Below are positions 1-50,638 of a stretch of DNA of 50,638 nucleotides, one piece after another (the first letter of the stretch is position 1; every line of letters starts with the position of its first letter). The notes under the pieces were generated by a model, which was not told the DNA's origin, ran no database searches, and saw only the letters and a program-made list of their open reading frames with translations. This DNA comes from Bacteriovoracaceae bacterium (GTDB lineage: Bacteria; Bdellovibrionota; Bacteriovoracia; Bacteriovoracales; Bacteriovoracaceae): assembly GCA_016786485.1 (NCBI GenBank), contig JAEUWD010000004.1, forward strand, positions 1-50,638. Direction: 5' to 3'. Position numbers and translations under genes: made by a program.

Positions 1-70
1 CGTTTTTCTTTTTTTCTTGGGCCCAAGATGTCGTTATTGAAAATAATATCACTAAAATTAAATATTTCAT
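1..70 (-). CDS. Exported protein, N-terminal fragment (truncated by window edge)
   Basis: The reverse strand from position 70 reads MKYLILVILFSITTSWAQEK, a clear signal peptide: Lys at residue 2, a hydrophobic core, and a probable signal peptidase I cut after SWA. The ATG (70-68) sits 3 bases after the TAG stop of the upstream TPR lipoprotein gene. A GAGG ribosome site (80-77) precedes it by 6 bases. It is therefore the fifth gene of the envelope operon running leftward from 5934. Only about 23 codons are in the window, so its function cannot be told. By analogy with Glt-like operons it may be another periplasmic or envelope component (inference). Confidence 0.7.
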   Translation of the reverse strand, partial: MKYLILVILFSITTSWAQEKKKN

Positions 71-73
71 TTG

Positions 74-958
74 CTACCTCAAAACTCTCTTTAGTTCGTC
101 ATAATAACCGTTCAAGCTACTATTATTATTTTTTACTTCACCAAATACGTCACGTGCTTTTGACTTATCACCTTTAAGAAAGTGAGCAAGCGCATAATTT
201 AACCCAACTTCAGGACGACTCGTGACCGAGCCTGGTAATTTATTATATTCGCTAAGAGCGGCACGATATTTTCCATCGAATAAGTAAGCTGTACCTAATG
301 ACGCAATCACATCCACATCATTTGGAGCGATTTTGTTCAGCGTAGTTAATAATTCCAACGCCTGACTAATTAAACCATGATCAAGGTACATTTGCGCCAT
401 ATTGAATTTCGGAGTGTAGGAAAAGCGACTTAAACTTGCAGCACGCTCAAAGGCCACAAAAGCTTTTTGTTGCTCATTCTTCTTGCGATAGATAACGCCT
501 AGATTGTTGAAAGCCGGAGCATAGTCTTTCATACTATCAAGTGACTTATTGTAGTAGAGCTGCGCTTTACGGAAATCATTCTTAAGTAGATAACAAGTAC
601 CAATAGCATTCCAATAAGCAGGGTGGTCTTTATAATTTCTAAATAATTTATCAGACAGTGCAAATCCAGCAGAAAAATTTTTGTCGTAACAAGCAATCGT
701 GATTTTTCCAATTTGATCTGTGCCCTTTTCAATATCCGAACGCTCACCACTATCTAATCTATCCACTGTTTCTTCAATCAATAGTGGGAAATATTTCGAA
801 CGACCTGATTGGTAATAATCCGTGCGTTGGTTAAAAGGGATTAGGCGCGGCTGAACAAAGTCTTCATTTTTTAAATCGCCGACATAAGTAAGCTCAGAAG
901 TTGATGAACAACCTACAATAACCGCCAATAAAGCGAGGAGACTTAAATGATATTTCAT
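74..958 (-). CDS. TPR-repeat lipoprotein (Glt/PilF-like envelope protein)
   Basis: This is a 294-residue predicted lipoprotein. The N-terminus MKYHLSLLALLAVIVGCSS carries a lipobox with the acylated Cys at residue 17. The rest is tetratricopeptide repeats from about residue 100 to 260, seen as repeated patterns such as YWNAIGTCYLLKNDFRKAQ, APAFNNLGVIYRKKNEQQKA and DVIASLGTAYLFDGKYRAAL. TPR proteins of this kind are scaffolds for protein complexes, here on the periplasmic face of a membrane. The ATG overlaps the TGA of the 955-residue TPR gene (ATGA), so the two are translationally coupled. With its neighbours it resembles the TPR components of the myxobacterial/Bdellovibrio Glt machinery. That assignment rests on architecture and context only; a PilF-like lipoprotein is the alternative. 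Confidence 0.75.
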   Translation of the reverse strand: MKYHLSLLALLAVIVGCSSTSELTYVGDLKNEDFVQPRLIPFNQRTDYYQSGRSKYFPLLIEETVDRLDSGERSDIEKGTDQIGKITIACYDKNFSAGFALSDKLFRNYKDHPAYWNAIGTCYLLKNDFRKAQLYYNKSLDSMKDYAPAFNNLGVIYRKKNEQQKAFVAFERAASLSRFSYTPKFNMAQMYLDHGLISQALELLTTLNKIAPNDVDVIASLGTAYLFDGKYRAALSEYNKLPGSVTSRPEVGLNYALAHFLKGDKSKARDVFGEVKNNNSSLNGYYDELKRVLR

Positions 959-3822
959 TTTTTACCTCCACGATCCATGATGATCCCATTTCCATAGTCA
1001 TAACCCACGGTAACTGGGTAATTCAGTTCAAGTGAGACAAACAAGAACGTTTCCTTGGCCATAATTTTATTTTTATTTACTTCTCTCATTGCGTCTCGAC
1101 GATAGTTTTCTGCTGATTTCAAAATCGGATCTGTTAATTCCATCATCGATTTCTTGAAACTTGTTACATACTCAGCTGACTTACCTTCTGGTGAGAAATC
1201 TCTAATTTCTTGTACTAATTTTTTATAAGCTTTCACAATAATATAATAAGACATGACGATACCCTTACCACTTCCAGTTTGGTGGACTTTTAAAGCGGAA
1301 TTTGTCACTTTGTCTAAAAGAACAATTTTGCGTTTTAACAAGTCATTAAATGTTGCTTCAGGGAAAGTTAGTTTTAAATTACTGATCTCTGCAACATCAA
1401 GCTCAACCATTTCAAATAAATAGTCCGCAACGATATCAGCTGACTCAAGTAGAATTTCTTTTTTGCTAGCTTTGGCTTTGTTAAAAATTTCTAAGATTCT
1501 AAACTTCATTTCACGGGCCTTATCACCTTGGCCTGTTTGTTCGTAAGCCAGTTTTAATTGGTGATAATATGGAATGAAATCATGTTTTTGATCGGTATAG
1601 GTATCTAAGCGATTTACGATTTCTTCATAAGATTCCCAGCGCTTTTTCGCAGCTAATTCTTTTAGTAATTCAAAGCGAGCTTCATTTAAATAACGAGCGC
1701 CTACATTACAACGGCCACCCATTTGTAACATTTCTTCGGCTTTATCTAGATTATTTTCAGCTAAATAAACGAAGAGTGCGTTTTTAAAGAAAATATCTTT
1801 CTTATCTGAATGCGTCCGACAAAGTTTTCCAAGCGCTCTTTCTGAAAGATCAGCTGTCGCCAAAAATTCGCGAACATTAAATAAATAAGTCGTTAGCGTT
1901 AAAAAGGATTCATCAAATTGCTTTATATCCTGAGGTTCCATTTCTTTCATCGCCTTCAGTGCCCACTCATAAGTCTTGGCCGTATTACCTAACTCATAAT
2001 AGAGAACAGCGATATTGTAAGCTGAGTTTTTCTTAGATTTTTCTGTACTTTTTGAGTCGTGATAGATTTTTAGATAACCATCGAGAGCAAAAACTTTATT
2101 ACCTTTACCTAAAGCTGACTGCACACCTTGCATTTGCATATTAGTTAAGAGCAATGCCACTTTTTCCTTATATTGAGCACTAACTTTGTAATCACCAGCT
2201 TGAATTTTCTTAATCCACACAACGACTTTGTCATATTGCTTACTATTGCGATAATAATCCATGAGTTTCGCAATCATAGCCTCTTGTACTTTATAATCAT
2301 TTGGGAAGCTACGTCTGAACCACTCTAAGGTATTTTCAGCATCATCCATTTTCTTTAAGTCGTAATAAACATTGAACAATTTTTGGAAAATAGTATTGGC
2401 CTTCGCACTTTTAGCATCATCTTCTAAGTAGCTCTTATAAACAAAAACGTAGTACTCATCTTTCGTTTTTGAACTCAGACGCTCTTCGCCCAAAGTTGAG
2501 AGAAGTGCATCAAGCGAAAGTTTGCGATAACGAGTATTCCCGGCATTTATATAAGTTTCTTTATACACGGAAAGTGCGTGCTCATAATCACCGATCGCAT
2601 AATAGGTTTCACCAGTTAAGAACGAAAATTCAACACTCCGAGAAGGTTCGATTTTTTTTGAAAGCCCAAATAAACGAATACTCTGCTTAGCTTTCGTTTC
2701 TCTGATCTTGGGTGCTTTTTCATAGCCTTTACCAATAACATCTTTTTGCAATCTGGCACCTTGCTTACCGACTTGGAACTTCAAACGTTCACTTTGCTCA
2801 GGGTTTAAAAGATTTTTATCCAAAGCGTTCGTGAGTTCCGTTGCAAGCGTAATAAAATTTTCAATTTTCCCAAAGGTGGCATAGAGTTCAAGTAACTCGA
2901 TTTGTATCTCTGTACGTTTTTTTTCATTTTTTTCAATTTTAAGTAACTCAACTAAAACCTTTTCCGCTTGCGCATGATTACTTTCAGCTATCAAGCGTCT
3001 TGAAACATCGAGAAGTTCATCTGTAAAATTCTTAGCTAATTTTTGATAAAAACGTAAACCTTCTGAGGTCCTACCGGCCGTAGCATAGAAAAGACCGATG
3101 TCTCTCTCAACCATAGCTGACATATCAACAAATTTATCGTTTTTGCTTTTTGAGTAAACTTCATTCATTTTTGAAATAGCTGATGAATAATTTTGATTTC
3201 TGAAATAACACCAAGAAAGATTATAAGCATCTTTTGTCCACCAACGATCTTGATTGCGACTTAAAGAAGCTTCATAAAGTGGGACGGCCTTTTTATATTC
3301 TTTATTATTGTAATAAAGATCGGCTAACGCAATTTGCGACTTCAATTTTGTTTTTGAATTAGTGGATGAGTTTTTGATCGCAAGTGCAAAGTACTTACGA
3401 GCTTCAGCATCTTTATCGAATTCTTTCGCGTTATAGGCCATGATGTAATAGACATCGGCCTTATTATTGAATTTTTTAAAACGTGACAACAAGCTTTGAC
3501 AAAGGTTCTGTGCCACTGACATATATTTACGAGATGTTTCGAAATAGTCAGATTTTCTGATTTTACGACGTTTTTCAATCGGGATCTCTAAGTATCTTTC
3601 GTTTTCTGTTTCAGCAATCAGGCGTGCTTTTTCGAGATTAAGTTCAGCTTCTCTTAAATAAAGTTCAGGATCTCGTTTTCCGACCTGAGAAGATAGTCTT
3701 TGAACTTCTGACAGTTCTTCGTTAATAACACGAATAATTTCATTCCGACGTTCTTGAACATCAGATGCGTATAATTGCGAACTCGAAATTAAAAGAAGAA
3801 AAAGTAAATATTTCACTAACAC
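955..3822 (-). CDS. Large periplasmic TPR-repeat protein
   Basis: This 955-residue exported protein has a signal peptide (VKYLLFLLLISSSQLYA, cut before SDVQ). Nearly its whole length is helical TPR-like repeats, for example YYIMAYNAKEFDKDAEARKY, ALADLYYNNKEYKKAVPLYE and NIAVLYYELGNTAKTYEWAL. There is no enzymatic motif. The start is GTG at 3822; a second in-frame GTG lies two codons later, and the ribosome site is weak, so translation probably depends on coupling to the upstream gene, whose TAG (3818-3816) it overlaps. Long periplasmic TPR proteins next to an outer-membrane barrel and shorter TPR partners match the layout of Glt gliding-motility clusters (GltD/GltE-like). The role in this organism is inferred. 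Confidence 0.75.
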   Translation of the reverse strand: MLVKYLLFLLLISSSQLYASDVQERRNEIIRVINEELSEVQRLSSQVGKRDPELYLREAELNLEKARLIAETENERYLEIPIEKRRKIRKSDYFETSRKYMSVAQNLCQSLLSRFKKFNNKADVYYIMAYNAKEFDKDAEARKYFALAIKNSSTNSKTKLKSQIALADLYYNNKEYKKAVPLYEASLSRNQDRWWTKDAYNLSWCYFRNQNYSSAISKMNEVYSKSKNDKFVDMSAMVERDIGLFYATAGRTSEGLRFYQKLAKNFTDELLDVSRRLIAESNHAQAEKVLVELLKIEKNEKKRTEIQIELLELYATFGKIENFITLATELTNALDKNLLNPEQSERLKFQVGKQGARLQKDVIGKGYEKAPKIRETKAKQSIRLFGLSKKIEPSRSVEFSFLTGETYYAIGDYEHALSVYKETYINAGNTRYRKLSLDALLSTLGEERLSSKTKDEYYVFVYKSYLEDDAKSAKANTIFQKLFNVYYDLKKMDDAENTLEWFRRSFPNDYKVQEAMIAKLMDYYRNSKQYDKVVVWIKKIQAGDYKVSAQYKEKVALLLTNMQMQGVQSALGKGNKVFALDGYLKIYHDSKSTEKSKKNSAYNIAVLYYELGNTAKTYEWALKAMKEMEPQDIKQFDESFLTLTTYLFNVREFLATADLSERALGKLCRTHSDKKDIFFKNALFVYLAENNLDKAEEMLQMGGRCNVGARYLNEARFELLKELAAKKRWESYEEIVNRLDTYTDQKHDFIPYYHQLKLAYEQTGQGDKAREMKFRILEIFNKAKASKKEILLESADIVADYLFEMVELDVAEISNLKLTFPEATFNDLLKRKIVLLDKVTNSALKVHQTGSGKGIVMSYYIIVKAYKKLVQEIRDFSPEGKSAEYVTSFKKSMMELTDPILKSAENYRRDAMREVNKNKIMAKETFLFVSLELNYPVTVGYDYGNGIIMDRGGKK

Positions 3823-5228
3823 TCCGAAGGCAGGGCGAAGACGTAATCACCTAATTCATCGGCCCAGAACTCACCATTAAACGTCCAAAAATATTGCTTA
3901 TCGTTACGCTCAACATAATTCACACTTCCACGCTTATCATCTTGTGATGAGCGGCTTTCATATAATCTCTGCTTTCTTTGTGCGAGTACTTCTAATTTGA
4001 TATAACTCATATCCTGGAAAGCTCTATATAATTCAGCGTATTTTGCAATAGCGCGGTTTCTCACATAACTACCAAGAATAATTTTTTGTGAATTAATAAC
4101 TTCGACTAAATTATAGTACATGGCCCGTTGTAATTTTGACTTGGCCATATTCTTGACTAGTTTCAGCTCGCGGAAAGCAATTTTCATCGTTTCTTTAATT
4201 TCACGATAAGCTGGTTCCATCGAAATTGAATCTAAGATATTCGCGAGTAATTCAGAAGTATTGGTTCTGCTTTTTTCATTTCCAATCGCCAAGTCATAGT
4301 AATAGTTGTAATCGCTTTTTCGATTTAATAAAAATTTGCGCACAAAACGTGCCGGCTCTAAGTAAGTAGCATAAAATTCATCAACTGAACGTTGCGCATC
4401 TTTATAGAGACATAATTTGAGATAGCTCATCGCCACGAGTGCTTGCGCTTCAGGTTTGAAAACGTGGCTAAAGATAGGTGCACGATAGGTGACGAGTTTA
4501 CCAAGTGTACGATTATAATTTCCTTGATAGAAACTGTTCCAAGCTTCTTCAAATAAAATTTCTGGCCAAATATAGGCTTTCTTTTGAATATCCAAGTAAG
4601 CTAAGTCTGATTTTTTGTAGTCTTCCTTGGCAAATAAATTTCTCGCAACACCTGCTAAACAATAATCATGATTCATTTGCAATTGTTCAGCTTGTGCTTT
4701 GGTCTTTGTATCTGAAGCATATTTATTCGAATAATTAATACAGTCTTTAAAGAAGCCTTCTGCCACATCAAAACGTCCTTCACTTGAATGGATAACACCT
4801 TTCATGTGTGAAGCGTAAGGATAAATTTTGTCACCTGTTTCAATTTTATCTAAGTACTTAAGTGACATATTAAATTGACCGCGAGAAAAATAAATCTTGG
4901 CCAGGACATAGTAAATAGATGGAGAGCGCGAATTCTCTAAAACCTCAGGCGGTAAAACCTGAAATGACTTAACACCAGCGTCCAGAATGATTTGTTCAAA
5001 AACATCTTCGATTTTTCCGCGCATTGGGCCACGTGAAACGAGATATTCTTTCATCCACGGTAGTGCAGCTATCGTATAACCGGAATCGACAAATTCTTTG
5101 ATCATGTTGCCTAATTCAGCAACACCAATTTTGCCTTTGGAATATATCCGCGAAGCCTCACGCAAATCAGCGTTAGCTTGAATTGAGATGATAATAAAAA
5201 ATAAAATAACTAAAAAACTTTTGAACAT
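3816..5228 (-). CDS. Periplasmic TPR-domain protein
   Basis: This 470-residue exported protein has the signal peptide MFKSFLVILFFIIISIQANA, cut before DLREA. Several TPR-like helical pairs follow at residues 100-280 (SIYYVLAKIYFSRGQFNMSL, YPYASHMKGVIHSSEGRFD, WPEILFEEAWNSFYQGNYN). The C-terminal quarter is Arg/Lys/Tyr-rich and predicted helical (KYAELYRAFQDMSYIKLEVL) and ends in an aromatic-rich tail. No catalytic motif is seen. It starts 14 bases after the barrel gene and overlaps the next TPR gene, so it is the second gene of the operon. It likely belongs to an envelope-spanning complex with its TPR neighbours. Family assignment to Glt proteins is by context, not by a recognised signature. 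Confidence 0.72.
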   Translation of the reverse strand: MFKSFLVILFFIIISIQANADLREASRIYSKGKIGVAELGNMIKEFVDSGYTIAALPWMKEYLVSRGPMRGKIEDVFEQIILDAGVKSFQVLPPEVLENSRSPSIYYVLAKIYFSRGQFNMSLKYLDKIETGDKIYPYASHMKGVIHSSEGRFDVAEGFFKDCINYSNKYASDTKTKAQAEQLQMNHDYCLAGVARNLFAKEDYKKSDLAYLDIQKKAYIWPEILFEEAWNSFYQGNYNRTLGKLVTYRAPIFSHVFKPEAQALVAMSYLKLCLYKDAQRSVDEFYATYLEPARFVRKFLLNRKSDYNYYYDLAIGNEKSRTNTSELLANILDSISMEPAYREIKETMKIAFRELKLVKNMAKSKLQRAMYYNLVEVINSQKIILGSYVRNRAIAKYAELYRAFQDMSYIKLEVLAQRKQRLYESRSSQDDKRGSVNYVERNDKQYFWTFNGEFWADELGDYVFALPSEC

Positions 5229-5241
5229 CCGTGTTCAGCCT

Positions 5242-5934
5242 TTAAAATGCGTAATTTAAGCCAATAGTAAAATCTGTATTCGAAAAAAGTTCCTTTCGAG
5301 CAGCCACTGTAGCCTGCGGTATTAAGTAATCATCATTGTAACGTAAATTGGTCAGATCAATTCTTAATGACCAGCTTTCATTAATATAAGCTCGTATCCC
5401 GCTTGCTAGTAATATCCCTGATGTGCTTGTCGTTACGTTCGAGACCGTTGGAACGATAAAATCACTGCGGTTGTCGGTCGAATTCACATTGGCGTAACCC
5501 AAACCAAAAAACCAGTCAAAATAGATGATCTGATCAAAGGTATTAATCTTGGCGTAGAAAGGAGACCATAAAAGCATTCCGCCTGAATAGCTATTCACTT
5601 TACGATAAAAAACGTCTGCGCCTGCTTCTTGAACATTGTCGAAAGTTTCATTAGTTTTTCCACTATTCTTTGAAAAAATAAACTCAATACCCCATTCTTC
5701 CTTAAAGAAATAACCGGCACGGCCTTGCATAACAGTGGCATCCGTGAAAGTTCCAGAGGTTGTCATACCAAAAGTACCTCCAACATAGACGGTGCCAGAT
5801 TTTCTAAATGTACGATTTTGTAAAACATAGACAGCTTTGTCTTTATCTAGCCACGAGAAATCGTAGGTCGAAGATTCACCGGCCATTGCCGAAGTGAAAC
5901 AAAGTGAAGAGAGTAACCAAAAAATCCATTTCAT
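5242..5934 (-). CDS. Outer-membrane beta-barrel protein (OMP_myx-type)
   Basis: This 230-residue protein has a signal peptide (MKWIFWLLSSLCFTSAMA) and then a run of amphipathic beta strands rich in Gly, Tyr, Trp and Phe. It ends in Phe after IGLNYAF, the usual C-terminal signature of an outer-membrane barrel. The pattern (GTVYVGGTFGMTTSGTF, then a Gly-Tyr strand per ~20 residues) fits the small barrel family common in Myxococcota and Bdellovibrionota beside TPR proteins. It is the first gene of the leftward envelope operon and follows addA by about 80 bases. Members of this family include GltA/GltB of the gliding apparatus. A simple porin-like role cannot be excluded. Confidence 0.75.
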   Translation of the reverse strand: MKWIFWLLSSLCFTSAMAGESSTYDFSWLDKDKAVYVLQNRTFRKSGTVYVGGTFGMTTSGTFTDATVMQGRAGYFFKEEWGIEFIFSKNSGKTNETFDNVQEAGADVFYRKVNSYSGGMLLWSPFYAKINTFDQIIYFDWFFGLGYANVNSTDNRSDFIVPTVSNVTTSTSGILLASGIRAYINESWSLRIDLTNLRYNDDYLIPQATVAARKELFSNTDFTIGLNYAF

Positions 5935-6013
5935 AAGTGACTCATTTTTCCATAATTTTAAACACTTAGTTATATTCTAACATGCAAAATAATTGGTGCA
6001 AGTGAAGTTGAGA

Positions 6014-9000
6014 TTAATGGCAGATATTTTGGAATTCGCAACTTGAGCAATATAGTGGGTTTTTCTCATCGGGCGACGAAACTTTTTTCCAGATTTGATA
6101 CAACTCTCTCTCGAGAGTTGGGTAATCCATATTTACCTCGAACAGTTGCTGTTCATCAACATAGCAAAGGACAAGTTTAATCCGAGCGTTTTTATCAACT
6201 AACTTTTGAGCTGCTGTAGCGTACGCATAAGCTTTAAGTTGGAACCAATAACTCAAAGATTTTTCTTCGTTTGGTTTACCTGTTTTGAAATCCCATATCT
6301 GACAATCGTTATCGGAGATGAGAACCAAATCGGGAGTTCCAGAAACCATGGAATCGAAAAATGAGAACTTCATTTGAACTTCAGAAATAAAGCGATGAGT
6401 TTGGCGATAGGGACTTAAAACTTCCAAAGACCAATTGATGGCGTTTAAATCTTTATTCTTAAATTCTTTTCTGGATGGAACCCAATTGCGCTGAATCGCT
6501 TCCGCAATTTCCGCGTGAATAAAAGTTCCACGCTCAGAAGATGATTTTTGACCCATTGGCAAACTCTGCTGAGCTTCACCAACTTTGGTCGTTTCAAAGA
6601 AAGCTAATTCTTCTTTGCTAAATTTTAAAATATTTTTGAAATAAAACTTCCGAGGGCACACTGCCAGCGTTGCTAAACCCGTAACAGATAATTGAGGGAT
6701 AAGGCCTAGCTTTGCTTCTCGCTGTTCATTATTACTTTGTGAGAAAATTCCTAATGGATTCGTATGAAACAGGGCCTTACTTATATTGACTTGAGCTTTA
6801 CTCTTTTCAACTGTAACAAAACTTTTTGGTTCGTTTGAAATATATTGAATACCAGTTAAAATCTCTTTTCCGAAATTATCTTGCTCAAAAGCATGTAATC
6901 CCTTAATCCAGGATTTTGCATTTTGTTTAAGCTCAACGTCTTTGGCCAAAATATCTATCCAGGTGATTTCATTTTTCGCACGTGTACCGACAACATAGAA
7001 AAGACGTTTCGACTCTGCAAATTCTTTATGAGTTTGATAAATTTTCTCACAAATAAAATGCGGCGTTTTAAAAGCAGTTTTTTGATTTGAATGTAGATAC
7101 CACTTAAAGCTGAGGGGCCACTTCCCTATTAAATCGTTCGAAGGTTTCGAAATACCATTGGTGTGAAGGCCCGCCATGATGACTTCATCAAACTCTAGGC
7201 CTTTCGAAGCGTGTGCAGTCATAATCAAAATTTTCTCAGGATTATTTCCATACTGCAGATTCATGGAGAAGCGATTTTTAGCATTATCTTTTAGCGCCAG
7301 ATAAAAACTTTCTAAATTGTCTGCATTATTGGCCAAGCCTTTAATCACATCCAAATTATTTTTGTAATTTGCATTGGAAATGCTAAGCTCTTGCAATAAT
7401 TGATAGAACGAAAGTTGCACGCCCCAGTTTTTAATATTGCTATAAAAACCATTGATAATATTTGCGAGATTCTCGGGCTTCTTGAGTTTAAGAATTTCAA
7501 TATAACCCTCAAGCATCATTCCGATATATTTTAAACGAATCGCTTCTTCGCGTTTTGAAAACTTCGATTCTGCCAAGACATATAACATGCCAATGATTGG
7601 TTCATCAGAATAAGGAATTTTTACTTGAGCAGTGAAACTCAAACCTTCTTTCATCATCAGGTTGATCAAATACTGACTTGGCTTCAAACTTTTATAGAGG
7701 ATAACCACTTGATGTTTCGCCTCTTTCAAGTGCTCAACAATCTTCTGGGCCTCAAGGAAATTATAATCATCATTACTTAGCTTCGTTTCTTCTGATAATT
7801 CTAATTCGTATTTAATTTTTCGAATCTTGCCAGGCTCTGAATAATTAATACCTTCTGGAATATTTTGATAAACTACCTTGACCGCCATCAAGTCTTGACC
7901 TTTAAAGCCTAAGCCTTTGGCAAAAAGATTTTCAAAAAGGGCATTATTAAACTCGATAACTTTCGGTTGTGAACGATAATTATTCTTTAACATAAGAACT
8001 TTTGAGATATTTTTTTCGCAATCCCAAAAAACGCCTAACTCACCACCACGAAAGCCATAGATGGCTTGCTTCTCATCACCAACGCAGAAGAGGCGATTGA
8101 AATCATTTTTGATAATTTTCTTTAAAATATCGAACTGAACTTGTGAAGTATCTTGAAATTCATCAACGATAAAGTATTCGTACAATTCGTATAATTTTTC
8201 TTGGCAATTTTTATCATTAAGCCCTTTAAGGACATAATATTCTAAGTCGGAAAAGGTAATACCTTCGATTTCTTGATAATGAGCCTCGATATAATCCACA
8301 ATACTTTTTATCGTTTTTGCCCAATGAGAAATTTTATCTTTATTAGCAAAGAAAGTTTCAAAATCTTCTAATGCATCTTTGAAGTAAAGTGATTTGAATT
8401 CTCGCAGCTTATCAAAGTAATCATTGATCGCATCAAGCCCGAGCTTTTTCATAGGTGCGCGAGCGACAGGATTCATTTCGAAATAGCTTTTCCAAAGCTT
8501 AAAATCTTCTTCTGAACTTAATCCTCGTTGCATATATGCTGAGGTTTGCTCCATATATTTATACCAACTGGTTTTCTCGTGCTCGTTGTAACTTAAATAA
8601 CTTGAACCACTTTCAAAAAGTTTTTCGAAACCTTCCAAGAAGTTAATTTGCTTTAATGTCTCAGTTATCGAAAGGTCATTTCCGATCTTTGTTGTACTCC
8701 AGTAAAGTCTTAGCCCTGGATCCATAAAAATCTCCATCAAAGACTCAAGGACTGCTGATTTATTGGCACGAATAATTTCAAGAATGAAATCGTCTTTTTG
8801 ATTAACTAACCAAGAATCAAAAAGGCTTAAAATCTTCGTTTGAAATTCTGATTCAGAAATAATACTTGAAGCCGAATTAATACCGGCGATATGACCCTGT
8901 TTAATTAATTTAAAACAAAACCCGTGGATGGTTCCCACGTTCATGTAATTCAACATTTTAATAGCGCTATCCCAGGGATTAAATCCATCTCCACTCCACT

Positions 9001-9277
9001 CGGCTTGTTTTTGCTTAAAACGTTTGGTTAAACGAATTGAAAGCTCACCAGCGGCTTTATTGGTAAAAGTCATTAAAACAATTTTTGAAAAATAGTCTCG
9101 AAGTTTTTTTTCTAATTCTTCCGCATTCGCCGTTTGAGACTTATCAATCACCTTCTGTGCTAAATAAATAATATGCTCAACGAGAACAAAAGTTTTACCT
9201 GAACCGGCACCGGCCTTGAGTAAAACACCCCCGCTATGCTCAATCGCCAATAATTGTTCGGTGTTTGCTTTAGACAT
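6014..9277 (-). CDS. addA: AddA/RecB-like UvrD-family helicase-nuclease
   Basis: This is a 1087-residue superfamily 1A DNA helicase with a C-terminal nuclease. Visible motifs are Walker A AGAGSGKT (22-29), motif Ia VLMTFTNKAAGELS, motif II VDEFQDTS (about 371-378), motif III VGDEKQAIYGFRGG, motif V TAHASKGLEF and motif VI RLFYVVGTRAK. Near the end is a PD-(D/E)XK core, PDLVLISDNDCQIWDFKTGK (about 975-995). It is flanked by a Cys in AVCPRKF (about 873) and the terminal CSSCEFQNIC, the four-Cys pattern of an Fe-S-stabilised nuclease. It would process double-strand breaks for RecA recombination together with the upstream partner. The ATG overlaps that partner's stop by 8 bases. In the best-known AddAB only AddB carries the cluster, so its presence here is notable. 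Confidence 0.88.
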   Translation of the reverse strand: MSKANTEQLLAIEHSGGVLLKAGAGSGKTFVLVEHIIYLAQKVIDKSQTANAEELEKKLRDYFSKIVLMTFTNKAAGELSIRLTKRFKQKQAEWSGDGFNPWDSAIKMLNYMNVGTIHGFCFKLIKQGHIAGINSASSIISESEFQTKILSLFDSWLVNQKDDFILEIIRANKSAVLESLMEIFMDPGLRLYWSTTKIGNDLSITETLKQINFLEGFEKLFESGSSYLSYNEHEKTSWYKYMEQTSAYMQRGLSSEEDFKLWKSYFEMNPVARAPMKKLGLDAINDYFDKLREFKSLYFKDALEDFETFFANKDKISHWAKTIKSIVDYIEAHYQEIEGITFSDLEYYVLKGLNDKNCQEKLYELYEYFIVDEFQDTSQVQFDILKKIIKNDFNRLFCVGDEKQAIYGFRGGELGVFWDCEKNISKVLMLKNNYRSQPKVIEFNNALFENLFAKGLGFKGQDLMAVKVVYQNIPEGINYSEPGKIRKIKYELELSEETKLSNDDYNFLEAQKIVEHLKEAKHQVVILYKSLKPSQYLINLMMKEGLSFTAQVKIPYSDEPIIGMLYVLAESKFSKREEAIRLKYIGMMLEGYIEILKLKKPENLANIINGFYSNIKNWGVQLSFYQLLQELSISNANYKNNLDVIKGLANNADNLESFYLALKDNAKNRFSMNLQYGNNPEKILIMTAHASKGLEFDEVIMAGLHTNGISKPSNDLIGKWPLSFKWYLHSNQKTAFKTPHFICEKIYQTHKEFAESKRLFYVVGTRAKNEITWIDILAKDVELKQNAKSWIKGLHAFEQDNFGKEILTGIQYISNEPKSFVTVEKSKAQVNISKALFHTNPLGIFSQSNNEQREAKLGLIPQLSVTGLATLAVCPRKFYFKNILKFSKEELAFFETTKVGEAQQSLPMGQKSSSERGTFIHAEIAEAIQRNWVPSRKEFKNKDLNAINWSLEVLSPYRQTHRFISEVQMKFSFFDSMVSGTPDLVLISDNDCQIWDFKTGKPNEEKSLSYWFQLKAYAYATAAQKLVDKNARIKLVLCYVDEQQLFEVNMDYPTLERELYQIWKKVSSPDEKNPLYCSSCEFQNICH

Positions 9278-11678
9278 AAACGCCTTCCATTTGACGTGGA
9301 CATAGGTTTCTTAGATCACAGAAATCACAGGTCGTGCTTTTTCTAGGAGCTGGAGCAAAAGATTTTTCGTTTTGAATTTGAGCAATAATTGTTTTTTCAA
9401 AATCCTTATAGTCACTAAATAAATTTGAAAAATTTTCGAGATGATAAGTTTTTATTTTACTATCAGGATTAAGCATCATCTCGGTATTAGCAAAGAAAAT
9501 CGATTCTTCCGGATCAGACATATTGAAAAAGCCAATTTGGACTTCTTTCTGTTCAATTTCTTGATTATTCAGAACATTTAAGTAAAACCATAATTGAATT
9601 TTATCAAAATGTAGAACTTCTGATTTGTTCGGAATACTAAATCCGCCGCGCTTCATATCCACAATTAAACAACGTTCCGGCGATTCTGCCCAAAAGTCGA
9701 TAGAACCAACCTTGTTCACGCCATCTTCTTTGGTCATAAATTTCTTCTCGAAATTAAAAACCAGCTGTGGATCGGACAAAAGAATTCCACCTAAAAACTT
9801 AATCGCGTTTTCCGTATAGTTACGAAGTTCAATTTCATAAATTTTACGAGTGTTTAATGGTATGCTTAATTTATTCTCACGAACAAAACGTTCGAATTCT
9901 TGCTTGAGCACTTTTTTATGAAGTTCAGTGTCCCAACTCTTACTCATCGAAAAATAAACTTCAACTACACGGTGTTCCAGTGTCCCTAATTGATTCGGTA
10001 ACATTTGAGTTTCTAGCTTAATATCAGGATTTAGTTGCTCGATATAACTAAAATAGAACTTACGTGGGCAGTCCAAGTATCCCTGAATTTTACTGGCAGA
10101 GATCGAATTCATAGGAATAAAGTGCTTCGTTTGTTCTTTTAAAAAATCACCACGATAAGGCGCCTGCTCTGAGACGGCTTTGTTGTGTAAAGCAATTTCA
10201 CAGCTTTCCACAAATTCATTCCAAAATTGCTCATGCTGAATAATTCCCTGCTCAATGAAGAATGAAATGTTTTTATTTTTAAGTAATTCTAAAATTTTAG
10301 ATTTGATGAGCGCATTTTCAAATTCACTTTTCCGGATAGGTCCAACCACCATCAATTTGCTTTCGAGTTCATTACTTAAAACTTGTTCTCCCACGGCAAC
10401 TGCCGAGTATTCCGAAGTTAAACAAAGATAATTATGTTGATACTCTTCAGGCGCTAGAAAACTACTTAAATTGCTGACTAAAATCTGGGACTTATCAACA
10501 ATTTTATTAATAAAGTTTTTAGGAGCATTCAATTTCACGACATCTTTGAAAATTTTTAATTCTTTTAAACTAAAGACGATATTATCTGAAGAAAGTTCCT
10601 GCCACTGTGTCACCACATCAAGATATAAAAACAAAGCCTTCAGTGTACGGTAATCATCTCCGGCCTTAAAACTTTTAATTTCAGCTTTAAAATCATCGAC
10701 GAGCACTTCAACTTCAGCACGGTCGGCATTTTGCAGATACTTTTTTTCGATAACCCGAAAGCGCTTATTAATCTCATCTTCTAAGGTTTCATGAGAAGTC
10801 CTAAACGAAGCATCCGCAAATGGAATTTCAAAAATGTGCGACATCTGATTTTTATTCTGACACAGAATGATCTGGTTTCCGGGCTTCACCTCATCTAAGA
10901 GGATTTTTCCTAATGAGCCTTTTGAAAAAGTGGTCATATTTATTTTAATTTTATTTTCTTGGGCTTCCGGATCGATAACATATTCTTTGGCCAACGCATC
11001 TTTTAGCCAACCCAACCAATCCGCTTTGGTTGATTTTAAATTCGCTTCATAAGGTACTGGAATATAAACATCGTCTCGAATACTTAGTGATTTAATAAAA
11101 TCAATTTGTTGCGAGGAAATATTTTGAAAATCGAGGAAGATAATATTGCGCTTTTTCTCATGATATTCATCTAGCGGTATTGCTCTGACTTTATTTGCTA
11201 ATTCAGCAAAAGCACTATGTTCATCCAAATAGCCCAACTGAGTTAATAATTGATTAAACATCAAAACTGGTGCGGTTAGATTCGGTTCAAATTCTTCGAG
11301 TAAACTCTTAAGCAGAACATCATCCAAAGTATAACTGCGAAGTTCGGTAATCGTCTTAAAAGCACTTTCAAAAGTTTCGTAAGTAATATCTGGAAAAAAC
11401 TTAATACAAATCGATGAAAAGAGTAATTTAAGCTCCGCTTTACGTTTGATATTGAAAGACGAATCCTCCTGAAAATAAAAAGCAATTTCATTTTTAGCAA
11501 ACTTGGAAATGGTCAGAACGTCACATTTCACTTCCGTATAGATTTTTGAAAGCTTGGCCCTTATGGCATCGGCTGAATCGGGCGAAGGAGCTACCACAGT
11601 CAAATCGTTATCACCCTGGCTTAAGAAACCAAGTTTATAAAGCTGAGATTGTTGGTGATATATCGGTAGGTAAAGCAT
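9270..11678 (-). CDS. addB: AddB-like PD-(D/E)XK nuclease subunit
   Basis: This 802-residue partner of the helicase-nuclease is encoded immediately upstream of it. The N-terminal half is a degenerate helicase-like region with no Walker A motif, as in the AddB of many Gram-negatives. The C-terminal third is a RecB-family nuclease: a Cys in YLDCPRKFYF (about 537), the catalytic strand CLIVDMKRGG (about 670-680), and the terminal TCDFCDLRNLCPRQ, completing a four-Cys Fe-S site. The ATG at 11678 has an AGGAG ribosome site 5 bases away. The family role is end resection with AddA at double-strand breaks. Identity as AddB rests on the paired arrangement and the Fe-S nuclease; a divergent RecB-family exonuclease is the alternative. 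Confidence 0.8.
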   Translation of the reverse strand: MLYLPIYHQQSQLYKLGFLSQGDNDLTVVAPSPDSADAIRAKLSKIYTEVKCDVLTISKFAKNEIAFYFQEDSSFNIKRKAELKLLFSSICIKFFPDITYETFESAFKTITELRSYTLDDVLLKSLLEEFEPNLTAPVLMFNQLLTQLGYLDEHSAFAELANKVRAIPLDEYHEKKRNIIFLDFQNISSQQIDFIKSLSIRDDVYIPVPYEANLKSTKADWLGWLKDALAKEYVIDPEAQENKIKINMTTFSKGSLGKILLDEVKPGNQIILCQNKNQMSHIFEIPFADASFRTSHETLEDEINKRFRVIEKKYLQNADRAEVEVLVDDFKAEIKSFKAGDDYRTLKALFLYLDVVTQWQELSSDNIVFSLKELKIFKDVVKLNAPKNFINKIVDKSQILVSNLSSFLAPEEYQHNYLCLTSEYSAVAVGEQVLSNELESKLMVVGPIRKSEFENALIKSKILELLKNKNISFFIEQGIIQHEQFWNEFVESCEIALHNKAVSEQAPYRGDFLKEQTKHFIPMNSISASKIQGYLDCPRKFYFSYIEQLNPDIKLETQMLPNQLGTLEHRVVEVYFSMSKSWDTELHKKVLKQEFERFVRENKLSIPLNTRKIYEIELRNYTENAIKFLGGILLSDPQLVFNFEKKFMTKEDGVNKVGSIDFWAESPERCLIVDMKRGGFSIPNKSEVLHFDKIQLWFYLNVLNNQEIEQKEVQIGFFNMSDPEESIFFANTEMMLNPDSKIKTYHLENFSNLFSDYKDFEKTIIAQIQNEKSFAPAPRKSTTCDFCDLRNLCPRQMEGVYV

Positions 11679-11694
11679 TTCGCTCCTAGCTAAA

Positions 11695-11723
11695 TTGACA
11701 AAACTATCTTAGCTTTTTATTGT
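11695..11723 (+). promoter_or_regulatory. Candidate hslO promoter (TTGACA-17-TATTGT)
   Basis: A perfect -35 TTGACA (11695-11700) lies 17 bases from TATTGT (11718-11723), upstream of hslO. A second possible promoter lies closer: TTGTCA (11720-11725), 15 bases, then TATAGA (11741-11746) ending exactly 7 bases before the ATG. No Shine-Dalgarno sequence is visible before the ATG, so the second would give a leaderless transcript. Both are read by eye. Confidence 0.5.
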
Positions 11724-11753
11724 CATTATTTAAACTTTCCTATAGAAATAACA

Positions 11754-12572
11754 ATGCGCGAAAGCAGACTATACAGCTTCCTAGACAATAAGAATGGTTT
11801 TACCCTTCATTTTTTTGAAGGTCAAAAACTAATGGCCAATCTTTCACTCTTAAAGAACCTACAAATCTCATCTTTCGCCTATTATCGCGACATCGTCCTA
11901 AGCACGGTTCCGATGATTTCGTTTCTTAAGCCAACTGAGGGTTTTGGGCTTTATCTTGATTCGCAATCGCCCTATTTTCGCTTTAAAATTGAAGCCAACA
12001 GTAATGGGTCGTTAAGAACGCTTTTATTGCCAGAAAGCTTTAATCAATTTCCAGATAAAATCACCGGTGAAGCACGCTTTGTAAAAAACCTGCCAGGCAG
12101 TGTTCCCTATACTTCGATTATCAAAATTGACAATGAACCGACGGCCGAAATCATCAATCGTATCCTCAATGAATCGTACCAAACAAATGCCAATGTTCAG
12201 CTGGGAAATACCATCGACCAAAGTTTAATGGTGGTAAAATTACCTCAGCTTAACGTCGACAAACATTACGACGATTCAACTTCCATGAAAGAATTTTTAT
12301 TAAAAAATAAAAAGTTTATTCAATACACTTTTGATGCTGACTTAAACGACATCGAACAAATCGTGAATTACTTCGAGCAAAATGGTTATGCCTACATGGC
12401 CAGTCGTGAAGTTCGTTTTCACTGTCCTTGTTCAAAAGAAAGAATGATCGCCAATCTCAGTACTTTAAGCGTTACTGACCGTGAAGATCTTTTTGACAAA
12501 AATGGCGTGATCGAAGCTAAATGCGATTACTGCTTAACTGTTCACAAAATTCTACGTTCTGATTTTAATTAA
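11754..12572 (+). CDS. hslO: Redox-regulated chaperone Hsp33
   Basis: This 272-residue protein has the diagnostic C-terminal zinc/redox switch of Hsp33: CPC at Cys224/Cys226 in VRFHCPCSKERM and CDYC at Cys257/Cys260. The N-terminal domain (1-180) fits the Hsp33 fold. In reduced form the four Cys bind zinc and the protein is inactive; oxidation releases zinc and turns it into an ATP-independent holdase in the cytoplasm. The gene is divergent from addB across 75 bases. Its stop overlaps the stop of the convergent lipoprotein gene by 4 bases (12569-12572). The ATG has no recognisable ribosome site; the sequence TATAGA seven bases before it suggests leaderless expression. Confidence 0.95.
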   Translation: MRESRLYSFLDNKNGFTLHFFEGQKLMANLSLLKNLQISSFAYYRDIVLSTVPMISFLKPTEGFGLYLDSQSPYFRFKIEANSNGSLRTLLLPESFNQFPDKITGEARFVKNLPGSVPYTSIIKIDNEPTAEIINRILNESYQTNANVQLGNTIDQSLMVVKLPQLNVDKHYDDSTSMKEFLLKNKKFIQYTFDADLNDIEQIVNYFEQNGYAYMASREVRFHCPCSKERMIANLSTLSVTDREDLFDKNGVIEAKCDYCLTVHKILRSDFN

Positions 12573-13573
12573 AATGGATTAAGAAATAATAATTTTAAAC
12601 CTTGCTGCTTTGGTGAACTCAGTAACCTAGCATAAACATCTGACTGCTCAAATAAACCGCAAAAATTTTCAGAGCGTGCACCTTTAGCAAAAACCGGCGA
12701 CATTAAAAGACGATTTTTGTAAACCGAGCCAGTTAAGTCGAGTTCCAATTTCTGCCAATCTTCACCTTGCATCGGAAGATCAACCCCAATTGCACTCGAG
12801 CTAGTAACCAAGATCAAAAACTCTGGATCATTCTTTTGTAGAGCGGTGAAATAAGCTAACAAGGCTTCAAACTCATTCAAAGCACTTTTCATGGCCGGAG
12901 TACTTCCACGAGCAACACCATCTTCAAGCGAAAAATCGCGAATCATATAAAGATACTTATCTTTATTCTTTAGGCTTTTCTCGTAAATAGAAATCACATT
13001 GGCCGACAATGGGCTGAAACATTTATTTTGTTGGCAAGATTTGTCGTAATAGATTTTATTTTCAGAGTAACTTAAATTACTACCGCTATGAAAATGATTG
13101 GCTTTTTCGTCATTGTTAGCTTGCATGGTAAAAACTGTACTTAAATTTAAAAAATTATTTTTTTCACATTTCGTCGATTGAATCAAGCTATTACCTGGCT
13201 TCACCGGATTTTCTAAAATAACCGTTTTATAGTCATAGTCTTCTAGTGTTTGCCAGATCGGCTTTCGGTCATAATCTTCACAGTTATTTTTGATGTTTTT
13301 TGAATGGGTAACTTCAGATAAAAAGCCTTGATAAGAACTCGCGCGTAGGCGGTAAAGATCATAACTCCAAGTTTTACCAAGACATGAAAAACTCTCAAGT
13401 TGCACAGGATTTGATTGATGAAACTTCAAAAGCGACATCATATTTTCATCAAATCCGGCCAATTGAATCCAAATGATTTTCTTTGGTTGCACGCCAAAAT
13501 GATGCTCTTTTAAATTCAAACCTGTCATCCGAGCACAAGAGCAGACAAGGAGTAAAAATATTAATTTTTTCAT
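12569..13573 (-). CDS. Lipoprotein of unknown function, possibly alkaline-phosphatase-like fold
   Basis: This 334-residue protein has the N-terminus MKKLIFLLLVCSCARM, a hydrophobic stretch ending in Cys residues (11 and 13), so a lipoprotein is likely. I do not recognise the family. The opening strand KKIIWIQLAGFDENMMSLL, the middle KPIWQTLEDYDYKTVILENP and the late strand FLILVTSSSAIGVDLPM resemble the spacing of alkaline phosphatase/sulfatase superfamily proteins (a first beta strand followed by a metal Asp, 'what the target is called' segments). The metal ligands are not clearly conserved, so it may be degenerate. It is co-transcribed with the membrane protein upstream (ATGA overlap at 13570-13573). 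Confidence 0.6.
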   Translation of the reverse strand: MKKLIFLLLVCSCARMTGLNLKEHHFGVQPKKIIWIQLAGFDENMMSLLKFHQSNPVQLESFSCLGKTWSYDLYRLRASSYQGFLSEVTHSKNIKNNCEDYDRKPIWQTLEDYDYKTVILENPVKPGNSLIQSTKCEKNNFLNLSTVFTMQANNDEKANHFHSGSNLSYSENKIYYDKSCQQNKCFSPLSANVISIYEKSLKNKDKYLYMIRDFSLEDGVARGSTPAMKSALNEFEALLAYFTALQKNDPEFLILVTSSSAIGVDLPMQGEDWQKLELDLTGSVYKNRLLMSPVFAKGARSENFCGLFEQSDVYARLLSSPKQQGLKLLFLNPF

Positions 13574-14160
13574 AAAGCTTCTTCTTCCAATCTATTGTCG
13601 AGAATAGTTTTTATCAAAATTTGATTGATTAATTTGAAGTAGAAAATCATTGAAACGCCAAAGAGAATTTCACTGACGAGAATTTGACCCAAGTGATAAA
13701 AAGCCATGTCGGCCAAAGCAAAAAATGAAAAATACAAAGAAGCCCGAAAACTCAACTGATAGTTTTTTCGAAAAAAATAAAAAATCGCGACTGGTGCAAA
13801 AACTAAAAGAACTCTCGATATTAGAAATGCCTCAGTGCCTGAATACCACGCCCACAAACCTGCAATCAGTGGTAAACGCATCGAAATGCGGCGGTGAACT
13901 TTGCGTGGTTCCGTTTGAACAAAAAGTAGAATAAGTGAAAGTAGCGAAACAATATTGATAAGTTCGAATGCCTTTATTAGTTTAAACATCAGCTCTGGAG
14001 GAAGTTTGCTAAGCCCAACAGGTAGGCCATACATGATACACAATATAAAAAAACTTAATAAACCCAAAATAGCTAAGGCCTTTTCTAAACCCCATGTTTT
14101 AAAACGTATAATCGTTGTCAACAAATAGCCAAAACTTAAAAAACTGTTAATTATCCACAT
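13570..14160 (-). CDS. Multi-pass membrane protein of unknown function
   Basis: This 196-residue integral membrane protein has about six hydrophobic helices (near residues 2-18, 27-45, 63-83, 95-112, 115-130 and 140-185). They are separated by short charged loops such as TEPRKVHRR. No catalytic motif or family signature is recognised. Its TGA overlaps the ATG of the lipoprotein gene, so the two probably work together at the cell envelope. A minus-strand promoter is plausible: TATAAT lies at 14198-14193 with CTGACA 15 bases upstream. The ribosome site is poor (AGG only 1 base before ATG). Confidence 0.6.
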   Translation of the reverse strand: MWIINSFLSFGYLLTTIIRFKTWGLEKALAILGLLSFFILCIMYGLPVGLSKLPPELMFKLIKAFELINIVSLLSLILLFVQTEPRKVHRRISMRLPLIAGLWAWYSGTEAFLISRVLLVFAPVAIFYFFRKNYQLSFRASLYFSFFALADMAFYHLGQILVSEILFGVSMIFYFKLINQILIKTILDNRLEEEAL

Positions 14161-14192
14161 GCCTAATCTTTATTTCTCGTATATTATTTCAT

Positions 14193-14219
14193 ATTATAGT
14201 CAGTTTTTTTTATTGTCAG
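14193..14219 (-). promoter_or_regulatory. Candidate promoter for the lipoprotein/membrane pair
   Basis: On the minus strand a perfect TATAAT (14198-14193) is preceded by CTGACA (14219-14214) with a short 15-base spacer. It points at the 196-residue membrane protein gene starting at 14160, giving a leader of roughly 25 bases. GTCAGT occurs twice as a direct repeat in the plus orientation here. The short spacer keeps confidence low. Confidence 0.35.
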
Positions 14220-14251
14220 TGAAATAATGCATTAACATCGCAGGAGGTTAC

Positions 14252-16258
14252 ATGAATACGACTTTGGCCACACGAGAAATTATGTGGAACATCCCAGACT
14301 CTTACAAGGTGGTGATGTACATCCTGTTCTTTATTGCCGTAGGAATTTTCTTCTATGGTTCATATCTCAAATATCAATATGTCACTGGTGGAAAAGGCTT
14401 AAAACCACTTCTGCCTGAGCGTTTAAATTGGTCTCGTTTTTTCAAAACAATTTTTCTTCAAGGCAAAGTAAAACGTGATTCATTCGTAGGTTTTTTTCAC
14501 GCGATGATTTTTTATGGTTTTATTATTCTTTGGATTGCAACTGATCTGGTTGCTGTTCACTACGATACACCATTTAAAGTTTTTCAAGGCACAACATATA
14601 TTGTTATTTCTTTTCTCGCTGATATCGGTGGCGTAACAATACTTCTTGGCTTAATGTTTGCTTTCTATCGACGCTATATTTTAAAGCCAAGCTATTTAGC
14701 AGCGACTAAGCCAAAACAAGAATTATACATGTATATCACACTTGCCGTTTTGACCCTGGTTGGTTTTGCACTTGAAGGTATTCGTATTCTAGGAACGGGT
14801 ATGCCCATTAACGAATCTGTTTGGTCACCAGTTGGTTGGTTCCTTGCTAGCGCCATTCAAAAAATGGCGATGCCTGAAGAAACACTCGCAGGACTCTATC
14901 GTGGACTTTGGTTTTTCCACATGGTCAACACTATGGTGTTCGTAGCTTCCATTCCATTTTCAAAATTTTTACACATTTTATCACTTCCATTTGCTTCACT
15001 AATAACACCTGAGCGCCGAGGCGCGATTTTAAAGCCGATGAATTTCGAAGATGACACAAAGGAAACTTTTGGGCTTGGTAAACTTTCAGAAATGACAGCC
15101 AAAAACCGCCTAGACACTATTTCATGTGTTGAGTGTGGAAGATGTACACAGGTTTGCCCAGCGAACTTAGCTGAAAAACCATTAAACCCAAAAACGATTA
15201 TTACAAAAGCTCGTGATGCAGCTGCCGGCTTAACTAAGGGTCAGGATGTTGATTTCTGGGAAAAAAATCTTTATGAAATGAATGAACTTGATGCTTGTAC
15301 AACTTGCGGTGCTTGTATGGAAGAGTGTCCTGCTAATATCGAACATGTTGATATCATCATGAATCTGAAGCGCTATAAGGCACTCACCTTGGGTACATTG
15401 CCACCGGCCGCTGCTGATGCTGCTAACAAAATTAAAGTTAATGGTAACCCTTGGGGGATTGCTCAAGATGACCGATTTAAGTGGGCCGATGGTATGGATG
15501 TCCCAGTCATCGAAACTGGAAAAAAAGTTGATTATTTATATTATGTCGGCTGCGCCGGCTCCTACGATGCTTCAAACCAAAAAGTAGTTAAAGACACCGT
15601 TATGATGCTAAAAAAAGCGGGCGTAAGTTTTGCAGTGATGGGCAAAACTGAAAAGTGTAACGGTGACCCAGTTCGCCGTTTCGGTGATGAATATACTTTC
15701 TTCGAACTTGCGATTGAAAACATTGCAAACATGAAGCAATACCAATTTGATAAAGTCGTGACTCATTGTCCACACTGCTTACACACCATTGGAAAAGAAT
15801 ATGCTAAATTTGAAAATGGCAGCTTCGATACTGTTCACCATACTGAATTACTAGCAGACTTAGTGAACACAGGAAAATTAAAGCCAACTAAAGTTGTACA
15901 ATCAGAGCTGACTTTCCATGACCCATGTTACTTAGGTCGTCATCATGGAGCTTATAATCCTCCTCGTGAGATCTTAAATTCTATTCCAGGAGTAAAACTC
16001 AAAGAAATGGAAAAAAATAAGGATAAAGCTCTCTGTTGCGGAATGGGTGGCGGAAATATGTGGTACGAGATTAATCAAGGTAAACATTTAGCTGAAAATC
16101 GCCTCGATCACATTGCTGAAACTACTGTTAATAAACTTGCCACTTCGTGCTCGTATTGTATGATTAACTTTAACTCCTCGAAGGGACTAAATAATAAAAC
16201 TGAAAACCTAGAAGTTGAAGATGTGGCGTCAATACTTGCAAAATCGGTTTTGGATTAA
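14252..16258 (+). CDS. Membrane Fe-S oxidoreductase (EtfD/HdrD-like, cytochrome b-type N-domain)
   Basis: This 668-residue protein has about five N-terminal membrane helices (20-40, 81-101, 112-136, 160-180, 218-243), as in NarI/HdrE-type quinone-reactive subunits. Two 4Fe-4S motifs follow, CVECGRCTQVCP (about 291) and CTTCGACMEECP (about 348). Two CCG domains come last, with VGCAGSYD (about 431), HDPCYLGRHHG (about 557) and CCGMGGGN (about 594). This layout is that of membrane oxidoreductases proposed to take electrons from electron-transfer flavoprotein to menaquinone (EtfD), and of HdrD. A strong ribosome site (AGGAGG, 6 bases before ATG) supports high expression. It heads an operon with three exported proteins. 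The precise electron donor is inferred. Confidence 0.85.
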   Translation: MNTTLATREIMWNIPDSYKVVMYILFFIAVGIFFYGSYLKYQYVTGGKGLKPLLPERLNWSRFFKTIFLQGKVKRDSFVGFFHAMIFYGFIILWIATDLVAVHYDTPFKVFQGTTYIVISFLADIGGVTILLGLMFAFYRRYILKPSYLAATKPKQELYMYITLAVLTLVGFALEGIRILGTGMPINESVWSPVGWFLASAIQKMAMPEETLAGLYRGLWFFHMVNTMVFVASIPFSKFLHILSLPFASLITPERRGAILKPMNFEDDTKETFGLGKLSEMTAKNRLDTISCVECGRCTQVCPANLAEKPLNPKTIITKARDAAAGLTKGQDVDFWEKNLYEMNELDACTTCGACMEECPANIEHVDIIMNLKRYKALTLGTLPPAAADAANKIKVNGNPWGIAQDDRFKWADGMDVPVIETGKKVDYLYYVGCAGSYDASNQKVVKDTVMMLKKAGVSFAVMGKTEKCNGDPVRRFGDEYTFFELAIENIANMKQYQFDKVVTHCPHCLHTIGKEYAKFENGSFDTVHHTELLADLVNTGKLKPTKVVQSELTFHDPCYLGRHHGAYNPPREILNSIPGVKLKEMEKNKDKALCCGMGGGNMWYEINQGKHLAENRLDHIAETTVNKLATSCSYCMINFNSSKGLNNKTENLEVEDVASILAKSVLD

Positions 16259-18170
16259 TTTTTGTTTTTTAATATTAGGGATCACTCTCGTGGTCCCTTA
16301 TTGCCCCGCTGAAGAATCACTTCCACCAGGTATTTTCACTAGCCTAAAGAAACTCATCGCCATTGACCAAAAAGTTCTCACCAAGAAAAATGATATCTAT
16401 TACAAAAATCCCAAGAAGCTAAAAGACCTTGAAGGTATTAAAGATATCAAAATCGATCCGGATTTTCTGAACACCATGATTTTGCATTCGCCTTCAAAAT
16501 ATTGGAATCTGGCGAGAGATTCAAGCTGCCTCTTTTTTAATCTGCTAAATACCGACTTACTAAAAACCAATGAAGGAATGATTCGTAATATTCTGATTCA
16601 AATCCAAACCAAGGAAGGCACTTGGGAACCTGCCGTGGTCAGTAAGGCCGATTATTTAAAAAAAGTTGTTCCTGAAAAATGTCATAGTGTCATGGAAGCG
16701 CAGTTTTTATTTCGAGGAAACAACCTCAAAACTTCTTTCGAAAAAATGACAGGCCCTAAAGCTACTACAATGGATGAGTGCTTAAGTTTTCACAATGAAT
16801 TTCAACGTGATTATAAAACCGCTTATTACTGTAATATTTATGAAAAAATCCATAATGCTAATCGATTAAAAACCCAGCTTTCTCGTCTACCTCTAAAATT
16901 CGTTAAGCAGCGTGAAGAAATAAATGCAGAATTAGAGTTTGTCTCGAAAATGAAAAATTACATTACTCAAAAACAATACGGCACAGTTGCGAGCCTTTGT
17001 GAAAATCTCAACGAACCAACGAAATATTGCCAAGATTTATTCAATAACAGTTTTTGGAATAAGATACTAACTGGTGAACAAAGCTTTCGTCATATTGAGC
17101 CTATTTGTGAAGAGATTACACAAAAAACTAAAGTCACTGCTGCGGTCGATGCCAAAAAATGTGTTTCAATCCTTAATCAAAATGATGAACTCTGTACTTA
17201 TGCAACGATCAACAAATTCTCGGCCCTAACACCAAAGCCACTCTGCAACGAAATCAGTAAGGCCATGAATTATTCACGACTTTATTCATTCGTGAAAGAC
17301 TGTCCTGGCCAAGCCGGAAACGAAGCCGTGACGAATATCGCTCGTATTATTCGACATTTTGATTCTTCCCAAACAGAAGAAAAAAATAGTTTATGCTCAA
17401 CTAATAACAGTATTACTTTTGCTGAAGCCAACATAGCTGGTGAAAACGCCGATGCTTGGGGCTTCCATGCTTGTTACTATGATAAAATTAAAGAAGGCGA
17501 TGAATGTCTTCCAGTCATCGTTGGTAATTCGGCCAAGAGTGAACTTGATATGGGTAAAGTGGCGGTTGGGATTTTACTCAAACTAGGCAAAGTTCCTACG
17601 GGTACAACCTGTAAAGTCGTCGATGACCAAACTTATAACCCTGGACGCTTAGAATACAAATCCGGTTGTTACTTTGTGGTTGACCATAAATCATGCTTAG
17701 CTTCAAAATGTCAGGTCAAAATTATTCTACAAGAAAAAGAAGTTACTGGGGTTGAGTTCCGTTCAGATTTTGATTTTGATTATATTCGCAACAACGTGGA
17801 AAATTTAAAATATACACAGCTTGCCGTTATGACTTCTCAATTTGATCTAGAACATAAAACTATTAAAAACACGACCGAGTTAGCACATTTACTTAAAGCT
17901 AAAGAGAATGCTATTGTTCATGGCATCGGTTGTGCTGAAGATATTCTTCCACAATTTTTCCAAAAAAATTATTTTAATCAATGTCACCCACTACCCTTTA
18001 TCGTGGATGGATTTTTCATTGAAAACGACACACATTTTGTGGTGGTACGAACTGCGCTTGATGATATTCAAGCACCACGTATTATTAATTGGGGATTTGT
18101 TTACAATGGTCTGAAAAATTACCAGAACCTCCACCCTCTACAAACTTGGAGTTTCAATGCTACTTATTAA
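16221..18170 (+). CDS. Large exported Cys-rich protein of unknown function
   Basis: About 649 residues. The ATG at 16221 lies inside the 3' end of the oxidoreductase gene (38-base overlap); a TTG two codons earlier is also possible. The N-terminus MWRQYLQNRFWINFCFLILG has basic residues and a hydrophobic core, so it should be exported. The mature part contains many Cys (for example near SLCENLNEPTKYCQDLF, KPLCNEI and GCYFVVDHKSCLASKC), suggesting disulfides in the periplasm or outside. The last ~100 residues hold GIGCAEDILPQFF, LPFIVDGFF, THFVVVRTA and IINW. The strand-then-HFVVV spacing recalls papain/C39-type peptidases, but the catalytic Cys is not clear. Function unknown; linkage to the next two exported proteins suggests a shared pathway. 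Confidence 0.65.
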   Translation: MWRQYLQNRFWINFCFLILGITLVVPYCPAEESLPPGIFTSLKKLIAIDQKVLTKKNDIYYKNPKKLKDLEGIKDIKIDPDFLNTMILHSPSKYWNLARDSSCLFFNLLNTDLLKTNEGMIRNILIQIQTKEGTWEPAVVSKADYLKKVVPEKCHSVMEAQFLFRGNNLKTSFEKMTGPKATTMDECLSFHNEFQRDYKTAYYCNIYEKIHNANRLKTQLSRLPLKFVKQREEINAELEFVSKMKNYITQKQYGTVASLCENLNEPTKYCQDLFNNSFWNKILTGEQSFRHIEPICEEITQKTKVTAAVDAKKCVSILNQNDELCTYATINKFSALTPKPLCNEISKAMNYSRLYSFVKDCPGQAGNEAVTNIARIIRHFDSSQTEEKNSLCSTNNSITFAEANIAGENADAWGFHACYYDKIKEGDECLPVIVGNSAKSELDMGKVAVGILLKLGKVPTGTTCKVVDDQTYNPGRLEYKSGCYFVVDHKSCLASKCQVKIILQEKEVTGVEFRSDFDFDYIRNNVENLKYTQLAVMTSQFDLEHKTIKNTTELAHLLKAKENAIVHGIGCAEDILPQFFQKNYFNQCHPLPFIVDGFFIENDTHFVVVRTALDDIQAPRIINWGFVYNGLKNYQNLHPLQTWSFNATY

Positions 18171-19170
18171 TTTTTTATGCTATGTCGCTATGGCAAATTT
18201 ACCAGAACTGAGCACCAAGCAATCGGTTGAAAATATTCGTTATCTTTCAAAAGACGGAAATATTACTTATTACCAATTACGTTCTGGTGTATTGTCGGTA
18301 ACAACTAGTTACAATAACAAAGTTATTTTTGAGAAAAAATCCGGAACGCAATATCATGTAACCGCTTCACATGAAATGAAAAAAACTTTAATTGAAGTTA
18401 TTGATAAATTTCATGGTGACTATAATATTCTTAAAAATAGTGAAATCTTTCTTGGGGATTATGGTGAGACGAAGACTATTTCTATCGGTCGCGGAATTAC
18501 GCCTCGTTTTCATCTGAACGGTGCTTGGATTTCTTATTATGATATCGAGAATAGAAAAATTTATATAAAAAATTCGACAGCACTAACCAAAAGTTTCACG
18601 ATCGATGTTGCGAACAAGACCAATCCTTTTTTTCAACCAAGTGTTGTTGTGCTTAATCCGGAAGTCTTTTTGTTCACTGACATTAATTCTCAAGGTGTTA
18701 TGGGGATTATGAAATACATGACCGCTGAACAAAAAATTTACCCACTGGTGAAGTCACCTCAGAATGGTATTCGCTTAGAAATGTGTAAAAAGAACAATGC
18801 ACTTTTTGTTGGTCAATTTAGTTACCCAACTTTAAAAAGAGGTAGCAGTATTTATAAGCTGACAGTCGATAGTTCTGGTATGAGTACGGCGCGAGATGAC
18901 CTTTATTCATCAAGCTTAGAAGATATTGGCAATATCGCATGCGATGTAAGTGGGAATCAGATTTATTTTGTAAAAATGCTTGATGCGAGCAAAAAATATG
19001 CGACAGAAGCTGCTGGCCTCGACTTTAATACAAAAAAAGTCACCATTATGAGCGATCTCAAATTTGTTTCTCAAATCGTGACAATGGATTCTCGAGCGTT
19101 TGTTCCTTTTAGAGATAAATTTTATATTTTAAATGGTGAAGATGAAAAAAAGAAACCTGCTAAAAATTAG
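18157..19170 (+). CDS. Exported beta-propeller-like protein of unknown function
   Basis: This 337-residue protein starts with ATG 18157, overlapping the upstream gene by 14 bases. A short N-terminal signal, MLLINFLCYVAMA, is followed by NLPELS. The body is made of short beta strands in repeating blocks (RYLSKDGNITYYQL, GAWISYYDIENRKIYIKN, EVFLFTDINSQGVMGIMKY, NIACDVSGNQIYFVK), the look of a TolB/WD-type propeller. No catalytic residues are apparent. It overlaps both neighbours and is therefore tightly coupled to the two other exported proteins in the operon. It may act as a binding partner of the larger upstream protein (inference). Confidence 0.65.
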   Translation: MLLINFLCYVAMANLPELSTKQSVENIRYLSKDGNITYYQLRSGVLSVTTSYNNKVIFEKKSGTQYHVTASHEMKKTLIEVIDKFHGDYNILKNSEIFLGDYGETKTISIGRGITPRFHLNGAWISYYDIENRKIYIKNSTALTKSFTIDVANKTNPFFQPSVVVLNPEVFLFTDINSQGVMGIMKYMTAEQKIYPLVKSPQNGIRLEMCKKNNALFVGQFSYPTLKRGSSIYKLTVDSSGMSTARDDLYSSSLEDIGNIACDVSGNQIYFVKMLDASKKYATEAAGLDFNTKKVTIMSDLKFVSQIVTMDSRAFVPFRDKFYILNGEDEKKKPAKN

Positions 19171-19996
19171 TTTAGTTTTAGTTCCCTGTTTTATAGCTTC
19201 AGCCCAAACGGCCCGAGTTATTCCTGGAACTGTACCTACTGAATTCCAGTTATTAATTGATAGCGTGAACGATTCACCATCAAAGCCTCTGGTTTATGGT
19301 TCTGCCAAACAAATTAACACCAACCTCGCTTTTGCCACGAAAAAAAATGTTTTTTTCATTATGAAGTCTGAAATTTATAAAACAGTTTTAGATTTCGAGT
19401 ATGATAAATACACACCAAATATTCAATTAGGGCCAAGTCTTTACAGCGCAGCCGAAGAAAAATATCAAAAAAATAAGTCTGTTTACAGTTCTTTTTCGAG
19501 CTGGATTATTCGTTCACTGCTAAGCGATCTCAAATTTAGAATCGAAACTCAAAAAGGCTTAGAAGACATTGTCGAAGGCAAATACTTACGACCGTGGTTT
19601 AAAAACATTATGAGTTATAGTCCTAAAGATTTTAACCTCATGACCAGTCGAATAGCATCGCTATCACTTCTGCGAATTACCAATATGTCTGGCATTATTA
19701 AAAACCAAACGGTTATCGACGAAAAAACCTCTGCCACCATGTATTTCGAAATTCAGGACGGACCATCTAATAAAGTAAACACACCACCGCCGGCACCCAA
19801 GACGGAAGAAATGCTAAAAAATATCATTCCTACTCAGGAAATTATCGACCTCGAGCTAGATGAAATTAACAAAGCGATTGGAACGCAATCGAGTCCTGAA
19901 TGGAAGCCAAAAAACAATGGATTACCGGCCCCTCTCGATGAAAATGCCGATGCGACTCCACTTGAAAAGAGCGACTGGAAGCCCAAAGCTCGCTAA
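19142..19996 (+). CDS. Exported protein of unknown function with Pro-rich tail
   Basis: About 284 residues. I chose the ATG at 19142, which gives MKKRNLLKISLVLVPCFIAS, a textbook signal peptide, with GGTGAAG just upstream. An earlier in-frame ATG at 19133 adds three residues. The gene overlaps the propeller-like gene by 29 bases. The mature region is mixed alpha/beta to about residue 205. A Pro- and Glu-rich low-complexity tail follows (NTPPPAPKTEEML, then EWKPKNNGLPAP and SDWKPKAR), containing a WKPK motif twice. No family is recognised. It ends the operon, 44 bases before hisS, and no terminator separates them. Confidence 0.65.
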   Translation: MKKRNLLKISLVLVPCFIASAQTARVIPGTVPTEFQLLIDSVNDSPSKPLVYGSAKQINTNLAFATKKNVFFIMKSEIYKTVLDFEYDKYTPNIQLGPSLYSAAEEKYQKNKSVYSSFSSWIIRSLLSDLKFRIETQKGLEDIVEGKYLRPWFKNIMSYSPKDFNLMTSRIASLSLLRITNMSGIIKNQTVIDEKTSATMYFEIQDGPSNKVNTPPPAPKTEEMLKNIIPTQEIIDLELDEINKAIGTQSSPEWKPKNNGLPAPLDENADATPLEKSDWKPKAR

Positions 19997-20027
19997 AATC
20001 ACCTTAGACGTTCGAGCAAGATTCCTG

Positions 20028-20033
20028 TATACT
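20028..20033 (+). promoter_or_regulatory. Candidate -10 element of a leaderless hisS promoter
   Basis: TATACT (20028-20033) ends exactly 7 bases before the hisS ATG (20041). No Shine-Dalgarno sequence is present between. Transcription from this hexamer would begin at or one base before the A of the ATG. The -35 region (around 20004-20009, TTAGAC, 18-base spacer) matches the consensus poorly. Confidence 0.45.
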
Positions 20034-20040
20034 GTGGCGC

Positions 20041-21348
20041 ATGAGCCTATCGAAGCAACCCTATAAGGGAACTCGGGATTTATTCCCTACTCAAAAGCGT
20101 TTACTTAACTATGTTTTCCAGAAAATGAGGGAAACAGCAGAGTCGTTTGGTTATGAACCTTATGATGGTCCGCTACTCGAAGAAACTGATCTTTACCGAG
20201 CTAAATCAGGCGAAGAGTTAATTAACGAACAAATTTATTCCTTTATTGATCGCGGTGAGCGTGAAGTCGCTATTCGTCCAGAAATGACTCCAACTCTCGC
20301 GAGAATGATTGCGCAAATTCACCGTGAAACACCGAAGCCCATTCGGTGGTACGCGATTCCCAATCTCATGCGCTATGAACGTCCTCAAAAAGGTCGCTTA
20401 CGTGAGCATTGGCAATTTAACTGTGACGTTTTCGGAGCGCCGGAAGCTAAGGGTGAATTAGAAATTCTACAAATTGCCGTGGCCCTGATGAAGAATCTGG
20501 GAGCAGATGGTTCACATTTTGAAATTCTTATCAACGATCGTCGAATCGTTGAAGCCATGTTTACTAAAGTGCTTAAAACTGAAAAAGATGTAACCCAGAA
20601 AATTTATAAAATTATCGATCGTTCTAAAAAAGTTTCTAAAGCAGACTTGGATAAAATGATTGCTGAATTATCACTAAGCTCTGCGCAAGTGAATACATTG
20701 AATGAATACCTCGAGCTTAAATCACTCGATGGTTTAAAAAAATTCAGTCAGAACAATCATATTGAAACGGAAGCCGCACCCTTTATTCAATTTATTACGA
20801 ATTGCCAAGAAATTGGGCTAGGTTCATATATCAGTATCGATGCGGCGATTGTCCGTGGTCTTGATTATTATACCGGAGTGGTCTTTGAAATTTTTGATAA
20901 AAACCCTGAGAACCGTCGCGCTATTTGTGGTGGTGGGGCCTACGGTAACCTCTTGCAAATTTTTAATGAGCCTGCTTTGGCCGGCGTTGGCTTTGGTTTA
21001 GGCGATGTGACTCTTTGTGATTTCTTAGCGACACATAAATTGCTTCCGGCGACAAATGTAGCGCCAATTGATCTTTTCGTGAGTTTCCAAACGGAGCAAG
21101 CGGATAATATCGCTCATAAAGTTGCCAATGACCTGCGTGCAGCTGGGCTAAAAGTTGAGCTAGGTTTAGCTGCTCTAAAACCACAAAAAATTTTCCCAAT
21201 TCTCGAAAAGAAGCAAATTCATTTTGCTATTTTCATCGGTGACGAAGAATTAAAGAATGGGCAAGTTCAAGTGAAAAATTTAAAAACACGTGATGCAAAA
21301 AACTTTGCACTCAATGATATTCAGTCGATCGTTAATTTTATCTGCTAG
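20041..21348 (+). CDS. hisS: Histidyl-tRNA synthetase
   Basis: This 435-residue class II aminoacyl-tRNA synthetase charges tRNA-His in the cytoplasm. The N-terminus YKGTRDLFP is typical. Class II motif 2 is seen in MRYERPQKGRLREHWQF (about 112-128). The histidine-specific block LDYYTGVVFEIF is at about 277, and the family's C-terminal anticodon-binding domain covers the last 100 residues. Length matches the usual 420-460. It is followed after 8 bases by valS, so the two synthetases form an operon. A -10-like TATACT seven bases before the ATG and the absence of a ribosome site suggest a leaderless message. Confidence 0.96.
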   Translation: MSLSKQPYKGTRDLFPTQKRLLNYVFQKMRETAESFGYEPYDGPLLEETDLYRAKSGEELINEQIYSFIDRGEREVAIRPEMTPTLARMIAQIHRETPKPIRWYAIPNLMRYERPQKGRLREHWQFNCDVFGAPEAKGELEILQIAVALMKNLGADGSHFEILINDRRIVEAMFTKVLKTEKDVTQKIYKIIDRSKKVSKADLDKMIAELSLSSAQVNTLNEYLELKSLDGLKKFSQNNHIETEAAPFIQFITNCQEIGLGSYISIDAAIVRGLDYYTGVVFEIFDKNPENRRAICGGGAYGNLLQIFNEPALAGVGFGLGDVTLCDFLATHKLLPATNVAPIDLFVSFQTEQADNIAHKVANDLRAAGLKVELGLAALKPQKIFPILEKKQIHFAIFIGDEELKNGQVQVKNLKTRDAKNFALNDIQSIVNFIC

Positions 21349-21356
21349 GTATATTT

Positions 21357-24023
21357 ATGAATGAGACAACTCAAGAATTGACCAAAGTCTTCTCTCCCGC
21401 TGAAATTGAAAAAAAGTGGTATCCCATTTGGATGGAAAATAAATCTTTTAAACCGAAGAAAGGCAAAAAGAAAGAAACCTTCACCATTATCATGCCTCCT
21501 CCCAACGTAACGGGAAAATTGCATATGGGTCATGCCCTCGATCAAACTTGTCAGGACGTTTTGATACGTCACCGTCGCATGAGTGGATATGAAACGCTTT
21601 GGGTACCAGGTGTCGATCACGCTGGGATTTCCACACAAGCAGTAGTTGAAAAGAAAATCTATCAAGAAGAAAAGAAAACGAAACATGATTTAGGTCGTGA
21701 AGCCTTTGTAAAAAAAATCTGGGAGTGGAAAGAGCAATTTGGTTCAGAAATTACTCACCAGTTAAAGAAAATAGGTATTAGTTGTGATTGGGATTATTTC
21801 ACCTTCACCATGGACGATGTTCCCAATCAATCTGTACGTAAAGCTTTTGTGCAATTATATAATGAAGGTTTGATTTATCAGGCTGACTATATTGTTAACT
21901 GGGATCCGATTTTACAATCGGCGATTTCAGATGCGGAAGTTGAACACAAAGAAGTGAAAGGGGCTTACTATTTTTTAAAATACAAAGTGAAAGATTCAGA
22001 CGAAACACTCGAAGTTGCTACCACTCGTCCAGAAACTCTTTTTGGTGACACGGCAGTTGCCGTAAATCCAGCGGATGAACGCTTTAAACATCTCATTGGC
22101 AAAACGGCCATTATTCCACTATGTGAACGTGAAGTGACGATTATTGGTGATGAGCATGTTGATATCGAAAAAGGAACTGGTTGTTTAAAAGTAACTCCAG
22201 GTCATGACTTCAACGATTTCGAAATTGGCAAAAGACATAACTTAAAAATACTTAATATTTTAAACAAAGACGGCACACTGAACGAGAACGGCATGGAGTT
22301 CCAAGGACTCACATGCGCTAAAGCACGCAAGAAAGTTGTAGAAAAACTAACAGAGCTGAACCTCCTGATCAAAACTGAAGAAGTTGTTCATCAAGTTGGC
22401 CATGGTCAACGTTCGGATGAAATTGTTGAACCAATGGTTTCAAAGCAATGGTTTCTGAATGTTCAAGATATGGCAAAAGTCGCAGTTGAAGCCATTGAAA
22501 GTGAAAAAACTAAATTCTTCCCGAAGACATGGGAAAATACCTATTTTTCATGGCTGAGAGAACCTAAAAACTGGTGTATCTCAAGACAGTTATGGTGGGG
22601 ACATCAGATTCCAGTCTATTATTGCGGTGATTGTAAAAATACATGGGCCAACGAAGACAAACCTTCAAGTTGTCCAAAATGTAAATCAACGAGCTTTGAA
22701 CAGGATCCAGACGTACTCGATACATGGTTTAGTTCAGGTCTTTTCCCACTGAATACTTTGGGATGGCCGAACAAAGAAGCCATGGAAGAAAAGCGCTTCA
22801 AAGATTTTTATCCAACCGCGACTTTAGTTACCGGCTTCGACATCATCTTCTTTTGGGTTGCTCGCATGATGATGATGTGTACGAAATTCACTGGCAAAGT
22901 TCCTTTTGATCAAATTTATATTCATGGGATTGTTCGCGATAAACAGGGTCGCAAAATGAGTAAGTCACTCGGGAACGGAATTGATCCGCTCGAATTGATT
23001 GAAAAATATGGTGCAGATGCTATGCGATTTACACTGGCCGCGGGCTCTGGTTACAACCGTGGTTTAAATCTCGATCCTGAACGTATTGAAGGCTATCGTA
23101 ACTTTATCAATAAAGTTTGGAATGCTTTCCGTTTTATTCAGCCACACCTTGTGCATGCACAAGAGACGCTACCATCACCAAATGAATTCACGGTTCATGA
23201 TAAATGGATTTTATCTGAACTCAACACAGTAGCAAAAAGTGTAAACGAATCATTGTACGAATACCGCTTTGATGATGCGAGTTCGGCTATTTATCAATTT
23301 GTTTATGAAGTTTTCTGTTCTTGGTATATCGAGTTATCTAAAAATATTTTCAACAGTGAAAATGATAACGCTAAAGTTATTCGCGCTTCAGTTTTGAAAT
23401 ATTGCTTCCGCGAAATTCTGGCGCTTTTGCACCCATTCATTCCTTACATTACTGAGGAATTGTGGGAGAGCTTAAAGAAGCCAAATGAACCATTACTTAT
23501 CGATTGGACCTTCCCTGAGTTTAACGACAAACTCGTTTATACTCGCGAACAAGAATCGATGAACAAATTCATCGAAGTTATCACTTCCGTTCGTAACTTA
23601 CGCGCTAGTGTCAATCTGAAGCCAAAAGATGAAATCAATGTTGAATTCTTCACTGATGATGCCATGTTTGCGGAATTCTTATATTCCAATCGCGCCTTCA
23701 TGAAAGACTTAGCTCGTATTTCAGCTGGAAAAATTCGCAACAAGTCTGAAGCTAAGCCTAAAAAATCGGTGATGGCGGCGACAAGTTTTTGTGAAATTTT
23801 TGTTCCACTGGAAGGTTTAATTAACCTACAAGAACAAATCACTCGTATTGAAAAAGAAATCGCTAAAACGCAAAAAGACTACGATATCTACGACCGTAAA
23901 TTGCAAAATGAAAAATTTGTAAATAGCGCACCGGCAGAAGTTGTGGCCGAGACTAAACAGAAAGCGAATGAGTTTAAAGAAAAACTAGTTTCGTTGCAAG
24001 AAAGCTTAGCGAATTTTCAGTAA
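21357..24023 (+). CDS. valS: Valyl-tRNA synthetase
   Basis: This 888-residue class I synthetase has the HIGH-type motif HMGH (about 56) within PPPNVTGKLHMGHALDQT and KMSKS at about 533 in GRKMSKSLGNGIDPLE. An editing domain covers about 190-370 (TTRPETLFGDTAVAVNP). A zinc-ribbon-like CGDCKNTW...CPKCKST insert is near 425-445. The C-terminal coiled coil at about 815-885 clamps the tRNA. The valine-specific N-terminal block and full length make the call firm. It lies 8 bases downstream of hisS with an AGG ribosome site. Its TAA directly abuts the TAA of the convergent glycosyltransferase gene, with no space for a separate terminator. Confidence 0.97.
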   Translation: MNETTQELTKVFSPAEIEKKWYPIWMENKSFKPKKGKKKETFTIIMPPPNVTGKLHMGHALDQTCQDVLIRHRRMSGYETLWVPGVDHAGISTQAVVEKKIYQEEKKTKHDLGREAFVKKIWEWKEQFGSEITHQLKKIGISCDWDYFTFTMDDVPNQSVRKAFVQLYNEGLIYQADYIVNWDPILQSAISDAEVEHKEVKGAYYFLKYKVKDSDETLEVATTRPETLFGDTAVAVNPADERFKHLIGKTAIIPLCEREVTIIGDEHVDIEKGTGCLKVTPGHDFNDFEIGKRHNLKILNILNKDGTLNENGMEFQGLTCAKARKKVVEKLTELNLLIKTEEVVHQVGHGQRSDEIVEPMVSKQWFLNVQDMAKVAVEAIESEKTKFFPKTWENTYFSWLREPKNWCISRQLWWGHQIPVYYCGDCKNTWANEDKPSSCPKCKSTSFEQDPDVLDTWFSSGLFPLNTLGWPNKEAMEEKRFKDFYPTATLVTGFDIIFFWVARMMMMCTKFTGKVPFDQIYIHGIVRDKQGRKMSKSLGNGIDPLELIEKYGADAMRFTLAAGSGYNRGLNLDPERIEGYRNFINKVWNAFRFIQPHLVHAQETLPSPNEFTVHDKWILSELNTVAKSVNESLYEYRFDDASSAIYQFVYEVFCSWYIELSKNIFNSENDNAKVIRASVLKYCFREILALLHPFIPYITEELWESLKKPNEPLLIDWTFPEFNDKLVYTREQESMNKFIEVITSVRNLRASVNLKPKDEINVEFFTDDAMFAEFLYSNRAFMKDLARISAGKIRNKSEAKPKKSVMAATSFCEIFVPLEGLINLQEQITRIEKEIAKTQKDYDIYDRKLQNEKFVNSAPAEVVAETKQKANEFKEKLVSLQESLANFQ

Positions 24024-25013
24024 TTACTTGAGTTGAAAATAACTTACGGCCTTATCGTATAATTTACCTAAATCAAAACGACTGCTACCTTCAGAGCGTT
24101 TGAAGTCTTCGGGCTTCTTATGTAGTGATACATCACTAATGTCGTGAATATTAACTGCTCCTTGAAAAAATAAAGGCGCGTCCTCCTTCGGATTCCCAGA
24201 CTCGTAAACAATCAAAGTTTTACACCCCGAATACGCAGCGGCTGAAGTATGGACACCATTAATACCAATAAAACCTTTCGCGGTACTCACGAGTTGTGAA
24301 AACTCTGAAAGGTCACGATAAACAAATGGCATAATATTAAATGGCATTTTTAATTTATCCATAAAGTGTTTCAAAACAATATGGGCCTTTTCTCCAAGCA
24401 AATCTGAACAAGTAATAAAAACTCTTTGTTTTTCAAAAAAATCAATAAACTCAATCCAATCTTTAGGAATATCACCAATAATGGAATCAAAAGGTAAATT
24501 CACTACCATGTAAGGATTTTCTTCAAAATCTTTGATTAATGGTTTTTGAAGTTTAGCGCGAACTTTTCCAAAAGAGCCTAAATCCATTTTGTGAAAATTC
24601 TCAAGCAAGGAAAAATATCTTTCGGCTTGATGTAAACCAACCCCATACATATGTTTGTCATTTAGAAAAACTTTAGACCAGTCGGAGTCAAATCCAACTC
24701 TTTTTACACTACGAAAGCAAAAAGACATGAACTTATCACGCGGCAAATCGGAAAGAGAAAAGAAGACTTCTGCATGCGAGAGATCGAGCTTGTTAACACA
24801 AAAACGATGAACATCTAAAAAGTTTTTATAATTAGCAGTATCAAAATCGTGAAAATAAGCTTTGAAAGGTAGTAGTGTTAGTAATTCAAAAGCTTCTTTT
24901 TCAGCAATAAGATGCAAATAATCAGGTTTTAATTGATCGTGAATAGCATGTAGAAAGGGAAAACTATTCATGACGTCTTTAGCTTTTGCTGGAAGTCTTA
25001 CGGCTATTTTCAT
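24024..25013 (-). CDS. Glycosyltransferase family 9 (heptosyltransferase-like)
   Basis: This 329-residue protein has the two-domain GT-B organisation of ADP-heptose:LPS heptosyltransferases. The N-terminal opening MKIAVRLPAKAKDVMNSFPF is the usual strand-loop-helix. The C-terminal block AKGFIGINGVHTSAAAYSGC with ESGNPKEDAPLF matches the conserved donor-binding region of GT9 (usually D/N-S-G-x-x-H-x-A). It would add a sugar to the lipopolysaccharide core at the inner face of the cytoplasmic membrane. The usual Asp-Ser of the donor motif reads Ile-Asn here, so the substrate may differ. It overlaps the EI24 gene by ATGA and is the last gene of the fabI operon. Confidence 0.8.
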   Translation of the reverse strand: MKIAVRLPAKAKDVMNSFPFLHAIHDQLKPDYLHLIAEKEAFELLTLLPFKAYFHDFDTANYKNFLDVHRFCVNKLDLSHAEVFFSLSDLPRDKFMSFCFRSVKRVGFDSDWSKVFLNDKHMYGVGLHQAERYFSLLENFHKMDLGSFGKVRAKLQKPLIKDFEENPYMVVNLPFDSIIGDIPKDWIEFIDFFEKQRVFITCSDLLGEKAHIVLKHFMDKLKMPFNIMPFVYRDLSEFSQLVSTAKGFIGINGVHTSAAAYSGCKTLIVYESGNPKEDAPLFFQGAVNIHDISDVSLHKKPEDFKRSEGSSRFDLGKLYDKAVSYFQLK

Positions 25014-25747
25014 ACTAAAAATTTATCCTTATTTAGCTTCACCCAAAGTGTCGTGTAAAAACTTGTGGCCAGCGAAGGAACAAAAACATTTACCACGGGC
25101 AAAGTCACCAAAACTAAAAAAGCTACACCTGAAATAATATAATAAAAAAAGTGACGTCTTACGTCGGAAAAACATTCCGAAAAACTCCAATCGTTTCGAC
25201 TCCATGAAAAATCCAGGAATTGAATCGCAAACAATAATCCAGAGATTGTAAGCCCTATCGGTACTAAAATAGGAATGTAGCTCATAATCAAACCAATCGA
25301 GGCAAAAAAGACGATAAAGAGGATTTTTTTGGCTTCATTAAAAATGACAAAAACAACTTTTTTAATAAATTGCCATGGACCCTTCACACCACTTTTGGGA
25401 ATTTCACCTACTAACTGTTTTTCAATACGTGCACTTAAAGCATCATTAAACGGACTCGCTATCAGTGAAATACAAATAACGAAAGTCCAATTGATAACAA
25501 AGAAAAGAATGACGGTTAAAATCGCTGCCAAAATATAATAAACGACTTTTCCCCAAGCAGAACCGGCTTGAATGTATTGATCGATATAAGCGCGACCTTC
25601 CGACATCAGATATTCATAAAATTTAACACCGAAAAAGTAATACGCTAACAAACCTAGAATCAGTGGAATCAATACCAATAAAACATTTAATGGTTTTTTG
25701 ATAAGATTTTTAAGCGAAGTTCGTGTGACTAAAGCTATGGTATTCAT
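25010..25747 (-). CDS. EI24/CysZ-like integral membrane protein
   Basis: This 245-residue membrane protein has about four to five hydrophobic segments (20-40, 68-100, 138-178, 205-230). It has the signature of the EI24/CysZ family: a long N-terminal helix, then ISLIASPFNDALSARIEKQL after the second helix pair. CysZ imports sulfate, but many EI24 members in other bacteria have unknown function, so transport of sulfate is only a possibility. It is coupled by 4-base overlaps to DUF309 upstream and to the glycosyltransferase downstream. No cysteine biosynthesis gene is nearby, which argues against a dedicated sulfate role. Confidence 0.75.
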   Translation of the reverse strand: MNTIALVTRTSLKNLIKKPLNVLLVLIPLILGLLAYYFFGVKFYEYLMSEGRAYIDQYIQAGSAWGKVVYYILAAILTVILFFVINWTFVICISLIASPFNDALSARIEKQLVGEIPKSGVKGPWQFIKKVVFVIFNEAKKILFIVFFASIGLIMSYIPILVPIGLTISGLLFAIQFLDFSWSRNDWSFSECFSDVRRHFFYYIISGVAFLVLVTLPVVNVFVPSLATSFYTTLWVKLNKDKFLV

Positions 25748-26136
25748 AATGAGTAATTCTTAAATCTAAAGTTATAAAAAGGTAAAAAATCTTCCAGTAC
25801 TGGTTCATCCGGTACGGCAAACGCGAGTTCCTTAAATTCTTTCCAATCTAGTTTTTCGTAAAGTAATGGTGATTCTAGATGCTGATTTTCACAACGAAGA
25901 ATTTTTTCTCTCGCTTTATTAATCAAACTAGCAGCACCGATAATATTTTTCTCACGATAATGAAACAACGCCGCGGCCACTTGAATAACGGCCCAATAAA
26001 CATTTCTCACAGGATCATTACGGTCTTCTAACCACACATGCTCAAGCGCTTCGTGGCATTCCCAATATTTTTGAGCATTAAACGTATCTATGCCGTCTTT
26101 CATTTGCTTCAAATGATATTCACTAAATTGTGACAA
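25744..26136 (-). CDS. DUF309 family protein
   Basis: This 130-residue protein matches DUF309, a small helical family. The signature is FNAQKYWECHEALEHVWLED (residues 19-38) followed by AVIQVAAALFHYREKN. The function of the family is not known; the conserved Glu-Cys-His-Glu is thought to be an active or metal site (inference). The start is a TTG at 26136, placed directly after the fabI TAG, with GGAG in the fabI tail 5 bases away; the next ATG is 11 codons further in and would cut the conserved helix short. It is translationally coupled to fabI and to the EI24 gene. Confidence 0.85.
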   Translation of the reverse strand: MSQFSEYHLKQMKDGIDTFNAQKYWECHEALEHVWLEDRNDPVRNVYWAVIQVAAALFHYREKNIIGAASLINKAREKILRCENQHLESPLLYEKLDWKEFKELAFAVPDEPVLEDFLPFYNFRFKNYSL

Positions 26137-26904
26137 CTAGACTCCAATAATTGATAAGCCTGAATCAACATAAAGTATCTGACCGGTAACACCACCTGAA
26201 AGAGAAGAAGCAAGATAAGTGGCAGTACCACCAACATCTTCAATTGAAATATTTGCTCGTAGTGGAGCTCTCTCCTCTACCGTTTGCAAAATACCTCTGA
26301 AACCCGAGACACCCGAAGCTGCGAGTGTTTTAATCGGACCAGCTGAAATAGCGTTCACGCGAATTTTTTGTGGACCTAGGTCTTCAGCTAAATAGCGCAT
26401 GCTCGCTTCAAGTGCTGCCTTTGCTACACCCATCACATTGTATGAGCCCACCACTTTTTGTGAGCCATGATAAGTCATCGCCATAATTGAACCATCAGGA
26501 TTCATTAAATCTTGTAAAACTCTTGAAAGTCCCACGAGAGAAAAAGCTGAAATATCACAAGCCATTTTGAAACCTTCTCGCGAAGTATCTACAAAACGCC
26601 CTTTCAAATCTTCTTTATCAGCGAAGGCCAGTGAGTGAACTAAAATATCGAATTTTCCCCATTCAGAAATGACTTTTTCTCGAAGATTTTGATAGTCCTC
26701 ATCTTTGGTTACATCCATTCTCGTCACAAAATCAGCACCAACTTCTTGCGCCAATGGCACCAAGCGCTTTTCAATCGCCTCATTCACGTATGTTAGACCT
26801 ATCGCCGCACCGTGTTTTTTAAAAGCTTGTGTAATGCCCCAGGCAATTGAACGCTCGTTGGCCAAACCTAGAATAAGTGCTTTTTTACCTTCTAATAACT
26901 GCAT
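26137..26904 (-). CDS. fabI: Enoyl-ACP reductase (NADH), FabI type
   Basis: This 255-residue SDR-type enoyl-ACP reductase completes each cycle of fatty acid elongation (type II FAS, cytoplasm). Diagnostic features are the N-terminal nucleotide site GLANERSIAWGI, the FabI catalytic pair Tyr155-x6-Lys162 in SYNVMGVAKAAL, a second conserved Tyr145, and the substrate loop AGPIKTLAASGV. Length matches FabI (about 255-260). The ATG has GAGG 6 bases away. A minus-strand promoter, TCGACA (26952-26947), 16 bases, TATAGA (26930-26925), overlaps the divergent hisC promoter. It heads the operon running down to 24024. Confidence 0.95.
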   Translation of the reverse strand: MQLLEGKKALILGLANERSIAWGITQAFKKHGAAIGLTYVNEAIEKRLVPLAQEVGADFVTRMDVTKDEDYQNLREKVISEWGKFDILVHSLAFADKEDLKGRFVDTSREGFKMACDISAFSLVGLSRVLQDLMNPDGSIMAMTYHGSQKVVGSYNVMGVAKAALEASMRYLAEDLGPQKIRVNAISAGPIKTLAASGVSGFRGILQTVEERAPLRANISIEDVGGTATYLASSLSGGVTGQILYVDSGLSIIGV

Positions 26905-26924
26905 AAAAACCTCTTTGATAACAC

Positions 26925-26973
26925 TCTATAACCGAGACCCAAATTTGTCGAGAATTGAAGGACGTGCTACATT
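26925..26973. promoter_or_regulatory. Overlapping divergent promoters of fabI and hisC
   Basis: On the minus strand TCGACA (26952-26947) and TATAGA (26930-26925), spacer 16, point at fabI. On the plus strand TTGTCG (26945-26950) and TACATT (26968-26973), spacer 17, point at hisC. The two -35 hexamers share the bases 26947-26950, so RNA polymerase could probably occupy only one at a time. Both are consensus-like by eye but unproven. Confidence 0.45.
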
Positions 26974-27001
26974 CAAATTCACTCGAAAATTAGAGGTTCA
27001 T

Positions 27002-28129
27002 GTGACGAAACGCGATCTTATTCCTGACTATCTAAAAGAACTAAAACCCTACCAAGCAGGAAAGCCCATTGAAGAGCTGGCCCGCGAAAAAAACCTTACG
27101 AAAATTTCAAAACTTGCTAGTAACGAAAATCCCCTTGGTCCTTCACCGTTTGCCGTCAAAGAAATGACCTATGCGTTATGGGATGTGCATCGCTATCCTG
27201 ATATGCATAGTTATGAATTAAAGAATGAACTTTCAAAACTTTATAAATTAAAAAATGAAAATATTATTTTGGCCAACGGTAGCGAAGGTATTATGGCACT
27301 TATCGCTAGAACATTTGTTTTACCAGGGGACGAAGTCGTTACGAGTGAAAAAACTTTTTTAGGTTTTAATATTTTATTCAAAGGTGTTGGTGCTAAAATT
27401 ATTGAAGCGCCGATGACAAAAGATTTTAAATACAATGTTGAAGCTATCGCTAATTGTATTAATAAAAATACGCGTTTGGTTTATATCGCCAATCCCAATA
27501 ATCCTACGGGAAATTTTATTAAGCGTGATGAATTTGATTTTTTAATGTCAAAAATTCCAGCAAACGTGTTGGTGATTTTAGATGAAGCTTATTTTGAATT
27601 TGGTCGATTTGCTTCGAGCGAATACCCGGATTCAATGGACTATCGCTACGATAACGTTTTAACTCTTAGAACTTTTTCGAAAGCTTATGGACTTGCTGGT
27701 ATTCGTGTTGGTTATGGTTTTGGACATGAGACTCTGATTGGCCACCTTCATAAAATTAAATTAACTTTCGAGCCAGGTTCCATTGCACAGAAAGGTGCAG
27801 TAGGTGCTCTCGCAGATTATCCACATTTAAATCGTACGCTTAGAAATAATCGCCGCCGCTATAATCAAACGGCTGCGTTTTTACAGAAACATGATTTTAG
27901 AATTATTGATTCGGTTACCAATTTTATTTGTTTCCAAACAGGCTCAGAAGCCGCGAGTGACTTTATCTATGAAGAGCTTCTAAATCTTGGCGTTATCATT
28001 CGCCCACTACGCTCAAATCAAATGGCGGACTTCATTCGTGTTTCACTTGGTAGCAAAGCGGAAATGAATCATTTCTATGAAGCAATGGAACAAATTCTTC
28101 CAGCTTATAGTAAAAAATTTAGGAAGTAA
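27002..28129 (+). CDS. hisC: HisC-family (histidinol-phosphate/aromatic) aminotransferase
   Basis: This 375-residue PLP-dependent fold-type I aminotransferase starts at GTG 27002, with GAGG 5 bases away; the reading frame stays open further upstream but lies antisense to fabI. Motifs are SKLASNENPLGPSP (N-terminal substrate arm), YIANPNNPTGNF, VILDEAYFEF and the PLP lysine Lys227 in TFSKAYGLAGIRVGYG. HisC makes histidinol phosphate in histidine synthesis, but close relatives act on tyrosine and phenylalanine. No other his gene is near, and the next genes degrade homogentisate. I therefore think an aromatic aminotransferase role (tyrosine to 4-hydroxyphenylpyruvate) is at least as likely. The symbol reflects the family only. 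Confidence 0.85.
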   Translation: MTKRDLIPDYLKELKPYQAGKPIEELAREKNLTKISKLASNENPLGPSPFAVKEMTYALWDVHRYPDMHSYELKNELSKLYKLKNENIILANGSEGIMALIARTFVLPGDEVVTSEKTFLGFNILFKGVGAKIIEAPMTKDFKYNVEAIANCINKNTRLVYIANPNNPTGNFIKRDEFDFLMSKIPANVLVILDEAYFEFGRFASSEYPDSMDYRYDNVLTLRTFSKAYGLAGIRVGYGFGHETLIGHLHKIKLTFEPGSIAQKGAVGALADYPHLNRTLRNNRRRYNQTAAFLQKHDFRIIDSVTNFICFQTGSEAASDFIYEELLNLGVIIRPLRSNQMADFIRVSLGSKAEMNHFYEAMEQILPAYSKKFRK

Positions 28130-28130
28130 T

Positions 28131-29138
28131 ATGAAGATTTGCACTTTAAAAATTTCAACTAAATATGGAACGCTCAAACGTGCAGGTTTATTTTTCAATG
28201 AGAGCACCATTATTGACATCAATCATGTTTGGCAAATTTATTTTGAGAAATGGGGTGCTTTCAATCCTGAAGTTCGCTCACAAGTTTTAACTCCGGCCAG
28301 TGTGGCACAAATTATTACGAGTAACCAAGCTCCGATTGAAAAACTGCAAGAGACACTTGAGCTTTATAAAAAATATACCAAAGAAGGAATTCTTAAAACA
28401 AAAGACGGTGCGCCGCTCGCCTACGATATGCATGATGATAAATCATTAGAGCTTGCGTGCCCTTTAGATAAAATGAATTCATATCGTGATTTTTATGCTC
28501 ACGAAAAACACGTTAAAACCGGTTTTGCAAAGAGAAATGAACCCATTCCACCAGCTTGGTATGAAATCCCAGCTTACTATAAAGGTTCAACACTGGGTTT
28601 TATCGGACACAAACAAGATATTTTTTGGCCAAATTACACAAAGCAACTGGATTACGAACTTGAACTCGGAATGATCCTTGGTCGCGATGGTAGAAACATT
28701 AAAGCTAAAAATGCTTTTGATCATATTTTTGGTTTCACTATTCTTAATGATATTTCAGCGCGCGATATTCAACGCCAAGAAATGTCGATTCGCTTGGGAC
28801 CGGCCAAAGGCAAAGATTTCTGCTCAGTCATGGGTCCAGTGATCGTAACAGCGGATGAATTTAAAAATAAAGATCCCGATGTTTTGATGACAGCAACTAT
28901 CAACGGCGAAGAATGGTCACGTGGCCGCTCTGGTGATTGTCATTACTCATGGGGAGAAATGATTGAACACGCTAGTCGTGAAGAATGGTTAGTGGCGACT
29001 GATTTCTTTGGTAGCGGAACAGTTGGCACAGGCTGTGGATTAGAATTAGATAAATGGATTAAACCTGGTGATACGATTACACTTGAGATTGAAAAAATTG
29101 GAAAACTCACAAATTTAGTTGGCCCACCAACGACATAA
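28131..29138 (+). CDS. Fumarylacetoacetate hydrolase family protein
   Basis: This 335-residue protein starts at ATG 28131, one base after the hisC stop; its ribosome site (AGGAAG) lies within hisC. The FAH metal site is visible: Asp120 and His124 in YRDFYAHEKH, Glu176 and Glu178 in DYELELGM, and Asp207 in LNDISARDIQ. Fumarylacetoacetase cleaves 4-fumarylacetoacetate to fumarate and acetoacetate, the last step of tyrosine/homogentisate breakdown. Other FAH-fold enzymes (decarboxylases, acylpyruvases) share these ligands. The downstream homogentisate dioxygenase makes fumarylacetoacetase the best reading. Length is between the short FAHD type and the ~420-residue eukaryotic enzyme. Confidence 0.88.
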   Translation: MKICTLKISTKYGTLKRAGLFFNESTIIDINHVWQIYFEKWGAFNPEVRSQVLTPASVAQIITSNQAPIEKLQETLELYKKYTKEGILKTKDGAPLAYDMHDDKSLELACPLDKMNSYRDFYAHEKHVKTGFAKRNEPIPPAWYEIPAYYKGSTLGFIGHKQDIFWPNYTKQLDYELELGMILGRDGRNIKAKNAFDHIFGFTILNDISARDIQRQEMSIRLGPAKGKDFCSVMGPVIVTADEFKNKDPDVLMTATINGEEWSRGRSGDCHYSWGEMIEHASREEWLVATDFFGSGTVGTGCGLELDKWIKPGDTITLEIEKIGKLTNLVGPPTT

Positions 29139-29146
29139 GGATTGAT

Positions 29147-30235
29147 ATGGAAAATTTCCAAGCTTCTGGCGAATATAGCAAACAAGCTCACGTTAAAATT
29201 CCGGCTGGTTTATATGAAGAGGAGCACGGACGCAAAGGTTTCTTTGGTCGTGTTAGTCACCTTTATCACCAGAATCCTCTAACAAGTTGGAAAAATATTT
29301 CAGGTGAATTAAAACCGCGTTGTCTGCCAAATATTTTTGAAAAAGAAGAATTTAAAAATCAATTCACGCCGATTCTTTACAACAAAGATGTTGTCATGAA
29401 TTTAGGAAATTTCTCTCAATCATTTAAAAATTTTTTTCGCAACGCTGATTTCGACGAACTTTATTTTATGCATACAGGGAAAGGCCGGATTGAAACCTCA
29501 TATGGACACTTAACCTACCAGAAGGGTGACTACACAATCATACCAAGAGGAACGACATACAAAATCTACGTTGAAGAACCAACTCAGATGATCAAAATTG
29601 AATCAACTTCAGAATTTGAAGAGCCAAGTCGTGGTATTTTAGGACCGAACGCGCTTTATGATCAAACAACTAAAAAAATTCCAACCGCTGCACTTGGAAC
29701 AGAAAGAGGTTCTGAATTTCAAATTGATATTAAACGTGAAGGACAAATCACGACGGTAACATATCCGTACAACCCACTCGATGTAAAAGGCTGGAAAGGT
29801 TCAGTTTATCCGTGGCAGCTTTCGATTTATGATTACTGTCCCATCAATTCTCACCGCTATCACATCCCTCCGTCAGGACACACCACATTTGTGGCAAAAA
29901 ACTTTGTTATTTGTTCATTTGTTGCTAGACCTTTAGAGAGTGCTGAGCATGGCGTTTTGAAAGTGCCTTTCTATCACTCTAATATTGATTACGATGAAGT
30001 TCTTTTTTATCACGCTGGAGATTTCTTTAGTCGCGATAATATTTCATCTGGTGCGCTTACTTTCCACCCACAAGGTATTCATCACGGACCACATCCAAAA
30101 GCTTTTAAAAAAGCTGATGAAAAATTATTTACTGATGAATTTGCAGTCATGCTGGATGCTCGTTATCCCCTCACTCGCAGCGAAGTTTTTCGAAACTATG
30201 AAAACCAAAACTATTGGAAAAGTTGGATGACATGA
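29147..30235 (+). CDS. hmgA: Homogentisate 1,2-dioxygenase (short form)
   Basis: This 362-residue cupin-type iron dioxygenase opens the homogentisate ring to maleylacetoacetate. The iron ligands of the family are recognisable: His277 in FYHSN, Glu284 in DYDEVLFY and His313 in IHHGPHP, with the conserved spacing. The N-terminal double-stranded beta helix (DELYFMHTGKGRIET, GDYTIIPRGTTYKI) is also typical. The protein is some 70-80 residues shorter than the common ~440-residue enzymes, and looks like a compact branch of the family. It is 8 bases after the FAH gene and overlaps the flavin reductase-like gene by ATGA, so all belong to one operon. Confidence 0.88.
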   Translation: MENFQASGEYSKQAHVKIPAGLYEEEHGRKGFFGRVSHLYHQNPLTSWKNISGELKPRCLPNIFEKEEFKNQFTPILYNKDVVMNLGNFSQSFKNFFRNADFDELYFMHTGKGRIETSYGHLTYQKGDYTIIPRGTTYKIYVEEPTQMIKIESTSEFEEPSRGILGPNALYDQTTKKIPTAALGTERGSEFQIDIKREGQITTVTYPYNPLDVKGWKGSVYPWQLSIYDYCPINSHRYHIPPSGHTTFVAKNFVICSFVARPLESAEHGVLKVPFYHSNIDYDEVLFYHAGDFFSRDNISSGALTFHPQGIHHGPHPKAFKKADEKLFTDEFAVMLDARYPLTRSEVFRNYENQNYWKSWMT

Positions 30236-30858
30236 AAGTTTTTGACACTAACGGTGATTTTCGAAACAATTATAAATTTCTTATTGGCGCGATTCAGCCA
30301 CGTCCCATTGCTTGGGTTTCAACTTTAAATAAAGATGGCACTAATAACCTTGCACCCTTTTCATTTTTCAACGGTATCTGCGCTAAGCCCATGCTCATTA
30401 GTTTTTGTCCTGCCATTCGCGCTTCAACGGGTGAAAAGAAAGACACCTTAGTTAATATTGAAAGAGAAAAAGAATTCGTCGTTAATTTTGTAAATGAAGA
30501 TAATTATGAAGAAGTAAATTTAACTTCAGCAGAGCTACCTTACGGTATTGATGAATTCAAACATGCCAACCTTACTGCGCTAGACTCACTAATGGTTAAG
30601 GCCAAGCGAGTAAAAGAAAGCCCAATTCACTTCGAGTGCAAATTGCGTGACATTCTTCATTACGGTGAAGAAATTGGTAACGGCAGTATTATCATCGGTG
30701 AAGTCTTAAAAGTTCACGTGGATGAGAAAATTCTTAATGGTGATAAAATTATCACTGATATTTATAAACCGGTTGGCCGCGGCGCGGGCAACGATTGGTA
30801 CGGCAGCGGTGATCGCTTTGAAATGGAGCGACTGATGAAGGCACAGATCCAAAAGTAA
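30232..30858 (+). CDS. Flavin reductase-like (FMN-binding split-barrel) protein
   Basis: About 208 residues. The start is the ATG at 30232, overlapping the dioxygenase TGA (ATGA). The sequence AIQPRPIAWVSTLNKDGTNN, then LAPFSFFNGICAKPMLISF, is the flavin reductase-like/DIM6-NTAB signature that binds FMN in a split beta barrel. Such proteins supply reduced flavin to monooxygenases or are flavoprotein oxygenases themselves. In this position it may accompany the aromatic pathway, but no partner monooxygenase is visible in the window, so its exact reaction is unknown. It is the last gene of the operon; about 150 bases follow before the next gene. Confidence 0.8.
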   Translation: MKVFDTNGDFRNNYKFLIGAIQPRPIAWVSTLNKDGTNNLAPFSFFNGICAKPMLISFCPAIRASTGEKKDTLVNIEREKEFVVNFVNEDNYEEVNLTSAELPYGIDEFKHANLTALDSLMVKAKRVKESPIHFECKLRDILHYGEEIGNGSIIIGEVLKVHVDEKILNGDKIITDIYKPVGRGAGNDWYGSGDRFEMERLMKAQIQK

Positions 30859-30865
30859 GCACTTC

Positions 30866-30955
30866 TTACATTCACTCGCTGGCAATATCTTACATTTGAC
30901 CTTACATCATGTATTTTCTACACACACGATACTCTCGTTCGAGAATTTTTTACAT
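30866..30955 (+). repeat. Four TTACAT repeats at multiples of 12 bases
   Basis: The hexamer TTACAT occurs at 30866, 30890, 30902 and 30950, that is at offsets of 24, 12 and 48 bases, all multiples of 12. They lie between the flavin reductase-like gene and the S41 peptidase gene (30859-31005), which otherwise holds only a weak hairpin near 30933-30942. Such phased repeats could be binding sites of a regulator of the peptidase gene. In AT-rich DNA chance cannot be excluded. Confidence 0.35.
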
Positions 30956-31005
30956 AAAAACGACATGATAATTTCACTTAAATCCTAGGAAAGGGAGAGA
31001 GAAGC

Positions 31006-32811
31006 ATGTCATACAAGATACTATTCATTATTCTTACATTGAAAATTTCAGCCGCCTTCAGCATCACCTACGTAAACATCTATGAAAAAAACTTCTACTG
31101 GCTAACCTCAACGATTGAGCGTAACTACGCGCCACTAAAGTACAAGCAAGAGCTACACCAGTTTTCTTGGGCGCAAACCAAGGCTGAGTACTTGGCCAAA
31201 GCTCGAGCTGTAAAATCTGAAACTGAGTATTGGGTAGTATTAAATCAATTTTTAGCGAAACTTAAAGATATTCATGTCGGCATTCAAATTAAAAACGATA
31301 TTGGCGAATCACTGCCGATTCAATTCTCTTATGTCGATGGCAAAACAGTTGCTAATTATATTGCGAGAACTGACCTTCCAAAAACTGAATGCCCAATTCA
31401 GGTTGGTGATGAGCTTCTTCGTATTGGTGGAAAAACCCCAAGTGAATATCGAAATGAATTAAGCAAATCTCAAGATATGGGAAATGCAGAAAGTAATCTA
31501 CAAGCGCTTACCTTGAGTTTTTCTCGTGGCAGTTTGGCCAGAGGCCAGCTTCTTTCACGTAATAATTCAACCCATGTGAATATTACTTACTACAGTCAGA
31601 CACAAAACCAAGAAGCCAGCTGCTCAGTCAAAATTATTAAGGATGAAGAAAAAGAAAAAACCTTACAAAGACCAGAACCATCAGCTTCTGTCTCATTTAG
31701 TGCGAGACCTTTTTTAGAAAAACTAGCTCCACAAGTTCAAGAAAGTGAAGCAGATGAAGGTTACAAAGTTGGCGGCCCAATACCAACGACTAAATTTGAA
31801 TTACCGGCTGACTTTAAAGCAATCGCTCCACCTGAAATGTTTTCAATGGAATTTATTATTAACCCATTGTTGGCAGGAACTTTCGCTCATAATGGAAAAA
31901 GAGTGGGCTACTTACGTGTTTCGAGCTTTGCACCATTCTACACGGTTGATCCATTGTCGAACTTCATCATGGCTTTACGGTATTATATTAGTATCTTAAA
32001 TGAGACGACTGATTATTTAATTATTGATCAAACCTACAACTCTGGTGGTTACCTCGCTCTGGCCGATGTTTTTATTGGCGCCTTTGTTGAAAATTATGAT
32101 TACGAGAAACATATTAATTTTCGCTACAAAACTAATGACAGTGTAATTGCTCATTACTACCAAGCTTATAACACCTATCTGGCGGAAGATACATCAGCGG
32201 ACGATGTCACATTTTTCGGCGATAAGTTATTCGAAGATTATAAAAAATTAATTGCAGATGAAAAACTAGCGGATGGCTTATCACCTGCAATTTCTTATCT
32301 TCCGATCTCGCGCAAAGCTGAGCTCGATTTAAATAAAAAATACTATCCATATATCTCGGCCATGTTTAAAAGTAAGCTTGCTCAACAAGCTCGCGCTCGC
32401 ATGATACAAGGATTACCTCCAGGGCTTGATCCACGTATGAGCTTTGCCAGCTACCTAAAAGTGGATGTGACAAAAAGACAAGTTTACACCAAGTCGGTCT
32501 ATATGCTGATTAATGAAATGAACTTTTCTGCAGCTGATTTAGTTCCTGCAACATTAAAAGATTATGATCGTGTGACTTTGATCGGAACGAATACAGGAGG
32601 GGCAGGTGGAAACGTGACTCCATTTTTTTCTCCAGACGAACAACTGCAATACTTAGTTACGATCACCAGTAGCTTAATGGTGAGAAAAGATGGCAGTCAT
32701 ATTGAAAACGTTGGGGTTAAGCCAGATATTGAATTCAAAGAAACTATTGAAGATTACAGAGATGGTTTTAAGACATACCTAAGTCGTGTTTTAGCAGAAA
32801 TTAATCAATAG
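31006..32811 (+). CDS. Exported S41-family (C-terminal processing type) peptidase
   Basis: This 601-residue protein has an N-terminal signal peptide (MSYKILFIILTLKISAAFS). A PDZ-like region lies at about 100-190 (CPIQVGDELLRIGGKTPSEY). An S41 protease core spans about 290-590: GYLRVSSFAPF, DYLIIDQTYNSGGY, the nucleophile Ser508 in NEMNFSAADLVP, the block GTNTGGAGGNV, and VGVKPDIEF near the end. It should be a periplasmic or secreted serine protease. The block after the nucleophile has no Lys in the CtpA position, so it looks like the S41 subgroup with a different catalytic partner. Ribosome site GGGAG lies 9 bases before the ATG. It stands alone and may serve prey or environmental protein digestion (inference). 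Confidence 0.82.
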   Translation: MSYKILFIILTLKISAAFSITYVNIYEKNFYWLTSTIERNYAPLKYKQELHQFSWAQTKAEYLAKARAVKSETEYWVVLNQFLAKLKDIHVGIQIKNDIGESLPIQFSYVDGKTVANYIARTDLPKTECPIQVGDELLRIGGKTPSEYRNELSKSQDMGNAESNLQALTLSFSRGSLARGQLLSRNNSTHVNITYYSQTQNQEASCSVKIIKDEEKEKTLQRPEPSASVSFSARPFLEKLAPQVQESEADEGYKVGGPIPTTKFELPADFKAIAPPEMFSMEFIINPLLAGTFAHNGKRVGYLRVSSFAPFYTVDPLSNFIMALRYYISILNETTDYLIIDQTYNSGGYLALADVFIGAFVENYDYEKHINFRYKTNDSVIAHYYQAYNTYLAEDTSADDVTFFGDKLFEDYKKLIADEKLADGLSPAISYLPISRKAELDLNKKYYPYISAMFKSKLAQQARARMIQGLPPGLDPRMSFASYLKVDVTKRQVYTKSVYMLINEMNFSAADLVPATLKDYDRVTLIGTNTGGAGGNVTPFFSPDEQLQYLVTITSSLMVRKDGSHIENVGVKPDIEFKETIEDYRDGFKTYLSRVLAEINQ

Positions 32812-32812
32812 T

Positions 32813-33175
32813 TTATTTACAATAAAAGGTTGCGGTTGCTTCATAACCGCAATCTTTTGTTATGATATCACCGGCAGGACTTGCATAATCAACATTATCG
32901 ATATCAGTCACAAGACTACCTAATTCAGAAATCTTTTTTACTTTTTGAAACTCTGCTTCAGTTAAACTGCCATAATATTTAACTTTAGTTTCTTTAAAAA
33001 TGGCGCGTTGGCTTTTCTTTTCACAATATTTCTTAGCATCTTCAACAGCAACAGATTGAGCTAATGCTTTATCGTCGGATTTATAATGTGATTCCATGCC
33101 TTTCTCAGTTTCTGTAATGGTAGCTAAACCACCACAACCAACCAAAAATAGTAACACCAAAAATAATGCTTTCAT
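32813..33175 (-). CDS. Small lipoprotein of unknown function
   Basis: This 120-residue protein has N-terminus MKALFLVLLFLVGCGG with lipobox Cys14. The mature chain is mostly polar and contains three more Cys: one in KKYCEKK, one in TKDCGYE and one near the end in FYCK, so at least one disulfide is possible. No family is recognised. It starts 10 bases after the fused E1 gene with AAGGA as ribosome site, so it is the last gene of that operon. Its final codons contain the long hairpin at 32824-32858, which probably also terminates the convergent peptidase gene. Confidence 0.65.
   Translation of the reverse strand: MKALFLVLLFLVGCGGLATITETEKGMESHYKSDDKALAQSVAVEDAKKYCEKKSQRAIFKETKVKYYGSLTEAEFQKVKKISELGSLVTDIDNVDYASPAGDIITKDCGYEATATFYCK
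32824..32858. terminator. Terminator-like hairpin inside a coding end
   Basis: The arms AAAAGGTTGCGGTT (32824-32837) and AACCGCAATCTTTT (32845-32858) pair over 14 bases with one G-U wobble, around a 7-base loop. The stem is flanked by A/T runs on both sides, the shape of a bidirectional intrinsic terminator between convergent genes. It lies entirely within the last codons of the small lipoprotein gene, because the two convergent stop codons are separated by only one base. Confidence 0.65.
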
Positions 33176-33185
33176 AAATCCGTCC

Positions 33186-35351
33186 TTAGTAATTTAGCAA
33201 TTCCATTAATTTATTTTTCACATCAGAAGTCTGAGGCAATATGACCTCTTCAAGACTTGGACAATAAGCTACGTGAGTATCTTTTGAACAAACGCGAAGA
33301 ATTGGAGCATCTAAATCTTGAAAACACTCTTCATTAATTCGAGCAGCGATTTCACCAGCATATCCAGAAGTCTTATGTTCCTCATGAGCAATCATGATGC
33401 GATTTGTTTTTTTAAGTGAAGTCTTAATCGTTTCCATATCAAAAGGAGCAAGTGTACGAGCATCGATAACTTCAACTGAGTGACCTTTGGTTTCAAGTTC
33501 TTTGGCAGCTTCGACAGCTTTTTGAACTAGAGCACCCCAACAGACAATCGTTGCATCTGTTCCTGCACGTACGATACGAGCTTTACCAAATGGAATCATG
33601 AATTCATCACCCGGATATGCGGTACGGTTATAGCCTTGATAATAAAGATGCTTATGCTCTAAGAACATAACTGGGTCATCACAACGAATCGCTGTTCTTA
33701 ATAAACCAATAGCATCCAATGCGTTTGATGGGAACACGACACGAATACCTGGGATATGAGTAAAAAGTGATTCGCCTGATTGTGAGTGATAAATCGAGCC
33801 ACCTTTTAAGTAACCACCGATTGGGACGCGCACAACCATTGGGCATTTAAAATCACCACCAGAGCGATAACGAGTTGTCGCCATTTCATTTTTTAATTGC
33901 ATGTAGGCGGTCCAAATATAATCAAAGAATTGAATCTCAACCACTGGCTTAAGACCGCGAATGGCTTGGCCAATCGCTCGACCAATAATATTAGCTTCAG
34001 CTAAAGGTGAATTGAAAACTTGTTCTGGTAAACCAGCTTTTTGAACACCACTCGTAACTTTGAAAACTCCACCTTTGCCTTTAAGATCTGTATCAATTTT
34101 TTCTTCTTCACTGAAATCAGCAACGTCTTCACCGAAAACGCGCATAAGTGGATTCTTTTTAATTTCACTTTTAAGAGTCATATTAATCGCAGCCGCTAAA
34201 GGCACATCATCTTTTCCTTCAAACTTAGCTTCTGTTTCAAAAGCCGAAGACGTCGGATCAATTTCTGAATAAAGATGATCAGCATATGTTGATTGTTCAG
34301 GCCATGCCGTTTCAATCGCTTTATTCATGGCTTCTTTTACTTCTGCTGTGGCTTGATTTTTTACAGCTTCAACTTCTTCAGCAGTCGCCGTTTCACTTTC
34401 AATTAAAAATTCAGGAAATGAATTCACAACATCGAGCTTGGCTTCCAAGCTTAGTTCTTCTTTCGTGCGATACATTGAATGATCATCTGAAAGTGAGTGC
34501 GAATAAGGACGTGTGACATGCGCATGAACCAGAACAGGACCATTGCCTGCTCGTAAGTATTCAGCAGCTTCTTTTACCACGGCTAAACTTTCGATCGGAC
34601 AGTTACCATCGACTTCATAAATTTTTAAACCAGGGAAGCTTTCCAAAGTTTTAGAAATTGAACCTTCAGGCGTTTGCACTGCTACTGGAACTGAAATGGC
34701 ATAACCGTTATCTTCAACTAAAAAGAACACTGGTAATTTATTTACCGAAGCTGTCGTAAGTGCTTCCCAAAACTCTCCTTGAGAAGTTGTACCGTCCCCG
34801 GTTGAAACGAAAACTACTTCATCTTTATGATGAACGGGAGCATTCTTGATTTTTTTCTTAGTTAGATATTTACCGGCTTCGGCCACACCGACCGCTTGTA
34901 AAAACTGCGTTCCGGTACAAGAAGATTTGGTAATAATATTTAATTTTAAATTTCCCCAGTGCGAAGGCATCTGACGTCCGTGAGAAGCACTGTCACCAGT
35001 ATTACCATTGGCCTGACATAACATTTCGTATGCCGTTACTCCTAAGCCTAGACAAAGAGCTCGGTCACGGTAATAGGGAATAAAATAATCATATGATGGT
35101 TTTAAAACTTTTGTGACGGCGGTTAAAATCCCTTCGTGTCCTGCACCTGAAATTTGAAAAAAAGCTTTAGACTGTTTTTTCATAGTAATTTCAGCATCAT
35201 CAACTTTGCGAGAAAGATAAATGTTCTTTAACATTTCTAATAAGTATTTTTTTGAAAGCTTAAGCTCTTTAATAATGGCAAGCTTCTGCTCATAATCGCC
35301 CGATTGCTTCTTCGGATTGGCTTTACGCTTTGAAGTTTTAGAATTACTCAT
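33186..35351 (-). CDS. Fused alpha/beta E1 of a branched-chain alpha-keto acid dehydrogenase
   Basis: About 721 residues joining E1-alpha (about 1-350) and E1-beta (about 380-720) in one chain. The alpha part has the thiamine diphosphate motif GDGTTSQGEFWEAL (about 185-198) with VEDNGYAIS. The beta part has RVFGEDVADF, PLAEANIIG, FPSNALDAIGLL and VEVIDARTLAPFD. The enzyme decarboxylates alpha-keto acids and passes the acyl group to lipoyl E2. Leucine dehydrogenase upstream on the same strand supports 2-oxoisovalerate/2-oxoisocaproate as substrate. Start choice: the ATG at 35351 has GGA 7 bases away and overlaps the cytochrome stop by 8; an ATG at 35372 has no ribosome site. E2 and E3 are not in the window. 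Confidence 0.88.
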   Translation of the reverse strand: MSNSKTSKRKANPKKQSGDYEQKLAIIKELKLSKKYLLEMLKNIYLSRKVDDAEITMKKQSKAFFQISGAGHEGILTAVTKVLKPSYDYFIPYYRDRALCLGLGVTAYEMLCQANGNTGDSASHGRQMPSHWGNLKLNIITKSSCTGTQFLQAVGVAEAGKYLTKKKIKNAPVHHKDEVVFVSTGDGTTSQGEFWEALTTASVNKLPVFFLVEDNGYAISVPVAVQTPEGSISKTLESFPGLKIYEVDGNCPIESLAVVKEAAEYLRAGNGPVLVHAHVTRPYSHSLSDDHSMYRTKEELSLEAKLDVVNSFPEFLIESETATAEEVEAVKNQATAEVKEAMNKAIETAWPEQSTYADHLYSEIDPTSSAFETEAKFEGKDDVPLAAAINMTLKSEIKKNPLMRVFGEDVADFSEEEKIDTDLKGKGGVFKVTSGVQKAGLPEQVFNSPLAEANIIGRAIGQAIRGLKPVVEIQFFDYIWTAYMQLKNEMATTRYRSGGDFKCPMVVRVPIGGYLKGGSIYHSQSGESLFTHIPGIRVVFPSNALDAIGLLRTAIRCDDPVMFLEHKHLYYQGYNRTAYPGDEFMIPFGKARIVRAGTDATIVCWGALVQKAVEAAKELETKGHSVEVIDARTLAPFDMETIKTSLKKTNRIMIAHEEHKTSGYAGEIAARINEECFQDLDAPILRVCSKDTHVAYCPSLEEVILPQTSDVKNKLMELLNY

Positions 35352-35724
35352 TTCGATTTCCGTTGTTTGCATTGGTACTTTCCTGTTTTAATTGCTGTAA
35401 ATAATCCCAAATCAAATTCATCTCAGCTTGAGTTAAACGTGATTCGAAACTTTTCATAAATGTTCCGCTTTTTCCGTTTTTCAAAACTAGCAGAAACATA
35501 TTTTTATCTTTCATCGATTCTCTTTCATAAAGTTTAAAAGCCGCAACCGCTGTTCCCTTTGCGCCACTTCCGTGGCATTGCAGGCACTGTCGAATGAATA
35601 AACTTTTACCACTCGTCTGCTGCACAGTTTGAGGAATAGCAGAATTTAGAGGTGTTATGGTTGTCTCTTCCTTGCTCAAGCAAGCACTCAAGCCCAGAAT
35701 TAACAATAACCCTAATCGCTTCAC
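35344..35724 (-). CDS. Monoheme cytochrome c lipoprotein
   Basis: About 126 residues. A GTG start at 35724 is preferred because AAGAAGG lies 6 bases before it; the ATG at 35730 touches that ribosome site. The N-terminus ends in a lipobox (LGLSAC), so it is anchored in a membrane. The heme site is CLQCH (about Cys47, Cys50, His51) and the likely axial Met is in SGTFMKSF (about Met90). The C-terminal helix NLIWDYLQQL is typical of class I cytochromes. It would carry electrons in the periplasm to a terminal oxidase. It sits between the radical SAM gene and the keto acid dehydrogenase, a mixed operon with no obvious biochemical link. Confidence 0.85.
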   Translation of the reverse strand: MKRLGLLLILGLSACLSKEETTITPLNSAIPQTVQQTSGKSLFIRQCLQCHGSGAKGTAVAAFKLYERESMKDKNMFLLVLKNGKSGTFMKSFESRLTQAEMNLIWDYLQQLKQESTNANNGNRNE

Positions 35725-35792
35725 CAACATCCTTCTTTATCTCTAACAACTGTAGACAATTTCGTTGAAAAAATCCAACTTTACGCAGATTG

Positions 35793-38513
35793 TTAAACTA
35801 GGGCGGTATTGAGTTTTATTGGTCGCTCAACATCAAGCCCTTGGCTACGTAAATAGTCCCAAATTTCAATCGGTCGAATCGAAACCCCATCATCGGCTTT
35901 TGCCACGAATTTAATACCTTCTAAACCCCTACATGGTGAAACTTCATCGATGAGCTCCAGCATATTTTGATTTAAATCAAGCACTGATTTCTCTGCTGAA
36001 ATAATCCAAGGTCGAATGTCCTTTTTTAAATATGACTGATCTTTCTTAGAAAAAGAATCAATCAAGATACTGTCCTGAGTTCGGATTCGTTCAACTACGG
36101 TGTCCAGCATTCCGTCATTGCGAACTGGAATGAAATATTCAAAGTTTTTAGCGGCACTTTGAATCGATGGTGTTTTATTATCAATAACTTCGATATGCTT
36201 AAAAATAATTCCCGTTTCCGAGCTCTCTTGGAGATTGGCCTTAGCTGCTTCCAAGTCATCCCAACTCTCCTCTACTCGCACGTCAAAGAATTCGCTAAGC
36301 GAACTAATACCTAAACTTAACGCCGGTCCAAACGAAATAAGTGGACGCTGATTATAACCTTCAGAATATAAAAATTTATAACCCGCGCGTTTGAAAATGC
36401 GCGCCATGACTTTCTGTAAATCTAAATGGGAAATAAAACTAAGTGGTCCGATCTTTGAAAACTCTAAACGATATTTAAAGCCTACAAATTGACCACGCTT
36501 TTCGCGACGTTCCGCTAAGGTTTTCCCTTGGTGATCGGGTTTTACGTATACTTCTTCAGTATGTGAATTCATCGTCGTTAAAAACTCACGACGTTCTTCG
36601 ACCATGCCTTTAAGATCACACTTGATCCCGCAGTGATAACAAACCAGTTTTTTCTTATCAATATCAAAATCCTGGGCCAATTTATCTAAAGTCGAATGGT
36701 GAACAATGTGTCCTGCCACCTTCCCACACGGTGGTGATAAACGATTATTCACCGCCTTTTTCCACTCAATTTCCAAGAAGCGATCCTTAAGACCAACATC
36801 AATATGGTTCCAAGGCAATCTTCCATCCAGACGAATCGTACCTAAATAAATCTCTGGCTTAATTCCAACTTCTTTAAGCGTTTCAATCCAAAGATCAAAT
36901 TTAAAAGTTTCATCCCATCCATCAAAGCGTGCGCCTTTTTTCCAAGCCTTATAAATAACTTCACCTATACGACGATCACCGCGTGAAACAATCCCTTCCA
37001 AATAAGAAATTTTTGAATAATGTTTTCTGAAATTCAATTTATATTCACGAGCATAATCCGCCAGCATGTTTTGTTTACGTTCAATTTCTGGAAGCGTAAT
37101 CATCGCCGCCCACTGAAATGGCGTATGCGGCTTTGGAACAAACGAAGATGCTGAAATAGTAATCGTTGGGTTATGCACACGACACTCACGCGCAGCGATT
37201 TCACGGGCCTTGCGACCGGTTTCCATAATACCCACAACATCAGAATCATCTTCGGTCGGAAGACCAATCATGAAATATAATTTCATTTTTTTCCAACCAC
37301 GTGAGAATACGTCACGCGCAGTTTGCATCATATCTTCTTCAGAAACGTTTTTATTAATAACATCTCTCATTCTTTGCGTACCAGCTTCTGGGGCAAAAGT
37401 GAGTGAAGTGTTTTTCACTTCCGCTAATTTATCGAGAATTTTGTTATCCAGGCCATAAGCACGCAACGAACTAATCCCCAAAGTTGATTTATCTGCGGCT
37501 AATTTATCCAAAAGTTCTACTACCAGCGGAGTAACGGCAGAATAATCGGCTGTCGATAAACAAGTCAGTGACGCTTCATCAAAGCCTCCATACTTAATTC
37601 CATCCATCACCATATCGATAACGGCCTTAGGATCACGCTCACGGACAGGACGATAAATCATTCCTGCTTGGCAGAAACGACAACCTTCGGTACAACCTCG
37701 CGCTAGCTCCACGCTGAAACGATCAAAAATAGCTGTCATATGTGGGATGGGAGATTTAGTTGGGAATGGATAATTTTTTAATGATTCAATAAAGTAACGA
37801 GTCACGCGATCAGGAACTTTTCCTTTGTATTCAGGTTTTGCGCCTTTAACGACTTCGAATTCTGTTTTATCATCAATTTCGGTTTCATAGAGTGACGGAA
37901 CATAAATGCCAGTCCAGGTCGCGAGCTCTTCTAAAATCTTCAAACGTGACCAGACCTGACTACGAGCTTCGCCTATAAAATGCAACAAACGAGAAACTAA
38001 TTTTTCGCCATCGCCAATGACGACTAAATCCAGAAACGGAGCAATCGGTTCTGGATGAGTGGCACATGGACCACCTGCCACTACGAATGGATCATTTTCA
38101 CCACGCTCGTGTTGCCACACTGGCACTCCACCCATTTCCAGCATATTTAAAATATTGGTGTAGCTCATTTCATATTGAAGTGAGAAACCAATCAAATCGA
38201 AGTCTTTTAACGGGCGATATGTTTCCAAAGTGACTAGATGTAAATTACGTTCGCGGATTTGTTTTTCCATATCAATCCATGGAGCAAAACAACGTTCCGC
38301 TAATAAATTCTCATGTTGATTAACTTCGTCATAAAGAATTTTAAAACCTAAGTGGCTCATTCCGATTTCGTAAGTGTCAGGAAAACACAAGGCCATTTTC
38401 CCCACACAATCTTCCCACTTCTTGCGGACTAAGTATTTTTCGCCGCCGATATAACGAGCTGGTTTTTCGAGTTTATCTAGAAAAGATGAATAGGGGTTAC
38501 GAATGACCGCCAT
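35793..38513 (-). CDS. B12-binding-type radical SAM protein fused to a DUF2344 domain
   Basis: This 906-residue protein of the TIGR03960 type fuses an N-terminal cobalamin-binding-like domain (40-190), a radical SAM core (about 265-500) with the cluster motif Cys274-x3-Cys278-x2-Cys281 in ARGCTEGCRFCQAG, and a C-terminal DUF2344/TIGR03936 domain (about 680-880, starting YRLEFSKIGPLSFISHLDLQ). A CHCGIKC metal-like cluster (YHCGIKCDL) lies before it. The reaction of the family is not established; it is often found near RNase G and ribosomal protein genes, which is not the case here. Ribosome site AGGAG lies within the palindrome GGAGTACTCC directly before the ATG. A structured leader precedes it. 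Confidence 0.85.
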   Translation of the reverse strand: MAVIRNPYSSFLDKLEKPARYIGGEKYLVRKKWEDCVGKMALCFPDTYEIGMSHLGFKILYDEVNQHENLLAERCFAPWIDMEKQIRERNLHLVTLETYRPLKDFDLIGFSLQYEMSYTNILNMLEMGGVPVWQHERGENDPFVVAGGPCATHPEPIAPFLDLVVIGDGEKLVSRLLHFIGEARSQVWSRLKILEELATWTGIYVPSLYETEIDDKTEFEVVKGAKPEYKGKVPDRVTRYFIESLKNYPFPTKSPIPHMTAIFDRFSVELARGCTEGCRFCQAGMIYRPVRERDPKAVIDMVMDGIKYGGFDEASLTCLSTADYSAVTPLVVELLDKLAADKSTLGISSLRAYGLDNKILDKLAEVKNTSLTFAPEAGTQRMRDVINKNVSEEDMMQTARDVFSRGWKKMKLYFMIGLPTEDDSDVVGIMETGRKAREIAARECRVHNPTITISASSFVPKPHTPFQWAAMITLPEIERKQNMLADYAREYKLNFRKHYSKISYLEGIVSRGDRRIGEVIYKAWKKGARFDGWDETFKFDLWIETLKEVGIKPEIYLGTIRLDGRLPWNHIDVGLKDRFLEIEWKKAVNNRLSPPCGKVAGHIVHHSTLDKLAQDFDIDKKKLVCYHCGIKCDLKGMVEERREFLTTMNSHTEEVYVKPDHQGKTLAERREKRGQFVGFKYRLEFSKIGPLSFISHLDLQKVMARIFKRAGYKFLYSEGYNQRPLISFGPALSLGISSLSEFFDVRVEESWDDLEAAKANLQESSETGIIFKHIEVIDNKTPSIQSAAKNFEYFIPVRNDGMLDTVVERIRTQDSILIDSFSKKDQSYLKKDIRPWIISAEKSVLDLNQNMLELIDEVSPCRGLEGIKFVAKADDGVSIRPIEIWDYLRSQGLDVERPIKLNTALV

Positions 38514-38523
38514 GGAGTACTCC
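38514..38523 (-). promoter_or_regulatory. Palindromic ribosome-binding site of the radical SAM gene
   Basis: The Shine-Dalgarno sequence of the radical SAM gene is part of the perfect 10-base palindrome GGAGTACTCC, immediately before the ATG. It could fold back weakly on itself (GGA/TCC around GTAC) or pair between two transcripts. Together with the hairpins upstream this may tune translation. Confidence 0.4.
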
Positions 38524-38532
38524 TGTTTATTT

Positions 38533-38576
38533 CGACTATAAGTCGGAAGGATTCGAACCTTCAGTTTTGGTACTGA
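38533..38576 (-). ncRNA. Tandem-hairpin leader with a tRNA T-arm consensus
   Basis: Three hairpins follow one another in the 108-base gap between leucine dehydrogenase and the radical SAM gene. Given in plus-strand order they are CGACT-ATA-AGTCG (38533-38545), GAAGG-ATTCGAA-CCTTC (38546-38562) and TCAGT-TTTGGT-ACTGA (38561-38576). In transcript sense the middle one is GAAGGTTCGAATCCTTC, a perfect tRNA T-arm (5-bp stem, 7-base TTCGAAT loop). The third resembles an anticodon arm around CCA but shares two bases with the T-arm. No acceptor or D arm is found, so it is not an intact tRNA. It is either a tRNA remnant or a structured 5' leader. Confidence 0.45.
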
Positions 38577-38621
38577 CAGGGTGTAGCAAATTCACTTTAA
38601 AAAGAGAAGATTTTAATGCTA

Positions 38622-39740
38622 TTACTGACGCTTTTTTCTTCCCGGAAATCGGTGACCTACGTTACCAACATTTCCAAGGAATGATTTCGAAATCTTGCGA
38701 ATTGAATCGAGTCTTCTCTCGGCCATAACGTCAGTAGCTTGATTTACTGGAATATTTTGTTCATCAGAAATAGCGAAAATTTCAAGTGATGTATCGTAGA
38801 TAGTATCAACCATACGACGAGACTTACCGTCGTTCCAACCTTCAAATTCAATTGAAACGTTCATTAAACCACCAGCATTGATAAGATAGTCTGGAGCATA
38901 AAGAATTTTTTTATCTTTTAGAATTTGACCGTGACGGTTTTCTTTTAATTGATTGTTAGCGGCTCCTGCTACGATTTTACATTTTAGTTTATCAATCGTT
39001 TCATCATTGATTGAAGCACCAAGCGCACATGGAGCATAGATATCGCATTTTGCTTCGAAGATTTCCTTCGCACCAACAAATTCTGCATGCGGTATTTCTT
39101 CTTTCATTTTTTCGATATTTTTTTCGTTGATGTCTGTGAAAATGAGACGAGCGCCACTCTTATCTAAAAGTTTAGCTAGTTCGAAACCAACTGAACCAAC
39201 ACCTTGAATCGCCACCACTTTGTCACGTAACGAACGGTTTCCATAAGTTTTAGTACAAGCTGCTTCCATTCCACGATAAACACCTAAAGCGGTATACGGA
39301 GCTGGGTTACCTGAACCACCATGGATTTTAGCTACACCACACACGAAACTAGTTTCAGTGTAGATGTGTTCAATATCTTCAACAGTAATATTTACGTCTT
39401 CGGCCGTGATATAACGACCATTTAATGATTCGACGTAACGACCATAAGCGCGGAATAGAGCTTCTGATTTATCCACTTTTGGATCGCCGATGATAACCGC
39501 TTTACCACCACCCAAGTTCAAGCCTGAAACGGCTGCCTTATAAGTCATACCTTTCGAAAGTCTCAGAACGTCCTCAAGAGCTTCTTCTTCGTTCTTATAT
39601 TGCCACATTCTGGTCCCGCCAAGCGCTGGTCCTAGCGTCGTATCGTGAATAGCAATAATCGCCTTCAAGTTACAGCTTGGGTCACTTAAAAAAATGACTT
39701 CTTCGTGGCCCATCGAATATAATTTTTCGAACGAAAGCAT
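38622..39740 (-). CDS. ldh: Leucine dehydrogenase (Glu/Leu/Phe/Val dehydrogenase)
   Basis: This 372-residue NAD-dependent amino acid dehydrogenase deaminates leucine, valine and isoleucine to the keto acids. Visible: TTLGPALGGTRMW (34-46, glycine-rich substrate loop), two catalytic lysines Lys68 and Lys80 (TYKAAVSGLNLGGGKAVI), the Rossmann motif GVGSVGFELAKLL, and GAANNQL near residue 265. Residue numbers and length agree with Bacillus leucine dehydrogenases. The start is the ATG at 39740 with AGGAG 6 bases away; the open frame continues 28 codons upstream but lacks a ribosome site and overlaps the divergent ferredoxin gene. It likely feeds the fused E1 encoded downstream. Confidence 0.92.
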   Translation of the reverse strand: MLSFEKLYSMGHEEVIFLSDPSCNLKAIIAIHDTTLGPALGGTRMWQYKNEEEALEDVLRLSKGMTYKAAVSGLNLGGGKAVIIGDPKVDKSEALFRAYGRYVESLNGRYITAEDVNITVEDIEHIYTETSFVCGVAKIHGGSGNPAPYTALGVYRGMEAACTKTYGNRSLRDKVVAIQGVGSVGFELAKLLDKSGARLIFTDINEKNIEKMKEEIPHAEFVGAKEIFEAKCDIYAPCALGASINDETIDKLKCKIVAGAANNQLKENRHGQILKDKKILYAPDYLINAGGLMNVSIEFEGWNDGKSRRMVDTIYDTSLEIFAISDEQNIPVNQATDVMAERRLDSIRKISKSFLGNVGNVGHRFPGRKKRQ

Positions 39741-39779
39741 AATTAGCTCCTGATAAATTTTATTAAGTCTGTTAAGATT

Positions 39780-39785
39780 TATAAT
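39780..39785 (+). promoter_or_regulatory. Candidate -10 element for the ferredoxin gene
   Basis: A perfect TATAAT (39780-39785) lies 31 bases before the ferredoxin ATG in the 76-base divergent gap. The -35 position 17 bases upstream reads only ATTTTA, so an activator may be needed or the site may be chance. A separate promoter for leucine dehydrogenase on the other strand is not clear. Confidence 0.35.
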
Positions 39786-39816
39786 GATGAAAACATGAAA
39801 ACACAAGGAAAGTTGT

Positions 39817-40131
39817 ATGCCCATGGTGTCAATTAAAGGTCATCAAAAGACATATAAGCTAGATGAAAATGAAATCATTTATCATGGACTGGAACGCCAA
39901 GGTGAAACGCTTCCGCACGGTTGTTTGGCTGGCTCTTGTGGCGCTTGTCGTATCGAAATTCTCAGTGGAGAAAATGAACTCAGCCCCCCTAGTTTCATCG
40001 AACAAAATACCATCGAAGGAGTGCGGACAGAAATGAAGAAAATTTCACCAGACATTGATCACAGTAAGCGAAAAATACGCCTGGCTTGTCGAGCAAAAAT
40101 TAAGGGTGATATCGAAATCCAAAAAATCTAA
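39817..40131 (+). CDS. 2Fe-2S plant-type ferredoxin
   Basis: This 104-residue protein has the plant-type cluster ligands Cys36, Cys41, Cys44 (GCLAGSCGACRI) and Cys91 (RLACRAKI). It is a small soluble electron carrier. Its partner cannot be told from the context; it is divergent from leucine dehydrogenase and convergent with the CNNM gene, overlapping that gene's end by 4 bases. Ribosome site AAGGAAAG lies 4 bases before the ATG. A second Met follows at residue 3. Confidence 0.9.
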   Translation: MPMVSIKGHQKTYKLDENEIIYHGLERQGETLPHGCLAGSCGACRIEILSGENELSPPSFIEQNTIEGVRTEMKKISPDIDHSKRKIRLACRAKIKGDIEIQKI

Positions 40132-41483
40132 TTTTTGTTAGTCGTATTGATCGAACTGTCTGGATTTATTTGATTGTCTTTAGTGAATTTTTGATAGTTT
40201 TTTTTTGAACGAACCCGGCGATTACCATCCACATCTTTAATTCTGACTTCAATAATTTGATGATCTACAACTTTCGTCATTTCAAAAGATAAACCTTCCC
40301 AGAAAACAATATTTCCCTTGTTTGGAAAGTTACTGCCTAATTTATCGAGTAAGAAACCAGAAAGAGTTGAGTAGTGTTCACTCGATGGAATTTTCACGTT
40401 GTAACCATTGTATAAATCATGCAGTGAAATCTTGGCATCGATCAACGCCCCATCTTTTTTGTTTTTAGCACCACTACGATCTTGGTTATCTTCTTCATCG
40501 TGTTCATCTTGGATTTCACCAAAAATCTGCTCCATAATATCTTCGAGAGTAACAATTCCAACCACCACACCACTCTCATCTTTAACCAGAGCTAAGTGAA
40601 CTTTTTTCCGGTTCATATGATCGAATACCGCTTGAATTTTCATGTGTTCATAAACGAAAAACGGTGGATTAATATGATCTTCAATTTTGAAATTGGTCCG
40701 CTCAACTTCATTCACAAAAGCAAGATCTTTCACGTGAAGAAAGCCTATCGTTTGCTCTAAAGTATCGTGATAAACCGGATAACGACTATGAACTTCGCTA
40801 CGAATCGTCTCCATAACCTCGGTGAAAGTTGCATCGGCATTAACCGCACAAACATTACTTCGCGGAACCATAATATCGCGCACTTTAATCGTTGGAAATT
40901 CTAGTATTGAAGATAATAAATCGATTTGTTTTGAATCGATGGTTTTTTCTTTTTCAGCACGCTCAACTAAATATTCAATATCTTCTTTTGAAACGAGACG
41001 ACCTCGCAAATTGGCTTTCTTGCCTAGAACCGTCTCAATAATAAATTTAAAAAATTGTACGACTGGATAAGAACCGTAATAAAAAACTTCCAGAATACGA
41101 ATGGCTGGCACTGCCAACGATTCTGCATTACTGCGAGCGAAAGTTTTTGGAATAATTTCACCGAAAATTAAGACGAAGAAAGTTGTGATACCAACACTGA
41201 CTGCGATTACTTCATTATCAAAATAACGTTGAGCTATCGACGTAATCAATGACGCCGCAAAAGTGTTCACTAAATTATTCCAAACTAAAATGGTAGTAAG
41301 TAATTCATTTGAACGACCGGCCATGAAATCCAGCGCCCGGCCTTTTCGACCACCAAGTTCAATTAATTGCTTAACTCGATCGACTGGAATCGACATAAGA
41401 ATAGCTTCTGTCGCGGAAAAGAAAGCCGATAAAGCCAAACTGAAGATAAACAGCGCAATTTCACCTGACAATTCAAAAATCAT
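40128..41483 (-). CDS. CNNM/CorC (HlyC) family membrane transporter
   Basis: This 451-residue protein has an N-terminal DUF21/CNNM membrane domain (about 1-190; opening LSAFFSATEAILMSIPVDRV). A pair of CBS domains follows (about 200-320; VRDIMVPRSNVCAVNADA, VGIVTLEDIMEQIFGEI). A C-terminal CorC_HlyC domain covers about 350-430 (LHDLYNGYNVKIPSSEHYST). The family exports or helps transport Mg2+ and Co2+; the CBS pair senses nucleotides. The family name haemolysin is historical. A perfect TATAAT lies at 41553-41548. The best ribosome site (AGGAG) is unusually far, 11 bases, from the ATG, which is preceded directly by an in-frame stop. Confidence 0.9.
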   Translation of the reverse strand: MIFELSGEIALFIFSLALSAFFSATEAILMSIPVDRVKQLIELGGRKGRALDFMAGRSNELLTTILVWNNLVNTFAASLITSIAQRYFDNEVIAVSVGITTFFVLIFGEIIPKTFARSNAESLAVPAIRILEVFYYGSYPVVQFFKFIIETVLGKKANLRGRLVSKEDIEYLVERAEKEKTIDSKQIDLLSSILEFPTIKVRDIMVPRSNVCAVNADATFTEVMETIRSEVHSRYPVYHDTLEQTIGFLHVKDLAFVNEVERTNFKIEDHINPPFFVYEHMKIQAVFDHMNRKKVHLALVKDESGVVVGIVTLEDIMEQIFGEIQDEHDEEDNQDRSGAKNKKDGALIDAKISLHDLYNGYNVKIPSSEHYSTLSGFLLDKLGSNFPNKGNIVFWEGLSFEMTKVVDHQIIEVRIKDVDGNRRVRSKKNYQKFTKDNQINPDSSINTTNKN

Positions 41484-41547
41484 TTAAACTATTTCTCCTG
41501 AATATTCCGGGTTTTTAACGGTCGGAAGACGATAAAATAGTCCTTTT

Positions 41548-41553
41548 ATTATA
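41548..41553 (-). promoter_or_regulatory. Candidate -10 element for the CNNM/CorC gene
   Basis: TATAAT on the minus strand (41553-41548), preceded directly by TG, lies 64 bases upstream of the ATG. The -35 region has no good match. The 129-base gap 41484-41612 contains no other gene and no clear terminator for the zinc-ribbon gene that ends at 41613. Confidence 0.4.
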
Positions 41554-41612
41554 CACCAAATCATACTTTTTCGCACTTTTCTAAATAAATTACGTTGAAT
41601 ATATATGTGATT

Positions 41613-42065
41613 TTAATGGCTTATGCTTTTGCCTTTGAAATCATGGTCGGAATACACAATTCGGTCGTGCATTTCATGGTCAAAGGGCTGTATTTGAAGC
41701 AGATTCTTAGGTCCTCTGAAAATAGTGCTGCATTTATAGCAAATAGCAATGTAGCTAAGCTTACGAAAAAGAAAGAAATCCACGGCATAGAGAACAATAA
41801 AGCTGATTCCATAAGTCCAAATGGAGAGAATCGAAGCCAAGATAAATAAGGCCACACCGATTTTTCGATTGAAGTCTTTCTGAATATAAAAGTCTTTACG
41901 TTGGCAAACCGGGCAATCATGAAGTTCGTTATTGGCGTGATTTTGATCAAATTTTAAATCCACTACGTGATTACAAACAGCACATTGAGCGGCATCCGCA
42001 GCAGCATTAGCATAAACGTGAATGCCTGATTTACACTCAGGACAAGTAATCGTTAAGGTCATCAT
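41613..42065 (-). CDS. Zinc-ribbon membrane protein of unknown function
   Basis: This 150-residue protein has two zinc-ribbon-like Cys pairs at the N-terminus (CPECKSG at 9-12 and CAVCNH at about 28-31), another pair CPVCQRK (about 51-54), and CYKCST (about 108-111) after a hydrophobic segment (about 70-97, likely two membrane helices). It probably sits in the inner membrane with zinc ribbons in the cytoplasm. Function unknown. Its first ATG overlaps the stop of the upstream membrane protein gene (ATGA), making it the last gene of the leftward operon from 44289. Confidence 0.65.
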   Translation of the reverse strand: MMTLTITCPECKSGIHVYANAAADAAQCAVCNHVVDLKFDQNHANNELHDCPVCQRKDFYIQKDFNRKIGVALFILASILSIWTYGISFIVLYAVDFFLFRKLSYIAICYKCSTIFRGPKNLLQIQPFDHEMHDRIVYSDHDFKGKSISH

Positions 42066-42832
42066 AAGTACAATCCATATCCAAAAAATAAGTAAGCTGA
42101 AACCAACTCACCAATGATGACAAAAAAGACCATGACATAAAATAAGCCGGTGGCACTTTGAATGGAGCGAATACGACACAATTTCCAAGCAAATAAACTT
42201 AAAACAAACAGAGCGACATAACCCCACAATACTCGCATGCTCACCATAATCCAATTGAACATATAGCCTAAACCTTCGTCTGAACCTTCTTGGAAGAAGC
42301 TCAAATTTTCATAGAGACCTTTGCCCGTCATGCTGAGTTTTAATAACATTGCAATCCATAATAATTGCAAGGTAATCAAGAGTGGTCGTTCAGAAAGTTT
42401 CGGCACAACTAGATAGTAATGGCCCAAAATCATAGCGTAATTCGTAGCTCCCGCCAGCAGCGCGGTCATAAAAAAATGGGTGAAAAGTTGTGGGTCTTCG
42501 TGATGAAAGATTTGACCTAAAACCAAAAATAAAATCACTTGGCAATAATAGGCCATCCACATCCAACGCGTTTTTTGATCGCCGTGAAATTTATGAACAA
42601 GCGCTGACAAAACCAAAGCTAAAACATAGATAACGACCACTAATCCCCATTCAAAATAAGGTGAAAAGAAGTAGAGAGAAAAACTGATAATCAGGGAACC
42701 TAAAACCATGGTTTGAATAAGGCGCTGAAAACCCGCACCGGTTAAAGAGCTATCGGCGATCGGAGTACAAAACAATGTTCCCAAACCTATCGCGAGGACA
42801 AAAAACTGTGAAACTTCTTTAATAATTTCCAT
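42062..42832 (-). CDS. Multi-pass membrane protein of unknown function
   Basis: This 256-residue protein has about seven to eight hydrophobic helices across its length and short polar loops. Conserved-looking pieces are VHKFHGDQKTRWMW and the helix end ILGHYYLVVPKLSERPL, where His residues could bind metal or heme, though I cannot show this. No family recognised. It overlaps the Nudix gene upstream by 14 bases and the zinc-ribbon gene downstream by 4, so it depends on translational coupling; its own ribosome site is poor. Confidence 0.6.
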   Translation of the reverse strand: MEIIKEVSQFFVLAIGLGTLFCTPIADSSLTGAGFQRLIQTMVLGSLIISFSLYFFSPYFEWGLVVVIYVLALVLSALVHKFHGDQKTRWMWMAYYCQVILFLVLGQIFHHEDPQLFTHFFMTALLAGATNYAMILGHYYLVVPKLSERPLLITLQLLWIAMLLKLSMTGKGLYENLSFFQEGSDEGLGYMFNWIMVSMRVLWGYVALFVLSLFAWKLCRIRSIQSATGLFYVMVFFVIIGELVSAYLFFGYGLYL

Positions 42833-43232
42833 GCTTAAAATAACTCTTTAAATCTTGAATAATGCCCCAGTTTGCGGCTGGAATTTTATTTTTAAAATCA
42901 TCGTTGATATCTGCCAATTTATGCCATTTTCCGTGGGATGTGTCCATTGAATCAAGCTGATAGAGATGGGTGTAAAGTAAAACTTTTTTGGGGCCATAGT
43001 CGTGGGGATAAATTTTAAATAATTGGCATTTTTCCAGTTTTAAATCGATAGAAACTTCTTCTTGAAACTCTCGAACGGCAGCTTGAGCTGCTGTTTCATT
43101 ATTCTCAATTTTGCCACCGGGAAATTCCCACATACCATTTAATTCGCCTGTATCCGTTCGAACTTGCATATAAAGTTCAACTTCAGCAACTTTTTTTCGC
43201 CACACAATCACAATTACAACAGGAACAATCAT
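42819..43232 (-). CDS. MutT-type Nudix hydrolase
   Basis: This 137-residue Nudix protein has the complete box in GGKIENNETAAQAAVREFQE followed by EVSI (GX5EX7REUXEEXGU pattern) directly after NGMWEFP, the typical MutT context. It probably hydrolyses an oxidised or noncanonical nucleoside triphosphate such as 8-oxo-dGTP to the monophosphate, or a similar nucleotide. The N-terminal strand VPVVIVIVWRKKVAEVELYM fits the MutT fold. It sits in an operon of small membrane proteins and overlaps both neighbours. Confidence 0.85.
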   Translation of the reverse strand: MIVPVVIVIVWRKKVAEVELYMQVRTDTGELNGMWEFPGGKIENNETAAQAAVREFQEEVSIDLKLEKCQLFKIYPHDYGPKKVLLYTHLYQLDSMDTSHGKWHKLADINDDFKNKIPAANWGIIQDLKSYFKHGNY

Positions 43233-43618
43233 GACGGTATCACTTTGTCAGGGAAGATGAGAGCAAAAATCTCAAATAGCAGTGAACCTAATAGGCAAAA
43301 ATAAAAAGGAACCGGACTCTGAAAAATGAGTACGATTGCGAAGAAAAAAAGAAAAGCCGGTAATAATTTTGGCAGTATTGGAATGCGCGAAAATTTTGGA
43401 ATATTCGTTATGATTCGATAGAACCAAAAATAAAACCGTAAGAAAGAAAAACGATAATTTTTTCGCTCAGACATTAGTTTCAGCTTGCTATGATCTTGAA
43501 AATAATTCCAGAAAAAGCCACCGCTAAAAAACAAAGCTTCTTGTGCTTTTTCAAAGTAAATCATGCCACCTAAAATGATTAAATATAAAGCGAGACTAAG
43601 TTTATTTTTATCTCTCAA
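43229..43618 (-). CDS. Small membrane protein of unknown function
   Basis: This 129-residue protein has one hydrophobic segment near the N-terminus (residues 9-22) and two near the C-terminus (about 88-120), with a basic, aromatic-rich middle (ERKNYRFSFLRFYFWFYRI). No family recognised. The likely start is TTG at 43618, which overlaps the SDR stop as TTGA; the first ATG comes 18 codons later and would remove the first helix. Its stop overlaps the Nudix ATG. Expression as part of the operon is likely. Confidence 0.5.
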   Translation of the reverse strand: MRDKNKLSLALYLIILGGMIYFEKAQEALFFSGGFFWNYFQDHSKLKLMSERKNYRFSFLRFYFWFYRIITNIPKFSRIPILPKLLPAFLFFFAIVLIFQSPVPFYFCLLGSLLFEIFALIFPDKVIPS

Positions 43619-44289
43619 TCGATATATCCATCTTTATGTAGAAATGTAATATCTGAAAATTGCAACATTGGTGGAGACAAAACCACCATTTCAAAAACAT
43701 GCATGAATTCATCAATAGTTAACATTTTCTCACGAGAAAATTTGGCTTCAAGTTTATCCCACAGCGGAGTATTGATGGCACCAGGATAGAGATTACTAAA
43801 ACGCACTCCACGCTCACTCCACTCTTTTCTCGCAGTTTCCAAAAGTCCACGCAAAGCATGTTTAGAAGCCACATAAGCTGAGACATTAGGATAGGCATAC
43901 TTGGCAGCAGCGGAAAGAATATTCACGATATGCGTTTCTCCTTCAACTACTAATTCGTCCAAATGCTTTAACATTAAAAAAGGTCCCAGAGCATTGGTCT
44001 CAAATTGATTGAGAACACTCTCCGTGGTGGTTTCATCTAATGAAGACATCTCGCACACGCCAGCGTTATTCACGAGCAAATGAATCTCATCTGTTTCTTG
44101 TGCTACTGCTGCGTAAAACTGTATGACTGAATCTTCGCTACGAACATCGAGAGGAATATAAAAAAGATTTTCATGCTTAAGATCAGGTTCACTGCGTGAG
44201 CCTGCAAAAACCACATAATCTTGGTCTAAAAGAAACTCAATGATTTCCAACCCTAGACCGCTTGAACTACCAGTTATAATTGCATACAT
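43615..44289 (-). CDS. Short-chain dehydrogenase/reductase
   Basis: This 224-residue classical SDR has TGSSSGLG (6-13, NAD(P) binding), NNAG (74-77), Ser126 and the catalytic Tyr139-x3-Lys143 (AYVASKHAL). It would oxidise or reduce a carbonyl/hydroxyl compound in the cytoplasm; the substrate is unknown. The start is the ATG at 44289: it is preceded by exactly 7 bases and then TATACT, with TTGCCA 17 bases further up. The frame extends 12 codons to a TTG, but those codons would lie on the promoter. No ribosome site is seen, so leaderless translation is likely. It heads the operon running to 41613. Confidence 0.85.
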   Translation of the reverse strand: MYAIITGSSSGLGLEIIEFLLDQDYVVFAGSRSEPDLKHENLFYIPLDVRSEDSVIQFYAAVAQETDEIHLLVNNAGVCEMSSLDETTTESVLNQFETNALGPFLMLKHLDELVVEGETHIVNILSAAAKYAYPNVSAYVASKHALRGLLETARKEWSERGVRFSNLYPGAINTPLWDKLEAKFSREKMLTIDEFMHVFEMVVLSPPMLQFSDITFLHKDGYID

Positions 44290-44296
44290 GGCTTTA

Positions 44297-44325
44297 AGTA
44301 TAAAAACTGCCACGAATAATGGCAA
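44297..44325 (-). promoter_or_regulatory. Strong leaderless promoter of the SDR gene (TTGCCA-17-TATACT-7-ATG)
   Basis: On the minus strand TTGCCA (44325-44320, 5 of 6 consensus bases) is followed by a 17-base spacer and TATACT (44302-44297, 5 of 6). After 7 more bases comes the ATG of the SDR gene. Transcription would start at or just before the ATG, with no room for a Shine-Dalgarno sequence. Confidence 0.6.
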
Positions 44326-44433
44326 ACCATCTTATTGAAATTATGTAATAAAATTAAGAACTTACTCTCTAAACTAAACTCTTTTGTGAATATAGCCGAT
44401 AATATCACTAGGTTTCTATAAAATGAGGTACGT

Positions 44434-45912
44434 ATGAGAAAAATCTTAAGACTTTGCATTTTAATGATGGTCTCGTTTAACAATTTAAGCGCAAATGATT
44501 CATGGAAAGAATTGTATGATTATATCGAAAATAATAATTTTGGGAGAGATGGTAAAAAAGTTGATAAAGAATTTTGTAAAAAATTTGACGCGTTTTCTTA
44601 CGAAAAAGCAAAATGTCCGGCCATAGGAGACGGTGTTGTTAATCACAATGCAACAAAAAAGAGACAAAACCAGTCTGAATACATGAAGAAAAAATTTCAA
44701 GAATCCGCTAGCTTCAGCGACGAAATGAACAACCTCTATCTCACAAATAAACCCGAGTTCTATCGTAGATTTAAAACTAGTGAAGTTGCTGAAAAAATAA
44801 AACTAAACAACAAATTTATGTCTGCCAGTAGCTCAAACGGAAGTCTCCCAGCAATCGATGATAAATTTCAAGATGCTAAAAAATACTCAGGGCTAGAAAC
44901 AGAAGAACTGTTAAGCTTAATGAACGTAGCTCTAGAAAATTACATGCAATATCAGCCTAATTGCACAAGCTTTGATTACAATATACAAAGAGGGCTTCGA
45001 CATACATTTTCAATGGATGAATTGGAAAACTACCGAAAAGATAATTATAAAAAGAATTTAAAATATGTTGATATCAACTCAGAGGAATACAAAAACAGAT
45101 TCGAAACCTGGTATTCAAAAACTAAATTAGAAAATTTTCAATCTAATAACTCAGAATCTGAAATGAGTACGTATTCACCACGTAGAAAAGCAGTTTGGAG
45201 ACAAATTTGTGAAAAAAAACCAATGCTAAAGACTCTTACTACGACTGAATCAACAAATCCTCCAAGCACTTTAAAAAAATGTAGCGTAAACTTAGGGCAT
45301 CACTTTAAAAACAATGTTTGGCTCATCGAAAAAACTACCATAAACAATATCTTAAACAACGATAGCTTTAAAGAGCTTCAAAAATGTGTCGAAGCGAGCA
45401 ATACAAAACAAGTTAACAAGATTTACATTGAGAGTAGCTCTAATCTTTTCAAGAATGGCTATCCTGCCAATGATGCTTTTTGCGAAAGAGGTTTTTTGGG
45501 TCTCTCTAAAGCTAGAGCTGAAAGTGCAAAAGAACTGGTTCCACCTATATTATCTGCTTTAAAACTAGAAAATGTTAGTACAGACAAAATTACGTTAAGC
45601 TACACAGGCTCAAACGGAGACGGTACTTCTGGACCTTGTCCTTACTCAGGAGAAAGCACACAAAAGAAATTGGATTCCGAAGACACCAAAGCATTAGAAG
45701 ATGCTAAACATGTAAATATTGTCATCGAACTTGGAAACGAAAAAGCCCAAGAACAAAAACCAAGTTATTCAAAGGAAGTTGAGCACACAGACGTTCCCAC
45801 TCATCGATGCATTGATATTTCATTTACTTGCTTAGAGCAGGCAAATCTATACCAAATAGACGCAGACTCAGGAAGCTCAAGTAAGCCCGCTAAAACTAAA
45901 GAAGTTAAATAA
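44434..45912 (+). CDS. Periplasmic protein with divergent OmpA-like C-terminal domain
   Basis: This 492-residue protein has a signal peptide (MRKILRLCILMMVSFNNLSA, cut before NDSWK). The first 300 residues are polar, Lys/Asn-rich and predicted helical, with no recognised domain. Residues about 325-430 resemble an OmpA/MotB peptidoglycan-binding domain: NKIYIESSSNLF, LSKARAESAKELV, DKITLSYTGSNGDGTSGP and KHVNIVIELG take the places of the usual strand, LSxxRAxxV helix and final RRV strand. It may tether to peptidoglycan. The usual Asp and Arg ligands are not clearly kept, so binding is uncertain. Ribosome site GAGGT lies 5 bases before the ATG. A strong terminator follows the stop. Confidence 0.7.
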   Translation: MRKILRLCILMMVSFNNLSANDSWKELYDYIENNNFGRDGKKVDKEFCKKFDAFSYEKAKCPAIGDGVVNHNATKKRQNQSEYMKKKFQESASFSDEMNNLYLTNKPEFYRRFKTSEVAEKIKLNNKFMSASSSNGSLPAIDDKFQDAKKYSGLETEELLSLMNVALENYMQYQPNCTSFDYNIQRGLRHTFSMDELENYRKDNYKKNLKYVDINSEEYKNRFETWYSKTKLENFQSNNSESEMSTYSPRRKAVWRQICEKKPMLKTLTTTESTNPPSTLKKCSVNLGHHFKNNVWLIEKTTINNILNNDSFKELQKCVEASNTKQVNKIYIESSSNLFKNGYPANDAFCERGFLGLSKARAESAKELVPPILSALKLENVSTDKITLSYTGSNGDGTSGPCPYSGESTQKKLDSEDTKALEDAKHVNIVIELGNEKAQEQKPSYSKEVEHTDVPTHRCIDISFTCLEQANLYQIDADSGSSSKPAKTKEVK

Positions 45913-45933
45913 GCCATTAATATCAATAAAAAA

Positions 45934-45954
45934 GGCTCCGTAAGGAGCCTTTTT
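45934..45954. terminator. Bidirectional intrinsic terminator
   Basis: GGCTCC (45934-45939), a GTAA loop and GGAGCC (45944-45949) form a 6-bp GC-rich stem, extended by the flanking A and T runs (six A before, five T after). It lies between the convergent OmpA-like gene and rny, one base from the rny stop, and can end transcription from both sides. Confidence 0.9.
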
Positions 45955-45955
45955 C

Positions 45956-47506
45956 TTATCTTGCTACGCCGATAGCGCGTGTTTCTCGAATAACATTGAT
46001 TTTGATACTGCCTGGGTAAGATAATTCTTCTTCAATTTTCTTCGCAATATCACGTGATAAAATAACTGTTTGCTCATCACTAATTTTTTCGTTTTCAACG
46101 ATAACACGAATTTCACGTCCGGCTGAAATCGCGTAACTCTTAGCAACGCCTTCAAAGCTATTAACGATTTGTTCAATATCTGAAAGTCTTGATACGTATG
46201 ATTCTTTAAGTGCTTTACGAATCCCTGGACGGCCACCTGATAACGCGTCTCCGGCCATTACTAAGTGAGCAAGAACCGTTTCTGGCTTCACGTCTTCATG
46301 GTGGGCACGTACCGCATGGACAATATCTGGGGTCTCACCAAACTTCTTCAAGAAGTCAGCGCCAACAACAGCGTGCGAACCTTCGGCTGAAGCGTCCATA
46401 ACTTTACCGATATCATGCAATAGACCTGCACGACGAGCTTGCTTCACGTTTAAGCCAAGTTCAGCTGCCATTGCACCACATAGGAAGGCAACTTCTAACG
46501 AGTGTTGATATTGGTTTTGGGTATATGAAGTACGCCAGTTAAGCGCACCGATCATTTTTAGAACTTCAGGGTGAATACCGTGAACGCCGATTTCCATCTG
46601 AGCTTTTTCACCTAAATCACGCAATAATCCTTCAAATTCATTTTTTGATTTTTCATAGAACTCTTCGATTTTAGCTGGGTGAATACGACCATCAGCAATC
46701 AATCTTTCAAGCGTCATCTTCGCAATTTGTTTTCTAACAACATTGAATGAAGAAATAACAACTAAGCCCGGAGTATCATCGATAACTAAGTCGATACCAC
46801 AAATCTGCTCGAAGGCACGAATGTTACGACCTTCACGGCCAATGATACGACCTTTAATTTCATCACTTGGTAATTCAACCGATGATATTGTTTGCTCGGC
46901 CACATATTCACCTGCAAAACGCTGACAAGCAATTCCAATAATACGTTTTGCTTTCTTCTCAGCTTCTTCTTTGGCTTCTTCTTCGATGCGAGTAATAACT
47001 TTGGCCGCATCGACTTTGGCTTCTTCAGTATAAACTTTTAATAATTCTTCTTTGGCTTCTTCTTTTGACATCTTCGCAACTTCAGAGAGTTTGACGGCAA
47101 TTTCAGCTTGGCGAATTTTGTATTTTTCAGTTTCTTGATCAGCTTTTCTCATTCTCTCTGCAAGTTCGTCTTCCTTGCTCTTAAGTCTTTGCATCTCTTG
47201 ATCTTTCTGTTCAATTTTCGCGTCAAGGGCCACTTCTTTCTTGGTTAAGCTTCTTTCGAATTCTTGTAAGTCACGATGACGCTTATTGAATTCGTTTTCT
47301 AATTCAACCCGCTCTTCCTTCACCACTTGTTTGGCTTCATACTTAGCTTGTTTTTTAATATCTTGAGCTTCATTTCTGGCGCTCTTTAAAATATTGTCAG
47401 CCTCAGTTTCGATTTGTTTTTTTGCCAAGATCCCTTTAAGAAAAAAACCTAAAGCGGAACCCACAATAATACAAAGGATAGATGCCAAAATAATTTCAAC
47501 ACTCAT
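45956..47506 (-). CDS. rny: Ribonuclease Y
   Basis: This 516-residue membrane-anchored endoribonuclease starts mRNA decay. Order: one N-terminal membrane helix (residues 3-24), a long coiled coil (about 30-195), a KH RNA-binding domain (about 205-265; IIGREGRNIRAFEQICGIDL), and an HD phosphohydrolase domain with His364-Asp365 in GLLHDIGK and the second His pair in HAVRAHHEDVKP. Length matches the family (about 515-520). RNase Y is best known in Gram-positives but also occurs in Bdellovibrionota and other lineages. It overlaps the cyclo-ligase gene (ATGA) and has AAAGGAG 8 bases before ATG. Confidence 0.96.
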   Translation of the reverse strand: MSVEIILASILCIIVGSALGFFLKGILAKKQIETEADNILKSARNEAQDIKKQAKYEAKQVVKEERVELENEFNKRHRDLQEFERSLTKKEVALDAKIEQKDQEMQRLKSKEDELAERMRKADQETEKYKIRQAEIAVKLSEVAKMSKEEAKEELLKVYTEEAKVDAAKVITRIEEEAKEEAEKKAKRIIGIACQRFAGEYVAEQTISSVELPSDEIKGRIIGREGRNIRAFEQICGIDLVIDDTPGLVVISSFNVVRKQIAKMTLERLIADGRIHPAKIEEFYEKSKNEFEGLLRDLGEKAQMEIGVHGIHPEVLKMIGALNWRTSYTQNQYQHSLEVAFLCGAMAAELGLNVKQARRAGLLHDIGKVMDASAEGSHAVVGADFLKKFGETPDIVHAVRAHHEDVKPETVLAHLVMAGDALSGGRPGIRKALKESYVSRLSDIEQIVNSFEGVAKSYAISAGREIRVIVENEKISDEQTVILSRDIAKKIEEELSYPGSIKINVIRETRAIGVAR

Positions 47507-48084
47507 GAGTTAACTCCTTTACACATATAAATGCATTTATCTGTGATAATATAATCTAATTTAATATCGTGTTTATCCGTCGCAATCTCTGCAACAATTT
47601 GTTCTTCAAATGCTAATCCGATAGTAATTCCAGAATAATTCTGAAGATAACGATCATAAAACCCAGCACCACGGCCTAAGCGCTCGCCATTTTTCGCAAA
47701 AAGCAATCCAGGAGTCAAAGTAATGTCGAGATTTTCTTTTTCCTCGACCATTAAGGCTTCTGGAATACTTGCTCCCCAATTCATATCTTTGAAATCGGGC
47801 AAAGTTACAGAATAAAAACTCATGGTTTTATCTTTATTAGTCTTTGGAAAACAAAATTCATATGCACTATTTTTCATATTTAAATACCAAACAACTTCGT
47901 TTTGAATCGGGCAAAACGCACCAATTCCTAACTTTTTAAGCGAGCGGAATTTAGTATTTTTCAGATGAGTTAAGAAATCACTTAAGTTATTTGCTATTTT
48001 TTGGCTTTTCTCAAACTGGGTTTCACTTCCCATCTTTGATAAAATTTCTTTCGCAAATTTTCTTTGTTCTAATTTCTTTTCCAA
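47503..48084 (-). CDS. 5-Formyltetrahydrofolate cyclo-ligase
   Basis: This 193-residue enzyme converts 5-formyl-THF to 5,10-methenyl-THF using ATP. The diagnostic motif is GERLGRGAGFYDRYL (about 133-147), with basic N-terminal residues (EQRKFAKEIL) for phosphate binding and LTPGLLFAKNG before the motif. The start is TTG at 48084, with AGAGG 5 bases away. It lies directly downstream of zapA, the same neighbour order as in many Proteobacteria, where a 6S RNA gene is usually placed between; here the gap is only 25 bases. Confidence 0.92.
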   Translation of the reverse strand: MEKKLEQRKFAKEILSKMGSETQFEKSQKIANNLSDFLTHLKNTKFRSLKKLGIGAFCPIQNEVVWYLNMKNSAYEFCFPKTNKDKTMSFYSVTLPDFKDMNWGASIPEALMVEEKENLDITLTPGLLFAKNGERLGRGAGFYDRYLQNYSGITIGLAFEEQIVAEIATDKHDIKLDYIITDKCIYMCKGVNS

Positions 48085-48109
48085 ACCAACCTCTACGAAC
48101 TACGTAGGG

Positions 48110-48424
48110 TTAGAGTATTGTTGCGGGTGAAGTTTGTTCGATTTTTTTTAGGGCATCAGATACTGAACATTCTAATTTCTCAATGTTATTTCTGTATTCC
48201 GATTCTAAAATTATCTTATCTGAAGCAAGCTTAAGGGCGACCAAAACGGCCATATCTGAATCACTTCTTTTGACGCCACTTTTCTTTAGCTGCTCGACTT
48301 CTTTCTGAACAAGATCGACCACTTGCTTGGGATCGATACTTCCATCCGCACCAGAGTTAAACTTAACTCTGCATCCTAAAATATTAAACTCTAATCCGTC
48401 CTTAAAATTCATCTCATTTAACAT
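48110..48424 (-). CDS. zapA: Cell division protein ZapA
   Basis: This 104-residue protein (100 if the ATG at 48412 is used) fits ZapA: LEFNILGCRVKFNSG at the N-terminus (the usual strand pair), then a long helix MAVLVALKLASDKIILESEY and a coiled-coil tail. ZapA crosslinks FtsZ filaments at mid-cell. It lies downstream of ftsY and upstream of the cyclo-ligase. No ribosome site precedes either ATG. A TTGACG (48449-48444) sits 17 bases from TAATGT, which ends 8 bases before ATG 48412, so the second ATG may be the true, nearly leaderless start. Confidence 0.82.
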   Translation of the reverse strand: MLNEMNFKDGLEFNILGCRVKFNSGADGSIDPKQVVDLVQKEVEQLKKSGVKRSDSDMAVLVALKLASDKIILESEYRNNIEKLECSVSDALKKIEQTSPATIL

Positions 48425-48449
48425 TATGCTATAATGAAATTTTCGTCAA
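48423..48449 (-). promoter_or_regulatory. Candidate zapA promoter
   Basis: Minus strand: TTGACG (48449-48444) followed by CATAAT (48428-48423, spacer 15) or TAATGT (spacer 17). It lies in the 49-base gap after ftsY and overlaps the first possible zapA ATG, favouring the ATG at 48412. A small TTTCG/CGAAA hairpin overlaps the -35. Confidence 0.4.
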
Positions 48450-48473
48450 CGAAATCTCTGAAGTTTACAGGGG

Positions 48474-49511
48474 TTAGGCGTTTATTCCGACCAGGGCCTT
48501 GAGGTAGAGTTCTTGATTAAAGACATTGAGATCCTCGACGGTTTCTCCCACGCCGATATAAGTAATAGGAATCTTAAGCGCGTCCACAATTGACACCGCG
48601 TTGCCAGCTTTCGCCGAGCCATCACACTTGGTTAAAATTAGGCCGGTTAGTTCCAGGGCCTCGTTGAATTCTTTGGCCTGTTTAAGAGCATTTTGGCCAG
48701 TAATCGCATCAATAACTAGTAGCGTTTCGTGAGGAGCTTGGGCATCGACTTTGGCCATAACACGTTTGGTTTTTTTTAATTCTTCCATAAGGTTTTTGGC
48801 AGTATGCAAACGTCCGGCAGTATCGAGCAGACAGTAATCAGCGCCAGCATTCTTCGCCTGAAGAACTGTCTCATAGGCCACGCCACTCGGGTCAGCACCT
48901 TCGGCAGCACGAATAAGTTCGACTCCTGCCCGCTCACACCAAACTTGCAACTGTTCAACTGCTGCTGCACGGAAAGTATCACAAGCTCCAACATAAACTT
49001 TGGCGCCTTGTCTTTTGAGTTTCGTCGCTAATTTTCCAATAGTGGTGGTCTTACCGGCCCCGTTCACACCAGCGATCATGATAACCTTAAGTCCAGAATT
49101 GGGTGTAAACTCGAAAATATTTTTACTTAGCTTATTTTGGACTGGCGACATTTTGCTGTTTAAGAAATTAAAAATAACTAACTTAATGTCTTCTGCTTGA
49201 TTGGCCTTCAAGTGCTCAATCAATTCAGCAATCAGTATATGACCCATGTCAGTGGTATAAAGTAGCTCTTCAATTTTCTCTAGTGTTGCGCTATCGAGTT
49301 TATTTCCACCAATAATTTGACCAAGCTTAGACCAAATTTCATCACGCGAACGTGCCAAGCCTTTGACCAAACGCTCAGACCAATTGTCTGGAACAGGTGC
49401 CATTTCCTTTTGAGAAACAGGCAGTGTTTTTTTATTTTTTCGCTTAAGAAAAATAAACACAATAGGAATGATGACAGCAACGGGCAAAAGGTAAACAACT
49501 TCGAACGACAT
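48474..49511 (-). CDS. ftsY: Signal recognition particle receptor FtsY
   Basis: This 345-residue SRP GTPase receptor docks ribosomes making membrane proteins to the SecYEG translocon. It has an N-terminal membrane helix (about 5-22) instead of the long acidic A domain of E. coli, an N domain (about 40-120), and a G domain with G1 GVNGAGKTTT (148-157), the SRP-specific ACDTFRAAAVEQLQ, G3 DTAGR and G4 TKCDGSAKAG. The G4 motif reads TKCD where TKLD is usual. Ribosome site AAGGA lies 10 bases before the ATG. It follows the CoA-type Nudix gene by 3 bases and precedes zapA. Confidence 0.96.
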   Translation of the reverse strand: MSFEVVYLLPVAVIIPIVFIFLKRKNKKTLPVSQKEMAPVPDNWSERLVKGLARSRDEIWSKLGQIIGGNKLDSATLEKIEELLYTTDMGHILIAELIEHLKANQAEDIKLVIFNFLNSKMSPVQNKLSKNIFEFTPNSGLKVIMIAGVNGAGKTTTIGKLATKLKRQGAKVYVGACDTFRAAAVEQLQVWCERAGVELIRAAEGADPSGVAYETVLQAKNAGADYCLLDTAGRLHTAKNLMEELKKTKRVMAKVDAQAPHETLLVIDAITGQNALKQAKEFNEALELTGLILTKCDGSAKAGNAVSIVDALKIPITYIGVGETVEDLNVFNQELYLKALVGINA

Positions 49512-49514
49512 ATA

Positions 49515-50156
49515 TTAATTATCCTTATAGTAAATTCTTAACATATTCCATACCATTCTTGCGGTCGCTCCCCACAATAAATGCGTTTCGTTGGAATTTT
49601 TTTTAGCCACATAACTTCCAGCGAAAATCGGACGATACAACAGCGCACCGCTGGAATATTCTCCCACGCGATAACCCTTAAACCATAAGTCTTCCTGAGA
49701 TAAATCCTTAAAACTTAAGGTAAAAACATCATCCCATTCACCATTGCTTTCAATTTTCTCTAAGAGTGATCTGATACTCATCTGAGTTTTTGCTACCACT
49801 GGCACGATAATCGAATCGGCTGAAGTATATACCGGAGGAACAAGGCCCAAGATTTCTAAATTATCGGCTGAGAAATTGGTCTCTTCCGTAAATTCACGTT
49901 TAATAACTTCGATAGGATCATTTTCAGAACTTTTTTTATTTCCACCAAAAAACGCAATTTGCCCTCGGTGAGAAGGCACCAATTCGCTGCGCTTAATAAA
50001 ACAAATCGAGTCTTCTATCAGTAAAGCCAGCGTGGCCCCTCGCCATTCACGAGTAACATCATCGACCTTAGAAATTTGACGAGAAATTTCTAAGTAATCG
50101 CTTGAAAAAAAATCTTGCGGTAGCTCTTTTTTAAGTTTCTTGATATCTATTTGCAT
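49515..50156 (-). CDS. CoA pyrophosphatase-type Nudix hydrolase
   Basis: This 213-residue Nudix protein has the CoA-diphosphatase signature SHRGQIAFFGGNKK followed by VIKREFTEET; the spacing of eight residues between the acidic residue and the RE pair agrees with the CoA subgroup (NUDT7/YeaB). It would cleave CoA or acyl-CoA to 3',5'-ADP and phosphopantetheine. The usual PGG reads FGG. The ATG (50156-50154) overlaps the start codon of the divergent epmA gene and has no Shine-Dalgarno sequence; TATTTT ends 9 bases before it on the minus strand. It lies 3 bases upstream of ftsY and is probably co-transcribed. Confidence 0.85.
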   Translation of the reverse strand: MQIDIKKLKKELPQDFFSSDYLEISRQISKVDDVTREWRGATLALLIEDSICFIKRSELVPSHRGQIAFFGGNKKSSENDPIEVIKREFTEETNFSADNLEILGLVPPVYTSADSIIVPVVAKTQMSIRSLLEKIESNGEWDDVFTLSFKDLSQEDLWFKGYRVGEYSSGALLYRPIFAGSYVAKKNSNETHLLWGATARMVWNMLRIYYKDN

Positions 50157-50157
50157 G

Positions 50158-50638
50158 ATGCGACTAAAATATCAGTTTCAGCTAATCCAGGCCATAAGAG
50201 ATTTTTTCTTGAAGGAAGAATTCATCGACGTTTTAACTCCACCAATGGTGGAAAATCCTGGCATGGAAACACATATTCATCCTTTTGAAGTCATGAGTAA
50301 AATTCAAGGTAAGGCCCTCAATCGTTATCTCCACACTTCGCCTGAGTTTGCCATGAAGAAATTAATTTCGTTGCAAGATGAAGAACTGGATAAAATTTTT
50401 CAAATTTCTTATTGCTTTCGTGATGAACCTTCATCGGAAATACACCGTAATCAATTTTTGATGCTGGAATGGTATCGAAAAAATGCTCGTTATGAAAAAA
50501 TTATGGATGATTGCGAAGCTCTCATTACTTGGTGCTTAAAAGATTTGCAAAAAAAATCTTTGCCGGTGAAATTTCAAAAATTAAATTTTACTAAACTGAC
50601 GGTGCAAGAACTTTTCCAAAAAACTATCCAAATTGATA
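50158..50638 (+). CDS. epmA: EF-P beta-lysylation ligase EpmA, N-terminal part (truncated)
   Basis: The last 481 bases encode the first 160 residues of a class II lysyl-tRNA synthetase-like protein without an anticodon-binding domain. The chain opens MRLKYQFQLIQAIRDFFLKE and continues with DVLTPPMVENPGMETHIHPF, YLHTSPEFAMKKLI and the motif 2 block YCFRDE...HRNQFLMLEWY. This matches EpmA (GenX/PoxA), which attaches beta-lysine to elongation factor P. The gene runs off the window. The ATG at 50158 (or the adjacent one at 50155) has no ribosome site and overlaps the start of the divergent Nudix gene. Confidence 0.88.
   Translation, partial: MRLKYQFQLIQAIRDFFLKEEFIDVLTPPMVENPGMETHIHPFEVMSKIQGKALNRYLHTSPEFAMKKLISLQDEELDKIFQISYCFRDEPSSEIHRNQFLMLEWYRKNARYEKIMDDCEALITWCLKDLQKKSLPVKFQKLNFTKLTVQELFQKTIQID

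Follow-up and report, generated by a model that had tools for sequence, protein, structure and literature searches.

Three exported proteins and a divergently encoded lipoprotein form, we believe, a family-specific exported assembly of the Bacteriovoracaceae cell envelope, a reading that on balance is the probable one. The three proteins, called here CYS (rich in cysteine), PROP (a predicted β-propeller) and PRO (with a proline-rich tail), are encoded directly behind etfD, the gene of a membrane Fe-S oxidoreductase, in a window of 50,638 nt, the window being the whole stretch of DNA analysed. Export signals, conservation, co-occurrence and folds were all obtained by computation; anchoring, docking and complex formation are inferred. 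EtfD itself is best regarded as a neighbour of the exported block rather than as a demonstrated part of it.

Organization of the locus

The four genes all lie on the plus strand. EtfD (14252–16258, +; 668 aa) has a NarI-like membrane domain, two 4Fe-4S motifs and two CCG domains, and its gene is preceded by an AGGAGG ribosome-binding site directly before the ATG (14242–14247, +). It is followed by CYS (16221–18170, +; 649 aa), PROP (18157–19170, +; 337 aa), in which C210 and C262 are conserved, and the fast-evolving PRO (19142–19996, +; 284 aa), all three predicted to be exported. In the ORF listing of the window the successive overlaps are 38, 14 and 29 nt; these overlaps, as well as the ORF coordinates, agree with what a first-pass annotation of this DNA had reported. 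A TTG at 16215 is a possible alternative to the CYS ATG at 16221, and PRO has an alternative in-frame ATG at 19133, the overlap with PROP being 29 nt from 19142 or 38 nt from 19133. The ribosome-binding site of PROP (GGAG, 18148–18151, +) is found within the 3′ end of CYS, 5 nt upstream of the PROP ATG. Within the block, counts of internal promoter and terminator signals are not above those in shuffled sequences, and a scan of the window found no Rfam families and no tRNA.

Upstream, and diverging from etfD, are the genes for an alkaline-phosphatase-like lipoprotein (12569–13573, −; 334 aa) and a small hydrophobic membrane protein (13570–14160, −; 196 aa), which overlap each other by 4 nt; downstream of PRO lie hisS and valS. 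Signal-peptide-like N-termini, as scored by a heuristic test, are present in 35/38 CYS, 34/38 PROP and 32/36 PRO homologues, and in none of the HisS (0/27) and ValS (0/26) controls, in line with the earlier suggestion that the three downstream proteins are exported.

Other gene runs are also apparent in the window. Three consecutive TPR-type proteins of 294, 955 and 470 aa are encoded with slight overlaps at 74–5228 (−), and an AddA-like helicase-nuclease (UvrD + PD-(D/E)XK) and an AddB-like PD-(D/E)XK protein at 6014–11678 (−), and of the 27 genera where this could be tested, 26 keep the AddB-like gene beside the block. A run of the tyrosine-degradation type, made up of aminotransferase, fumarylacetoacetate hydrolase and homogentisate dioxygenase-like genes, lies at 26705–30235 (+); provided that the listed starts are correct, the aminotransferase and fumarylacetoacetate hydrolase genes overlap by about 53 nt.

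Conservation and distribution of the block

Gene order is strongly conserved. In loci sampled across genera, and picked for holding CYS, the adjacencies are CYS–PROP in 37/37, PROP–PRO in 36/37, EtfD–CYS in 35/37 and lipoprotein–EtfD in 34/36, with looser flanks (PRO–hisS in 24/35; valS–cysZ in 9/19). The fixed four-gene unit proposed from the window is thus seen to recur, and separation of the trio from the oxidoreductase is the exception among relatives, not the rule. In most of the 37 genera, whose mean pairwise identity is about 29%, CYS and PROP overlap by 14 or 17 nt (some overlaps look longer because longest-ORF starts were used). Since overlap and gene order are both kept across 37 genera this divergent, the overlaps are not chance. 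A PRO homologue stands behind PROP at nearly all 37 loci despite a mean identity of 19%, PRO being the fastest-evolving protein of the block.

Among the 78 nearest genomes, single-sequence searches detected CYS in 47, every one belonging to the Bacteriovoracaceae (47 of the 48 genomes of the family); the only family genome without it, G008, is 85% complete and has neither etfD nor PROP, the pattern expected of a missing contig. Profile searches of 241 Bdellovibrionota genomes found CYS in 72 (35 genera), all Bacteriovoracaceae or the GTDB equivalent, and PROP in 70, all in the family; in the two genomes where PROP was missed, CYS lies at the edge of a contig. The divergent lipoprotein is found in exactly the 72 genomes that carry CYS, and it probably belongs to the exported set, though it lies outside the span originally noted. 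Outside the Bacteriovoracaceae, the profiles detected neither CYS, PROP nor the lipoprotein in the 241 genomes, and the CYS profile had no match in 18 genomes of other phyla, a set that holds no positive control. The whole set is present at all 11 named Bacteriovoracaceae-type loci, including that of Halobacteriovorax marinus, and no member of it was found at EtfD loci outside the family.

Two genera, G017 and G022, have etfD elsewhere, with lipoprotein, CYS, PROP and PRO still together. They are sisters in the EtfD tree (support 100/100), and in G017 etfD is found beside an acyl-CoA dehydrogenase gene; this departure counts as a single event, which sets etfD apart from the other genes.

Clade-wide co-occurrence can be mere vertical inheritance, and the most serious competitor to a single assembly is that these genes are co-located passengers of a conserved, slowly rearranging region and an operon, their exported products having separate envelope roles. 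We hold this to be a real possibility, though clearly the less likely of the two. The AddB-like, hsp33, lipoprotein, hisS and valS genes are likewise often retained around the block, the persistence of hsp33 and the AddB-like gene nearby indicating that this part of the chromosome rearranges slowly, and overlapping genes are common in the window (for example, a start at 28077 lies inside a gene ending at 28129). Passengers would not be expected, however, to stay together as the trio does, both when etfD departs and in all genera that have lost hisS or valS from the locus, nor does the explanation sit easily with four fast-evolving exported families restricted to one bacterial family. The pairwise distances of CYS and PROP are also correlated (0.78, falling to 0.66 once hisS and valS are taken out), as are those of CYS and the lipoprotein (0.66), while EtfD distances against the trio give r of 0.00–0.10; the pairs are non-independent and the influence of a few EtfD outliers is large, and we take these correlations as supporting evidence only.

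A more specific form of the single assembly would be a predation device, with the exported set acting as a prey-attachment or invasion complex. This mostly predatory family includes Bacteriovorax and Halobacteriovorax, and the proteins are exported, fast-evolving and absent from other Bdellovibrionota. The set is nevertheless present in all sampled family genomes, including small ones of 1.6–2.3 Mb, and absent from the other sampled families, though the phylum also holds the predatory Bdellovibrio; its distribution fits a lineage-specific core envelope role equally well. A predation-specific role within one assembly seems to us rather unlikely.

The exported proteins and the lipoprotein

PROP is confidently predicted to be a β-propeller, as its sequence had already suggested on first reading. 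The AF2 model is all β (pLDDT 92, pTM 0.88), with repeated four-stranded blades closing a ring, and Foldseek returns more than 1000 propeller-dominated PDB matches at E < 0.001. The fold is similar to TolB- and WD40-like propellers (E ~1e-8 to several, including TolB of Tol-Pal), but PROP differs from them in having no sequence-family match, an identity of 8–14%, no TolB domain architecture and a distribution specific to the Bacteriovoracaceae. Pfam, NCBIfam, PHROGs and PADLOC gave no meaningful match to CYS, PROP or PRO, whether queried singly or as alignment members, and sequence-profile searches of the PDB none to CYS and PROP.

The proline-rich tail described for PRO also holds, in many genera, a specific W-containing motif: LPxPx[ND][ND]W is present in 15 of the 38 tails (0.005 in shuffles) and some W motif in 22/38 (4.7 in shuffles), the tail often ending in LPxPV[ND]DW, while in 16/38 third genes the W-motif tail is absent or degenerate. 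At the DNA level, the corresponding pattern has 27 occurrences in 76 family genomes and 0 control hits; every site with a known operon position is inside the third gene, the operons of five genomes not being placed. The PRO of the window has a reduced motif, WKPK, twice (…PEWKPKNN… and the C-terminal …SDWKPKAR). The W motif may be a docking peptide. In one relative (L141, 6709–7527, −), a long glutamate run replaces the W motifs in the tail of the third gene.

The lipoprotein has a lipobox Cys13 that is invariant in 36 sequences and followed by Ala, Ser or a like residue, i.e., position +2 is not Asp. Its C-terminal 127 positions align to TAB5 alkaline phosphatase (PDB 2w5v; profile E 1.1e-10). 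Unlike in TAB5, the motifs DWGGH, DHETGGF and GGHSA are not kept in the lipoprotein family, nor are the metal-binding Asp and His residues, the aligned columns being non-ligand across the family. The lipoprotein is thus probably a pseudo-enzyme, with a predicted anchor in the outer membrane. At the position of the small membrane protein, an ORF of similar size is present in roughly half of the relatives, and in one genome (G025) this protein and the lipoprotein form one 587-aa ORF (L137:9283–11046), a fusion which suggests that the two work together.

CYS is cysteine-rich, as first described: at 20 alignment columns Cys is found in 35 or more of the 38 sequences, and 18 of these columns are invariant. 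C204 and C260 are lost jointly, in the same three sequences, as expected of a disulfide, and from its sequence CYS probably has ten disulfides. The AF2 model (pLDDT 86.6, pTM 0.61) has a helical N-terminal array and an α/β C-terminal part that weakly resembles papain- and C39-like folds. In the PDB, Foldseek ranks cathepsins, staphopain and a C39-like peptidase first, with ~120 columns aligned (E 0.19–0.5, probability up to 0.92), and among viral models there are weak matches to phage papain-like proteins. One reading of these matches makes CYS a secreted cysteine peptidase of papain or C39 type that PROP and PRO would regulate, but we think this very improbable: no match has E < 0.001 and TM-scores are below 0.4 (TM-target at most ~0.36); a conserved Cys–His catalytic pair is lacking, as none of the His residues is invariant in the 38 homologues, the most conserved, H567 and H638, being lost in several genera, which makes an active peptidase unlikely; and 20 is an even number of Cys, leaving no spare nucleophile. 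A role for CYS as a secreted redox partner of haem or Fe-S type was also considered and is rejected, as the Cys number is even and no CxxC or CxxCH redox or haem motif is conserved across the family.

In the envelope assembly that we favour, CYS, PROP and PRO would be exported by Sec, with the gene overlaps coupling translation and so setting a fixed ratio. The exported proteins would then be oxidized by the DsbA-type proteins of the genome, in which there are four DsbA-family matches, and the lipoprotein would anchor the set at the outer membrane. CYS would serve as a disulfide-rich scaffold and PROP as a platform, the repeated W motifs of PRO acting as multivalent ties that dock on PROP or CYS. 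Such an assembly might serve envelope maintenance, or else prey attachment and invasion. EtfD would be co-located only, and serve electron transfer from β-oxidation to quinone. A bolder version is an outer-membrane-anchored machine of all four proteins, unique to the Bacteriovoracaceae, in which multivalent LPxPV[ND]DW tails would clamp PROP to the disulfide-stapled CYS for gripping or entering prey at the predator surface; this is speculative, and we rate it below a predation role in general.

The neighbouring EtfD

Enzymes of the EtfD family pass electrons from β-oxidation to quinone. Judged by its residues, the oxidoreductase of the window is a canonical EtfD, with a predicted activity of ETF:menaquinone oxidoreductase. 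Its closest named relatives (63–72% identity) are from Bacteriovorax, Halobacteriovorax and further Bacteriovoracaceae, and it aligns over nearly its full length to the EtfD structure of M. smegmatis (PDB 9ojn; E 5.8e-92). In the mycobacterial enzyme, the linear cluster D1 is bound by Cys503, 538, 581 and 584 (residue 539 is not a Cys), the noncubane cluster D2 by Cys637, 672, 673, 709 and 712 and His583, and the membrane haem b by His78 and His241 (PMC13083937). The window EtfD has all the corresponding ligands: C434, C469, C506 and C509 for D1, N470 taking the place of an additional Cys of Hdr; C559, C595, C596, C633, C636 and H508 for D2; and, by alignment, H83 and H241 for the haem iron. 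Its two 4Fe-4S motifs are C292/295/298/302 and C349/352/355/359. The two enzymes thus share Fe-S ligands, the haem His pair and the CN/CPHC motif of cluster D1, and differ in that the M. smegmatis protein ends in a long, disordered tail which the window EtfD lacks, and in that the window etfD has no adjacent etfAB and is followed by the exported trio. The partner ETF is encoded elsewhere in the genome, in an etfB–etfA–acyl-CoA dehydrogenase run at G000:C45; in Bacillus sonorensis, the gene of an EtfD homologue adjoins those of a thiolase, a hydroxyacyl-CoA dehydrogenase and acyl-CoA dehydrogenases.

Within the family, two types of cluster ligands are found at residues 469–470 and 506–509, CN..CPHC (the window, mycobacterial type) and CC..CPHG (L134, L135 and L150), and the EtfD of L130 and L131 combine CC with CPHC. 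This is a hint that site D1 may not carry the same Fe-S cluster in all of them.

That EtfD hands electrons to secreted CYS and PROP is the least probable reading of all: the adjacency of etfD and CYS and the many Cys of CYS would fit it, but EtfD shares its Fe-S and haem-iron ligands with the M. smegmatis ETF:menaquinone oxidoreductase (PMC13083937), its soluble clusters face the cytosol, its ETF and acyl-CoA dehydrogenase are encoded elsewhere, and it is found without the trio in 22 of 30 genomes of the phylum from outside the family, as well as in many other phyla. The trio persists when etfD moves, and CYS has an even number of conserved Cys and no family-wide CxxC or CxxCH. Of the proposal that a quinone-reducing EtfD/HdrD-like enzyme and secreted proteins together make up an undescribed system, the undescribed exported unit stands; functional membership of EtfD, a canonical enzyme that moves apart in G017 and G022 and has distances uncorrelated with those of the trio, is not supported.

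Biological significance

Comparison of five Bacteriovoracaceae chromosomes has yielded 564 gene clusters that are conserved in and specific to them (PMC11656739), and the genes of the block are probably among these. Family-specific proteins of unassigned role are thus a known kind. The main text of that study holds no description of the block, its conserved order, the disulfide scaffold or the tail motif, and we found no mention of the block in the literature searched, a body that leaves out most subscription journals. What is added here is a conserved multi-gene arrangement with a testable structure, built from families undescribed in the libraries searched. A tempting misreading is also corrected: the etfD next door belongs to ordinary β-oxidation and does not point to a secreted redox chain.

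Little is known of the machinery with which Bacteriovoracaceae live on and inside other Gram-negative cells, and the majority of their family-specific genes are without a function. A single-copy exported set, with its order kept in more than 35 genera, a putative docking motif and candidate disulfide partners, offers a concrete target for knockout and structure determination.
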